Shown piece by piece: positions 1 through 64,000 of a DNA stretch of 64,000 nt. A program made the translations under genes and the position numbers. The stretch is taken from the NCBI GenBank assembly GCA_947561395.2, contig OX387188.1, forward strand, positions 7,238,150 to 7,302,149, in the 5' to 3' direction. How positions within the stretch are numbered: position 1 is the stretch's first letter; the number at the start of each line of letters is the position of its first letter. The notes below the pieces were generated by a model. That model made no database searches. It was not told the origin of the DNA and was given only the letters and a program-made list of their open reading frames with translations. Origin of the DNA: Buxus sempervirens (taxonomy: Eukaryota > Streptophyta > Magnoliopsida > Buxales > Buxaceae).

Positions 1-890
1 TGCAAACAAATGTTTGAAACAGTGGAACATTTGTGGTTATAATGTCCATTCTCTCGAGCAGTATGGATAATGACAATAGGTGGATCATCGCAACAATTTG
101 GTGATTATCACTCCTTCCGATATTGGTTTTCAGATTTTTATTCTCTTCTCCGGTCTTCTGACATTCTAGATTTCCATAATTTTAATGTTAAAATTGCTAT
201 CTTTGGATGGACAGTTTGGCTCCATAGGAACAAGGTCTTATTTGAGAAATTAACCCCTAACGTTTTTCAGGTTGTTCACCATTTCAATAACCTCAGCCGA
301 GGGATCAGATTGTTATTCAAACTTGAGGATGACCAACACAGAACTAGTAATTATATTCCAATCCAATGGATTTGTCCACCTACGGGAGTAGTCAAGTTGA
401 ATTTTGATGGGGCTCTATGCAAAGCTTTTGGTAAAGCAGGTGTTGGAGTAATTGCTCGGGACGAGCAGGGTCGATTTCTAGCTGCTATTGCTTGCATGGT
501 GGATGTTTCTTCTTCAATACAGGCAGAAGTGAAGGTTGTACTGGAGGCTTTATATCTGGCAAAAGCGAAAGAATTCTCCCACATTATACTTGAAGGAGAT
601 GCTTTAGCACTGATTAATATTCTTCACACAGTAAAAGATCGTGGTTTAGAGGCGGCTGTCATTCCTTGTAGTATCATGTAGTCTATGTCTGAAATCTGTA
701 CCCTGTTTTCATCTTTTTAGAGAATTGAATTTAACCATGTTTATCGGGAGGGGAATAGGATTGCAGATAAACTTTCCAACTTTTGTATTGACTCTTATTC
801 TTGCCTTTGGTTAGCTAACTCCCCAGCCTGGTTAAAAATGTCCTTATTTGATGAGGCCGGGGGCATACTTAATGAAATGAAGTATATTTT
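1..890 (+). pseudogene. LINE tail: zf-RVT plus RNase H domain, broken
   Basis: One frame from base 1 reads the end of a reverse-transcriptase zinc-binding domain (ETVEHLW, then CPFSRAVW) and, from about 355 to 790, a plant RVT_3-type RNase H domain. The four RNase H acidic positions are all visible: D in NFDGA (about 406), E in QAEVK (about 525), D in EGDAL (about 598) and D in NRIADKLS (about 765). This order is typical of the C-terminus of plant L1-like LINEs. The same frame is interrupted by TAA at 40-42 and TAG at 679-681 and 718-720, with homology continuing on both sides, so it is a decayed copy and not a gene with an intron (the two TAGs are only 39 bases apart). A host RNase H-like gene is less likely because the zf-RVT piece is attached. 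The 5' part lies outside the window. Confidence 0.75.
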
Positions 891-1040
891 CAGCCCGTTT
901 CTTCTGTCGCGAAAGGTATTACGGATGGTGTTGCGTGCTCGCGATGCGCGACACGCGTCCTCGCTCCCCTCTCTCCTCCTTCGAACGGCAAAGGCATACG
1001 AAAACCATCTGTTAGTTTTTCGATCGCCAACAAATATGGC

Positions 1041-1091
1041 GAATTCACGAACGTCGAGAACCACCGATCAAATACCGAGAATTCACGAACG
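1041..1091. repeat. 13-bp direct repeat at NPC break
   Basis: GAATTCACGAACG occurs at 1041-1053 and again at 1079-1091. The right copy lies inside the NPC coding sequence (the VREF codons) and the left copy sits exactly where NPC similarity stops. This looks like the footprint of a microhomology-mediated junction or a small duplication at the truncation point. Confidence 0.6.
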
Positions 1092-1549
1092 AGGGCAGCG
1101 TAACCAGGTATGGATTCGGGTTTGAAGCCTTTCATGACTGCTTCTGAGAGGCTGGGAGACAAGGTGAGAGCTTGTTCGATAAATCATGACATGGAAGGAG
1201 TGAGGCTCGAACCAAAAATCTGTTGATGTACATCTTCGAAGGAGTGGCCGGGATCTGGGTCGACGAAATGGGCATCATTGGTGAAACATATGGATTGGGA
1301 TTGCGGAATCTTGCTAGACACTGGATTGCACTCTTTTCCCGTGACGCCATTGATCAAGGGATTGACAGATCTCTTCATCCATCCGAGCATGTGATCAAAA
1401 GATCGGTTCTCCATAACCAGGACTACAATGTTTTTGATGGGTTGTTGGACTGCAAAGGCAAAATGGGTTGATTCAAAAACAGAGGAGAATACAAGGAGGA
1501 GGAAGAAAGTGCAGAGAAATGGAGAATGTTTCATCTTGAACTTTTCCAT
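1052..1549 (-). pseudogene. Non-specific phospholipase C (NPC) exon, truncated
   Basis: The minus strand from ATG 1549 encodes a hydrophobic signal peptide (about residues 8-33) followed by the phosphoesterase N-terminus of plant NPC enzymes: [43 protein letters not shown] and, further on, SEAVMKGFKPES and FDRWFST. NPCs hydrolyse membrane phospholipids to diacylglycerol; [10 protein letters not shown] is the family's conserved N-terminal motif. An in-frame TGA at 1186-1184 stands where the family normally has Gly (MSGF in place of MS-stop-F), and the frame continues cleanly after it. Similarity ends abruptly at about 1052, so roughly three quarters of a normal protein of about 510-540 residues is missing. 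This is a host gene fossil, or an active gene's first exon copied here. The TGA argues against function. Confidence 0.85.
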
Positions 1550-1594
1550 GCTCGATGATGAAGAGATGGATCTGCAAACAGGCTTGTTGTGCCT

Positions 1595-1601
1595 GATATA
1601 G
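1595..1601 (-). promoter_or_regulatory. Possible TATA box of the NPC fragment
   Basis: CTATATC on the minus strand lies about 46 bases upstream of the NPC ATG. Position and composition suit a short-leader plant promoter, which would mean the native 5' end was kept. Weak evidence, based on a single motif. Confidence 0.3.
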
Positions 1602-1776
1602 GGTCTCCTATTTCAAAGCTAGAAAAATATGTGCCTTGAACCTAGAGGTGGGAAAACAGTTATATTGTGTGGAGGAGAATGATTATCTAACAATGCTGAA
1701 GTCCTGATAAGGAGACGAAAATGGCGGAGGTGAAATGGGTGGAGGGTCTTTTGAAATTTTGAAAGTTTTGTAATCA

Positions 1777-1870
1777 CGTTCGAACGCAACTCGAACAACG
1801 CAGGACAGATGCCGTTGCCGTTCAATCGCAGCTCGAACGACGCAGGACGGAAAGAATTGCCGTTCAATCC
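1777..1870. repeat. 42-bp imperfect tandem repeat, about 2.2 copies
   Basis: Copies start at 1777, 1819 and 1861 (partial). The period is exactly 42 bases, with shared blocks CGTTCRAWCGCARCTCGAAC and ACGCAGGAC. The rest of 1,550-2,210 shows no gene. Confidence 0.75.
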
Positions 1871-2210
1871 GTTTCGTTAGCGGTATTTGGATTTTTAATC
1901 CATTAGGACGCGGGTCGAAATTCGTTATACCATTCGTTATACGTTTAGAGACAGAAGAAATCGGTTCGTATATTTTCACTACCAAAAAAAAAAAAGTATA
2001 TGAGACACATAGCATGTGTCAATTCATCCACCGTAAAGTGAAATCAAAGTAACAATTAAAAAATGGATAAAGTAGTGCATTCACATTCATACCCACGAGG
2101 ATTACAAATTTACAGCAAAATACCTTTTTTGGCCACATTAAATTGTAAACCAGGGGTTTCATGGGCCCATTTGAAAATGGAGAGGCCATTGAGGAAGGAC
2201 GTATAAAAGG

Positions 2211-2363
2211 TAGAGCTGGCAACGGGTCGGGTTGGGTCAGGTTCGGCGGGTTATAATCGGGTTGAAAGGTAATCGGGTTGGGTCGGGTTGAACCCAATTA
2301 GTGGCGGGTTGGGAAAACACAAAACCGAACCCAACCCGCCACTAATCGGGCAACCCGCCAACC
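2211..2363. repeat. hAT terminal region with subterminal palindrome
   Basis: Dense GGGTCGGGTT / AACCCGCC motifs in both orientations. A perfect 17-bp inverted repeat pairs 2297-2313 with 2330-2346 around a 16-base loop. Clustered subterminal motifs of this kind are typical transposase-binding regions of hAT elements. Confidence 0.6.
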
Positions 2364-5153
2364 CGATTATTTTTTTATTTTTTATTTTATTTTTTGCAAA
2401 AACCAGTTTTACACTTTTACTTCTATTGTTTTACATCTTCAGATTTTCCACCATTTGTCAATAGACTCAATACACGTTGCTAAAAGCCTAAGGCCATCGG
2501 ATTTGTTTGGACCGCTGCAGATAATCCACCAAACAGTGCTCCCTCGTTATGCAGGAAGCTAAAAAAAATATAATTAGAGCACCCATACAGATACAAATAC
2601 ATCAATTCAGCAAACAGTTATACTTTGACGCCTAAAGAAATTATTACAACCTTTTACCTGTTCAACCACAAGTGATTCCACCCCCCACCCAACAAAAAAC
2701 CAAAGAAAAACAAAACAAAACAAAACAAAAAAAAAGGAAACTAAAAAGAGGTGGCTCCCCACAAGAAAGAAACTTGATTCGTAGAAGCATTTTCACCATG
2801 TGGCATTGCCTCGACTCAAAATTGGTATTCCGGGTTTCCTACAGGAAAGAAATGAGATTTGTAGAATGTGAAGCCAGATTTCCGACTCATTTGGCACACA
2901 GCTCAGAGACCAGGCTTCTAACTTTTGTGAAAGCCTCACTGCACAAGTGAACTAATCAAACCTTCAGGTAAGCTATTAATCACTGCATGAATGAAGGCAA
3001 AAAGGAACGAAAAGAAATTTTGAATATGAAAAATATAATTATTTTCTATGGGACAAGAGTTGCATAATACAATGCAGATCATGCTGGGGATCCCATTAGG
3101 AAACACATGGTAAAGTACACGGCCCATGATCCACCCTCCCAATAATTTACTTGCACGAATTAATCTTCATCCATTGGCTGTTCTTTGCAATTCATCTTGG
3201 TGCTTCAATTATTCAAAATTTGAAAAGCAGTCAACCAAATGCCATGGCTATTCAAACTTGAGCCAACATAAAAATGTAGTCAGGCATATGGCACCATTAT
3301 TAAACACAAGAAGGGATTTGTTTTATAAACCAACAAAAAAATAAAGGAAAAAACACACACACAATAACAACAACAAAACAAGATTTCTAAAAGTGAAATT
3401 TTCCAGTTTGTCCAGCTCAGATTTTACTGGTGCTTGTCAAATTACTATAGCATCTTAGCTAACATTAAGATGCATTAAACCAATAATACTTGGTTCTTTT
3501 TGGGCTGCAATGGGTCGGGCTCGGGTGACCTAAGGCCTTGATGAGTTTGTTGTCATCAGCCCTTTTTGATGATAAGCAAAACTAATAAATGCAGCCAAAA
3601 TCCCAAACACCAGCACATTTTAACTCCCTTCTCATTACAGATATAACATATGAATGTGTTTTCTTTAATACAAAATTATTCAAAAATAAGGAGCTAAATT
3701 AGTTTAGAAGCCTGAACAGCATAAATATGAGTAGGTTTGATTAATGGGTTTGATCAAAAGTTCAACTGACTAAACAAAGAAAGAAAGGGATATCTGCTCA
3801 TAGGCTATTCAGATCAAGGATTAGAAGCCCACTAGCAAATAGGATAGAAAGAATATACATTCAAAAACTGGGGTATTCTTCCAGAAATGCACAAAAGACA
3901 AAGCGGGGGGACAAAAAGAGGATTACATGGAGGGAATCCAGATTTAGATATTTCTAAAATATTATATATTAGCCTGTCGCGTAGTCATCCTCACTGTTGT
4001 ATTAATGGAAGACAATGGACAGTTCTATCCATGCCCAAATGATTTCTATAAACAAATTCATTCAAACCAAAACCAATCAAGCTTGGTTGAAAGCCCACAG
4101 AAAAAGGAGAACAAGCAGGAAAAAGTGGTAGACACATCATTTGCAGCACCTCACATTAGAATATTCAACTCCCATATCTATAGCAAAACCATAGACAAAA
4201 CTTGAAAACCCCACCAACATAAGATATGAAGATAACCCATCTCAAATGGGTTGATTTCCACTACTGAATGTTGCACAAATAATGGTAAAAAATGCAAATA
4301 TATTATATTTTGATATCCTTTTACTTGTATCAGTTATGACAAGTAGAGGTGGGTGTGGTGACAATATGTAAACAAACTTATCTTCAGTCAAGAACTCGAC
4401 AACATATTCTTTCAGATTCGGCTCACTGGGACTTGGAGCATCAGGATCTGTCATAATCTGCCCACAATAAGAACAGTATCACAACTTGGAAAAGATAAAT
4501 TACCAAAAGAGAAAGAAAGAAAAAAAAAGGGTTCGAGTGAAATGGCTTACAAGAGTAATTAGAAAAGTTCATCTAATTACTATGAGCAATGATAGGAATC
4601 AAGATGCCTGTCTGCCATGAATCAGATTCTTCTTCCCCATTCTCTTAATTGTTCACATAAAAGAAACAAAATCCCTCACAAAAGAACATGGAAACCCATG
4701 AATTTCACTGTTCATATCACAATTTAAACAGTTGATCTAAACAAACTACCAAAGCCAAGAATTATTAATAACGATGGAAGGATAAAAAAAAACAAAAAGC
4801 AGAAAGGAGTAATATTCAGGATAAAATAAATTCAAGAAAGGAGAAAGTCTACAATTCCAGAAAACCAATCATAAATTCAAGCTCAATACATTTGATAAAA
4901 TAAAAAGGGAATGAGAGTTAATAACGATGAAACATGACACCATATCTCATTCCAATCCTTTTTCCTGCAAGTCCACAACCAACCTGTAACAAGAGAAACA
5001 AACATGTTTTTAAGAAAAGGAAATGAGAGTCCAGCTAAAAAAAAAAAATTCATTCTTTCTTAAATTACTTTACCTACCCTCATTACAAAATATTAACAGT
5101 GTTATAAGCCACCGATGAAGCTGTTGGTTCCACAAGATTCACTTTCAATAAAT
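2364..5153. other. AT-rich non-coding DNA inside the hAT fragment
   Basis: No coding region was recognised on either strand except the PEBP exon at 4,401-4,457. There are short A-rich runs and no tandem array. The stretch may be captured host DNA or the 3' non-coding part of the transposon. Confidence 0.5.
4401..4457 (-). pseudogene. Lone FT/TFL1-family (PEBP) exon 2
   Basis: On the minus strand a good splice acceptor (TTATTGTGGGCAG) is followed at once by codons for IMTDPDAPSPSEPNLKEYV, the hallmark second exon of plant PEBP genes; the MTDPDAPSPSEP wording is closest to the BFT/MFT members. Exon 2 in this family is normally about 62 bases, and 57 are matched here. The expected HW-donor end is absent and the frame then runs into unrelated sequence. 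I found no exon 1, 3 or 4 in the surrounding 2.8 kb. PEBP proteins control flowering and meristem fate; this piece cannot make one. It lies in the same orientation as the hAT transposase, so capture by the transposon is possible. Confidence 0.65.
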
Positions 5154-5158
5154 CTTCC
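5154..5158. repeat. Target-site duplication CTTCC, left copy
   Basis: CTTCC directly precedes the 5' LTR of element A and recurs at 28,512-28,516 directly after the 3' LTR. Five bases is the usual Ty3/gypsy length. Confidence 0.9.
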
Positions 5159-5270
5159 TGTAGACACCCCAAATTGCACTTCCATAAGAGAGAACCTTCA
5201 AAAGAACTTTAAAAGTCTTATTTGAGCCTTGACATATGTCAAACACTCAAGAACTCTCAAAATTGGTGCC

Positions 5271-5539
5271 AACCGTACTGTGTATGCGGTTTTTTATAAT
5301 TTTGGTCTCAACCGCTCTGTATGTGCGGTTGCAACCGCACACACAGCACGGTTGATATCCATGCTTGTTGCATGGGCTGCCACGTGGCTTCGCGAAGCTT
5401 CGGCCGTTGAGCCACGTCGACAGCAATCATGACGAGCGTAACTGAATTGAACCGCCCTGTATGTGCGGTTTGGTTAAATTTGTATATGAATCGCACTTTG
5501 AGTGACGGTTGTGTTGAAACCGTACTGTGTATGCGGTTT
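5271..5539. promoter_or_regulatory. CCG-N11-CGG dyad cluster, LTR U3 of A
   Basis: Five 21-bp dyads, AACCG-N11-CGGTT, at 5271-5291, 5310-5330, 5333-5353, 5450-5470 and 5518-5538. Every copy has exactly 11 bases between the arms. The cluster ends about 200 bases upstream of the LTR TATA box. The same five recur in the 3' LTR at +20,950. Confidence 0.85.
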
Positions 5540-5739
5540 TGGCTGTTTCGGGGATTTGCGAAATGGCTCGATCTCTGAGCCTTATTTACGCATATTACCT
5601 CTCTCTTGGGGACTTGAACTCCCTATTTCACCCTCCGAAACTTGCTGAATTACTCCAATTCAAGCCTTGGAGGAGAATTGGAATAATCTAGAAGGCCTTT
5701 TTGGCCTACCCTTGGGACTCTTCTACCCCTGACTTGGCC

Positions 5740-5748
5740 TATAAATAG
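5740..5748 (+). promoter_or_regulatory. Element A LTR TATA box
   Basis: TATAAATAG followed by the GGGGTCCTCCTCTTGC block also seen in B. It should drive the genomic RNA. The 3' LTR copy is at 26,690. Confidence 0.8.
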
Positions 5749-7563
5749 AGGGGTCCTCCTCTTGCAAATGGCTGATAATTTGAAGCTTGGAAGCTCTGCA
5801 AGAAGAGGAGAAACTCTGCCGGATTGCTGCCTCAAGTGTTCAAGCTACCTAAGGTAAAGTCCTGATTACATTTCCAGCTTCTCCTTTACATTCCAACTCC
5901 CAACTTCTACCTTTCTGTAGTGTAAGGCCAGTTTGTGGTTGTTTGCAAACCCCAAACCCCTTCCAAAGTACCTGGGAATCCTCTCTAGCCGTAAAACGTG
6001 AAGAGAGAGCCTTGGGAAAAGGAAGGTGGAATGGATCCTCTAGGCTTAGAACCTACAAATGATGAAAAGCAGGCTGTCTGGTTATTTTGAACCTTTGAAT
6101 GCTTATATCTATTTTTTTATTTGGAGAAGATGCAGGAATCCATGCTCTCAATAGCAAGGGATTCAAATCTTCTCTTAGTTAGGTATTTTTCACATTATCA
6201 CACACTTTTCACTGTTTTTTTGCAAGAATAGGCTAGATCCAGGATCTTCCATGCAATATGGAAAATCTGAGATCATTGGCCTTAAAATGAATTTTAGAAC
6301 TTCATGAGTTGGGTTTTTGTTGATTTTTAAGGTTTTGGTCGAGTCCACATGCACTGGTTTCCATTTTTCTATTCAAAATCTTCAAAACAGGGCAGATCTA
6401 TGGCATGTCTTGGAATGCTTATAATTTCATCCCCCGGATGAATTTTTTAGTGATTCCAAAGACATGTGATAGATGGATATGCCTATTTTATATCTGGAAA
6501 ATTTCGTCCACTTTCATGTAGCCAATTTTTGACACCATCTGTTCAAAGTCTGTAAGTCAATTCAGCCCAGATTACTGAACTTGCCGCTTTGATGGTGCAC
6601 CGTTTATTCAATTTTAATCCGTTTTGAGTGATTCAAATTTCTGAGTTTTCTTTGAGAAGTCTATTTTCATTTCCAACTGGTTTTAGCAGATTTTGATTTG
6701 ATATGAGGCCTGTGTGCTTGATTGACTCAGAGGTGCTCGCTGGCATAGTCCAGAGCTAATCTGTGGTCTTCTAGGCCTATTCAAGAGAGCACACAAGTCG
6801 CATCCGGATAGAGTTTGGAGTGAGACCTTTTCCTTTTGAAAGAGGGCATTACATACTTCCTCCATGCCAATTTTTATGGAATTTTATTGAGCCAAACTCC
6901 ACGAATAGGACTTTGAAAATGCCTACTCATCACTTTTTCCAAGTTATACACAGAAGATTTCAGATGTGGATTTCTCTCTCGTTTTAAATCGAATTGAGCT
7001 GAATTTTTTATTGTATACTCTACTATATACCAGTTTTCTAATGGCCTTAGTTTCACTGGATTTGGATTTAAATTGAGTAAGTTATGGTTAATCGAAGCTT
7101 TCAGGCTTTTTTGATCTCATTTCTCCAGATTTGCCTTAGCTTGGTTTTCTTTGTTTTTTACTTTGATTTTATTCACTCATGAAGTCTTAGGAGTGACGGA
7201 TCCACAAAGAGAGTCTAAGCTCATTAGACTTCTCATGTGGAATGGTCACATACATTGTGCTTGTTATAAGCACTTTTTCATCCATTTCATTAGCAAACAA
7301 TTTAGAGCATAAGCAAGCATGTGGCAACCGTCTTAGACGGATGAATAGGGGTGCCTAACACCTTCCCCTGCTCATAAATAATTCCCCTTACCCAATCTCT
7401 GGATTTTTCCATATATTAGAGCTACTTTGGCTCTATTTGGCTTAGATGATGCATTTGGTGTCCATTCACACCTTAAAATAGATGGTGGCGACTCTTTACA
7501 TTTACCGATCCCCGCGTGACGATATCAGAGGTCATAATAGATGACAAATCCATGTCTCACAAC

Positions 7564-7581
7564 TGGCGACTCTGCTGGGGA
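7564..7581 (+). other. Primer-binding site, element A
   Basis: TGGCGACTCTGCTGGGGA, two bases after the LTR. It is complementary to a tRNA 3' end in CGCCA; Ogre/Tat elements are known for tRNA-Arg priming. The identical site is in D, and variants are in B and C. Confidence 0.8.
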
Positions 7582-9944
7582 CATAGTGGAGTTGAGCCAT
7601 GCTTGGATTGCTTGATCATGCTTTGATTGATTTTGTTGATTGTTTGCTTTTTGTTTGTTTATAATAAGTATATTTTGATTTGTGTGCTTCTGTTTGAGAG
7701 CATATGAGACCCATGAGAATAGGGTGTGTGATTTCCATGCTTGAGTATGTTTAGAACCATGCTTAGGAAGGCCTAATTAGCCTTACCATGCTAGATCACT
7801 ATGTTTCCATGATAGCATGCTTTGATTTGTGATTAAATGTCATGAGCATGAGATCTGAATTCTTGTTGAGAGATGTTTTGAATATGTCAAGCATGCTCAC
7901 CATGATTTATTTGCTTTTTTGTACAACATGAGAACATGCTTGCATGATGCTTGTGTGAATACATGTTTAGTATGAGCATGCTAGGTGTTTTTATTACTCT
8001 GTTTTACTCATGATTATTTACTTCAAATATGATTCCCATATCATGCCTTGGTGAATGTGATTGCACTTGCATGAATACGAAAAAGAGTGGCAAGGGTGGG
8101 ACGTTGTGTTGAATGTGACCCTCTTTTTCAAATGCACTTGAGCACCTTTTTTTATTCTTTACACAGCCTACCTATCACCTATAGGAAGTTGAACAAGAAT
8201 GTGGGTAGCTTGGCGCACTGAGGTCGTTACTTCGGAAAGCGAAAGTGAAAACATTCACCTTAGAGACTTTGAGCCAATGATGTGATGACATGGTGGATCT
8301 AGAATTCTGGTCATATACTAGGCTTGAGCTCTAAGTTGCCAATAACCCAAAACCCAAAACCCCTACGCGAAGGTGGAGAAACACCCTTTTGGCCAAAATA
8401 AACCAAATACGATGGGGAAAGGGTTTGTAATTGAGGGGAGGACGTCTTGCATGGCTCAGGTGACCCGAGGTATGATATGGACATCATTTTGAAGGTAAAC
8501 ATGAGGTAACAAGGTATTTTCAGTTGATTCCTTATGATATCCTCTATACTTTGTAAAAAGCATGCTCATGGTGTCCATTTGTTGGGATTTTGTGTTTCCC
8601 AGAAAATTACTATTAGCCTAGGATTGGTGTAGCCCTTAGAGAGAGTTTTTACTCTTCTTAGGTGTCATTCTACCCAAATGCCCATAGGAGGCACCCAAAA
8701 GTCCCCAAATTCCATGCATTAGGTGTCCATTTCTAGGAGAGAGCCTAGGCCCTCCTTTGTATGAATATGGCTAATCCTATTTCTTGCAGGGAATTTATGT
8801 GTGAAGGTCACCCAGGAGCTGCTGGTGCAAAAGGGCCTTTTCTTTTCCTTTTTATTTGGATTCTCAAGCCCAAGAAGGCTAAAATTGTAATTTTATTTTG
8901 ATTCATGCCCTTGAAGGCCAATTTGTATTGTAACATGTTTCTTTTATCATAAGAAATCTGCTTGTGCATATTTGTGGTCTCCCCATGCAATCTCATGAAA
9001 TTCAAGGTTTAAGCGGGCTTTTAATGCCATTTGATGTGTCAAATGCCCAATTTAGGGCAGTCTGGAAGCCACCCAATGGTGAACAATGTGTTTGGGCATT
9101 TAACCAAGCTAATAAAACCAATTGGAAAAAGAAACAAATCGAAAATCTCATTTTCGGCTTACAACCGTCCTACCGTCCTGAGTATGCGGTTGTCTGCATT
9201 TTCACTGCAACCGCATGTATCATACGGTTTAGACCAAACCGTCCTGAATGCACGGTTTTAAGCCGAAATCCCATTCCAGCCTTGCTAATTAAACATTTCT
9301 GGGTCCTTTTATCCCTAAGTCATATAAGCAAGTGGGCAGGTGTGCTAAATAAGATAAATGGCATATAAACCATTCCAAATCCACCCAAACCAAGAGATTA
9401 ATGTCATTTTTAACATTTTCACCTAAATTGAACAAATCAACTCAACTCAAAGGTGGAAATGATAAAATAAAAGTTGGCTCAAACCAAAAAATAGGTCAAG
9501 CACCTCAACTTGGGGGTTAAGTCCACATTGGGCTCTTTTTGTCCAATTTGACTGCTTAACCCACCTTAAAGTGAAGTAAATAATTCAAAGAGAATTGGTT
9601 CAAATAACCAACTCAATCACACTTCAATATCATAAATTGACCTGGGAAATCATAATAAGCTTCCAAAGCATGTTTAAAGCTTAAAGTGGGATCTAAACCA
9701 AGAAGCTCAACTCTTTTGAAATGGAACAAGTTTCCAACCAAAAATGAGAAATTTTTTAAGCATAAAGTATTCCAACTTTTAAAATTTCAAATCATAGGAC
9801 ATTTGGAAACCTTTGAACTCCAAGTCAAATCATTTAAAATTTTGAATAAAAGAAAATTTCAAATGAATCATCACCTTAAAGGCAAATTGAGTCTCTTTTT
9901 AACTCAAAACACCTAAAGGGGGAAAATCAAAAAAATATTTTAGG
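7582..9944 (+). other. Element A leader, non-coding
   Basis: No gene. A block at about 8,165-8,512 (from CACCTATAGGAAGTTGAAC through AAAACCCCTACG to a GGTAACAAGGTA end) is conserved in B and D, which argues for an RNA-level role. Three CCG-N11-CGG dyads lie at 9171-9257. Confidence 0.7.
9171..9257. promoter_or_regulatory. CCG-N11-CGG dyad cluster, leader of A
   Basis: Sites at 9171-9191, 9209-9229 and 9237-9257, all with 11-base spacing. B and D have clusters at the same relative place, before their hairpin arrays. Confidence 0.8.
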
Positions 9945-10613
9945 CATTTGAAAGCCTTGGAATTTCAAAAAATCAAATCATAGGACCCTGGAAGCCTGAA
10001 ATTCCAGATTTTTTCAAAATTCTCATAGGCCTTCTAAAGCCTTAATTTAGAAACTCATAGGACCCTGGAAGCCTGAAATTCCAGATTTTTTCAAAATTCT
10101 CATAGGCCTTCTAAAGCCTTAATTTAGAAACTCATAGGACCCTGGAAGCCTGAAATTCCAGATTTTTTCAAAATTCTCATAGGCTTTCTAAAGCCTTAAT
10201 TTAGAAGCTCATAGGACCCTGGAAGCCTGAAATTCCAGATTTTTTCAAAATTCTCATAGGCCTTCTAAAGCCTTAATTTAGAAACTCATAGGACCCTGGA
10301 AGCCTGAAATTCTAGATTTTTTCAAAATTCTCATAGGCCTTCTAAAGCCTGAATTTAGAAACTCATAGGATCCCTGGAAGCCTGAAATTCCAGATCTTTT
10401 TCAAAACCTTCATAGGCCTTCTAAAGCCTGAATTTAGAAAATCATAGGCACCTGAAAGCCTGCGTAATTTCAGGAGGTTGTGGAAGCCTTAATTCCAAAG
10501 CATAAGCCCTTGGAAGCTTGCGTAATTCTAGGTCTCGAGTTTGTCTAAGGATTTTTACTTTGGACATCTCATTTTTTTGTGGGACATGTTGGAGGCCCTA
10601 GAATACTCCAACA
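9945..10613 (+). repeat. Leader hairpin array, element A (77-bp units)
   Basis: About 6.5 copies of a 77-bp unit (TAGGACC at 9981, 10058, 10135, 10212, 10289, 10366, then about 10445). Each unit contains two hairpins with loop GCCT: CTGGAA...TTCCAG and TTCTAAA...TTTAGAA. The last hairpin, TGTTGGAG (10587-10594) with CTCCAACA (10606-10613), is also found at the end of D's array. Confidence 0.85.
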
Positions 10614-10891
10614 GAATTTCTGTGGTTTGATCTTTTTCGTATCAATCACCTCATTTTAATAAGGTTATTTTAACCATAAATCCAAAAGACAAAAAAATAT
10701 ATATATATATGAATACAAGGGAAATCCCAAACTCATGTTCACCAAGCCTACATGCATGCATGCATAGGTGTGTAAAATTGACTTAATGGGATACTAATAT
10801 TTTTTCTTTGTCTTTTTTCTTTTACCTAAGGTTTCCGGTTCCTACTGCAACCATTGCTCCCCGACGTTCTCAGAGACTGAAATCTGCCACT

Positions 10892-13800
10892 ATGAATCCT
10901 ATTGAAGAACAATCTACTGTGTCTGCTGAAGCCTTTGCTCAACTGCAAGAGCAAGTGGCAGGGATGACAAAACTATTGGAGAATTTGCTGGCCAACCAAG
11001 CTACTCAGGCTCAGATGCAGGCGCAGCAGGCGCAGGCTCAGGTTCACCAGGCTTCATCATCCCACAACGCACCACCAGCTCAATCCCAGACTGACCTTCC
11101 ACCACCAGTCCAACCTATTCCACCTCAACCTGAACTCTATCAACCAAACCCCGAGCCTATCTTGATCCGGGAGGAGGAATCTGAATATGAGAGAGAGAAG
11201 GGGAAAGAAAAGGAGAGACTGAGGGTAGAAGTGGAGAGAAAATTTTTGGACAAGCTGGAGTCCATTCAAGAGGAGCTGAAAGAAGTAAGGGGGATCAACA
11301 CGTTGGGTGGTACCAACTTTAAGGATCTCTGCATGTACCCCGACGCGTGCCTACCGGCCAAATTTAAGTGCCCGGACTTCGAGAAATATGACGGCACCGG
11401 CTGCCCAATGAGCCATCTGAAGCTCTACTGTGGGCGTTGTGCCAATTTGGTCGGGATGACGGCATCCTGATCCAGCTATTCCAGAGGAGCCTAACTGGGG
11501 CAGCCTTGAGTTGGTTCGCAACTGTGGACCACGGCAGAATCAGAAGGTGGAAGGACCTAGCTGATGCTTTCCTTGCTCAGTACCGTTTCAATGCTGACAT
11601 CGTGCCAGATAGGTACGATATGATGAAGATGAGCAAGGGAAGAGAAGAGACAGTCAGGCAATATGCCAAAAGGTGGAGGGAAGCCGCCTCTCAGGTTTGG
11701 CCTCCCATGATGGAACCAGAGATGGTTACCACCTTCATAGGCACACTGGGGCAGCCATTTTACAATCACTTGGTGGGTCAGATTACCACCAGTTTTGCCG
11801 CTCTAGTGCAAGTTGCAGACCAGATTGAAGATGGAATCAGATCCGGGCGAATTTATGACCACACTGCCTCGGCTCGTCAGCAAGAGCCAACTTTTGATCC
11901 TTCTGCCCAGAAGCAAAAAAATGGGACAAGAAGGAACGGAGGGAAGAAGGAAGGGGAAGTAAATATGGTACAACCCCAACCACCCAAAAAACCACTCCAA
12001 GTCAACATTTCTGCACCTCCATCCAACCTAGTGCAGCCACAATCGACCTATCAAAACCCTCTCAATATTAATGTACCTCAGGCAGCAATGCCCAATCAAA
12101 AAAGGGTATTCTCGAAAGAGGAGAGGGACGCTTGGATGGCGTCCAGAAGGAATAGGGTTCTTTCCCCTCTTCCTGTGACTCCGTCCTAGCTATTGCCATC
12201 TCTGTTAAACGCGGGGTATGTTACCCTGAAAGAACCAAATCCAAATGCGTCAAAGGGAAAGAATTTCGATCCCTCCACCACCTGTGAATACCATATGGGT
12301 GCACCAGGACACCCTACAGACAGGTGTTGGCCATTAAAACACGCAATCCAGGATTTGATCGATCAGGGAACCTTGTTGTTTAACACGGCTGTACCCTCTC
12401 CCGCCAGGACTGACATTGGTCAGAATCCTCTGCCCCAGCATAATGGGGTTGGTCCTTCTAATTTTGTAGGGACCGTCTCTTCTGGACCTAGGACGTTTGA
12501 TCCCTCGCAGTTAATTGCGCTGATAGGGACATCCGTTAAGGTCTATTTTGACCAAGAAGAGATAGGGGAACAAATCAATGTCATTTCTGGAAGTAAAGGA
12601 AATGGCAAGACTGCAGAGGACATTAATGCCTCTTTAAACCGGGCCGCTTCTCTCATGGCCCAGCTTAATGTAATCAAACCCCCTCTCATCATTAATTGCA
12701 ACTAGGCTGTTGCTCCTCCACCTACTTCATCGTCCAAACCACCTTTGGTCATTAATTATGACCCCACCACAGCATCAATTACATCCGTTTCTTCTCAGAC
12801 CTTAAAATCCTCTCAACCCAAGGAACCCAGGCAATCCTCGCCTCTGGTTATTGAGGTGCCTCCTTCTAACCTCATTCCCACATCAACTCCTGCACCAAGG
12901 TCTCATCTCCAGCCCTTAGTATTTAACGTCCCAAAACCCTCCTATTCAGAAACTGCTGTACCTTGGAATTACAGCGAGGGTTATACGACCACTATCCCAG
13001 TGGGCAGGAATCAGGGTCAGGAGGAAGTAAATCTCATGACAAGATCAGGGAGATGTGTGGAAGGAAAAGAACAAGAAAAGAAAGAGGCAGAGCAAACCCA
13101 GAAGGGGAAGGCCAAGATAGGGGAAGACACCCCCCAGGTCATAAATGATGAGGCAGCAGACCTCCTAAAAATACTGAAAAAGAGTGAATTCAATATTGTC
13201 GACCAGTTAATCAAGGTCCCTGCCCAGATATCAATACTGGGATTATTGCTTAATTCAGAAAAGCATAGGGATTCATTAATAAAGGTACTCCAGAGTGCTC
13301 ATGTGCCTAAGGCAATTGAGCCAGACCAGCTCGGCATGATGATCGGCCAGATCTTATCTCACAATGTGATAAGCTTTTCAGAAAGCGAGATAAGTTCTGG
13401 TGGATGTTATCATGTAGACCCTTTGCACATCACTGTGCTTTGTAAGGGTAGCATGATAGCCCGGGTCCTAATTGACAATGGGTCAGCCTTAAATGTCTGT
13501 CCCTTGGTAACATTTGTGAGGCTTGGTCTGGACCAATCTAAAATAAAGCAGAACGGAAGGATAGTGAGAGCTTTTGATAGCTCCAAAACACACTCCCTAG
13601 GAGAGATTGAATTGCCAATTACCATCGGACCGAATATGTTTAATATCACCTTCGAAGTGATAGATATTCCTGCTGCATTCAATCTACTTCTGGGAAGGCC
13701 GTGGATCCACTCAGCTAGGGCTATACCATCCACCCTTCATCAAAGAGTAAAATATATAAGGGGTCAGAGGGTGATAACGGTCCTAGCCGAGAGTCTAGTC

Positions 13801-14670
13801 CCTCCCGTCATACCACCTGACGTAACTTTCATTAATGTGGAATTAACGGCAGACAAAATTGCGTTTCATTCTTTTCAGTTTGAAACAGTCAACTTCATAC
13901 CTGGGGGGTGTCTAAAAAAGAATGAGAAGTTGACATGCACCAACAAGATGGTGGAGAAGGTTCTGAAATATTGCAATTTCCACCCAGGGAAGGGGTTGGG
14001 AATTAATCTACAAAGAAGAGTGGAGCCCATAGAGGCACAGAGGCTAGTCCCACGAGCGGGACTAGGGATGAAAATAAGAAGATGGAAGAGGGGATCACAA
14101 GAAGAAAATGGTAATGAAAAGGAAAAAAATCAAGGAAAACTCCCTCATTTAAGGGAAACTTTTCCGAAGCCCTCTCATACCATTCAATTGTCTCCTCCTT
14201 CAGATTCCTCCAGACCTCCATATTTTAACGATAATCCTTTTAGAAAACCTTTTACCTCAACCCTTCAACCTTTTATCCTCCTCTCACCCACTTTGGCGCC
14301 CAAAGCCATGGATGAGCCTGAGCCACTGCCACAAGAGCAGCAGGATTTCACGGAAGAGATAAGGGCATTCTTTGCAATGGCAGAGGATGAAGGAAGAAAG
14401 AAAGCAGAAAAAGAGGTTCCTTTTATTGATTGGGCCTCAATCAAGATTCCTGATGAACTCACCTCTGAACTCAGCCCCGAAGCAGAAAAGGGCAGTTTTT
14501 CAAATCCGGTAATGATGGTATCGGATCAAGAGTTTGAGGAAGAGCAGGTCAGCACTATACCACCTGTTCCAGGGGGCTTTAAGCTAAAAAATTGGGAAGA
14601 GATCCTTTTGACATTTGAGGCTGCATATGGTTGGCAATCAGCTGCGGCTTCCAAAAAAAAACTCCATTAG
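10892..14670 (+). pseudogene. Element A gag-protease region
   Basis: Starts MNPIEEQS. Parts in order: a Gln/Pro-rich N-terminus with coiled coil; the gag core (about 11,330-11,830, SHLKLYCG, WKDLADAFLAQYRF, VRQYAKRWREA); an unusual zinc knuckle C-X2-H-X5-H-X4-C (12,283-12,327); a retropepsin with LIDNGSALNV (about 13,468-13,497); and a G-patch-like segment (13,975-14,090, GKGLGINL then GLGMK). Gag would form the particle and the protease would process it. The layout matches element D throughout. Broken in a few places (about three), so not translatable as one chain. Confidence 0.85.
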
Positions 14671-14791
14671 TGGATTGCCCTTTTCCTGAAGGTTTTAATG
14701 AACCTTCATCTTCAGAAAAAGCCTCTTTAGAAGGTTCTCAAAAAACCAAAAAGATTTTTCAATTTTTTCTAGAAAACCTAAAGCTTTCAAA

Positions 14792-17700
14792 ATGGTCAAG
14801 ACTGCTTATGAATCATATATACAGACTGAATTAGAGCAAGTTGAATATGACTTCGACCTCGAGCTCGACTTCGACCTAATGGGGATCGAAGAGGAGATCG
14901 AGGCCGAAGACGATGACCTTCCAAGAGAAATATCATATCAATTGGAACGTCATGAAAAGGGTATTCAACCTAATATTGAAGAAACCATTTCCATAAACCT
15001 GGGAACCGAAGAGGACCCAAAAATTGTAAAGATTGGTGCATGCTTGTCTGATATGCAACAGAAGGAAATGTCCCAATTCTTGGCCGATTACAAGGACGTG
15101 TTCGCATGGTCTTATCGAGATATGCCAGGATTGGATACAGACATGGTTGTACACAGGCTGCCGATCCTGCCAGGAGTAAAGCCTATTAAGCAGAAATTGA
15201 GAAGGTTGAAACCAGAGTGGACTTTAAAAGTCAAGGATGAAGTGGTGAAACAGTTTCAAGCCGGGTTTTTGGCAGTGTCCACATACCCTGATTGGCTAGC
15301 TAATATAGTCCCGGTTCCAAAGAAGGATGGAAAAGTTAGGATGTGTGTGGATTACAGAGACTTGAACAAGGTGAGCCCGAAGGATGATTTTCCTTTGCCA
15401 CACATCGACATCTTGGTTGATAATACGGCAATGCACAGCTTGTTCTCTTTTATGGACGGCTTTTCCGGATATAACCAAATCAAAATGGCAAAGGAGGATC
15501 AAGAGAAAATCGCTTTTATCACCCCTTGGGGAACCTTTCACTATACAGTCATGCCTTTCGGATTGAAGAATGCCGGGGCAACATATCAGCGAGCCATGAC
15601 AGCCCTTTTCCATGATATGATCCACAAAGAAATGGAGGTCTATGTGGATGATATGATCTCCAAATCGTGTGAAGAGGACGACCACTTGATCAATCTAAAG
15701 AGGGTATTCGACCGTCTAAGGAAATACAGCTTGAGGCTTAATCCAGCAAAGTGTGTTTTTGGAGCCACATCAGGGAAATTATTGGGATTCATTGTAAGCA
15801 GAAGAGGGATTGAGATAGACCCGTCTAAAGCAAAGGCAATCATTAAGATGCCATCTCCTAAGACTGAAAAAGAAGTTAGGGGCTTTCTGGGAAGAATTCA
15901 GTATATTAGCCGGTTCATAGCACAGCTCACTGCTATTTGCGAACCTATCTTTAAGCTTCTAAGGAAGAACAACCCAACTATATGGAATGAGGATTGCCAA
16001 CAAGCCTTCGACAAAATAAAGGATTATCTGTTAAATCCTCCTGTTCTAGTACCGCCAACTCCAGGAAAACCATTGATTCTGTATCTATCAATTTTAGAAA
16101 CATCAATGGGATGTGTATTGGGGCAGCATGATGAAACAGGCAGAAAAGAAAAGGCTATCTACTATTTGAGCAAGAAGTTCACAGATTATGAAACGAGATA
16201 TTCGCCTTTGGAAAAGACTTGTTGCGCTTTGGTCTGGGCAACTCAGAGGCTTAGGCACTATTTCTTAAGCTATACAACTTTGCTGATTTCAAGAATGGAC
16301 CCGTTAAAATATCTGTTTGAAAAGCCGGCTTTAACTGGTAGAACAGCGAAATGGCAGCTTTTGCTTTCAGAATTCGACCTGACATATGTCACGCAGAAAG
16401 CAATTAAAGGTCAGGCAATTGCGGATCATCTAGCTGAGCATCCATTACCAGATTATCAGCCTCTTAAGACAAATTTCCCTGATGAGGCTATCTTATTTGC
16501 TGAAGAGGAAGAAAGTGAAGACTCCTGGCAGATGTTCTTTGATGGGGCTGCAAATATGAATGGAAATGGGATCGGCGCAGTATTAGTAAAGCCAGATGGT
16601 TCACATATCCCAATCGCAGTGAAATTGAGGTTTCAGTGCACGAACAACATAGCAGAGTATGAGGCATGTATAATCGGATTACAGGCTGCTCTAGATCATG
16701 ATGTTCAAGAACTTGACGTATATGGGGATTCGAGTCTTATCATCTTCCAAACAACTGGGGAATGGAAAACCAAAGATCATAAATTGATCCCATATCACCA
16801 ATATTTGGAAGAAATAAGTACCAAATTTACTCGAATTTCTTTTAGCTATATGCCAAGATCTAAGAATCAGTTTGCGGATGCCTTGGCGACATTGGCCTCA
16901 ATGGTTAGTATTCCAGAAGGGGTAGACATACAACCACTTGAAATTGAAGTCAGAGACGAGCCAGCTTATTGTCTTGTTTTAGAAGGAACGCAAGGATCAG
17001 AAATACCATGGTTCCAAGATATCAAGAATTTCTTGGATAATCGAAATTTTCCAGAAAGCGCTAGTCCTACTGAAAAAAGAACAGTACAGAGGTTAGCAGG
17101 ACAGTTCCTCCTAAGTGGTGGGCAGCTATACAAGAGATCTTACAGTAATGTTCTACTCAGATGCGTCACCAAGGTTGAAGCAGAAAGGTTGATTGAAACA
17201 GTGCACGGAGGAGTCTGTGGGCCGCATATGAATGGACACATGCTCGCAAGGAAAATACTGCGATTGGGATATTACTGGTCTACAATGGAGCACGATTGTT
17301 GCCTACATGTTAAGAGATGCCATTTGTGCCAAATATACGCTGACAATAAGCATGCACCACCAAGTGAGCTGCACAGCATGACCTCTCCATGGCCTTTCTC
17401 TATGTGGGGTATTGATGTCATTGGGATGATTTCTCCAAAAGCGTCAAATGGACACCGGTTCATTCTAGTGGCAATCGATTATTTCACAAAGTGGGTTGAA
17501 GCTGCTTCATATGCAAATATTACAGGAAACCACGTTCTTAAATTTCTGAAGCACAACATAATTTGCCGCTATGGGTTGCCAAAAGCCATAGTTTCAGACA
17601 ATGCTTCAAATATTAAGAACAAGGATATGAAGAAGATGTGTGAGCAGTTTCAGATAACTCATCACAAGTCAGCCCCATACAAGCCAAAGATGAATGGAGC

Positions 17701-18256
17701 AGTAGAAGCGGCAAATAAGAACATAAAGAAAATAATCCAGAAGATGGTAGTGAGCTATAGAGATTGGCACGAGATGCTACCATTCGCTCTCCATGCTTAC
17801 AGAACCTCAATCCGAACTTCTACTGGGGCAACGCTGTATTCCTTGGTTTATGGAACGGAGGCAGTCTTACCTGTTGAAGTAGAAATCCCTTCATTGAGAG
17901 TGCTTATGGAAACAGAGCTTGAAGAGGCTGAATGGGTTCAGTCTAGATATGAGCAACTCAATTTGATAGAAGAAAAGCGGTTGAATGTGCTTTGCCACGG
18001 TCAATTGTATCAGAAGAGAATGGCCAGAGCCTACAACAAAAAGGTGAAGCGCAGAGCTTTCCAAGTGGGTAATTTAGTCTTAAAGAAGATTTTGCCATTT
18101 CTGGAAGACCCTCGCGGAAAGTTTAAGCCAAATTGGTAGGGACCTTATGTAGTGAAGAAGGTCTTGTCAGGAGGCGCTCTTATCTTGACAGAAATGGATG
18201 GGGCAGATTTTCCTGAGCCAATCAACTCCGATGCGGTCAAACAATATTTCCCTTGA
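14792..18256 (+). pseudogene. Element A pol: RT, RNase H, aRNH, integrase
   Basis: Parts: RT about 15,190-15,840 with the catalytic YVDDM at 15,641; RNase H about 16,030-16,445; the Tat-specific archaeal-type RNase H 16,522-16,905 (SWQMFFDGAAN ... FADALATLA); integrase zinc finger about 17,200-17,340 (H, H, CHLC); core 17,400-17,800 (GIDVIG, SDNAS, VEAAN); and a C-terminal domain ending NSDAVKQYFP. The frame differs from gag-pro, and the family is known to use splicing or recoding here. Nearly whole, with about one break. Sequence is over 90% alike to D at protein level by eye. Confidence 0.9.
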
Positions 18257-19304
18257 AGGAATATCACAAAGAAATGATCCGAGGCCATTTTTCCGTTATC
18301 CCTCACAAATTTTAATATCCCTAGATTAAACCAAGTTGAGCCTGTTCGTGTTTTAAAGAACCCAAACTGGAGCTTACAGTCGCGACTGGGGCAAAGTTAA
18401 TAAGAAAAAAAAAAAACAAAACACAAAAAGAAAGATAGCAAAGAAAGGCCAAATACAAAGAAAAGAAAAAAGGCCAATATTGGGAATGGGGGTCGCATCC
18501 ATTATAGCTGTAAGCCCAGTTGTCCCATTTTCAAAATTTTGAGCCTATAATAACCTTCTTTCATAAACTCAACCCAGCCTTCATTTAGTCCTATTGGTCA
18601 AGTCCTCGGTGATCTGGGTGTATTCCTGCAAGCTCGCGATGTTGAAAGGGCAATGACGGAATAAAAAAGCCGGTCCTAGTGAAAACCGTAACAGGCACTA
18701 GGGGCAATATTGGCAAAGAAAAGGCAAAAGAAAAATAAAAGAAAAGAAAGAAATAGAAAAAGGTCACCAACCGCACTTGGGATACAGATTGAACTAAACC
18801 GCCCTTTTACTACGGTTTTGGCAGAAGGGCTATGCAACCGCATATTGAAGATGGTTTTGGCTAAACCGTTCTGAATGCACGGTTTTGGGCGGCAGAATTG
18901 AATTGAGCAAATTTTCTGTATAGGACTGAACCAGTAGGCTATGACATACCCCCTGGAAGTGGGAAGGAAACTTGGGGATGAGTCTAAAGGTTCCAAGGGG
19001 GACGAAATGGCTTCCTCCTCATTAACTGAAATACCCTTTTTGCCCAGCTTACTTCAATTCATCCAACTATATGGGATTAAAGCATTATGGACTAATTTAC
19101 AATAAAAAACACACAAAAATGAAAATTATATTTTGGCCGATGATGAGAAATCAGTGGCTTTTCATTAAAACTGTCAGTTTTTACAAGCATATGAGAGTTC
19201 TGAGGCCAATAGTATAAAAACCTATTTTGTATTCTCTATCTTTCCACTAGTGGAGTTTCTCTTTGTACAGAAGTATAAAAAAGAAAAAAATACAATAAAA
19301 GTGG
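18257..19304 (+). other. Post-integrase non-coding region of A
   Basis: No gene. Contains modules shared with B, C and D: ACTGGGGCAAAG (about 18,388), TTTTGAGCCT then CTTTCATAAAC (about 18,540-18,575), and a TAGTGAAAACCGTAA...GGCACTAGGGGCAA block (about 18,677-18,707). Three CCG-N11-CGG dyads at 18,797-18,817, 18,836-18,856 (one arm TGG) and 18,864-18,884. The last about 200 bases match D and are probably the 3' end of the antisense gene. Confidence 0.65.
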
Positions 19305-20957
19305 CTAATCTCTATCCCCTAGCCTTTCCTCAAGCTCTCTGATCCGAGCCGCTTGAACCGCCACAAGCCTTTCAGCCCCCTCTGCATCTGGGTCACTGAG
19401 GAATGAGATGACGTCATCTGAGAGGGTCTGCCTAGTCCTCATATCTCTGAGCCTGGCCATGGTCTCATCATGCCTACACCATGCGGCTCTCACCTCGAAG
19501 CGACGGGCCTGTATCTGCTCTGATAACCGTCTCTCCAGATCTTCCTTCTCCAATCTCAAGGTTCGGGCCTCCTCCACCCATATGAGCTGAAGCCGCCTAT
19601 GAGAAGCCCGCTCAGTCTCCAAGAGGTCCTCATAGGTAGGACACGGGATAGCAGGAGGATCCACCGGTACAGAAGCGCAGCTCTGCACCTGCTCTCTAAT
19701 CCAAAAGAGATAGTCCTTCTCATGCAATTTGGAGAAGACAGGACCTCTCAAGAAGCAGGCCTGCGACCAGTCCTTCAACATGCGAAAGCATAGCCCCATG
19801 GTGGCCGGTGTGAGCGGACCTATGAACTCCTCATATCCCTGAGGTACCAGGATCCCCTGCACCTCCTCTCCAAACTGCCGGATGACCCTCAAAGGCAAAT
19901 AGAGCAAGGCAGACCTCAAGCCCATGAGCACAGCGAAATTCTGATCGGAGAAGCTGATCACTGTCTCGACAGAAGGCTAATAAGCACCAGGCCATCTCAC
20001 CTGGTCATCCTGAAGCGTCCCCAAGAAAGCAAACCATCCCTGTTGGCCACCATGGATATTGGGACACCCCCTGTTGCTCATCAAAACAGGAATATTTAGC
20101 CGAGGGAAGAAGCGGCGGGTGATCTCTTCAACTTGACTCAAGTGGTCAAGTAGCTAGAGCTGCAAATAAAAGGGAAGCATTTCTATCTTAGAAAATCTCA
20201 ATTTTGCAATAAAAGTTATAATTCAATAAAGAGGTTCAGATTTTACCTGAAGTATAGGGGCGCACGTGAGGAAACTTTTCTGCTTCCGGTGATAGCAGTC
20301 AGTCAAGGCCTGGTATATTTCAGCCAGGATCATAGGGGCAAGCCTTTCGCGCTCCCTAACTTGGCAAATGACTGAAATGAGGGATAAATCAACCTCGCTA
20401 TCACCTCGGGGGAATAAAAGTTGGTTGACCGCTATCAAGGTCAAAGCATTGAACCGAGCCGTTTGGTTTGGGCTATTCAACAGCTTTTCAGTCAAAAATG
20501 ACTTTGATAGGGTCAATAAGGCGTCAGCTTCCCCTAACTCTTTTTTGCTAATTCCTAAAAAGGTGGAGGCTTCCTTTTTGAAGCTTGGTTTGAGAGGTGG
20601 GTTGACAACTTTCTTGGAGAACCTAAGGTTGAGGATGGTTTCAACCTCCTCGACTGTAGGAGTCATCTCTTTTTCTCCAAACCTAAAGAGGTTCAATTGG
20701 GGTTCCCAATGCCCAATCAATGCCTCTATGATTTCCCATTTTAAGGGAACCTTTGGGATTGAGAGAAGGTGGCCTAGATTGGCAGAATCCCAATCTATCT
20801 CATCCTGTGGGGTCATTGAATCAACCCACCTCTCGTAATAAGTATCTACAATGGCATACCTGGTCAAATTGGGAGGTTTGGACCTAATTTGTGGTCTAGG
20901 TACTAATGTTTCAGGTACAGAAGATGAAGAAGGCACAGAAGTTGAATCAGAAGCCAT
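19305..20957 (-). pseudogene. Antisense extra gene 1 of A (DUF7745-like)
   Basis: Starts MASDSTSVPSSSS at 20,957. The first block (to about 20,247) holds a DUF7745/plant-mobile-domain-like fold signature (IIEALIGHWEPQLNLFRFG, then EKEMTPTVEEVETILNL). A donor CTTCAG|GTAAAA and an acceptor around 20,154 suggest one short intron. The second block ends in a long charged coiled coil (about 19,600-19,310) finishing ISFLSDPDAEGAE ... ARIRELEERL. The same C-terminus is in D (63,473 on), so it belongs to the family and is not a chance capture in this copy. Extra antisense genes related to the plant mobile domain are known from Tat elements; their function is unknown. About one break in this copy. Confidence 0.75.
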
Positions 20958-21064
20958 TAATGGGCAAAAGTGGATTAAAGGCAGCTAGGAGAGAGAAAAT
21001 CGCCGAAACAGGGGGTTTCTGACCTACGTAATACGTCAAAATGACGTCCTGCCCGCAATTCGCG

Positions 21065-21206
21065 GCTTTAAAATAACCTAAGGGCAAAAACCGCATACAC
21101 AGAACGGTTATGCCTGAACCGCACTTAATGTGCGGTTGCATTCCCGCAAAGTTTAAAAACCGCGGGATAAGCACGGTTCTTGCATAACCGCCCTGTATGT
21201 ACGGTT
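21065..21206 (-). promoter_or_regulatory. Promoter region of antisense gene 1
   Basis: On the minus strand an AT-rich TTATTTTAAA lies about 110 bases before the ATG. Immediately upstream sit four dyads at 21089-21109, 21117-21137, 21158-21178 and 21186-21206, all AACCG-N11-CGGTT. Confidence 0.6.
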
Positions 21207-21437
21207 TTTGCACAAAAAACAGTTTTTCTTCTTTCTTTTAATAAATCATGTTCCCCAAAGAACCTGTTACCTGTATAGCAGTTGCAACATGACAAACATA
21301 CACAAATAAACAAAAAATTAAAAGAAAAGAAACAAAAATAAATAAATTTTCTCTTTTTCATATAAACTGCCAATGGATACATCAGGTTTTATATACAGAT
21401 ATCAAATGAATCCTAACCTAAACCCATCTCCTACAGG

Positions 21438-24246
21438 TCAATCCGCCTCGCCTCTACCTCGCCATCGCTGCCGGATGAAGAAATGATCGGAGAAGCGCTG
21501 GCTAGCCGGAGAAGACGGCTCAGCAGGAGTCGAAAGACTAGCAGGAGGCACCGGGTCTGCAGGAGGCGCAGGATCGGTAGAAGAGGTTGGAGCTGGAACT
21601 GGATCATCCCGAGACAGGTCCATGAAGCAGGAGACTGAAGTATCCGTCGCCAAAGGGACCAGCTCCAGAATCTGGGAATCCTCGGCAGGAGGAGAGGGAT
21701 CTGTGGGGTCCGCTGCGTCACGCACCTCTGCCACCTCGGGCTCAGCTACATTAGGCATCCCCTCCTCTCTCACGGGCTCGGCCACCTCGGGAACCATAGG
21801 AGCCTCTAAGTCACCCTCCGCTGTCTCAGGAGTGGTCTCCGGCTCAGATACAGGAGTGGTCTCAGATACAGGCACGGCCTCTGGCATCTCAGCTGACTCA
21901 GGAACTGCAGCAGCAGAGGTCGCCTCGGCCGCCACCTCACACTCTCTCTCTGGGATCTCTGTAGCTCCTAAGGAAAAGGATAGAGTGCGAGAGCTGGATG
22001 GAGAAGCCGCCACATCCTCCTGAAAGGCAAAGACAGATTGATCAGAAGCAGAAAAAATAAAGGAAAAAATACAGAAACTGAAAAAGACAGACCTGAGCTC
22101 CTGAAGGCCCCGCCTGGCCCTGAGCACTGGCCAACTGGGCCCGCAAGTCAGCAATAAGAGCGGCCTGCCCAGTGATGATGACGTCGCTCTCAGCAATGGC
22201 GGCGTCTCTCTCAGCCAGCTGGCGCTCCAGATCCGCATATCTAGCCCGGACCTCCTCTAGCTGTGCCTCCTGAAATGAGATAAGAAGAGAAAAGATATCA
22301 GTAAATAAGAAAGGAAGACTAAAAGACTGCACAAGGAAAGGAGATTCATACCGTGGTGTCATATAGGCGGATCACCACCCCTCCTATCTAAGTAACTCCA
22401 CCTCGAACGGGCATGGGCTGCATAAGACAACCCACTGAAACCTGCCCGAACCAGGTATCATAGTCACCATCAACCAAAAGGGCATCTCCTGCCTCCCACT
22501 CACTGAAGTGAGCAGGGTCGAATGGACCAGGAGGGGTGAAGGAGGCTGTAGCTGGAGGAGCCACTGGGATCCGGAGCTTGCCAGTATGCTGGAAGAAGAA
22601 TCGCTCGCCGAGGTACCATATGCTACCCAACTGCCCGATGAAGAATGGGTACCTCTGGCGCCGCTGATCCAAGGCAAAAGCGTCGTCCACAAAGGGCTGA
22701 AAAGCCAACTCGTCGTGCAGACCATCGAGACGAGGAACAGAGAGCTGAGGATAAACAGAGGAGAATGTCAGATTCTGACAAAAAAGGGAAAAAAGAAAAG
22801 AAAGAAAGAAAAGAAGAAAGTGCTTACCTCTCTCCTGAAGGTCCTGTCCAGGTGAGCTCTGGCCGACCTAGGGGGACTCTTCTCTGAGTCACGCCTAATC
22901 CGATTCCACCGGCGGGCCAAGGGAAACGTCCCCTCAGGCAGTGTGGAGGTAGGACGAAAATGGGCCACGTAGACCCGAGCAAAGAACTAAAAGAAAAAAA
23001 AAAAAGAGATAAGCAAAGACAAAAAAGAGAAGAAAAAGAAAAAAAGAAAAAAGAAAAAAAAAGAGAGAAAAAGAAAAAGAAAGAAGAAAAAAGAAAGAAA
23101 GTCATTTATACCTATAAAAAGGGCCAGAAAAACCTGCAACCCACTCCGGCCCCTCTGGGAGAGGATAGGCCAGAAACCACTCGTCGTAGGCCTGCTAACA
23201 AGGTGCCATAGACAAGCTGGCACCAGGCATACTCCCTCGCTCGGTGCAGATCCCGAAGAAGACTCAGAAAATGGGGACTGACTGAAGTAGTATCCTCCAA
23301 GCAGAAGCAGGATCCCATCATCAGGAGGAAAAGAAATCTGAAGGCCACGGGAAAACTGGGATGCTCCACAGCTAAAGTGCTATATAAGTGCTATATCCCC
23401 TCTGCAGAAATGTCTCCCTCAACCAGGTCCGGGAAATGCGGGTGATCCTGCTCCTATCCCACGCCCCCACGGGCATCTCATCATATCCCAAGAGCTCGGC
23501 GATCTCCAAATCCGCCGGCCGATCCATCTCAGTGATGACATCTCCAGTCATCCTGATCCCGGTAATGAGAGCGAAGTCGGAGGGGCGAATACCAATCTCC
23601 ACGTCAGGCAGATGAAAGCTCAAGGTCTCTGGGAAGAATCGCTCCATCAGGGCCAAGATCAAAGGCCGATCCTGACGAACGCCGGTGATGGTGATGAAAG
23701 GGCCAAATCCAAAACAGCCCATCTCTCGACGCAAAGGAGTCGAACAGGCCGCTACTACATCAGCAAAAAGGGCCCAGCTCTCGCGGAAATGAGAAGAAGG
23801 ATAAGCAAGAGGGATGTCCGCCCTGACGCCCGCTGAAGGATGCGTCGTCAAACTATGGAGGAGAGAGGTATCTCGGATCTGATCCGCTATCTCCGCAGGA
23901 ATGGCAACACGAGTCACCCGGGCTCCTGCCCTCTCTCTGCGACGAGCTCCCCTACGCTCTCGAACCTCGGCAACGGGCTAGAAAAGCAAATGAGAGGGTT
24001 TCAGATTGAATGTAGCAAAAGGGAGGTTTTTTTTTTGAAAAGAAGAGAGAATACCTCGGGTGCCGACTCCAACGAATCCCCGGACGCCCCCGAGTCTGAA
24101 TCTGAAAGCTCCAGACTGCTGGGAGAAGAAGGATCAGGGTCCGGCTCGGCCCTAGAAGAAGAGGCCACATCGGCCGGGTCCCTCTGAACCCTCGAAGATG
24201 AAGGCTCATCTGCGGGACCCCGGGAAGTGCGACGTGTACGGGCCAT
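21438..24246 (-). pseudogene. Antisense extra gene 2 of A: plant mobile domain, six exon-like blocks
   Basis: Blocks on the minus strand, bounded by GT..AG signals: 24,246-24,055 (basic start MARTRRTSRG, then Ser/Asp-rich); 23,977 to about 23,112 (plant mobile domain, LALMERFFPETLSFHLP, IGIRPSDFALITGIRMTG); 22,987-22,828 (VAHFRPTSTLPEGTFPLARR); 22,744 to about 22,351; 22,270-22,094 (coiled coil LEEVRARYADLERQLAER); and 22,021-21,438 (long acidic Pro/Ala/Glu/Ser tail). The pure A/G tract at 22,985-23,100 is intron. PMD proteins of hosts act in transposon silencing and development (MAIL1/MAIN type). Retention of introns fits antisense placement, since genomic RNA would not splice them. A couple of breaks in this copy. 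Confidence 0.75.
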
Positions 24247-25648
24247 CTACAAGACCAATTGCAGGGAGAAATTCTTTATGTTTTTTTTAATAAAATCATT
24301 ATATTTGCTTTCATGTTTCCGTTAGTTTTGATTTTCTTTGGCTTAATCGAATTCATTTTGTTTGCAGAAGAAACGAAGATCGGAGGAAACACTTCAGCAA
24401 GTGTCCGGCCGAATCAAGATTTGATTCCTTTCAGAAATCTTTATTAGTCTTTTATTACTAGTTTGGCTATAAGAATGATACACAGGAAATAAAATCCCTA
24501 TGCATCTTTCTTGTATGTCAGAAAAGTGAAAGTATACTTATATGCTGAAAGAAGCTTAAAAATTCTTAAGTGGTTTATTAATTGTAAAATATTGATGTAT
24601 TGACAAAGTGTCTAAAGTCCCTAAATTTATTATTTCAGGGTGTCAACCAAAGAACAATCAAGGCATGATATGGGCTGCTTAGTGTTTGCCTATTCCCGGG
24701 CAAAGTATTAGGGTGCTCCAGGATCATGAAATTGGCAAAATAAATCAAAGGCCCTATAAGAAGACAATGGCAGGAGCTATCCCTACAAATTATCAGAACA
24801 CAAATCCATGGCAGGGCATCATACAAAAGCCAAGTCCATGCAATCATAAGACACCTTGGAAACAGAAATCAGAAAATTGCAAGCTACATATGCAAAAATC
24901 AGAGTGTCATTAGCATTCAAGGCATTCCAAAAATTGGTCAAGTCAATGTAGCAAACCATGGCACAATAACAAATGAAATTTAGTGCTGCACTGAGATTCA
25001 TGTTCACAGACAATAGCTGAAAGGAAATAATCAGAATGTGAGCAAGTAACCAAAATCATGCTGGAAATCCGAGCAATACAAGTCACGGTTCAAGTCAATA
25101 CAGGCAATGGGCACATGTAAAATTGGGGATTTTCTCCCATCAACAATTAAGCAACCAAGGCATTCAATCAAGGACAAAGAATCAAAATCATGCCTACAAC
25201 AAATTCATCCAATCAGGAAATATAAGCATGGATTTTCGGATGAAGAAATTGCAAAGGAAATCCAGGTTCGGCCACTTACTTGTTCTGGTCGACAAGAGAA
25301 AGATTGGACAATGTTTGTCTCACCAGGGATTCAGGAACAAGCAATCACCACCACCGAATGATGGAGATGATCCAGTAAAGTGGGCCTGTGCGAGGGGAAA
25401 TCCCAAGAACCAAGGAGAAACACTGGCGCGGCAAGGAGTAGAGTTTTGCTTGAATATGGCCAATGCAGCAGTTCACCGAAGAGAATGAAGTTCGCCGGAA
25501 AAGCAGAAGCCGCCGGATAGCAGAAAGTCTTCGCCGGAGGAGAGGGGAAGAAGACCGGAACCAAACCACGGTCGCCAGAGAAGAAGGTAAGCTCCGATAG
25601 TCGAGGGTTTTCGCGAACGAAATGAAGCCAGGCGCGGTCGTGGCCGCG
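24247..25648. other. Upstream region of antisense gene 2
   Basis: No coding region recognised. An acceptor-like TTGGTCTTGTAG directly precedes the ATG on the minus strand, so a 5' UTR intron reaching toward the promoter near 25.65 kb is likely. Confidence 0.45.
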
Positions 25649-25765
25649 TTTATATGAAACCTAGAAAACCGCACACACAGAACGGTTGGTATTAATATTG
25701 TTGAAAACCGCACATACAGCACGGTTGAAATCGAAAATGCTAAAAACCGCATGTTCAGTACGGTT
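25649..25765 (-). promoter_or_regulatory. Promoter-like region of antisense gene 2
   Basis: Minus-strand CATATAAA (25,656-25,649). Directly upstream are three dyads at 25667-25687, 25706-25726 and 25745-25765, spaced 39 bases apart centre to centre. Same arrangement as at gene 1. Confidence 0.55.
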
Positions 25766-26094
25766 GGCACCCAGCAATGAATTTTCAAAACCTTTTCCAA
25801 TCTCTTTCAAAAGACCTATGTCCAGGATAGTTGTGAATTGCAAGAAGCACCACCCTATCAACTTTTGCTTTAAAAATTTGCTCAAATCTTACTTCATAGC
25901 CACGAGTGCTCTGTGAGACGCGAGAAGAGGATTTGCCTCTTAAGGTTAGGGACTTTTCATCAGATCCTCTAAACAAATTCTTTTTCAAAAATCAAGTCGG
26001 AATTCTTGTAGCTTATGATCAAATGGACATGATCTTGGGAAGCGCAATTTGCGGGTCTTTTTGCTCTCCGCTGTTAATTGATTCCAATTCCAGC

Positions 26095-26107
26095 GAAGAG
26101 GGGGCAG
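26095..26107 (+). other. Polypurine tract, element A
   Basis: GAAGAGGGGGCA directly before the 3' LTR. It primes plus-strand DNA synthesis. C has GCAAAGAGGGAC at the same place. Confidence 0.7.
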
Positions 26108-26108
26108 T

Positions 26109-28511
26109 TGTAGACACCCCAAATTGCACTTCCATAAGAGAGAACCTTCAAAAGAACTTTAAAAGTCTTATTTGAGCCTTGACATATGTCAAACACTCAA
26201 GAACTCTCAAAATTGGTGCCAACCGTACTGTGTCTGCGGTTTTTTATAATTTTGGTCTCAACCGCTCTGTATGTGCGGTTGCAACCGCACACACAGCACG
26301 GTTGATATCCATGCTTGTTGCGTGGGCTGCCACGTGGCTTCGCGAAGCTTCGGCCGTTGAGCCACGTCGACAGCAATCATGACGAGCGTAACTGAATTGA
26401 ACCGCCTTGTATGTGCGGTTTGGTTAAATTTGTATATGAACCGCACTTTGAGTGACGGTTGTGTTGAAACCGTACTGTGTATGCGGTTTTGGCTGTTTCG
26501 GGGATTTGCGAAATGGCTCGATCTCTGAGCCTTATTTACGCATATTACCTCTCTCTTGGGGACTTGAACTCCCTATTTCACCCTCCGAAACTTGCTGAAT
26601 TACTCCAATTCAAGCCTTGGAGGAGAATTGGAATAATCTAGAAGGCCTTTTTGGCCTACCCTTGGGACTCTTCTACCCCTGACTTGGCCTATAAATAGAG
26701 GGGTCCTCCTCTTGCAAATGGCTGATAATTTGAAGCTTGGAAGCTCTGCAAGAAGAGGAGAAACTTTGCTGGATTGCTACCTCAAGTGTTCAAGCTACCT
26801 AAGGTAAAGTCCTGATTACATTTCCAGCTTCTCCTTTACATTCCAACTCCCAACTTCTACCTTTCTTGTAGTGTAAGGCCAGTTTGTGGTTGTTTGCAAA
26901 CCCCAAACCCCTTCCAAAGTACCTGGGAATCCTCTCTAGCCGTAAAACGTGAAGAGAGAGCCTTGGGAAAAGGAAGGTGGAATGGATCCTCTAGGCTTAG
27001 AACCTACAAATGATGAAAAGCAGGCTGTCTGGTTATTTTGAACCTTTGAATGCTTATATCTATTTTTTTATTTGGAGAAGATGCAGGAATCCATGCTCTC
27101 AATAGCAAGGGATTCAAATCTTCTCTTAGTTAGGTATTTTTCACATTATCACACACTTTTCACTGTTTTTTTGCAAGAATAGGCTAGATCCAGGATCTTC
27201 CATGCAATATGGAAAATCTGAGATCATTGGCCTTAAAATGAATTTTAGAACTTCATGAGTTGGGTTTTTGTTGATTTTTAAGGTTTTGGTCGAGTCCACA
27301 TGCACTGGTTTCCATTTTTCTATTCAAAATCTTCAAAACAGGGCAGATCTATGGCCTGTCTTGGAATGCTTATAATTTCATCCCCCGGATGAATTTTTTA
27401 GTGATTCCAAAGACATGTGATAGATGGATATGCCTATTTTATATCTGGAAAATTTCGTCCACTTTCATGTAGCCAATTTTTGACACCATCTGTTCAAAGT
27501 CTGTAAGTCAGTTCAGCCCAGATTACTGAACTTGCCGCTTTGATGGTGCACTGTTTATTCAATTTTAATCCGTTTTGAGTGATTCAAATTTCTGAGTTTT
27601 CTTTGAGAAGTCTATTGTTATTTCCAACTGGTTTCAGCAGATTTTGATTTGATATGAGGCCTGTGTGCTTGATTGACTCAGAGGTGCTCGCTGGCATAGT
27701 CCAGAGCTAATCTGTGGTCTTCTAGGCCTATTCAAGAGAGCACACAAGTCGCATCCGGATAGAGTTTGGAGTGAGACCTTTTCCTTTTGAAAGAGGGAAT
27801 TACATACTTCCTCCATGCCAATTTTTATGGAATTTTATTGAGCCAAACTCCACGAATAGGACTTTGAAAATGCCTACTCATCACTTTTTCCAAGTTATAA
27901 ACAGAAGATTTCAGATGTGGATTTCTCTCTCGTTTTAAATCGAATTGAGCTGAATCTTTTACTGTATACTCTACTATATACCAGTTTTCTAATGGCCTTG
28001 GTTTTACTGGATTTGGATTTAAATTGAGTAAGTTATGGTTAATCGAAGCTTTCAGGCTTTTTTGATCTCATTTCTCCATATTTGCCTTAGCTTGGTTTTC
28101 TTTGTTTTTTACTTTGATTTTATTCACTCATGAAGTCTTAGGAGTGACGGATCCACAAAGAGAGTCTAAGCTCATTAGACTTCTCATGTGGAATGGTCAC
28201 ATACATTGTGCTTGTTATAAGCACTTTTTCATCCATTTCATTAGCAAACAATTTAGAGCATAAGCAAGCATGTGGCAACCGTCTTAGACGGATGAGTAGG
28301 GGTGCCTAACACCTTCCCCTGCTCATAAATAATTCCCCTTACCCAATCTCTGGATTTTCCATATATTAGAGCTACTTTGGCTCTATTTGGCTTAGATGAT
28401 GCATTTGGTGTCCATTCACACCTTAAAATGGATGGTGGCGACTCTTTACATTTACCGATCCCCGCGTGATGATATCGGAGGTCATCCTAGATGACAAATC
28501 CATGTCTCACA
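26109..28511 (+). repeat. Element A 3' LTR
   Basis: Same length as the 5' LTR (2,403 bp) with about 28 differences including two single-base indels, counted by eye. Followed by CTTCC (28,512-28,516). Confidence 0.95.
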
Positions 28512-28644
28512 CTTCCATGGCATTATCCACATTATAATAATCTCCACTTATATTTTCTACATTAAAATGCAAGACAAGTTAAGTTTTCTAACAATTATCC
28601 GCATTCAAATAGTATAACCACTAACCAACAATAAAAAATTGAAT

Positions 28645-29657
28645 TTAGTTACCTGAAGATCCACTTATCCAATCTCGACTACATATCAAAGCTTCTACAT
28701 TTTGTGGTGTAAGAGAGCTACGATATTGATCTAAAGTTCTTCCTCCAACACTGAAAGCTACCTCTGATGCAACTGTTGATATAGGAATCATCGAAACATC
28801 ACAAGCCATAGCAGAAAGTTCAGGAAATCGGTATTCCACTGACTTCCAATATAGCAAAATATCCAATGGCAGCTTCCGATTATAAGTTTGTTTTTCTAAG
28901 TACATCTCTAACTGTGATTTCTTTGTCACAGAAGCACAATTTTGGCTCTCAAATGTATCATAATCCTACAATGTAAAAAATTAGAAATTTGATAACACTA
29001 ACACAAGTATAAAATAAAATAAAATGAGAATTCCTCATTACCAGCATTTCCTCACCACTATCAATGTCATCATTTACAGGGCCTTGACTAAGAACTGAGC
29101 TTGGTAATGGAGCCCTAGAGGAAGATGAAGATGAATGACTTATGTACTCATTGAACAGTGAATAAAGTGCCTTACGTACAACATTAACGTGATTTTTTCC
29201 TTCACTACTACCATAAAGCTTTGAGTATGAGTAGTCTATCATCTTCAATTTATAACGAGGGTCCAAAACTACTACAATAGAAAGACTTACACTGTAATCT
29301 GCCCAATACTTATCAAACTTTCCTTGCATCCGTTGAGCCATATTTATCATAAATGTATCATTTCCTTCCAACTCCTCTTTCAACTTAAGTTGTATCCTCA
29401 AAACCCCTTGAAAGTACAAATTTGCAGTAGTGTACTTGCTTCCCGAAAATGACTTTGTAAGATCATAAAACACTTTAAAAAATTTAGTAATCTTCTCAAT
29501 CCTTTTCTATTCCTCTTCTGATGGACAATCTTGATAATTTGCATCAGAAAATGCCAAGTGGCGGAATGCATTTCGATAAAACAAGGCACTTTCAAGCATC
29601 AAATACGTGGAGTTCTACCTTGTAGGAACATCCTGCCTTAAGCCTTTCTTTCTCTCC
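28645..29657 (-). pseudogene. hAT transposase, C-terminal half
   Basis: The minus strand reads LRQDVPTR then NSTYLMLESALFYR (about 29,636 down), a DUF4413-type RNase-H-fold segment (SGSKYTTANLYFQ, KFDKYWADYS, VVLDPRYKL) and the hAT dimerisation domain (PISTVASEVAFSVGGRTLD, LTPQNVEALICSRDW). A canonical intron (GT at 29,041 to AG at 28,966, 76 bases) joins the last two in phase. Two in-frame TAG codons (29,617-29,615 and 29,509-29,507) stand where the family has conserved Trp (TRWNSTY and EEEWKRI), so this copy is dead. The BED zinc finger and the first catalytic part are missing because element B interrupts. Transposase would act by cut-and-paste on the hAT termini. Confidence 0.85.
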
Positions 29658-32526
29658 TATCGACACTCCAAAATTGCACGATTTTTGATAAATCTTAAAG
29701 GACAGAAATATTTTATTGGAATTTTCAATTCTTAGCATTGGGTTTGAGATCCTTAACCCATTAAATCCAAAAACGCAGAGGAAAAGCCCAAATTCAATCT
29801 TTTGCGCAAAGTCAAACTTTTCCGATTGAATTTTATTGACTTTTGACCCCAAAAAATGAAATATTTTTGGAGGTAAGATTTCAAGTTGATTTTTCCTGGT
29901 AATCAGGTTTTTCACAATGTTATTGCATAAATGAATTTTTTGGGTCTTTAAATCTTAACAAATACCTTGGTATTAGCATGTTAAATCTTTTTACCGGACC
30001 TGAAAAACCGGAATTTAGCCTTGAACTGGAAAGTTGACTCTTTATTCACTGGTAATTTGGGTCTAGAACTATTTTTAATGGATTCAAATGGGGGGGGGGG
30101 GTGTTTGCTTATTTACATATGATATCTTAAGTAAATGGAGATTATACGAGGACATTTACTTAATGATATTACATGTAAATAAGTATTGTCTGTGTAGGTA
30201 AGGCTCAAACCCAACCAGAAAGGTACTGACCGCACATATAGTGTGGTTTTTGGTCGTTTGGTCTCAACCGCACTGTATGTGCAGTTTCGACCGAAAATAC
30301 AGTGCGGTTGCAGTTCACACTTCTCTCGTGCACGCAAGTGGGCTGTCACGTGGCTTCTAGAAGCCCAAGCCGTTAGGCCACGTCGGCAGCAATCATTGGA
30401 GCGTAACTGAATTTTGACCGTTCTGTATATGCGGTTTATGGGATTTTGCATTGCAACCGCATACAGACGGCGGTTTGCCCTAAACCGCACCATGTAGGTG
30501 GTTTCGGTCATTTACGAAAAGACTCAGGATCTGAGCCTTATTTACGCATATTACCTCTCTCTGGGAGACTTGAACTCCCTTTTTTACCCTTTGAAACTTA
30601 TAGATTTATACCAATTCAAGCCTGTAATTTGAATTGGAATAATCTAGAAGGATTTATTGGCATACCCTTGGGACTTTTATACCCTTGGCTGTGCCTATAA
30701 ATAGAGGGGTCCTCCTCTTGCAAAGGCCTGATAATTTGAAGCTTGGAAGCTCTAAAAGAAGAAGTGAACCTTTGCCGGATTGCTGTCTCAAGACTCTCAA
30801 GCTACTAAGGTAAGGTCCTAGTTATTTTTCTAGTCTTTTCATTACATTTCAGTACTCTCACCTTCTACCTTTCTGTAATGTAAGGCCAATATTGTGTTTG
30901 CAAACCCAAACCACATCCAAAGTACCTAAAGCACCCTCTCTAGCAGTAAAACGTGAAGAGAGAGCTTGGGGAAATGGTTGTTGGAATGGAACCTTAAGCT
31001 TAGAACCATCTTGTGATGAAGAGCTTGCATATTGATTGTTTTTGCACATATGGTTGCTTTTCTGGAGTGATTGTGTTTTGAATCTAGAGAAAAACACTGT
31101 GATCTATGCTCTCTATAGCATTTGATCCCTGTTTGCTCCTAGAAAAATGATTTCCACCATGAACACGCACTTTTCACCTCTTTTTCGTCAAGAATAGGTC
31201 AGATCTTGGATTCACCATGTTTAATATGGTAAATCTGAGATCCTTGGCCTTAGAGTAAACTCTTAGGACTTCATGAGAGTGTTTTTGATTTCAAGCCAGT
31301 TTGGTTGAATCCATTGCACACATGCACTGGTTTTACTCTTTTACTCAAGGTTTTCAAAACATGACAGCACCTGTACCTTGTCTTAGAACGCTCATAACTT
31401 CATTATCCGGATGAAATTTTGAGTGATTCTAAAGCCATGTGATAGGTGGGAATATCTAGTTTATATCTGGAAAATTTCATCAATTTTTATGAAGCCATTT
31501 TTTGATACCATCTGGTCAAAGTCGGCAAGTCAGTTCAATTCAGATTATTGAACTTGTCACTTTGATCGAGCACCACTTGCTCATTTTAAATCCGTTTTGA
31601 GTGATTTTAATCTCTATGTTTTCCTTGAGGAGTCTATTTTCAAATCCAACTAATTTCAAGAGTTTTCACTTTGATTTGTGTCTTGTGTGCTTGATTGACC
31701 TAGAGCTGCTCTGTAGCAGAGTTCTAGGTTAATCTGTGATCCTCTAGGCATGTTAGAGAGGTCACACAAGTCACGAATGGATGGAATTTTGTGTGAGGCC
31801 TATTTCGTTTGAAAGATGGCACCTCATAATTCATCCATGCGGGTTTTCAAGGATTTATATGGAGCCAAACTCCACGAATAGGTTTTCAAAATTGCCTGCT
31901 CATTAATTTTTCTGATTTACAACAGCAGATTTGATTGAGTATTCCTCTCTCGTTTTAAATTAGATTGAGCTGGATTTTTTTTAATGAGTATTCTACTTTA
32001 TACCAGCTTTCTAATAGCTTTGGTTTCATTTGATTTGAGTTTAATTCGAAGGATTTATGGTTTCATTCTTCTACCAAATTCTCCGAATTTGCTTTGGTTT
32101 GATTTTTTTCGATCTTTACTTTGATTTTTACTTACTCATGAAGTCCTAGAGGTGATGTATCCATAGAGAGGGTCCAGGATTTATTGGACTACTCAAGTGG
32201 AGGAATCACACATGTGTTTGGTCATTTTCAAGAACCTTTTAATTGTTTTGATTAGCAAGTACTTTTTTTAAGCATGAACAGCATATGACAACCATCTTGT
32301 ACGGATGAGTGGGGGTACCTAACACCTTCTCCTGCTTATAACCTAATCCCCTTACCTGATCTCTGGATTTAACCATGACCTAGAGTTACTTTTAACTCTA
32401 TTTTTGCATCTTTATGATCCCTTTGGTGTCCATTCACACCTTAACTTGAATGGTGGCAACTCCTTATTTTTGTCAAATCCTGCGTGATGATGAGGAAGTC
32501 ATCTAGGTGATTTTCTATGTCTCACA
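29658..32526 (+). repeat. Element B 5' LTR
   Basis: The CGACACTCCAAAATTGCAC start resembles A's LTR start, and TATGTCTCACA ends it at 32,526. From about 30,200 it aligns loosely with A's LTR (dyads, TATA, donor GTAAGG at 30,810). The first 500 bases have no match in A and include a G10 run near 30,093, so the exact start is uncertain. Confidence 0.6.
30228..30503. promoter_or_regulatory. CCG-N11-CGG dyad cluster, LTR of B
   Basis: Six sites at 30228, 30266, 30289, 30416, 30455 and 30483 (each 21 bp). All have 11-base spacing; three have one arm changed by a single base. The TATA box is at 30,696-30,704. Confidence 0.75.
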
Positions 32527-32528
32527 AT

Positions 32529-32546
32529 TGGCGACTCCGTTGGGGA
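32529..32546 (+). other. Primer-binding site, element B
   Basis: TGGCGACTCCGTTGGGGA, two bases after the LTR; the same sequence as in C. Confidence 0.7.
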
Positions 32547-34799
32547 TGAGTGGATTTGAGCCATAACTTGCTTGCTTGTTCATGTTTTGGTGATTTTGTT
32601 GTTTGATTGTTGTTTTGTTCGCTTATAATAGGCATGTTTGATTTGTGTGCATCTGTGTTTAGAGGATATGAGACCCATGAGGATAAGCCATGTATGTTGC
32701 TTGGGTGGGGCTAGAACCATGTTTAGGAGGCCTACCTAGCCTAACCATGCTAGATCGCCATGTTTCCATGATAGCATGTTTTGATTTGGGTCTTAATTTC
32801 ATGAGCATGAGATCAGAATTTTTGAGGGATGTTTGCAATATGTCAAGCATGCTCACTATGATTGGTTGCTCTTTTGTATAACATGACGGTATGCCTACAT
32901 GCTTGGGTGAGTTTTTGTCAATGTATGATAGTCATGAGCATGTTTAGGTGTTTTAAATTACCTTGATCTACTTGTATTTATTTATCTCACATATGATCTC
33001 TATATCATGCCTTGGTAAATGTGGTTGTGTATGCATGGCTACGAAAAAGAGTGGCAAGGGTGGGACATTGTGATGAATGTTTCCTCTTATTTTCAAATGC
33101 ACTTGTGCACCTTTTTCTATTTTTTTGCGCAGCCTACCTATCACCTATAGGAAGTTGAACCCGAATGTGTGTAGCTTGGAGCACCGAGGTCGTTACTTCA
33201 AAAAGCGAAAGTGAAAACATTCACCTCAGAGCTTTGAGCCAATGATGTGATGACATTATGGATCTTGAATTCTAGTCATACACTAGGCTCGAGATCTAAG
33301 TTGCCAATAAGCCAAAACCCAAAACCCCTATGCTTAAAGGTGGAAAAACACGTTTTTTGCCAAAGCAAACCAAATACGATGAGAAGTGAGTTTGTAATTG
33401 AGGGAAGGCTGTTTTGCATGGTTCATGTGACCCAAGGTATGATATGGATACCATTTTGAAGGTAAACACAAGGTAAGAAGGTAATTCCATTTTATCTCTT
33501 TATCGTTCCTTTTGTACTTTGTAAAAATTAAGCTCATGGTGTCCATATGTTGGGATTTTGTTTCTCCCAAAGAGTTGTTGTATCCTAGGACTGGTGTAGC
33601 CCATAGGAAGAGTTTAAACTATTCTTAGAAGTCATTCTACCCAATTATCCACAGGAGTCAACTTAATGTGCTTAATCCATGCATTTGGTGTCCAATTTTG
33701 GAGGGAACACATGCCCTCTCTTGTGTACTACTACTAATCCAATTTTTTGCAGGAAAGTTGTGTGGGAGTAACATCCAAGAGATGCCGGTACTGAAGGCAA
33801 TTTTTGTAAATAAGATGGGAATTTTATTTTCTTTTGAAAGCCCAAGAAGGCGAAATTGTACTTTTGTTTCATGCCCTCGAAGGCAAAATTGTATTTCATT
33901 TCATTTCCTTTGTTGTAAGGAATCTTTTTGTACATTTTGTAGTCCCCCTTTTCAATCTCATAAGGTTCATGGAATACCTGTATTGTTACAAGCATTTCAA
34001 GTGTCAAATGTCCAATTTGGGACAGTTCAGAAGCCACCCAAAGGTGAACAAAGAGTTTGGACAAGTAATCAAACTAACAAAGTCAATTGGGAAAGAAAAA
34101 ATTTTGAAAATCTATTTCTCCTCTAAAACCCCTATGAGTATGCGGTTTCAAGCTTTTTAACTGCATCCGCAGAATATGTGCGGTTGAAGCCAAACCGCTC
34201 TGAGTATGCGGTTTTAGACCTTAATTGTGTTCTAGCCTTTCTTAACAAACAAACCTGGGTTCTATTATCTCTAAATGAAGTGAACAAATGGCCAAGAGTT
34301 GTATCAGGGTAAATGGCATTTAAATCCTCCCAAACTCATCCAAATCAAATGGTTAAGCTCATATTAGGCAATTTTCACCTAATTTGAACGTCTAACCCAT
34401 CTTAAATGGAGCAAATGGTTAAAAGAGAATTGGTTCAAGCCAACCAACCCAATCACCCTTCATCCTTAAAAATTGAACATGGAAATAACAATAAGCTTTC
34501 AAAATATGATTTAAGCTTAATCTTTGAAATGAAATCCAATAAGGATGAAGGAAAAGAAGCTCAACTCATTTCTAAAAAGGAGCAAATTCCAATCAAAAAC
34601 CAATCTTTAATAAGAAGTCTTTAATCATTAAAGGGTTCAAACTTTTAAGAATCCTCTCAAGGAGCAATTTAATTTGCAAATCAAGGGAAACCTTTGAATT
34701 CCAAGCAAATCAAATAAAAATTTTAAAGCAACTTGAGTTTCTTTTTTAACTCAAATACTTTAAGAAAGGTTCAAAAAACCTTTGTAATTTCAAAATTTT
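32547..34799 (+). other. Element B leader, non-coding
   Basis: No gene. The block at about 33,130-33,490 matches A 8,165-8,512 and D 53,222-53,580. Dyads at 34127-34147, 34165-34185 and 34193-34213 precede the hairpin array, as in A. Confidence 0.65.
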
Positions 34800-35695
34800 A
34801 TCTTCGTAGGCCCATGGAAGCCTGAGTAAATCCATACCCTTGAGTTAGGTATCTGAAAGCCTTGGAATTTCAGAAAATCAACTCATAGGATGGCTCGAAG
34901 CCTGAAATTCCAGATTTTTTTCAGAACTCATAGGCCTTCTAAAGCCTTAATTTAGAAACTTATAGGATGGCTGGAAGCCTGAAATTCCAGATTTTTTTCA
35001 AAACTCATAGGCCTTCTAAAGCCTTAATTTATAAATAGGATCTCTGAAAGCCTGAAATTTCAGAATTTTATCTTAATAAGCCCTTGGAAGCTTGAGTACT
35101 TCCAAATCATGATTTGTCTAAAGGCTTTTACTTTAGGCATATCATATTTTGTCCGACATGTTGGAAGCCCTAGAATATTCCCAACCACTTTGGATGGTCT
35201 TTTTCGTACCAACCAATTCATAGGCCTCTAGAAGCCTGAGTAATTGTAGAAACCTTTGTTTGGGCCATCTATAAGCCTCTAAATTATAGACAACCTTTTT
35301 GGGCCGTCTAAAAGCCTTTGAATTTTAGACAAATCATTTCTTTGGGCCTTCTAAAAGCATCTGAATTTAAGACAAATCATTTCTTTTGGCAATCTATAAG
35401 CCTCTGAATTATAGACACATATCCTTTTTTGGGTCGTCTAAAAGCCTCTAAATTTTAGACACCTTATAGGCCTTCTAAAGCCTGAATTTAGAAAAATCAT
35501 AGGACTTCTGAAAGCCTTTAAATTTCAGAACTCATTTCTTTGGGCCCTCTATAAGCCTCTGAATTATAGACACATATCCTTTTTTGGGCCGTCTAAAAGC
35601 CTCTGAATTTTAGACACCTCATAGGCCTTCTAAAGCCTCAATTTAGAAAAATCATAGGACTTCTGAAAGCCTTTAAATTTCAGAACTCATATCTT
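34800..35695 (+). repeat. Leader hairpin array, element B (left part)
   Basis: About 20 hairpins sharing a GCCT loop but with different matched stems, for example TCTATAA (35268) with TTATAGA (35284) and GTCTAAAA (35306) with TTTTAGAC (35323). The array resumes at 46,878 beyond element C. Confidence 0.8.
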
Positions 35696-35700
35696 GGGCC
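35696..35700. repeat. Target-site duplication GGGCC for element C
   Basis: GGGCC directly before C and again at 46,873-46,877 directly after it. Confidence 0.9.
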
Positions 35701-37843
35701 TATAAGTACCTCATTTTTGCACCTCCCAAAATGCAGAAAATGAAATTTTAATTGAAAAGTCAAACCTGAGAAAGTCAAAAATTTGACTTTTTTCTCTGGT
35801 GCAAATCAGTCACCATACTTCTCACCATTGAAAAGAAGATTCTGATACGATTCTAATGAAATTGAGTTTGCTCAAATCGGAGTCCGAACGAAGAAGTTAT
35901 GGACTGGTCAAATCTGAGAAAAGCAGAAATCGACTTTCTGCTAAACCCCAGATCAGCTGCCCAATTTGATACAGCAGAAAGAACATCTCGACATGATTCT
36001 AACGCAACTGAGTTTTCTGGAATCGGAGTCCTGGATAAGGAGATATGAGCAAAATTGGCTCTGGGACGCGAATCGGCGCTTCTATTAAAAAACCCGAATT
36101 TGCTACTAAACTCTAGCTCAATGGATAGAGGATGTCGACCCAATTCCAACGTAACTGAGTTTGCTAGAATCGAAGCTCAAATGAGAGAATTATGAGCAAT
36201 CTTGGGTCAAAAATAAACTGTCCATGTGCCAAACTGCGCCACATGGATGTCCCCCTTTCTTAACCCTTAAGTAAACAAAAATAATAACAAAAAGGGTCTT
36301 TCTTAACCCCTAAGTAAAAAAATTAACAAAAGAGTCTTTCTTAACCATTAAGTAAAAAAGAATAAGTCACAAGTAAGAAATAACAATAAAAAAAGTCACT
36401 TTTGGTAAAAATAATTAAAAATTGGTCTTTCTTAGCCATTAAGCAACATCTCCTATAAAGGGGAGGGGGAGGGATGCTCCAAAAAAGAAGAAAGCTGGCT
36501 CCCCTCTCTGCCCTCTCTCCTCCCTCTCTAAACCCTGCTACAGCCAACCTCTGTCAAACTCAAACCTCTTTTACTTTCTTGCAAACCCAAGATAGGTTTA
36601 GAAATCACCCTTTGAGCTTGGAGTAGAGCCGTTATGCTGGCTGAAATCCAGTTCTAAACCCTTCCAAAAGCCCCCAGACTCTGTCCAAAAGTACCGAAAC
36701 TCTTTCCAATTTCTTCCTTTCAATCACAAATCTGAAGGAGGCTTTGAAATCTTTCTCCTGCGCTTGGAAAGGAGCCGTTACACTGCTGGAGGAGCCTCCA
36801 AGGGACTCAACATCTTCAAGCAACTTTCTGACTTCAAGGTAAGTTTCTTGTTAAGTTTTGTTTTATATATTTGAAAATAAATAGAATCAAAGCATGTTTG
36901 ATCATTTATAGCTTCCATATGTTCCATTTTTATTTTTATTTTTAAGTGATCATTTTCTTTAAGGCGAGCGTGTTCCTCTCTTTCATCTCGCTATCTAATG
37001 TACGCCATTAAACCCCCAAAGTCCTTTCTTTATTTTTGTGCCTTTTTATCATGATTTGATTGTTAGGTGACTAAACCAGGCCTTTATTCAAAGTTTTGAA
37101 CCACTGCGGGCCCGCACAGGGGCCCACAAAATTACTAGACTACCCCTAAAAAGCCCAAAAATCCAAGCCCAATGCCAAAAATCCGAAAAGACCCTTTCTG
37201 AGCTGATCTGACAACTCAGGTCGGATCAGCAGAGTTCCCTTTGTAGCCAACCATCATGGTCGGATACAAGTGATTTTTTTTGTAGCCAATAACTAAGGTT
37301 GGCTACACTGCTAAAATGCCAGTTTCCATATTTTGCGATATTGTGCAATTTTTGTGCCTTGTTTGATCGAACCAGCTGAACCAATAGGGTTTCCGGGTCA
37401 TTCGGAAACCCAAAATGGAACTTGGACCAACCCGGTTCAACCAGACACACTTGTGGGCCTTTGAACGGGGCCCACGCCTAACCCACTTCATTAAAGGGCT
37501 AACAAAGATAAAATCAAGTAAAGGGACCCACACCACTCAAGTGGTCCCACCAGACTTAACCAAATTGTGCATATTGGAATAGGAATTGGGTGAATAGATA
37601 GACCGAGTTGACTCAGAACCAGGGAAAACCATGGGACTCGTCATTTGACGAGGCGGATTGGGGTGTCTACGGATGTCCCCGGACCGTAACCGAGACCTTG
37701 CTTAGAATCTCAAGCCGCAGACCTAGCCTTAATAGACAAACATAGGTACCCATGTGTCTGCCTGCACCCCAGCAGGCAGTGGCGACTCCAAATTACCTTT
37801 CTACCCTTTAGGAGGCGTGCCCACCCGTGCGACGTTGCGCACA
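35701..37843 (+). repeat. Element C 5' LTR
   Basis: U3 has diverged direct repeats of an ACTGAGTTTGCTAGAATCGG-type block (about 35,850-36,180). TATA at 36,454, donor AAG|GTAAGT at 36,839, end GCGCACA. Family different from A/B/D; E is a relative. Confidence 0.9.
36454..36460 (+). promoter_or_regulatory. Element C LTR TATA box
   Basis: TATAAAG followed by a GGGGAGGGGG tract. The counterpart in the 3' LTR is at 45,485. Confidence 0.65.
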
Positions 37844-37846
37844 ACT

Positions 37847-37864
37847 TGGCGACTCCGTTGGGGA
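37847..37864 (+). other. Primer-binding site, element C
   Basis: TGGCGACTCCGTTGGGGA, three bases after the LTR. Confidence 0.75.
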
Positions 37865-39451
37865 CTTCTCAGCCCAATTGGACCTTGGTTAGGAAAAGAG
37901 TCAACTTAGGTGGGTAAGAGCAGATTTGGGAAGTACTTCTTGTCCAACCTTAGTAAGGTATGGAACTCTTGCAATTATGTGATATTGGGGGATCCTATCA
38001 AACGGACATGATAATCGCCTAAGGTAAGTGGTTTTTAACAGGGACCAATGTGACCTGCCCACTTACCTGGGGATCCACCCAGACGTCGTATTGCATATTG
38101 TTCCGTATCTCACTATAAATGAGACATGGAGGAACCCTTCATTGGCTCAATATCCAAAACTCACCCAAATAGACACAGCACTCAGCCCAACTGCACATAC
38201 GGGCACCCACCACATCGTGGATGATTTAATTGCTTTAATATAAACTACGTGGGGTGACACGCATGAAGGGGACTGCGTGAATGATCCGATCTTGTGTGGA
38301 TGAATCAAGCGGACACTGCTATTCTTTACCTAAACTTAGATCTCTCTAGCAGCCACCCTTCTGATTCCTATAAACTAACTTTTGGGATGGTATTAGCCCT
38401 ACGCTCCCGTGGCTTGTCGGGGAAAGCAGGGTAAACCCATCTCCCGAGTTTTCTAGAGTTCTTAGCACCACTAGTTTCTTGCCGTGGCACGCGAGGATCT
38501 AGTATTGGTCTAGACCCTTGTAGACTTATATCTCGGGCTGGGTACCCTTCCCCACCTATTTGCTTTTGAATAAACCGGGACTTTGTGAAGGTGCTATGAA
38601 TGAAGAAGAATGAAACCGATTTAAAACCCAAGAGTCCATAAGGGGCAACAACCCCCACATTTTGCATCGAACTGAGTAAACCCTAGATTTTGGGCTACCT
38701 CAGCCCTAATTTAGGATGCCAACCAAATTTCGGTCAGGGGAACCACCTCGGATCCATGCATAGAATCCTGCGAGCCATGAGCCTTGACCCATTGAGTCTG
38801 CGGGAAGCACCCTGAGTCCAGGTTGGCCTTTTTGAGCAGATGAAAGCCGGCCAGATTAGACAATCAGATGAAAGCATGCCAGATTAGAACAGGGGCACCA
38901 AACCCTAGATTTAGGAATTTGGCCGACCCGCCTCGAAGTTTGTATCCTTCCTTTGTTGGCTCCCAACAGCCTAAGGATGAAAACTTTTGCAGTTTTTTGT
39001 AAATTTCATGTAATTTTTGCCTTCATTGGCAAGTTGTAATTTTTGGTTTGACACCTGAAATCAAAGGCAGACGAAAGAATAGAATAAAGAAATGCTAACC
39101 GAGACTCAGATGTTCTTCAGTACACAAGTATGTCTAGGAGTCGTGCCGCGCTAGGCACCAACCTTTTTAGGGCTATGCACACACCTTGTTGATGTACATT
39201 TTATTCATTCTTAGATAACAAGTTTTATGAATGGTAATATCATTTAGCCTTGCTCTAATTTTGTGTAAGCATCTTCATGCATCAAGTGCACACACTTCAA
39301 GATCATTTGCACAAATATTTTTTCAAATCATTCTCAAAGGAAATAATGCAAAAATTACCAAGATCAAAGCTACCTCAGGACCATAAAAGGCTCCAACTCA
39401 GTGTCTCAACAAGCTACAGCCTAGTCAAGAACAAACAACTGTGACATCCTT
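37865..39451 (+). other. Element C leader, non-coding
   Basis: No gene recognised and no similarity to the A/B/D leader block. It ends in the hairpin array. Confidence 0.6.
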
Positions 39452-40232
39452 TGGAGATCAACTTTGCAAGTCTTCGAATCTAACTAATTAGGAAATCAAC
39501 CCTTCAAGTTTCCTAAACCCGATCTAGAGATCAACTTTGCTAATCTCCTAATCCAATCAAATGGAAATCAACTCTTGTAGTTTCTAAAACCTTCAGAAAT
39601 CAACTCTTGCAGTCTCTGGAGATCAAAATCAGGGACTCTCCCCTTGCCTCTGAATGACGGCTAAAAAGAGATCAAAATGGAAATCAACTCTTGCAGTTTC
39701 CAAAACCTTCGGAAATCAGCTCTCGAATTTCTTGGAAATCAACTCCTCGCATTTTCCCAAAAATCAACTCCTCAAGTTTCTCAGAAATCAACTCCTCGAA
39801 TTTCTTGGAAATCAACTCTCGCAGTTTCCCAGAAATCAACTCCTGTAGTTTCCAACCAGGGACTCTCCCCATGTTTCCGAATGGCGGCTAAAAAGAGATC
39901 AAATGGAAATCAACTCTTGTAGTTTCCAAAACCTCTAGAAATCAACTATTGTAGTTTCTAGAGATCAAAACCAAGGACTCTCCCCTTGTCTCCGAATGGT
40001 TGCTAAAAAGAGATCAAATGGAAATCAACTCTTGTATTTTCCAAAACCTTTAAGAATCAACTCTGGCAATTTCCGGAGACTTTTCCATTGACTTATCCAA
40101 ACCTCTGGAAATCAACGCTTCGTGTTTCCCAAGCCCAATGTGAAAATCAATGCTTCGCGTTTTCACAAACCTAAAATCTTTAATCAACTCTTTAAACCAA
40201 TCCTCTGGAAAATCAACTCTTGTAGTTTCCAG
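39452..40232 (+). repeat. Leader hairpin array, element C
   Basis: About 20 units of the form stem-TCAACTCTTGYAG-stem. Stems vary in a matched way: CTAGAAA (39935) with TTTCTAG (39955); GTGAAAA (40140) with TTTTCAC (40160); TTTAA (40179) with TTAAA (40192); CTGGAAA (40205) with TTTCCAG (40226); GAGAT (39527) with ATCTC (39543). Sequence is unrelated to the A/B/D arrays. Short open frames here are by-products of the repeat. Confidence 0.85.
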
Positions 40233-40410
40233 AACCCAATCAAGTTTCCACATGGAAATCGAAAAGATCATAAATAATCTGCATCAACATGCATCATGTT
40301 TCAATATCATATGAATTCTTTATACTAACTTGTTTCCTCTTTTTTATCCCCACGGTTTAAAGATTGCAAACCGTAGCTCGTACTTTTTGCACTTCGAAAG
40401 AAGATTCCAA

Positions 40411-41950
40411 ATGGACCCTTCCGAGGAACAAGCGCTACCTCTACCACCTCAGGGGCAAGAAAATCTAGAAGACCACTCAGTAATCACCGGTCTAAACCAG
40501 CAAATGGCCACCATGACTGCCATGATGGCCACCATGATGTAGCAAATGGAAAGGCTGCAAACACCACAACAGTTTGGGCAACCACAGCAGCAGTTGCCAG
40601 CACCTCCGGTGCAGCCACCAGCACCACAACCGCAGCCACCAGCTCCTCAACCATTGCCAGTATTGCCAAAACAGCAACCGCCGGCTATGCCACAGGTGAA
40701 CCTAGCACTTCCAAAACGGTTGATTCCACAACATTTGCCAATTCAACTAGAGCAGCCGTTACAGATTCCGGCACCCCTGGCCATACCACAGCAGCAAGTA
40801 ATGCCACAAGGAATGGGGCGTGAAGAAGAAGAATGGTACAGAGCACAGGAGGTAGCAGGTGTCACAGCCCAGATGTAAGCAGACTTGCAAGCACTGAAAG
40901 AACAAATGTTGAACGCAAGTCGAGGCCCCATGCCGAGGGAAGCTTCACTGGATAGGTTGGGATTTTTCCCGAATCTGCAACTCCCACCAAAATTCAAATG
41001 TCCAGATTTCGTGAAATTTGACGGAAGTGGTTATCCACTATCCCACCTCCGAGCATATCATGGGGACATGTGTCAGTATGCTTATGATGAAAGGATCATG
41101 GTCCAATTTTTTCAACGCTCGCTAACTGGATCAGCACAGAAATGGTTCGCTAGTCTGGACAGGAACCAGATCAGAACTTGGGATGATCTTGCAAGCACGT
41201 TCCTAGAGCACTTTAAATTCAACACTGAGATCTTGCCCACTCGGATGGAACTGCAGAAAATGTTCAAGAAAAGCACCGAGTCTATTCGTGAGTATGCCAA
41301 AAGATGGCGGGAAATGGCAGCAATGCTCCAACCTCCCATGTTGGAGAAAGAGATAGTGACGCTGTTCATCTCGACACTGGGGCAGCCGTACTACACACTA
41401 CTACTGGGGCAATGTGCTACAAGCTTCGCAGACCTTGTTGTGGTAGCCGATGGAATAGAGGCTGGAGTAAAGTCTAGCAGAGTGGTAAGTTTCGTAACCC
41501 AGCAAAGAAGGAACCCCGTTGGCGGAAGAGGGATGGACAGAAAGAAAGAGGATGAAACTGTCAACTACGTCCAGCAGAATCGACCCTTCCACGTTTCGGC
41601 ACCCGACCTAAGAGAAAATTAGAACAATGGCCAGGGAGCACAATTTGCAGGACATTCGAGGCGGTCTACACCAGGCAACCAACAGTCATTCTTACAATGC
41701 TAATGAGCGCTGCGAGTACCACATGGGAACTCCCAGGCATCATACCAATCGTTGCTAGGACTTGAAGCATGATGTGCAAGACTTGATCGACAGCAAGCTT
41801 ATCTCGATCGATCCCCCAGTATCGACTCCTCCCGCGGCCGTTTTCACGAATCCTCTCCCTAACCACAATCAGGCGTCTTCAAGTGGCACCAGCTGAACAA
41901 GTTGGTAAAACTGCAAGGCAGAGAGCAATCCCAAAATCCAAAATCTTCAC
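40411..41950 (+). pseudogene. Element C gag
   Basis: Starts MDPSEEQALPL. Long Pro/Gln-rich N-terminal half, then the Tat-type gag core (about 40,985-41,480: PPKFKCPDFVKFDGSG, LTGSAQKWFASLD, IREYAKRWREMA) and the variant zinc knuckle CEYHMGTP..H....C (about 41,716-41,760). No protease follows. Recognisably the same protein as in A and D but strongly diverged. About three breaks. Confidence 0.8.
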
Positions 41951-44732
41951 TAGGCGTGGTTCCACTCTAAGTCCACCATGACCAAGATAAGTTGAACTTT
42001 ACTTTTTGCACTAAACATCCTTGGGAGGAGTGGTCATTTTGTAAATATTTTAATTGCTTTTTACTTTCATGCAAGACTTTGTAAAAAACCTTTTGAAAAT
42101 ATATATATATATAAATCAAGTGTTGGGTCGGTGATGACACTGCTCTGAGACCACACCCCTTTTTTTGCAATGACCATGATCATGGAAAAATGCCGAGTTG
42201 CTCCAAGATGTCTTCAGCTGGGTGCAGTACACTGTCCTATGAGAACCTTGACTAAGCCAAAGGCAATCCTTTCCTGATCCAGACCATAATTTCCCTCCTA
42301 AAAACCTATCCTTGAGAAAAAAAGAGAGGAAAGAAAGTGAAAGTGTTGGACCCAGCTGAGGGCCAAGGCCGGCTCTTCGCATCATGTCTTTAAGAAAGGA
42401 TGGAGGCCATCCTTCTATTTTTTGCATCCTGAATTTTAAGATCCGCTAGTCAAAACAGTTTGGGCTTGATCGTGTTATTCAAACACCCGTGTTGTGTCTA
42501 GCCACCCCACACTGGGGCAAAGCTAAAAAAAAAAGGAAATTAAAAAGGATGAATGAATTCTTGAATTAATTTGCATGAACATTTTAACCAAGTTGTCACA
42601 ACTTCTGCAAGAGGATGAAAGGCCATCCTTGCTTTATCCTCCCAATTTTCAAAGCTATATCTCTAGTCAAACCATTTGAGCCTAACTTTCTTTCTTCTAA
42701 CCCGCTGAGTCATGAGCCCTAAATTTGGTGCCGGGTAAAGAAGAAAAGACATAGAAGAGCAAAAACAAAGAAAAGGAAGAGAAAGCAGAAAACACACAGG
42801 GACTTGCTAATCAAAGCAAAAAGCCAAGATGATCCCTAAACAAAGAAAAGAAAAAATGGTAGAGGAAAAAAAGCGAAGGTCACAAAAGGTCTTAAAAAAA
42901 AAAAAGAGAAATGAAGGAAAGCAAAATGTATTGGCAAAGCCTGAGTAGTCAAGAAAATGGTAGGACATGACTCGACCCATTTACAAAGAAACTTTGAGCC
43001 ATATTCCCCTTCTTTCATAAACCAAAAACCTTAGCCTTCGTTTCGTCCCATCAAAAAGTTCTTTCTGATTGCAGAAAATGTGACAATGGAATTCATGCAA
43101 ATTAATGATGAAGGAATTTAAGAAAGAGGAACGAGCTTTGGCTAGATACAAAGTAAAACCTGAAAATGGAAATATAAGAACTTGAGCCTTATATCCATCA
43201 TTTCTCAGACTTAAAACCAAGTCGATGTTTCGTCCTAATAAGAAGACCTCTCTGATCTAGGGGACATGATGCACAAGAGACGGCTAAAAACCCGTAAACC
43301 AGGACTAGCACTAACCCAAGAGAAAAAAAAGGGGAAAAACCCTCAGTTGCAAAATCCTGAAACCAACCTGGGAAAAATTGGGTTAAGTTGAGAGAAAACC
43401 AAAACTGGGAAAGGGAGAGCATCCCTCGAGATTCCCTTCAATTTTCTAAACTTCTGCAAAGCCTCTGTTGGCACGAGTCAAGAATCTCATGGGAATGCGT
43501 GTCAAACACACTGTCCCAAAACACTTCGAGTTAACGAGGCAATTCACCATGGTCGCTGGTCCCGCCTTTCTTTTAAGATCACTTGTACAAATTTCAAAAA
43601 AATTTTTTTTTTGAAAAATACTTCATTTCAGTCATGTGCACTTGCACACAATAAGTCATAAGTGCCTGCAGTTTGAATTTTAGATACCTCACTGCTCTGC
43701 GAGAATTTTGCAGACTCAGGCAAGGCTAAAGAACCAGAAGAAGCCAAGAAGCGTCTCGAAGACAAGAGCAGAAGAAAGGCAAAACAGAGGAAGGCCAATG
43801 CAGTAATACACCAGCAGGGGAATTGTGAAGACCTCCGTTGTCCCCTGACAAATTCATTTCCCCAGTGGAACTTTCAAGAAACCTAAGCAACATGTCAAGA
43901 CCATGCCCAGTCTGAAGAGGCTGATTTTGCAAATGAGAGACAAATACAAGAAAGCTTCCACAAATCCCTGGTGGAGTATCCATGTCAAGAGGAGTCCCAA
44001 TGCTTGCCTCCTCCTTGGAAGGACAAGAGCAGAAATCAAACCCCTTCTACCCATGATCTTCAGAAGAAAGAGCCTCATGGAGAAAAGTCTGATCAAAATC
44101 AGGCAGATGGCCTTGCCAAAAGAAAGAAACGGCAGAAGAAAGAAGAGCGAAATGAAGAACTTTTTGGGCAAAATGGCGCCATTTGTAAATTTTTGATTTC
44201 CCACTTTTGTAAATAGAATAGGACAGGTGTGTGAGCTCCCTTGAGGCACTGAGCAGCATTGAGAGCACCTCCTCGCCAAGAGCATCTCCTCCTTCCTCCT
44301 TCCTTCATGTCATCCCCTAACCGAACTCTAAAAAATAAAAAAAACCTTGTCCTCAAAAGCCCAAAAAAAAAAAACTTGTCCTCAAAAGGCCCAAATCAGA
44401 ACTCTAAAATCACCTAAAAGATTTAATGGAACAAACAAGAGAAAGATAGCATTGTTGAATGCCATGCATCAACGTCGAAACAGGTTTGTGAGCTCAAGTC
44501 CAACCCCTTCTTTCAAAAACTCAAGTTAAATGCCAAGGAGTTGCTTCAGAAAACCCGAGACTTAAGGGTAAGCAACCTCCAAAGCCGGGAAGTGAAAAGC
44601 CATGTCATTTGGCGCTTCCCTTTCATTGAAAACATCAAAAGGACTAAGCTCATCAATCATGTAGGTAGAAATGTAGGGCGCAAAAATGAGGTTCATTTTT
44701 ATTCTTTGCCGTTCATCCCCAAGGTGACTCCG
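41951..44732 (+). other. Element C 3' non-coding region
   Basis: No pol. Contains repeated copies of the post-pol module (CACTGGGGCAAAG at about 42,510; CTTTCATAAAC plus GTTTCGTCC at about 43,010 and a variant near 43,195) and purine-rich tracts. Short open frames look like chance. Confidence 0.6.
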
Positions 44733-44747
44733 GCAAAGAGGGACTAC
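44733..44747 (+). other. Polypurine tract, element C
   Basis: GCAAAGAGGGAC directly before the 3' LTR. Confidence 0.6.
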
Positions 44748-46872
44748 TGTAAGCACCTCATTTTTGCACCTCCCAAAATGCAGAAAATGAAATTTTAATT
44801 GAAAAATCAAACTTGAGAAAGTCAAAAAGTTGACTTTTTCTCTGATGCAAATCAGTCACCATACTTCTCACTATTGAAAAATGTATTCCGATTCGATTCT
44901 AACGAAATTGAGTTTGCTCAAATCGGAGTCCGAACGAAGAAGTTATGGACTGGTCAAATCTGAGAAAAGCAAAAATCAACTTTCTGCTAAACCCCAAATC
45001 AGCTGCCCAATTTGATACCAGCAGAAAGAGCATCTCAACACAATTCTAACTCAACTGAGTTTGCTAGAATCGGAGTCCCAGATAAAGAGATATGAACAAA
45101 ATTGGCTCCGAGACGCGACTCGGCGCTTCTGCTAAAAAACTCGAATTTGCTGCTAAACTCTAGCTCAAATGAGAGAGTTATAAGCAACTGAGTTTGCCAG
45201 AATCGGAGCTTAAATGAGAGAGTTATGAGCAATCTTGGGTCAAAAATAAACTGTCCATGTGGCAAACTGCGCCATATGGATGTCCCCCTTTCTTAACCCT
45301 TAAGTAAACAAAAATAATAACAAAAGGGTCTTTCTTAACCCTAAGTAAAAAATATTAACAAAAGAGTCTTTATTAACCACTAAGTAAAAAATAATAAGTC
45401 ATAAGTAAGAAATAACAATAAAAAAGTCACTTTTGGTAAAAATAATTAAAAATTGGTCTTTCTTAGCCATTAAGCAACCTCTCCTATAAAAGGGGAGGGG
45501 AGGGATGCTCCAAAAAAGAAGAAAGCGGGCCCCCCTCTCTTCCCTATCTCCTCCTTCTCTAAACCCTGCTACAGCCAACCTCTGTCAAACCCAAACCTCT
45601 TTTACTTTCTTGCAAACCTAAGATAGGTTTAGACATCACCCTTTGAGCATGGAGTAGATCCATTATGCTGGCCAAAATCCCGTTCTAAACCCTTCCAAAA
45701 GCCCCCAGACTCTGTCCAAGTGTACCGAAACTCTCTCTAATTTCTTCCTTTCAATCACAAATCCAAAGAAGGCTTTGAAATCTTTCTCCTGAGCTTGGAA
45801 AGGACAGTTGTGCTGCCGGAGGAGCCTCCAAGGGACTCAACATCTTCAAGCAACTTTCTGACTCCAAGGTAAGTTCCTTGGTAAGTTTTGTTTTATATAT
45901 TTAAAAATAAATAGAATCAAAGCATGTTTGATCATTTATAGCTTCCATATCTTCCATTTTTATTTTTATTTTTAAGGGATCATTTTCTTTAAGGGGAGCA
46001 TGTTCCTCTCTTTCATCTCGCTATCTAATGTACCCCATTAAACCCCCCAAGTCCTTTCTTTATTTTTGTGCCTTTTTATCATGATTTGATTGTTAGGTGA
46101 CTAAGCCAAGCCTTTCTTCGAAGTTCTAAACCACTACGGGCCTGCACAGGGGCCCACAAAATTACTAGACTACCCCTAAGAAGCCCAAAAATCCAAGCCC
46201 AATGCCAAAAATCCGAAAGACCCTTTCTGAGCTAATCTGACAACTCAGGTCGGATCAGCAGAGTTACCTTTGTAGCCGACCATCATGGTCGGATACAAGT
46301 GATTTTGTTTGTAGCCGACAACTAAGGTCAGCTACACTGCTAAAATGCCAGTTTCCATATTTTGCGATATTGTGCAATTGTTGTGCCTTGTTTGATCGAA
46401 CCAGCTGAACCAATAGGGTTTTCGGGTCATCCAGAAACCCAAAATTGAACTTGGACCAACCCAGTTCAACCAGACACACTTGTGGGCCTTCCAACGAGGC
46501 GCACGCCTGACCCACTTCATTAAAGGGCTAACAAAGATAAAATCAAGTAAAGGGACCCACACCACTCAAGTGGTCCCACCAGACTTAACCAAATTGTGCA
46601 TATTGGAATAGGAATTGGGTGAATAGACAGACCGAGTTAACTCAGAACCAAGGAAACCCATGGGACCCGTTATTTGACAGGGCGGACTGGGGTGTCTACG
46701 GAATTCCCCGGACTGTAACCGAGACCTTGCTTAGAATCTCAAGCCATAGACCAAGCCTTAATAGACAAACATAGGTACCTAGGTGTCTGCTTGCACCCCA
46801 TCAGGTAGTGGCGACTCCAAATTACCTTTCTACCCTTTAGGAGGCACGCCCACCTGTGCGACGAAGCGCACA
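44748..46872 (+). repeat. Element C 3' LTR
   Basis: TGTAAGCACCTC to GCGCACA, 2,125 bp; pairs with 35,701-37,843. Confidence 0.9.
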
Positions 46873-46877
46873 GGGCC

Positions 46878-46965
46878 GTCTAAAAGCCTTTGAATTTTAG
46901 ACATTTATCTTTTTTTGGGACCTTTTGGAAGCCCTCAAATTCCATATTCTTTGGGATGATCATTT
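46878..46965 (+). repeat. Hairpin array, element B (right part)
   Basis: GTCTAAAA...TTTTAGAC and TTTGGAA...TTCCATA units continue the array interrupted by C. 46,966-47,213 is leader with a pyrimidine tract and acceptor TTTTTCTAAG ending at 47,146. Confidence 0.75.
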
Positions 46966-47213
46966 GTACCAACCACTTCTCTTCACAAGGTCAATTTCGA
47001 CCAAAACAAAAAAAAATTTAAAAATCAGAAAAACGAAAAAAAAAATTTAATTCAAACTCATGTTCACCAAAACATGCATACATGCATCCATGAATTGTGT
47101 GAGTTTTGAGTTGAATTATGCACTGATTTGTGTTTCTTTTTCTAAGGTATTCTCTTGAGGTAACCATTGGTGCATTCCAGAGTCCATATTTACTAAGATC
47201 GAAAGCTACCAAG

Positions 47214-49640
47214 ATGAACCCTGAGAATCAATCAACTGTCTCTGCCCATGATTTTAACTAGCTGCAAGAACAAGTGGCAAGGTTAGCTAAGTTGTTGGAG
47301 AAACTGCTTACAAATCAATCCCAAGCACAAGCTGCTCAAAACCATGCATATTCATCTCATCATGAACCATCACCACCACAGGCTACATTTCCCCAACCTC
47401 AAGTACCACCTCCACCACAACCAGCCTTTCACCAACCCATCCTTGGAACCATTCAAAACATGGAGAAAGTTGATGAATTTGAGGAGAAAGAGAAAGAACA
47501 GCTAAGGGAGGAGTTGGAAAAGAAATTTATGGAAAAACTTGAAAAAATTCAGGATGAATTAAGGGAAGTGAAGGGTGTAAGTTCATATGGGGGCACTAAC
47601 TTTGAAGATTTGTGCCTTTATCCCGATGTTAGCCTTCCACCCAAATTCAAGTGTCCAGACTTCGAGAAGTATGATGGCACTGGGTGCCCGATGAGCCATC
47701 TGAAACTATATTGTGGGGCATTATGCCAGTTTAGGAAGGATGATGGAATCCTACTTCAACTGTTTCAAAGGAGTTTGATGGGGTCTACTTTAAGGTGGTT
47801 CTCCACTTTGGACCACTCAAGGATTAAGAAATGGAAAGACTTAGCTGATGCATTCCTGGCACAATACCGGTTAATTCAGAAATTATTCCTAATTGGTATG
47901 ATATGATGAGGATGGTAAAAATAAATGATGAAGCTGTTTGAGAGTATGCGAAAAGATGGAGGGAGGCAGCTGCACAAGTGAGGCCACCAATGGGAGAACA
48001 AGAAATGATCTCCACTTTTATCATGACATTGGGGTAGCCCTTCTACAATTACCTTGTGGGTCAGACCACCACGAGTTTTGCTGCCCTAGTGCAAGTGGCA
48101 GACAGAATTGAAGATGGGATCAAGTCTGGGAAAATAGGTGATTACTCTGCAGTGATGAACCAACAAGCTTCCACCACTTTTTCTACGCATAAAAAGGAGA
48201 TGGTAATGGAAGAAAGAAGAGTGAGGAAAGGAGAGAAGCAGAAGTAAATATAGTGCAGCCACCTAGACAACCCTTCCAAATCAATGTCAAGTCCCCCATT
48301 CCTGCCAAACCCATTCTTTCAGCTCCCTTATCTCCCATTCAAATAAATGTACCTTCAGTACAGCTGGTCAATGAGGAATGAGGAAATAGAAGTAAGAAAG
48401 AGAAGGGAGTTTTCAAAACTTTCTATGAAACCATCTGAACTCTTGCCTAATTTACTTCAGAAGGGGTATGTGACATTGAAGCAGCCAAATCCTCATGCTA
48501 GTAAAGGTAAGAACTATGATGCATCGGTGACATGTGACTTTCACATGGGAACTCCAGGCCATACCACAGATCGTTGTTTGGCTTTAAAGCATGCAATTCA
48601 GGATTTGCTTGATAATAATTCTTTATCTTTAATTCAATCACACCCGCTCCTCACCCCAATGGCAATAATGTGGCAAGCACATCAAATACAGTTGGAGTCA
48701 TTTCATTTGAAAGTAGATACTTTGACCCTTCTCAACTTATTGCTCCTATAGGGTCAACTGTCTGGGTTTATTTTGAAAGGGAAGAAGAACAAGAAAATAT
48801 GATGGGTGGGGAAAGTAAAAAGAAGGAAGAAGAAAAAGGAAATGAAGAGCCAAAAGAAGAAGAAATGGTGCAGATGACCATGCCTACACTGCTTGAGCGA
48901 TCAAGGCAAGGTGGTGTAAAGATTGTCCTAAGGCAAAATATTCTACAAGAAGCCAGTACAGAAAATGGGGCAGAGTCGATTGAGAAAGAAAGATGGTAGA
49001 AAAATAATGGGGGTGTTTTCAAAGAAAAGAATGCGGCAAAGGTTGAATTCATTTTGCCACACATTGATTGGGTAGTCATTCAAGTTCTAGATCAAGTAAC
49101 GTCACTTCTTCCAAGGGCTGAGCATGATATGAAGACAATTGCTAATCAAAGAAAGGAATTCTTGCCTCAACCAGCAGAAGATGAAATTGTTTTGCAAAAA
49201 TGGAGAAAAATCAACTTTTGCCTTTGAGAACAGTGGCAATTTTCGAATTCCTATGTTCTCTGAAAAGAAACCCCCATAAAAAGCACATTTCCTGAGGATC
49301 TTAAGGAGCCTTGTTCTCAGGAAGTGATTTCAATAAAGGCTCTTGGAAAAAAAAAAGATTTTTCCCTTAAACATTTTTCTAGAAAAAAAAAAGAAGAAAA
49401 AGTTTTCAACAAATTCTTTTCTACTTATGAATCATATCTCCCATTGAATTTCATTGAATTGAAAATGACTTCGACATTGGGCTCAATTTTGAGACCAAAA
49501 TCAAAGAAAAAGACATTCTAAATGAAAATTCAAATCTTTTTAAGTGTCATGAGAAGAATATTTTACAAAATTTTGAAGTGACCAATCTTATGGACTTTGG
49601 AACCAAAGATGACCCGCAATTTTCACTTGAAAGCAGCAAG
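47214..49640 (+). pseudogene. Element B gag and remnants
   Basis: Starts MNPENQST. Coiled coil (about 47,480-47,580), gag core (47,590-48,130: CLYPDVSLPPKFKCPDFEKY, SHLKLYCGALCQF, DLADAFLAQYR), zinc knuckle CDFHMGTPGHTTDRC (about 48,535-48,580), then short stretches resembling the linker and pol N-terminus of A. No RT, RNase H or integrase recognised. Many breaks. Confidence 0.7.
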
Positions 49641-50503
49641 TGTAGAAATTTATTTCATATGGATTCAGAGAGGATCGCATCATTTGCTTGTCAAGGAGAA
49701 TAAATTGAAAGAAGAAGTTTTTGCATTTTTGACTTGGAAGATGAATCCAAGTTTGCACTCTGCATTGGAAAATATGGAAGGATTGGGTTTCTTTGTTGAG
49801 ATATGAGTTGCGATTCAGCTACAAAGTCTAATGAAAAGGAAGCTGGATTTAAGGGGCTGATCCGATGAGAATGATGTTTTAAGGTTGAAAATTTTATCTT
49901 CACAGGTGGCGGTGATTAAAAAAAATAGATGAAAAAAAATCCTAAGCCAGTCATGTAGTACAACTCTACTAAGTCTGAAAATTCAATTTTTTTTTAAAAT
50001 GATAAGAGGCCTTTCTTTCATACATCCCTAAAATTTTTGAAATCCCTAGTTAGACCCTTTGAGCTTGATAAATTTTTCCAAATAACGTAAACTGGGAATT
50101 GTAACCCCACACTAGGGCAAATTTATTAAGGCATAAAAAGGGAAGAATGAAGCGACAATTTGAAGGAAAAGGGAGGGGGCATTATTGAATTTCAAAAGGG
50201 ATTTTGAAGTTGTTTTTAGAAAAAGGGCGAAGAAATGAAAAAAAAAAAGACAGATGGAAAAAAGAAGAAAAGAGATCATAAACGGATATGGGATATTTGG
50301 AGAATGTCTTCAAAAAAACAAGGGGGGGTGATAAAAAATTGTAAAGAGAAGAATAAGAAAGGAAGTTCAATACTAGTGTGAAAGTTCTAAAGGAAGGAGA
50401 ACCTTAAAAATACAAAGTAGAAGAAGAACTTCAACACCAGGGGCAATTTTATATTCATGAGAAAAGATGCCTTAAGAATTGCAATCCTAGTTGACCTAAA
50501 ATT
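49641..50503 (+). other. Element B 3' non-coding region
   Basis: No gene. Shares ACTAGGGCAAATTTATTAAG and ACCAGGGGCAA modules with the post-pol regions of A and D. Confidence 0.55.
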
Positions 50504-50903
50504 TGTCGCACGACGAGGTGCACGAGTGATGTGCGTGCCTCGGGACTTTCAGAGTCGCCACTGCCTGAGAGGTGCAGGCAGACACAAGGTTGCCTAACCG
50601 GGTCTAATTTTGTTCTGGTCTACGGCTTATTAGAGATCTGGTTAAGTTCTCGGTTACGTCCGGGGAAGTCCAAAGACACCCTGGCTCGCCCCGTCGATCT
50701 GACGGGCCCCTCGGGCCTCCCTGGTTCTGAGTCAACTTTTCACCCTTCCTAGACTAGCATGCACTTTGGTTAAGTCTGGTGGGGTCCCTTTGGAGGTGTA
50801 GGCCCCTTTTTATTTTATTTTTATCTTTTTTATTTAAGTTATGTGAGTTGGGTACGAGCCCCGTTGGAAGGCATGTGGGTCACAAGATTGGGCTTGAGCC
50901 CAT
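50504..50903 (-). mobile_element. Element E: antisense LTR fragment, C-related
   Basis: Read on the minus strand, it matches the last about 400 bases of C's LTR (GTGTCTGCCTGCACC, GCAGTGGCGACTC, TTCCCCGGAC, CCACCAGACTTAACC). Its outer end TGTCGCACG at 50,504 is an LTR edge. The rest is cut off by element D. Probably part of an element inserted into B in the opposite direction. Confidence 0.7.
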
Positions 50904-52722
50904 TGTAGACACCCCAAATTGCACTACAAAATGAGAAAATAATAAAAACATGTAATTAGAGCTTAAAACAGGTCAAAAAGGCCTAAAAATAGAATAAACA
51001 GGTTTTGCCCGTATTGGCTTCACGGGCCGATCTCGCCCGCAAAATATCTACGGGCAGGCGCACCCGTAGTACCAATACGGTCACCATTGGACCGTAAATC
51101 ATTTACGGGCATTAAAGACACGTGCAAGTTTTGTCCTTCTCTCGATTTCCGAGCTTTATTTGAAGTCCAATATATCTTTAAACGAGCGGATTATGTCTTT
51201 TATTCGCTCAAGTCACCTTGGTTGGCTATGGATGGGCATTATCTCCAACTTTCTCTTTATCCTGAGGATCAGGCTATATCTTTCTGGACCAACCATACCC
51301 CTGGGTGTGTCTATAAATAGAGGCTCTCTCCTCTAGCTAAAGGCCACGAAATTTTGAGTCCAAGGAATTCTAAGAAGCTCCAAGAGAAGGAAAGGAATCC
51401 CTGCTGCTCTGCCTGCTCAATCCAGGTAAGTCCCCTATCCCCTTTTATTTTTCTGTCTTCAATTCTAGAAGTAATAGGATCATCTCTATTGCTGTAGAAT
51501 AAGGCCATATCTGTTTTTGTATTCCTAAACTTGTCTCTAAGTACCTCAAGGGTCTCTCTAGCCGTAAAACGTGAAGAGAGAACTAGGGGAAAGGGGAACA
51601 AGTGGATCCCTAGAATAGAACCCCATATCTGTTTTTCTCTTTCTTTTAGAATAAGGCCTGTGATTGTGTTTGTATAACCAAACTTGTCTCTAAGTACCTC
51701 AAGGGTCTCTCTAGCCGTAAAACGTGAAGAGAGAACTAGGGGAAAGGGGAACAGGTGGATCCGTAGGGTAGACCCCCATGTGCTCTAATTTGTGAGATGT
51801 GGCTGTTTTGAATATCCTGATCATGTTTTAATGCTTTTTATGATATATATGAATGAATTACATGAATCTATGATGTTTATAGCATGAGATCCCCGATTTT
51901 TGATAAAATTTGGATTTTTGCCACTTTTGCACCTACAGCACTGTTTTCGTGATTTTTGTGGTTTTAGGCTAGGATTTTGGATTTATCATGATCAATATGG
52001 TAGATCTGAATCCAAAAGCCTGAAAATAAATTCTAGGGTTTCATGAGATGTTTTTAAAATTGTTTTTCATTATTGAGATAAGACCCTACGGTCTAAATTC
52101 TCCCCTTTTGGTGTTTTTTCATCACCGTGGGTCTTTTTGGTTTTGATTTTCAGATTTAATGTGAAATTTGGGCTTTATCTATATCCTGGACTATTCAAGT
52201 TCAATTTTGAAATATTTTATAAAAATCATATTTTTCTAGATTTCTAGAATTTTGACTTAAAGCCAGATTTTTGGATTTTTCACTTTAAATTGATTTTATT
52301 TGATTTTATCTCAATTTTGTTTTGATCATGAAACCCTAGGAATGGTATGATCATGTTTGATAGTTCTAGATCAATCAAACTATTCATATGAAAAAACCAT
52401 ATATTTTTGCCTTTTTTGTGATTTTGTGTGATTTTTATAGCAAGCTTTTTCCTTTAATTTAACATGAACAAATACCTGGCAACCACCTTGAGTGGATGAA
52501 TAGGGGTGCCTAACACCTTCCCCTGTTCATAACTTAATCCCCTTACCCATCTCTGGTTGTTTTTAAAGGAGGGTTATTTTTACCCTAAAAATTGCCTTTT
52601 GTGCTTATTTAATATTTTGGTGTCCATTCACACCTAAATTGAATGGTGGCGACTCTTTGTTTTATTTAATCCCGTGTGATGATTGAGGAAATCATTAAAT
52701 TGATTTTTTCCCATGTCTCACA
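50904..52722 (+). repeat. Element D 5' LTR
   Basis: TGTAGACACCCC to ATGTCTCACA, the same ends as A. TATA at 51,312-51,320, donor CCAG|GTAAGT at 51,426, and a direct repeat of about 190 bases around the CTAGCCGTAAAACGTGAAG block (about 51,490 and 51,690). A second, identical-looking donor context is not seen. Confidence 0.9.
51007..51110. promoter_or_regulatory. CCG-N11-CGG dyad cluster, LTR of D
   Basis: Sites 51007-51027 and 51035-51055 (GCCCG-N11-CGGGC), 51062-51082 and 51090-51110. Outer bases differ from A, spacing is identical. About 200 bases upstream of the TATA box, as in A. Confidence 0.8.
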
Positions 52723-52724
52723 AC

Positions 52725-52742
52725 TGGCGACTCTGCTGGGGA
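52725..52742 (+). other. Primer-binding site, element D
   Basis: TGGCGACTCTGCTGGGGA, identical to A. Confidence 0.8.
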
Positions 52743-54195
52743 CTTGTGGATTTAAGCCTTTTGGTGTTTGTTCATGTTTTTGATTTTTTTAGTTGCTTGC
52801 TATTTTGTGTTCTTAAGCATGTTGAGTATATTTTAAATCTGAATTATTGCTTAAGAATTCATGGGGGTAGAAACATGCTTAATTGTGATTTATAGGATTG
52901 TTTCTACAAACATGCATAGGGGAGGTCCGTTTTGCTGAAATATGCTTATTTTTGCTATATTTTTAGGATAGCATGTTTTAATTTGCAGCATGATCTCCAT
53001 GAAGATTTGGGTGTATAACATGATCATATGTTTGCATGATAGATGATTTTTTTTATGAGCATGTTTTGGGTGCTATAGGATTGCTTTATTTCCTTGTTTA
53101 TTTTAAATATGCTTTCCTATTATGCCTTGGTTTGTTTATGCATGGCTGCGAAAAGAGTGGCAAGGGTTTGGGACGTTGTGAATGTAACCTATGTTTACAA
53201 TGCACTGTGCACCTTTTATTTTTACACGGCCTACCCTTAACCTATAGGAAGTTGAACCCGAATGTGTGTAGCTTGGCGCAACGAGGTCGTTACTTCGGAA
53301 AGCGAAAGTGAAAACATTCACATTAGAACTTTGAGCTAATGATGTGATGATAATGTGGATCTGGGATTCTGGTCATCACTAGGCTTGAGTGCTAAGTTGC
53401 CATTAAGCCAAAACCCAAAACCCCTACGCTTGAAGGTGGAGTTACACGTTTTTGGCTAAAGTACACAATTACGTGGGAATACGGGTTTGTATGATTGTGG
53501 GAAGGCTGTGTGCATGGCTTACAAACCAGGGCATAATGCGGATGCTATATTCAGGGTAAACAAGGTAACAAGGTAATCCTATTGTTTTGCATTATTTTCA
53601 TGTCATAGGGGTGTCATGGTACCCATTGGTTTGGGATAAAATTGGTCCAAAATATGCATATTTTCTAAAAGTTGGTGCAGCCCATAGGAAGAGTTTCTAA
53701 CTCTGTTTAGAATCAATCCTACCCTATGTACACACAAGAGGCAACAAAAGGGTATCAAATTCTTGAGTATGATGTCAATTTGGAGGGTACATGTGCCCTC
53801 CTAAGCATGTGTTTTAACAAAAAGGCCAAAGTACACTTTGGGACAGTTTAGAAGCTCTGCAATGGGTGAACCGTACGTTTGGATGAACAATGAAAGTGAC
53901 CAAACCATGTAAAAACTGAAAAAATATGACAGGGTTCCGTAAGACCGCATTTAGTACACGGGCTGGGCTTGCCCGTATTCGTTATACGGGCTAGGCTCGC
54001 CCGTGTTTTCCATACGGTCACAGCTTGCTCGTAATTTGAATACGGGCAGGGCTGGACCGTACTGTGTATACGGTTTTCTCGGAATATTCAACTTTAATCA
54101 GTTTTTCCCACTAAGATCTTCATTTAACCTTTAAATAATGATAAAGGGAAATAAGTTTGAATAAAATGCTTCAAAAAAAAAATAGAGAAAGGTTC
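52743..54195 (+). other. Element D leader, non-coding
   Basis: No gene. Conserved block 53,222-53,580 shared with A and B. Five dyads at 53943, 53971, 53999, 54027 and 54055; the starts are exactly 28 bases apart. Confidence 0.75.
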
Positions 54196-55011
54196 CTTGG
54201 GCTTCTGAAAGCCTTTGAATTTCAGACTTTTTCAAAACTCTTGGGCCTCTGAAAGCCTTTGAATTTCAGATTTTTCAAAAAAATCCTGGGCCTCTGAAAG
54301 CCTTTGAATTTCAGATTTTTCAAAAAATCCTTGGGCCTCTGAAAGCCTTTGAATTTCAGACTTTTTCTCAAAAAACCCCGGGCCTCTGGAAGCCTTTGAA
54401 TTTCAGACTTTTTCTCAAAAAACTCCGGGCCTCTGAAAGCCTTTGAATTTCAGATCTTTTGGGCCTCTAAAAGCCTTTGAATTTCAGAACTTTCGGGCCT
54501 CTGGAAGCCTTTCAATTTCAGACTTTTTCTCAAAAAACTCCGGACCTCTGAAAGCCTTTGAATTTCAGAACTTTTGGGCCTCTGAAAGCCTTTGAATTTC
54601 AGACCTTTTTCTTTTGGGCCTCTGAAAGCCTTTGAATTTCAGAACTTTTGGGCCTCTGAAAGCCTTTGAATTTCAGACCTTTTTCTTTTGGGCCTCTGAA
54701 AGCCTTTGAATTTCAGAACTTTTGGGCCTCTGAAAGCCTTTGAATTTCAGACCTTTTTTCTTTTGGGCCTCTGAAAGCCTTTGAATTTTAGAACTTTTGG
54801 GCCTCTGAAAGCCTTTGAATTTCAGACCTTTTTCTTTTGGGCCTCTGAAAGCCTTTGAATTTCAGAACTTTTGGGCCTCTGAAAGCCTTTGAATTTCAGA
54901 CTTTTATCAAAAAAAAAAAAAAAAAAAAAACCCCGGTCCTCTGAAAGCCTTTGAATTTCAGATCTTTCTCTCTTTTGTGGGACCTGTTGGAAGCCCTAGA
55001 ATATTCCAACA
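54196..55011 (+). repeat. Leader hairpin array, element D
   Basis: Nineteen units TCTGAAA-GCCTTTGAA-TTTCAGA separated by T-rich spacers, then a terminal hairpin TGTTGGAA (54985) with TTCCAACA (55004). Several of the rare stem changes keep pairing as G-U (TCTGGAA with TTTCAGA; TCTGAAA with TTTTAGA). An A20 run lies at about 54,911-54,930. Confidence 0.9.
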
Positions 55012-55265
55012 ATTCAATTCAAAAAAAAAAAAGTAAAAGAAAAAAAAAGAAATAAAAATAAAAAAATAAAAAAAGAGAAGAAAAAAAAAAGAAAAAAGAA
55101 GCAAATAAAGAAAAATCCAAACTCGTGTTCACCCAGCTTGCACATAGGCATTCTTAGGCATGTGAATGAGATTAATTGAGCATTGATATCTTTTCCTTTA
55201 TCTCGTAACCAGGTACTAACACACTTGCAATCATAGCTCCTGTAACCAGATCAAGAGCTCGAGCC
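55012..55265 (+). other. A-rich spacer and splice acceptor before gag of D
   Basis: A-rich to about 55,110, then TTTTCCTTTATCTCGTAACCAG ending at 55,212 (pyrimidine tract plus acceptor), 53 bases before the gag ATG. Confidence 0.55.
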
Positions 55266-58200
55266 ATGAATCCCATTGAAGATGAAGTTGATGCTCCTCA
55301 TCCAGATGTCGTTCTACTCCAAGAACAAGTGGCAGGACTAGCCCGAATGCTAGAGAACATACTGTCAGTACAGGCCCAACAAGTGCAGGCCCAACAAATG
55401 CAGGCCCAGAACCAGGCATCCGCATCCAACCCTGCACCTCCACCCCAAGTCAACGTTCCACCTCCAGTGCAACCAACTCCTGAACCCGTCTATGAGCCCA
55501 CCCCTGAACCTATACTGACCAGGGATGAGACAGCTGAATCAAACAAGGCTAAGGAAAAGGAAAGGATAAGGGAAGAGGTTGAAAGAAAGTTCATGCATAA
55601 GCTAGAAATGATCCAAGATGAACTTAGGGAAGTCAAAGGGGTAAACAACTTTGGAGGCACCAATTTTGAAGACCTGTGCCTATACCCCAATGTTAACCTG
55701 CCGGCTAAGTTTAAGTGCCCAGACTTGGACAAGTATGATGGCACTGGTTGCCCCATGAGCCACCTAAAGTTGTATTGCGGTGCCCTATGCCAGTTCGGGC
55801 AGGATGAGGGTATCTTGATCCAACTTTTCCAAAGGAGCCTGACTGGAACCGCATTAAGATGGTTCGCCACTCTAGACCATGGAAAGATCAAAAGATGGAA
55901 GGACCTAGCTAATGCATTCCTAACTCAATACCGGTTCAATTCAAAGATCATGCCAGATAGGTACGACGTCATGAGAATGAGCAAAGGAAGGGAAGAGACT
56001 ATAAGGCAATATGCCAAGAGATGGAGGGAGACAGCCTCTCAGGTCAGGCCACCCATGCTAGAACAGGAAATGATTTCTACCTTCATAAGCACTTTGGGTC
56101 AACCATTCTACAGTCACTTGGTGGGTCAGACCACCACTAATTTTGCAGCTTTGGTTCAGGTGGCTGACCGAATTGAGGATGGAATAAGGTCAGGTAAGAT
56201 AATTGACCACTCTGCCATGGTTAGCCAGCAGGACCCCAACCTAAAGAAAGGAAGCGGGACAAAAAAGAATGGGAACAAGAAGGAGGGTGAGGTAAACATG
56301 GTACAGCCACCATCTGGCCCTAACAAGCCCATACAAATCAACGTACCCGCTCATTTTCCTACTCCATCTCCACCTACCCAGGCCCCCATGAGGGTTAATG
56401 TTCCAGCAGCACCTTCAGATCAAAAAAGGGTTTTTACCAAAGAGGAAAAGGATGCCTATTTTGCAGCAAGGAGAAATAGGGTTTTCACCCCTATTCCAAT
56501 GACTCCCTCTCAATTGCTGCCCACTTTATTGCAAGGAGGGTATATCACCTTAAGAGAACCTAATCCGAATGCATCTAAGGGGAGAAATTTTGACCCCTCC
56601 ACCACTTGTGATTACCATATGGGTGCACCTGGGCACCCTACAGACAAGTGCTGGCCTTTGAAACATGCTATTCAGGATTTACTGGACCAGAATACCCTGT
56701 CTTTCAATACAGGGGCTCCCAATCCTCCAAGAACCGATATTGGACAAAACCCACTGCCCCAGCATCACGGGGCAGGCCCATCTAATGTCATAGGAGTCAT
56801 CTCTTCTGACAAAATAACCTTTGACCCATCTCAATTAATTGCTCCCATAGGGACAACGGTCAAAGTATATTTTGACAGGAGAAGTGAAGGCAAAGAAATA
56901 AATATGATTTCAAAGGGGAATGATAGTGCTGCAAAGAACATTAGCTCATCTTTGGACCGGGTCTCATCCCTCATGGCCCAGATGAACATTGCCAACCCAC
57001 CTTTGGTCATTAATTATAATCCATCCACTTTTACTCCGCCCATTCAGTCTAAGCCCCCATTGGTCATAAATTGTGACCCCCTTAGTGCATCAGTCACTTC
57101 TGCAAACCCCCAACCAAAACAACTTCCTCCATTGGTTGTTAATGTTCCTATTACTCAGACTTCCATCGCCAAGTCCAAACTTCCCCCATTGGTGGTAAAC
57201 GTCCCTAAGCCTTCCTACATTGAATCGGCTGTACCATGGAACTACAGTGAAGCATTTACCACTACATGCCCTGCAGTCGAAAGCAAGGAAGAAGTAAACC
57301 TTATGATGAGGTCAGGAAAGTGTGTAGGGGTGGAAGAAAAACAGAAAGAAACAGAGAAGGATAAAGAAGAAGAAAAAAATAAAGGTAAGGCCAAAGTAGG
57401 GGAAGAGACCCCTCAGGTAACTAACAGTGAGGCTGCTGACCTCATGAAGGTAATAAAAAAGAGTGAGTTCAATGTCATCGAGCAGTTGAACAAAGTCCCT
57501 GCCCAGATCTCAATTCTGGGACTATTGTTAAATTCTGAAAAACATAGGGACTCCTTGTTAAGGATACTCCAGGGGGCCCATGTGCCTAAAAACATTGAAC
57601 CAGACCAACTAGGCCGGATGGTTGGTCAAATTTTATCCCATAACGTCATAACCTTTTCTGAGACTGAAATCAGTCCAGCAGGGTACCATCATGTTGACCC
57701 ATTGCATATTGCTGTGCTCAGTAAGGGTTGCATGATAGCCCGGGTCTTGATTGATAATGGGTCAGCCCTCAATGTCTGCCCTTTAGTAACCTTTGTTAAG
57801 CTCAATCTGGAGCGAAACAAAATAAAGCAAAATGGAAGAATCATAAGAGCATTTGACAGCTCTAAAACGCACTCCCTAGGGGAGGTTGAACTGCCGGTCA
57901 CAATTGGACCGTATATTTTCAATATCACATTTGAAGTGATGGATATACCTGCGGCTTTCAACCTACTCCTAGGAAGGCCGTGGATTCATACGGCTAGGAC
58001 CATACCATCTACCCTCCACCAGAGAGTCAAATACATTAGAGGGCAAAAGGTGATTACCGTCTTGGCGGAAAATTTGGTTCCCCCCATGTGGTCCCCTGAT
58101 GTACCCTGTATTAGCATGGAAATGACTGCAGATAAGTTGACATATCACTCTTTTCAATTTGAAGCTGTGAATTATATACCTGGGGGGTATCAGGAAAAAG

Positions 58201-58901
58201 AAGGAAAGTTGACTTGTGCTGAGAGAATGGTCAAAAATGTGCTAGAAAAGTACAACTTTCACCCTGGAAAAGGTCTGGGGGTTAACCTACAAGGAAGGAT
58301 AGAACCAGTACAGGTTAAGAAGATGGTTCACAGAGTAGGATTGGGGTCCAAGCCAAGGAAATGGAAAAGTCAGGGGCAGATAGAAGCTATGAAATTCCCG
58401 CACATCAGGGAAACTTTTCCTAAGCTGTCTCACATGATTCAGCTGTCTCCTCCTGAGGATCAGTCCAAACCTCCATACTACAATATCAACCCATTCCAGA
58501 AACCCAAACCCTCCACCATACAACCATATGTTCCACCTCCACCTCCTCAGGCATCTGGTGGGCCTGGGCTACAGGCAGAACAGGAGCAGGACTTTTCTGA
58601 GGACGTAGGGGCATTCTTCGCCATGACAGAAGGCAAGCAAGAAAAAGTAGCAGAGGAGCTACCTTTTATTGATTGGGCTGCAGTAGAAGTTCCATCTGGA
58701 ACTAGCCCTACAGAAGAAGCAGGCGATGCAACTCACCCAGTACTGGTGATCTCAGATGCAGATCCTGAACTTGAGGAGCAGGCTTGTATCCCTGCCCCAG
58801 ATTCTTTCATTCTGAATAATTGGGAGGAAACTCCCCTTACTTTTGAAGCCGCGTTTGTTTGGCAAACAGACATGGCTTTCAAAAAAAAAAAACTCCATTA
58901 G
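55266..58901 (+). CDS. Element D gag-protease polyprotein
   Basis: Single frame of 1,211 codons from MNPIEDEVD. Domains by residue: coiled coil about 95-128; gag core about 140-310 (SHLKLYCGALCQFG, WKDLANAFLTQYRF, IRQYAKRWRE); variant zinc knuckle C-X2-H-X5-H-X4-C at 448-462; a repeated PPLVINYNP/PPLVVNVP linker at 575-655; retropepsin with DNG catalytic triplet near 830 (LIDNGSALNV, then FNLLLGRPWIH); G-patch-like segment about 996-1033 (GKGLGVNLQGR ... GLGSKPRKW). The start matches the conserved MNPIE/MNPEN start of A and B. Gag assembles particles and the protease matures them. This is the only uninterrupted large frame in the elements' gag-pro genes. Confidence 0.9.
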   Translation: MNPIEDEVDAPHPDVVLLQEQVAGLARMLENILSVQAQQVQAQQMQAQNQASASNPAPPPQVNVPPPVQPTPEPVYEPTPEPILTRDETAESNKAKEKERIREEVERKFMHKLEMIQDELREVKGVNNFGGTNFEDLCLYPNVNLPAKFKCPDLDKYDGTGCPMSHLKLYCGALCQFGQDEGILIQLFQRSLTGTALRWFATLDHGKIKRWKDLANAFLTQYRFNSKIMPDRYDVMRMSKGREETIRQYAKRWRETASQVRPPMLEQEMISTFISTLGQPFYSHLVGQTTTNFAALVQVADRIEDGIRSGKIIDHSAMVSQQDPNLKKGSGTKKNGNKKEGEVNMVQPPSGPNKPIQINVPAHFPTPSPPTQAPMRVNVPAAPSDQKRVFTKEEKDAYFAARRNRVFTPIPMTPSQLLPTLLQGGYITLREPNPNASKGRNFDPSTTCDYHMGAPGHPTDKCWPLKHAIQDLLDQNTLSFNTGAPNPPRTDIGQNPLPQHHGAGPSNVIGVISSDKITFDPSQLIAPIGTTVKVYFDRRSEGKEINMISKGNDSAAKNISSSLDRVSSLMAQMNIANPPLVINYNPSTFTPPIQSKPPLVINCDPLSASVTSANPQPKQLPPLVVNVPITQTSIAKSKLPPLVVNVPKPSYIESAVPWNYSEAFTTTCPAVESKEEVNLMMRSGKCVGVEEKQKETEKDKEEEKNKGKAKVGEETPQVTNSEAADLMKVIKKSEFNVIEQLNKVPAQISILGLLLNSEKHRDSLLRILQGAHVPKNIEPDQLGRMVGQILSHNVITFSETEISPAGYHHVDPLHIAVLSKGCMIARVLIDNGSALNVCPLVTFVKLNLERNKIKQNGRIIRAFDSSKTHSLGEVELPVTIGPYIFNITFEVMDIPAAFNLLLGRPWIHTARTIPSTLHQRVKYIRGQKVITVLAENLVPPMWSPDVPCISMEMTADKLTYHSFQFEAVNYIPGGYQEKEGKLTCAERMVKNVLEKYNFHPGKGLGVNLQGRIEPVQVKKMVHRVGLGSKPRKWKSQGQIEAMKFPHIRETFPKLSHMIQLSPPEDQSKPPYYNINPFQKPKPSTIQPYVPPPPPQASGGPGLQAEQEQDFSEDVGAFFAMTEGKQEKVAEELPFIDWAAVEVPSGTSPTEEAGDATHPVLVISDADPELEEQACIPAPDSFILNNWEETPLTFEAAFVWQTDMAFKKKKLH

Positions 58902-61900
58902 TGGAATGCCCTTTTCCTGAAGGCTTTAATGAGCCTTCGTCTTCAGGGAAAGATTTTGTAGAAGGCTCTCAAATAACACAAAAAGATTTTTCAGTTTTTT
59001 CTAGAAAAGATAAAGTTTTCAAAAAGGTCCAAACCATTTATGAACCATATAAGCAAACGGAATTGGATCAGGATGAGTATGACTTCGACCTTGAGCTCGA
59101 CTTTGACCTAATGGGGGTTGAAGAAGAGACCGAGGACGAAGAAAACGACGTTCCAAAAGAAATCACATATCAATTAGAGCGTCATGAAAAGGGGGTCCAA
59201 CCCAATATCGAAGAGACCATATCAATCAACCTAGGGACCGAAGATGACCCAAAAATAGTGAAGATTGGGGTATGTCTATCTGAGGTACAGCGGGATGAAA
59301 TGATACGATTTTTGGCTGATTATGAAGATGTGTTTGCATGGTCGTATCGGGATATGCCAGGGTTAGACACAGATATGGTGGTGCACAGGCTACCCATTCT
59401 ACCAGACTCTAAGCCAGTTAAGCAGAAACTGAGAAGGTTAAAACCTGAATGGACATTGAAGGTTAAAGATGAAGTGGTTAAGCAATTCCAAGCCGGATTC
59501 TTAGCAGTTTCCACATATCCCGAATGGCTTGCAAATATAGTGCCAGTACCAAAGAAGGATGGAAAGGTCAGAATGTGCGTAGATTATAGAGATTTAAATA
59601 AGGCAAGTCCAAAGGATGATTTTCCACTTCCACACATAGACATCTTGGTGGATAACACCGCTGTACATAGCCTGTTCTCATTCATGGACGGGTTTTCTGG
59701 GTACAATCAGATTAAGATGGCTAAGGAAGACCAAGAGAAGACAGCCTTTATCACCCCTTGGGGTACCTTCCACTACACTGTCATGCCATTTGGACTTAAG
59801 AACGCTGGGGCAACCTACCAGAGGGCCATGACAGCCTTATTCCATGATATGATCCATAAGGAGATGGAGGTTTATGTGGATGATATGATAGCCAAATCAT
59901 GTGAGGAAGAAGACCACTTGATCAACTTGAAGAAGGTATTTGACCGGCTTAGGAAATACAGTCTAAGGCTTAACCCTGCTAAGTGTGTCTTTGGGGCTAC
60001 ATCAGGAAAATTGTTGGGCTTTATAGTAAGCAGAAGGGGAATTGAGATTGACCCAGCTAAAGCTAAAGCCATCATTGAAATGCCATCACCTAGAACTGAG
60101 AGGGAAGTTCGGGGTTTTCTTGGGAGGATTCAGTACATAAGCCGGTTCATAGCACAGCTCACCGCTATCTGTGAACCAATTTTCAAACTTCTAAGAAAGA
60201 ATAACCCGACAGTCTGGAATGATGAGTGCCAAGAAGCCTTTGACACAATAAAGGAATACTTATTAAACCCACCTGTGCTAGTACCACCAACTCCAGGAAG
60301 GCCACTAATCCTATACTTGTCTGTTTTGGAGACATCAATGGGGTGTGTCTTAGGACAGCATGACGATACAGGCAGAAAGGAGAGGGCGATTTACTACCTG
60401 AGTAAGAAATTTACAGAATATGAAGCAAAGTACTCTCCATTAGAAAAGACTTGTTGTGCTTTAGTATGGGCAACCCAGAGACTAAGGCACTATTTCCTTA
60501 GTCATTCCACCTTATTGATATCCCGCATGGACCCTTTGAAGTATCTATTTGAGAAACCAGCTTTAACTGGCAGAACAGCAAAGTGGCAGTTGTTACTCTC
60601 TGAATTTGACCTCACCTATATCACACAGAAGGCCATTAAGGGTCAAGCTATTGCAGATCACTTAGCCGCACACCCTTTACCAGAATACCAACCCTTAAAA
60701 ACCAACTTCCCTGATGAGGCAATCCTGTTTGCTGAAGAGGAAGAAGGTGAAAGCTCATGGCAAATGTTTTTTGATGGGGCCGCCAATATGAATGGAAATG
60801 GAATAGGGGCTGTATTGATCAAGCCAGATGGGGCACATATCCCGATCGCAGTGAAGTTAAGGTTCCAATGCACGAACAATATAGCAGAGTATGAAGCATG
60901 CATAATTGGGTTACAAGCAGCCTTAGACCATGAGGTAGAGGAACTTGACGTATATGGGGATTCGAGTCTTATCATCTTCCAAACAACTGGTGAATGGAAA
61001 ACCAAGGATCACAAATTGATCCCCTATCACCAGTATTTGGAAGAAATAAGCAATAAATTTACTCGAATTTCCTTCAATTATATGCCAAGGGCCAAAAATC
61101 AGTTTGCGGATGCTCTAGCAACATTGGCTTCAATGGTCAATATGCCAGAAGGTTTTGATATTAGACCATTAGAAATTGAAATCAGGGATGAACCAGCTTA
61201 CTGCCTTGTTTTATAAGAAACCCCAGAAGAAGAAGTACCATGGTTTCAAGACATTAAGAATTTCCTAAATGATCGAAGCTTACCAGAAAATGTCACCTCT
61301 ACAAAGAAAAGAACAATACAAAGGCTGGCAGGACAGTTCTTGCTAAGTGGTGGTCAGTTGTACAAAAGATCACACAATGATATACTACTCAGATGTGTTG
61401 CAAAGACTGAGTCAGAAAGGATAGTTGAAACGGTACATGGAGGAGTGTGTGGACCCCATATGAATGGGCATATGCTTGCCAAGAAGATTCTGCGATTGGG
61501 ATATTACTGGTCAACTATGGAGCATGATTGCTATATGCACGTTAAAAGATGTCATTTATGCCAAGTGTACGCAGATAACAAGAATGCACCCCCAAGTGAA
61601 TTACACAGTATGACATCTCCGTGGCCCTTTTCAATGTGGGGTATAGATGTCATTGGAATGATCTCTCCAAAGGCATCAAATGGACACAGGTTTGTACTTG
61701 TAGCAATCGATTATTTTACCAAGTGGGTAGAAGCGGCTTCTTATGCAAACATTACGAGTAGCCATGTTCTTAAGTTTTTGAAGCACAACATCATTTGCCG
61801 CTATGGTTTGCCAAGTGCCATAGTAACAGACAATGCTTCAAACCTTAAGAACAAAGACATGAGGAAGATGTGTGAACAATTTCAGATTACCCACCACAAG

Positions 61901-62488
61901 TCAGCGCCTTACAGACCAAAGATGAATGGGGTAGTGGAAGCAGCGAATAAGAATATAAAGAAGATTATTCAAAAGATGGTGGTGAGTTTTAAAGATTGGC
62001 ATGAAATGCTGCCACTTGCTCTACATGCTTACAGAACCTCAATCCGGACTTCTACAGGGGCAACCCCATACTCCTTAGTCTATGGAATAGAAGCAGTTTT
62101 ACCAGTGGAAGTGGAAATACCTTCACTAAAAGTGCTAATGGAAGCAGAATTAGAAGAAGCTGAATGGATACAGTCTAGACATGATCAACTCAATTTAATT
62201 GAAGAAAAGCGTTTGAAGGCACTTAGTCATGGCCAATTATATCGGAAGAGGATGGCTAGGGCTTACAATAAAAAGGTGAAGCCCAGAACTTTCCAAGAAG
62301 GAAATTTGGTATTAAAAAAGATTTTACCCTTTTTGGAAGATCCTCATGGAAAGTTCAAACCAAATTGGGAAGGACCTTATGTGGTCAAGAAAGTCCTATC
62401 AGGGGGTGCTCTCATCTTAACAGAAATGGATGGGAAGGATTTTCCTGAGCCAATCAACTCTGATGCAGTAAAGAGATATTTTCCATGA
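58859..62488 (+). pseudogene. Element D pol: RT, RNase H, aRNH, integrase
   Basis: RT about 59,405-60,060 with YVDDM at 59,873; RNase H about 60,270-60,680; archaeal-type RNase H 60,757-61,140 (SWQMFFDGAAN ... FADALATLA); integrase zinc finger about 61,436-61,565; DD35E core with D at 61,646, D at 61,829 and E at 61,937, exactly 35 residues apart; the C-terminus ends DAVKRYFP. Its frame overlaps the end of gag-pro by about 40 bases around an A-rich tract also present in A. Near-complete, with about one break. Confidence 0.9.
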
Positions 62489-62962
62489 ATGAATATTACT
62501 AGGAAATGATCTGAGGCCATTGTTATTTATATCCCAAAATTTGAATCCTTAGTCAAACCAATTTGAGCCTGTTCGTCTTTTTTGTTAAACCCAAACTGGA
62601 CTTACAGCCTTATACTGGGGCAAAGCCAATAAGGGCAAGGCCAATAGGGGCAAAAAGAAAATTTTGAAAAAAAGAAAAGAAAAAATAGGGGCAAATAAAT
62701 GCCAAATACAAAAGAAGGGGAATGGGATTGAATTCACCATGACTGTAAGTCCAATTGACCCATTTTCACACTTAGAAAATTTTGAGCCTTTAATACCTTT
62801 TCTTTCATAAACTGAACCTAGCCTTTGTTTCGTCCTATTATTAAGACCTCGGTGATTTTAGTATATTCATTCAACTTTCAGAGTAAGATTGGTGATGACG
62901 GAATGCAGAGGCCAACCCTAGTGAAAACCGTAATTGGCACTAGGGGCAAGAAGGGCAAAAAG

Positions 62963-62993
<31 letters not shown>

Positions 62994-63472
62994 AAAAAAG
63001 AAAAAAAAAAAAAAGAAAAGAATCAAGGGTTGAGTTGATCATGTGGTCTAAGTTTCAAATCAGCATGAGCACTGGAAACTGAGCAGATTAGCAAGGCCAA
63101 TCATGAAGGAAAAATCATTAAGGGATGATTCTAATGGTCACGGGGTAGACAAATTTGGTCTCTTCCTATTGCTTGGACTACCCTTTTCATTATTCAACCT
63201 GATTTTAATTCCTTTAATTATATGTGATTAAGTGTTTTGGATCAGCTTTCAAAAAAAAAAAAATAAAAAATAAACTATACTTTGGCCAGTGATGAGAAAT
63301 CAAATACTTTTTCATAAAACTTCTGTTTTTATAAGCATCTGAGAATTCTGAGGCCAATAATATAAAACCTATTTTTGAATCAAATCTAATATCTTTCCAC
63401 TAATGGAGTTTGCTTTTGTAAAAAAGTATGGAAAAAAGAAAAAAAAGAAAGAAAAAAAAATGATGAAAGAAT
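62489..63472 (+). other. Post-integrase non-coding region of D
   Basis: No gene. Modules shared with A: TACTGGGGCAAAGCCAATAAG (about 62,609), TTTTGAGCCT plus TTTCATAAAC (about 62,780-62,812), the AACCGTAA...GGCACTAGGGGCAA block (about 62,925), and a block of about 200 bases (63,275-63,430) that in both elements sits just beyond the antisense gene stop. There is a purine run of about 60 bases near 62,950-63,020. Confidence 0.65.
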
Positions 63473-64000
63473 CTAATCCCTACTCCCTAACTGCTCCTCA
63501 AGCTCCCTAATCCTAGCTGCCTGAGTTGCAATGATTCCAGAAGCACCCTCTGCATCAGGATCACTCAAAAAGGAGATGACCTCATCTGAAAAAGAAAGCT
63601 TGATCTTCAACGCCCTAAGGTCAGCCAAGGAATTCTGATACTTCTTCCGCATCACACGGACTTCAAAGCGACGAGCCTGACTTTGTTCTTCAAGTTTCTT
63701 CTCCATGGCAATGCGGCCAGACTTCTGCTCTTCAAGCTTTCTCTCCAGAACAAGGACCTTCATCCTAAGTTCTTGAGCCTCCCGTACCCATATTTGTTGA
63801 AGCCGCTTATGGGTTGCCCTTTCTGACTCCAGAATGTCCTCATAAGTAGGAGGAAGAACCGCAGGAGGATCCTCTGGTACTGGGGCATGACTCTGCACCT
63901 GTTCCTTGATCCAGAAGTGATAGTCCTTCACATGGGACTCTGAAAAGACAGAACCCCGCAGAAAACAAACATAGGACCACTCTTTCATTAATTGAGCATT
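63473..64000 (-). CDS. Antisense extra gene of D, C-terminal part
   Basis: Minus-strand frame open from the window edge to the stop at 63,473. It matches the C-terminus of antisense gene 1 in A: WSYVCFLRGSVFSESHVKDY, PPTYEDILESERATHKRLQ, a long charged coiled coil with an extra about 19-residue insertion relative to A, and the tail ISFLSDPDAEGAS ... ARIRELEEQLGSRD. Preservation of an open frame in two diverged elements suggests selection. The N-terminal DUF7745-like part should lie beyond 64,000. Function unknown. Confidence 0.75.
   Translation of the reverse strand, partial: NAQLMKEWSYVCFLRGSVFSESHVKDYHFWIKEQVQSHAPVPEDPPAVLPPTYEDILESERATHKRLQQIWVREAQELRMKVLVLERKLEEQKSGRIAMEKKLEEQSQARRFEVRVMRKKYQNSLADLRALKIKLSFSDEVISFLSDPDAEGASGIIATQAARIRELEEQLGSRD

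Follow-up and report, generated by a model that had tools for sequence, protein, structure and literature searches.

Clustered CCG-N11-CGG dyads in three Tat/Ogre-type retrotransposons, candidate operators for antisense plant mobile domain proteins

The elements and their antisense genes

Three Tat/Ogre-type elements, here called A, B and C, lie in the 64-kb window (the whole stretch of DNA analysed), and a paired sequence, CCG-N11-CGG, recurs in all three (Table 1). Element A has the Ogre/Retand domain order together with an antisense gene of the plant mobile domain (PMD) type, as in the Ogre lineage of Tat described in the accessible text of PMC6317226 and PMC5418596. Its second RNase H sits between RNase H and integrase (RT_RNaseH 454-558, RVT_3 613-731 and rve 898-995 of the pol ORF), an arrangement given in the available part of PMC6317226 as common to Ogre and Retand. 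Further traits of the lineage are an intron-like region between the gag-protease and RT-integrase ORFs and a primer binding site for tRNA-Arg; in element A 12706-14670 and 14702-18139 are separate ORFs, and the gag-protease part is itself split.

Table 1. Coordinates of the three elements, their genes and their dyad clusters (window positions)
Feature	Position	Strand	Remarks
Target-site duplication of A, CTTCC	5154-5158 and 28512-28516		read directly
5' LTR of A	5159..7561	+	2403 bp, TG...CA; 98.8% identical to 26109-28511
Five N11 dyads, 5' LTR of A	5271..5538	.	end 202 bp before TATAAATAGAGG at 5740
Three leader dyads of A	9171..9257	.	38/28 bp pitch; 107 bp before TATAAAC at 9364
ORF upstream of gag, A	10787-11470		sub-cutoff Pfam matches only
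gag ORF of A	11392..12189	+	PF03732 6.6e-11
RT, RNase H, second RNase H (RVT_3), integrase ORF of A	14702..18139	+	PF00078, PF17919, PF13456, PF00665
Four phased dyads, between pol and antisense gene 1	18769..18884	.	28/39/28 pitch
Antisense gene 1, C-terminal exon (exon status inferred)	19305..19976	-	coiled-coil-like, heptad-rich tail (inspection)
Antisense gene 1, N-terminal exon	20223..20957	-	DUF7745/plant mobile domain; ATG at 20957
Four dyads upstream of gene 1	21089..21206	.	28/41/28 pitch; 132-249 bp upstream of gene 1 ATG
Antisense gene 2 region, ORF pieces	21438..24246	-	candidate exons or breakage
Three dyads, proposed gene 2 promoter	25667..25765	.	39/39 pitch; adjoin minus-strand TATAAAC at 25654
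3' LTR of A	26109..28511	+	N11 dyads at 26221-26488
Element B	~30-35 kb		Tat/Ogre-type
LTR dyads of B	30228..30503	.	LTR end about 32526; TATAAATAGAGG at 30696
Three leader dyads of B	34127..34213	.	38/28 pitch; one with core mismatch
Element C	50.9-64 kb		Tat/Ogre-type
Four LTR dyads of C	51007..51110	.	LTR 50904-52722; mostly GCCCG/GACCG-type arms; TATAAATAGAGG at 51312
Five leader dyads of C	53943..54075	.	28-bp pitch; broken core in one, at 54029
C homologue of antisense gene 1, C-terminal part	63473..64000	-	cut by window end

Antisense genes are common in Tat retrotransposons. PMD-type extra ORFs are reported in 57% of Ogre elements, with the PMD-A clades exclusively Gypsy-encoded (PMC6317226 and PMC5418596, accessible text); at that frequency the trait is typical of the lineage without strictly defining it. 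By profile match above the curated Pfam cut-offs, antisense gene 1 of element A is a member of the plant mobile domain family (PF24924, 3.7e-20, 72.7 bits against a cut-off of 26.0; PF10536, 1.5e-10, 41.2 bits against 34.9). A donor-like CAG/GTAAAA near 20246 in its N-terminal exon suggests splicing to the C-terminal part, which is open in both A and C (in C to the window end) and, with pN of 0.25 and pS of 0.75 over 162 aligned codons, has been kept as protein between the two elements; the PMD exon of element C falls beyond the window end. The ORF pieces of gene 2 comprise partial PMD matches at 23372-23977 and 23112-23390, a coiled-coil-like piece at 22042-22371 and an acidic, Pro/Ser/Glu-rich piece at 21438-22256. 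Since its PF10536 matches (1.1e-7 and 7.9e-4 over the ORF pieces) reach at best 31.8 bits, below the cut-off of 34.9, gene 2 is a likely relative and is not filed as a member of the family. Coiled coils were in all cases judged by inspection and from weak PF16808 matches below cut-off. A sequence search of the PDB with the two PMD pieces returned nothing for gene 1 and one weak match for gene 2 (E 0.91), and a single-sequence AlphaFold model of gene 1, with a mean pLDDT of 37.7, was unusable.

Number and spacing of the dyads

CCG-N11-CGG occurs 40 times in the window where the shuffle mean is 1.69, with none of 100 shuffles as high and the largest at 6. Ten clusters in the three elements take in 35 of the sites, and the remaining five are at 22233, 25555, 28462, 30370 and 46276. 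With the outer bases included and up to two mismatches allowed, AACCG-N11-CGGTT is found 46 times against 10.4 expected and a shuffle maximum of 18. A first-pass annotation of this DNA, which had named enrichment over shuffled sequence and comparison with other spacings beforehand as its refutation tests, had given 23 copies in element A. At up to one mismatch both that number and its breakdown were reproduced: 21 copies are exact, those at 9171 and 18836 have a single mismatch, and they are distributed as five in each LTR, three in the leader, three at 18.8 kb, four at 21.1 kb and three at 25.7 kb. An extra decayed dyad at 18769, with two mismatches, is in phase with the 18.8 kb cluster, where two cores are intact and two have one core mismatch. 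The span first assigned, 5271-25765, does hold dyads; it stops short, however, of the set in the 3' LTR (26221-26488), which it should include, and dyads are present in B and C too. The clusters are real, exceed what had been described, and are common to three Tat/Ogre-type elements, and the enrichment within these elements is large.

Among everted CCG/CGG pairs with gaps of 0 to 44 in the window, gap 11 has 40 while the others have 0 to 9, except for gap 39, whose 15 reflect the distance from one site to its neighbour. By region, the gap 11 count is 19 in A without its 3' LTR, 6 in that LTR, 6 in B, 8 in C and 1 in the remaining 18,222 bases. Over gaps 5 to 20 it is the most frequent gap in each of the three elements taken separately and not elsewhere, and no other gap in that range has comparable enrichment in B or C. 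The shuffles and the gap-spectrum counts together rule out chance or base composition as the source of the dyads, and neither of the outcomes named beforehand as refuting is seen in the elements of this window. The gap had also been called invariant, and though N11 stands as a strong peak it is not quite that: a sixth LTR site of A, at 26439-26460, is AACCG-N12-CGGTT; its 5' LTR counterpart, from 5489, has an AATCG arm and the equivalent in B, at 30455, is N11. Nor are the half-sites two helical turns apart, as had been proposed, since the 21 bp is the outer length, and the centres of CCG and CGG are 14 bp apart, about 1.3 turns. Neighbouring sites are themselves in register, 23 of the 25 gaps within clusters delimited by eye being 27-28 or 38-41 bp. 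Gaps drawn uniformly from 21-60 give 3.7 such cases on average, and 0 of 20,000 draws came as high; a fuller list of adjacent gaps gives 23 of 29.

Arms, interiors and what they say of the reader

The interior had been thought freely variable. An orientation search on a 22-site matrix against 200 null sets instead finds a directional consensus in the 11-base interior of the A and B sites; the matrix holds exact cores only, leaving aside 3' LTR copies, decayed sites and the site at 30370, and the 60 restarts given to the observed set against 10 for each null set slightly favour the observed value. A directional interior is not expected of a plain symmetric dimer. Between A and B the arms agree at 71 of 80 positions and the interiors at 51 of 88 (p about 1e-5). 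The comparison takes in every N11 pair, eight in all, from the leader and 5' LTR of A, with the N12 site (5489, matched by 30455 in B) set aside, and it overstates arm conservation because the A sites were picked with intact arms. The two LTRs of A have zero arm differences where about 0.6 would be expected, and so give no power. The CCG/CGG arms had also been named as potential sites of plant DNA methylation (CG and CHG); six of seven broken cores are C-to-T or G-to-A, in a list confined to sites whose outer bases match and whose core has a single mismatch.

That the arms simply pair, forming small hairpins with a role in RNA packaging, splicing or termination, is extremely improbable. The 5-bp arms can pair, the 22 21-mers having a mean predicted RNA energy of -5.3 kcal/mol, but the pairing is not carried on into the interiors (mean z of -0.34 relative to controls with shuffled interiors), for which reason this reading was rejected; +-1 is complementary in 2 of 22 sites and +-2 in 3, the genes that the clusters precede are on both strands, and 5000-35700 has no Rfam match at gathering thresholds. 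A satellite-like by-product, the local tandem duplication of one ancestral site with no present function, is very unlikely as well. Tandem Repeats Finder reports a 39-bp array at 25665-25766 in A and a 28-bp array at 53958-54017 in C, and the interior consensus common to A and B would fit such an origin. The clusters are nonetheless dispersed, at unlike positions of the three elements, with arms kept while spacers differ, and in element C seven of eight interiors appear unrelated on inspection, yet the pitch and, in the LTR, the distance to the TATA box are the same.

The principal rival to reading by a protein of the element's own is a host R2R3 MYB, of the MYB88/MYB124 type or DUO1, that would recognize AACCG(C/T) as a half-site and so lend the element host expression timing, perhaps that of the germ line. 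This we consider unlikely, though it merits being kept in mind. DUO1, a sperm-lineage MYB factor, reportedly has the consensus AACCGY, and a pyrimidine just inside the arm (AACCG-Y), present in 43 of 44 A and B half-sites, would agree with that. MdMYB88 and MdMYB124 bind AACCG motifs (PMC6032162, accessible text); the literature searched did not yield AACCGY as the DUO1 consensus, and AACCG does not occur in the available part of PMC2653642. Neither a strict N11 dyad nor a 28/39 register would be expected, however, from monomeric MYB sites. Isolated AACCG/CGGTT outside dyads is not enriched (49 against about 53 expected in all), and, whereas A and B have AACCG half-sites, element C keeps core and spacing with altered outer bases, 14 of its 16 half-sites having GCCCG or GACCG arms.

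Placement of the clusters

The LTR dyads end 202 (A), 193 (B) and 202 bp (C) before the same TATA box, downstream of which the A and C LTRs have further TATA[AT]A matches. The clusters had been placed at TATA boxes or promoters, and this stands for the LTRs of all three elements, at about 200 bp, and for the 25.7 kb cluster, where a minus-strand TATA is 13 bp away, but not at 21.1 kb, around which no minus-strand TATA[AT]A is found in 20800-21250. At 18.8 kb no promoter is evident beside the cluster, and no counterpart of the leader TATA of A was found in the scanned stretches of B (34213-34460) or C (54075-54200). The proposed ATG of gene 2 is 1.4 kb from its dyads. The broader claim, of a fixed-spacing element of two half-sites that resembles a protein-binding site and is grouped near promoters, appears well founded on the sequence.

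The reader could be an element-encoded regulator of another kind, for instance the product of the ORF upstream of gag, which lies 1.5 kb below the leader cluster, or of one of several antisense ORFs with no family match. That is rather improbable: the former has nothing above the Pfam cut-offs, and, among family-matched genes, dyads (besides those of the LTR) lie upstream only of the PMD ones.

A possible self-controlled circuit

The dyads may be operators for a dimer or multimer, most likely read by the element's own antisense PMD proteins in a self-controlled circuit, a reading for which we judge the chances to be evenly balanced. Each subunit would read one (A/G)CGGTT half-site (AACCGY on the opposite strand), with the half-site centres 14 bp apart. 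As gene 1 encodes a plant mobile domain protein with, by inspection, a coiled-coil-like tail, it is a candidate for a specific binder, and such C-terminal tails might dimerize the PMD/DUF7745 proteins. Operators would precede the LTR promoter that drives gag-pol and each of the two antisense genes, with a further set in the leader; sites before both antisense genes and the LTR promoter form the topology that self-regulation predicts. Were a PMD protein to bind the LTR and its own promoters, presumably acting in transcription, the circuit would activate its own family or protect it from silencing. More tentatively, and with somewhat less confidence, Gypsy-encoded PMD proteins in general may be sequence-specific DNA-binding regulators, the CCG-N11-CGG sites, with half-sites in a 14-bp register, being a private Ogre operator code that an antisense-encoded PMD/coiled-coil protein reads to switch on or de-silence the family, with subfamilies varying the outer bases and keeping the architecture.

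PMD genes in Ogre elements are already known, and no report of an operator was found in the literature searched; the accessible text of PMC6317226 and PMC5418596 proposes no target site for them. The function of antisense genes is called unknown in the available parts of PMC7264820 and PMC11963269. If the above is true, Ogre antisense genes gain a function, two host silencing factors, MAIN and MAIL1, are related to a retrotransposon transcriptional regulator, and what VANC systems are to DNA transposons has its counterpart among LTR retrotransposons. A defined 21-bp site adjoining the gene that may read it is experimentally addressable.

One of the closest likenesses is to VANC of the Arabidopsis VANDAL MULEs. 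There, a protein encoded by the transposon recognizes a short motif that recurs in groups, often as tandem copies, outside the coding regions of its family members, and related transposons have different motifs (PMC5735166, accessible text). The present elements likewise have motif clusters, ten of them, in non-coding regions; their antisense ORFs match PMD/DUF7745. VANC motifs, however, are single words of 8-9 bp (YAGTATTAY; AGTTGTCC/AC), the site here is a dyad of fixed gap carried by an LTR retrotransposon, and 'palindrom', 'spacing' and 'dimer' are absent from the VANC main text as available. Furthermore, binding and demethylation have been shown for VANC (PMC5735166), whereas here a PMD protein is a candidate reader. 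The TRP28 genes of Retand are likewise antisense, between pol and the 3' LTR, and their products are predicted to bind DNA and have been proposed to act in regulation; they belong to PF04195 and not to PMD, and the accessible text of PMC11963269 describes no binding site. MAIN, MAIL1 and PP7L are PMD proteins tied to a promoter motif, DOWN, which the available text of PMC7156037 and PMC9899485 does not present as a dyad, the latter calling contact of the complex with chromatin unknown. The DOWN instance of MORC1 (PMC7156037, PMC9899485), CATGCAGTTT, resembles the inward-extended half-site ATGCGGTT, present in 9 of 44 half-sites. As an identity this is weak, an equal or better score being reached by 2.2% of random 10-mers and by 1.8% of shuffled versions of the motif, and so the resemblance was used as a lead only.

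Scans of a viral contig collection (without plant genomes) with the exon of gene 1, the alignment of pol and a piece of RT found no relative, and the 28-bp tandem operator pattern had 0 matches there. From a genome contig collection (again without plant genomes) 304 candidate stretches reduced to one locus, on a contig labelled Streptomyces, whose Tat pol is plant-like; it has 0 dyads against 0.28 expected and, being too short and distant (49%), is uninformative. Regulators of other origin offer partial parallels: TnpA of En/Spm is a transposon regulator acting on clustered motifs, its motif being one 12-mer, and the Gal4-type site CGG-N11-CCG also pairs CGG across N11, with half-sites that point the opposite way and a fungal protein as reader.

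A dyad of fixed spacing in three retrotransposons

The core CCG-N11-CGG of the 21-bp dyad AACCG-N11-CGGTT occurs 40 times in the 64 kb against 1.69 occurrences expected and a maximum of six in 100 dinucleotide shuffles, so the motif claimed in the first-pass annotation is real, and all 23 copies reported there for element A are recovered (AACCG-N11-CGGTT, at most one mismatch). Ten clusters in the Tat/Ogre-type LTR retrotransposons A, B and C hold 35 of the 40 cores; the others are at 22233, 25555, 28462, 30370 and 46276, the last being the sole core in the LTR element that interrupts B and lacking a match in that element's other LTR. Among everted gaps of 0–44, gap 11 (40) and gap 39 (15) stand out, with 0–9 for each remaining gap, and the count at 39 corresponds to the distance from a site to its neighbour. 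For everted gaps of 5–20, gap 11 is found 19 times in A with one LTR counted (runner-up count 6), six times in B (runner-up 1), eight times in C (runner-up 1) and once in the remaining 18.2 kb. Equal frequency at other spacings, put forward earlier as a result that would refute the dyad, is thus not seen in the window's elements, where gap 11 peaks in A, B and C. The spacing was also said to be invariant, and N11 does dominate, but the LTR of A has a sixth site with N12, against N11 at its B counterpart.

Coordinates of the features and numbers of CCG-N11-CGG cores per cluster
Feature	Position	Detail
LTRs of A	5159-7561 and 26109-28511	98.8% identical
LTR element interrupting B	35700-46872	LTRs about 92% identical; unrelated
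LTR of C	50904-52722	
Clusters of A		5′ LTR 5, leader 3, 18.8 kb 2, 21.1 kb 4, 25.7 kb 3, 3′ LTR 5
Clusters of B		LTR 3, leader 2
Clusters of C		LTR 4, leader 4
C-to-T or G-to-A core breaks	18771, 18838, 30230, 30268, 30485, 54029	sites 18769, 18836, 30228, 30266, 30483, 54027
G-to-C core break	34129	

Sequence of the site and its decay

The 22 non-redundant sites of A and B with exact cores (44 half-sites) give a half-site that reads R-CGG-TT-(T/G), with a purine on the inner side of the arm in 43 of 44 and, at its outer two positions, T in 43 and 41 half-sites, respectively. The 11-base interior, previously described as variable, is not free: its consensus, YNCTG(T/A)RTRTG, carries 10.6 bits after likelihood orientation, more than any of the 200 sets in which the halves were re-paired at random, whose highest value was 10.3 (60 restarts for the observed value versus 10 for the null). 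Common descent of the sites could yield this consensus as well as recognition. The half-sites of C preserve core and spacing with C at the second outer position in 14 of 16 and G at the first in 10 of 16, and inspection finds the A-type interior within C only at 54057.

Between A and B the arms are identical at 71/80 positions and the interiors at 51/88, a comparison that overstates arm conservation as the A sites were picked with intact arms. Two of the 28 differences between the LTRs of A are inside dyad interiors; the five N11 sites have none in their arms, against an expectation of only about 0.6. Of the seven phased sites in which a single core base is broken, six show C-to-T or G-to-A, a pattern consistent with loss of methylated cytosines, though the number is too small as proof.

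Register between sites and its possible readers

The register of neighbouring sites was absent from the first-pass annotation. Of 29 adjacent gaps listed, decayed sites included, 13 are 28 bp, one 27, three 38, five 39, one 41 and two 23, with single gaps of 48, 68, 79 and 117 (the doubtful site 30370 takes part in those of 48 and 79). Gaps of 27–28 or 38–41 bp make up 23 of the 29, and 23 of the 25 within clusters whose limits we drew ourselves. A 28-bp pitch sets a core every 14 bp, alternately CCG and CGG, and makes the gap between sites, CGG-N11-CCG, as long as that within a site; the 39-bp pitch gives CGG-N22-CCG, and the window has 17 and 14 such pairs, respectively. The sites form a lattice of half-sites, which would suit a multimer spreading along the array.

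AACCGY is the site of DUO1, a point in favour of the strongest rival reading, that a host MYB reads the AACCG half-sites. Binding of AACCG has also been reported for MdMYB88/124 (PMC6032162), but fixed spacing, the half-site lattice and the altered arms in C count against a host MYB, as does the lack of excess of lone AACCG/CGGTT (49 versus about 53 expected in all). Hairpins formed by the dyads, or their origin as a satellite by-product, fit worse.

The candidate reader is the product of antisense gene 1 of A, one of two antisense genes between pol and the 3′ LTR, which matches DUF7745 (3.7e-20) and the plant mobile domain, PMD (1.5e-10), above cut-offs. A second ORF below the PMD ORF, taken as the putative C-terminal exon of gene 1, has by inspection a heptad-rich tail. 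That it is open in A, and in C up to the window end, with pN 0.25 and pS 0.75 (saturated) over 162 codons between the two, shows that selection has preserved it as protein; pol has pN 0.06 and pS 0.74 over 758 codons, so that gene 1 is the faster-evolving of the two. Separate ORFs of the gene 2 region contain partial matches to PMD, all below cut-off, besides a stretch resembling a coiled coil and a tail rich in acidic residues.

Ogre elements are already known to carry PMD genes, 57% of these elements containing the domain (PMC6317226), and PMD-A clades are described as exclusively Gypsy-encoded and of undetermined function (PMC5418596). The kind of system is also known from VANC, a transposon-encoded protein acting on clustered sites (PMC5735166). 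Open-licence literature yielded no description of the CCG-N11-CGG dyad, and the titles and abstract starts of the matches listed for motifs or promoters of Ogre elements do not describe the dyad. A fixed-gap lattice of putative operators beside PMD genes in an LTR retrotransposon appears to be new.

Dyads and promoters

From the end of the LTR dyads to TATAAATAGAGG, the first TATA[AT]A of each LTR (more follow downstream in A and C), the distance is 202 bp in A, 193 in B and 202 in C, similar in C despite the different sequence of its cluster. The 25.7 kb cluster has a minus-strand TATAAAC (25654) starting 13 bp away, and the A leader cluster is followed after 107 bp by one on the plus strand, at 9364; TATAA is absent after the leader dyads of B (34213-34460) and C (54075-54200). 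The 21.1 kb cluster is 132–249 bp upstream of the gene 1 ATG (20957), and minus-strand TATA[AT]A was not found around it at 20800-21250. The proposed placement by a TATA motif accordingly stands for the LTR and 25.7 kb clusters. The 18.8 kb cluster is without an assigned promoter.

The elements

Element A is bounded by TG...CA ends with a CTTCC duplication and encodes gag and pol, the latter with two RNase H domains ahead of integrase, an arrangement reported for Ogre/Retand (PMC6317226). Over LTR and leader, identity between B and A is about 75%. C has a gag-pol of its own and, where the window stops, the C-terminal part of a gene 1 homologue. A 77-bp tandem array of 6.3 copies with 95% matches lies in the leader of A (9978-10462); B has a counterpart of two 77-bp copies at 34880-35035, and different arrays are present further along B and in C. 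A G-patch domain is encoded in the ORF preceding the RT ORF in both A (12706-14670) and C (55209-58901). A plant-like Tat pol, 49% identical, at 2498-4477 of a 4.7-kb contig filed as Streptomyces clavifer (L001) is probably plant contamination.
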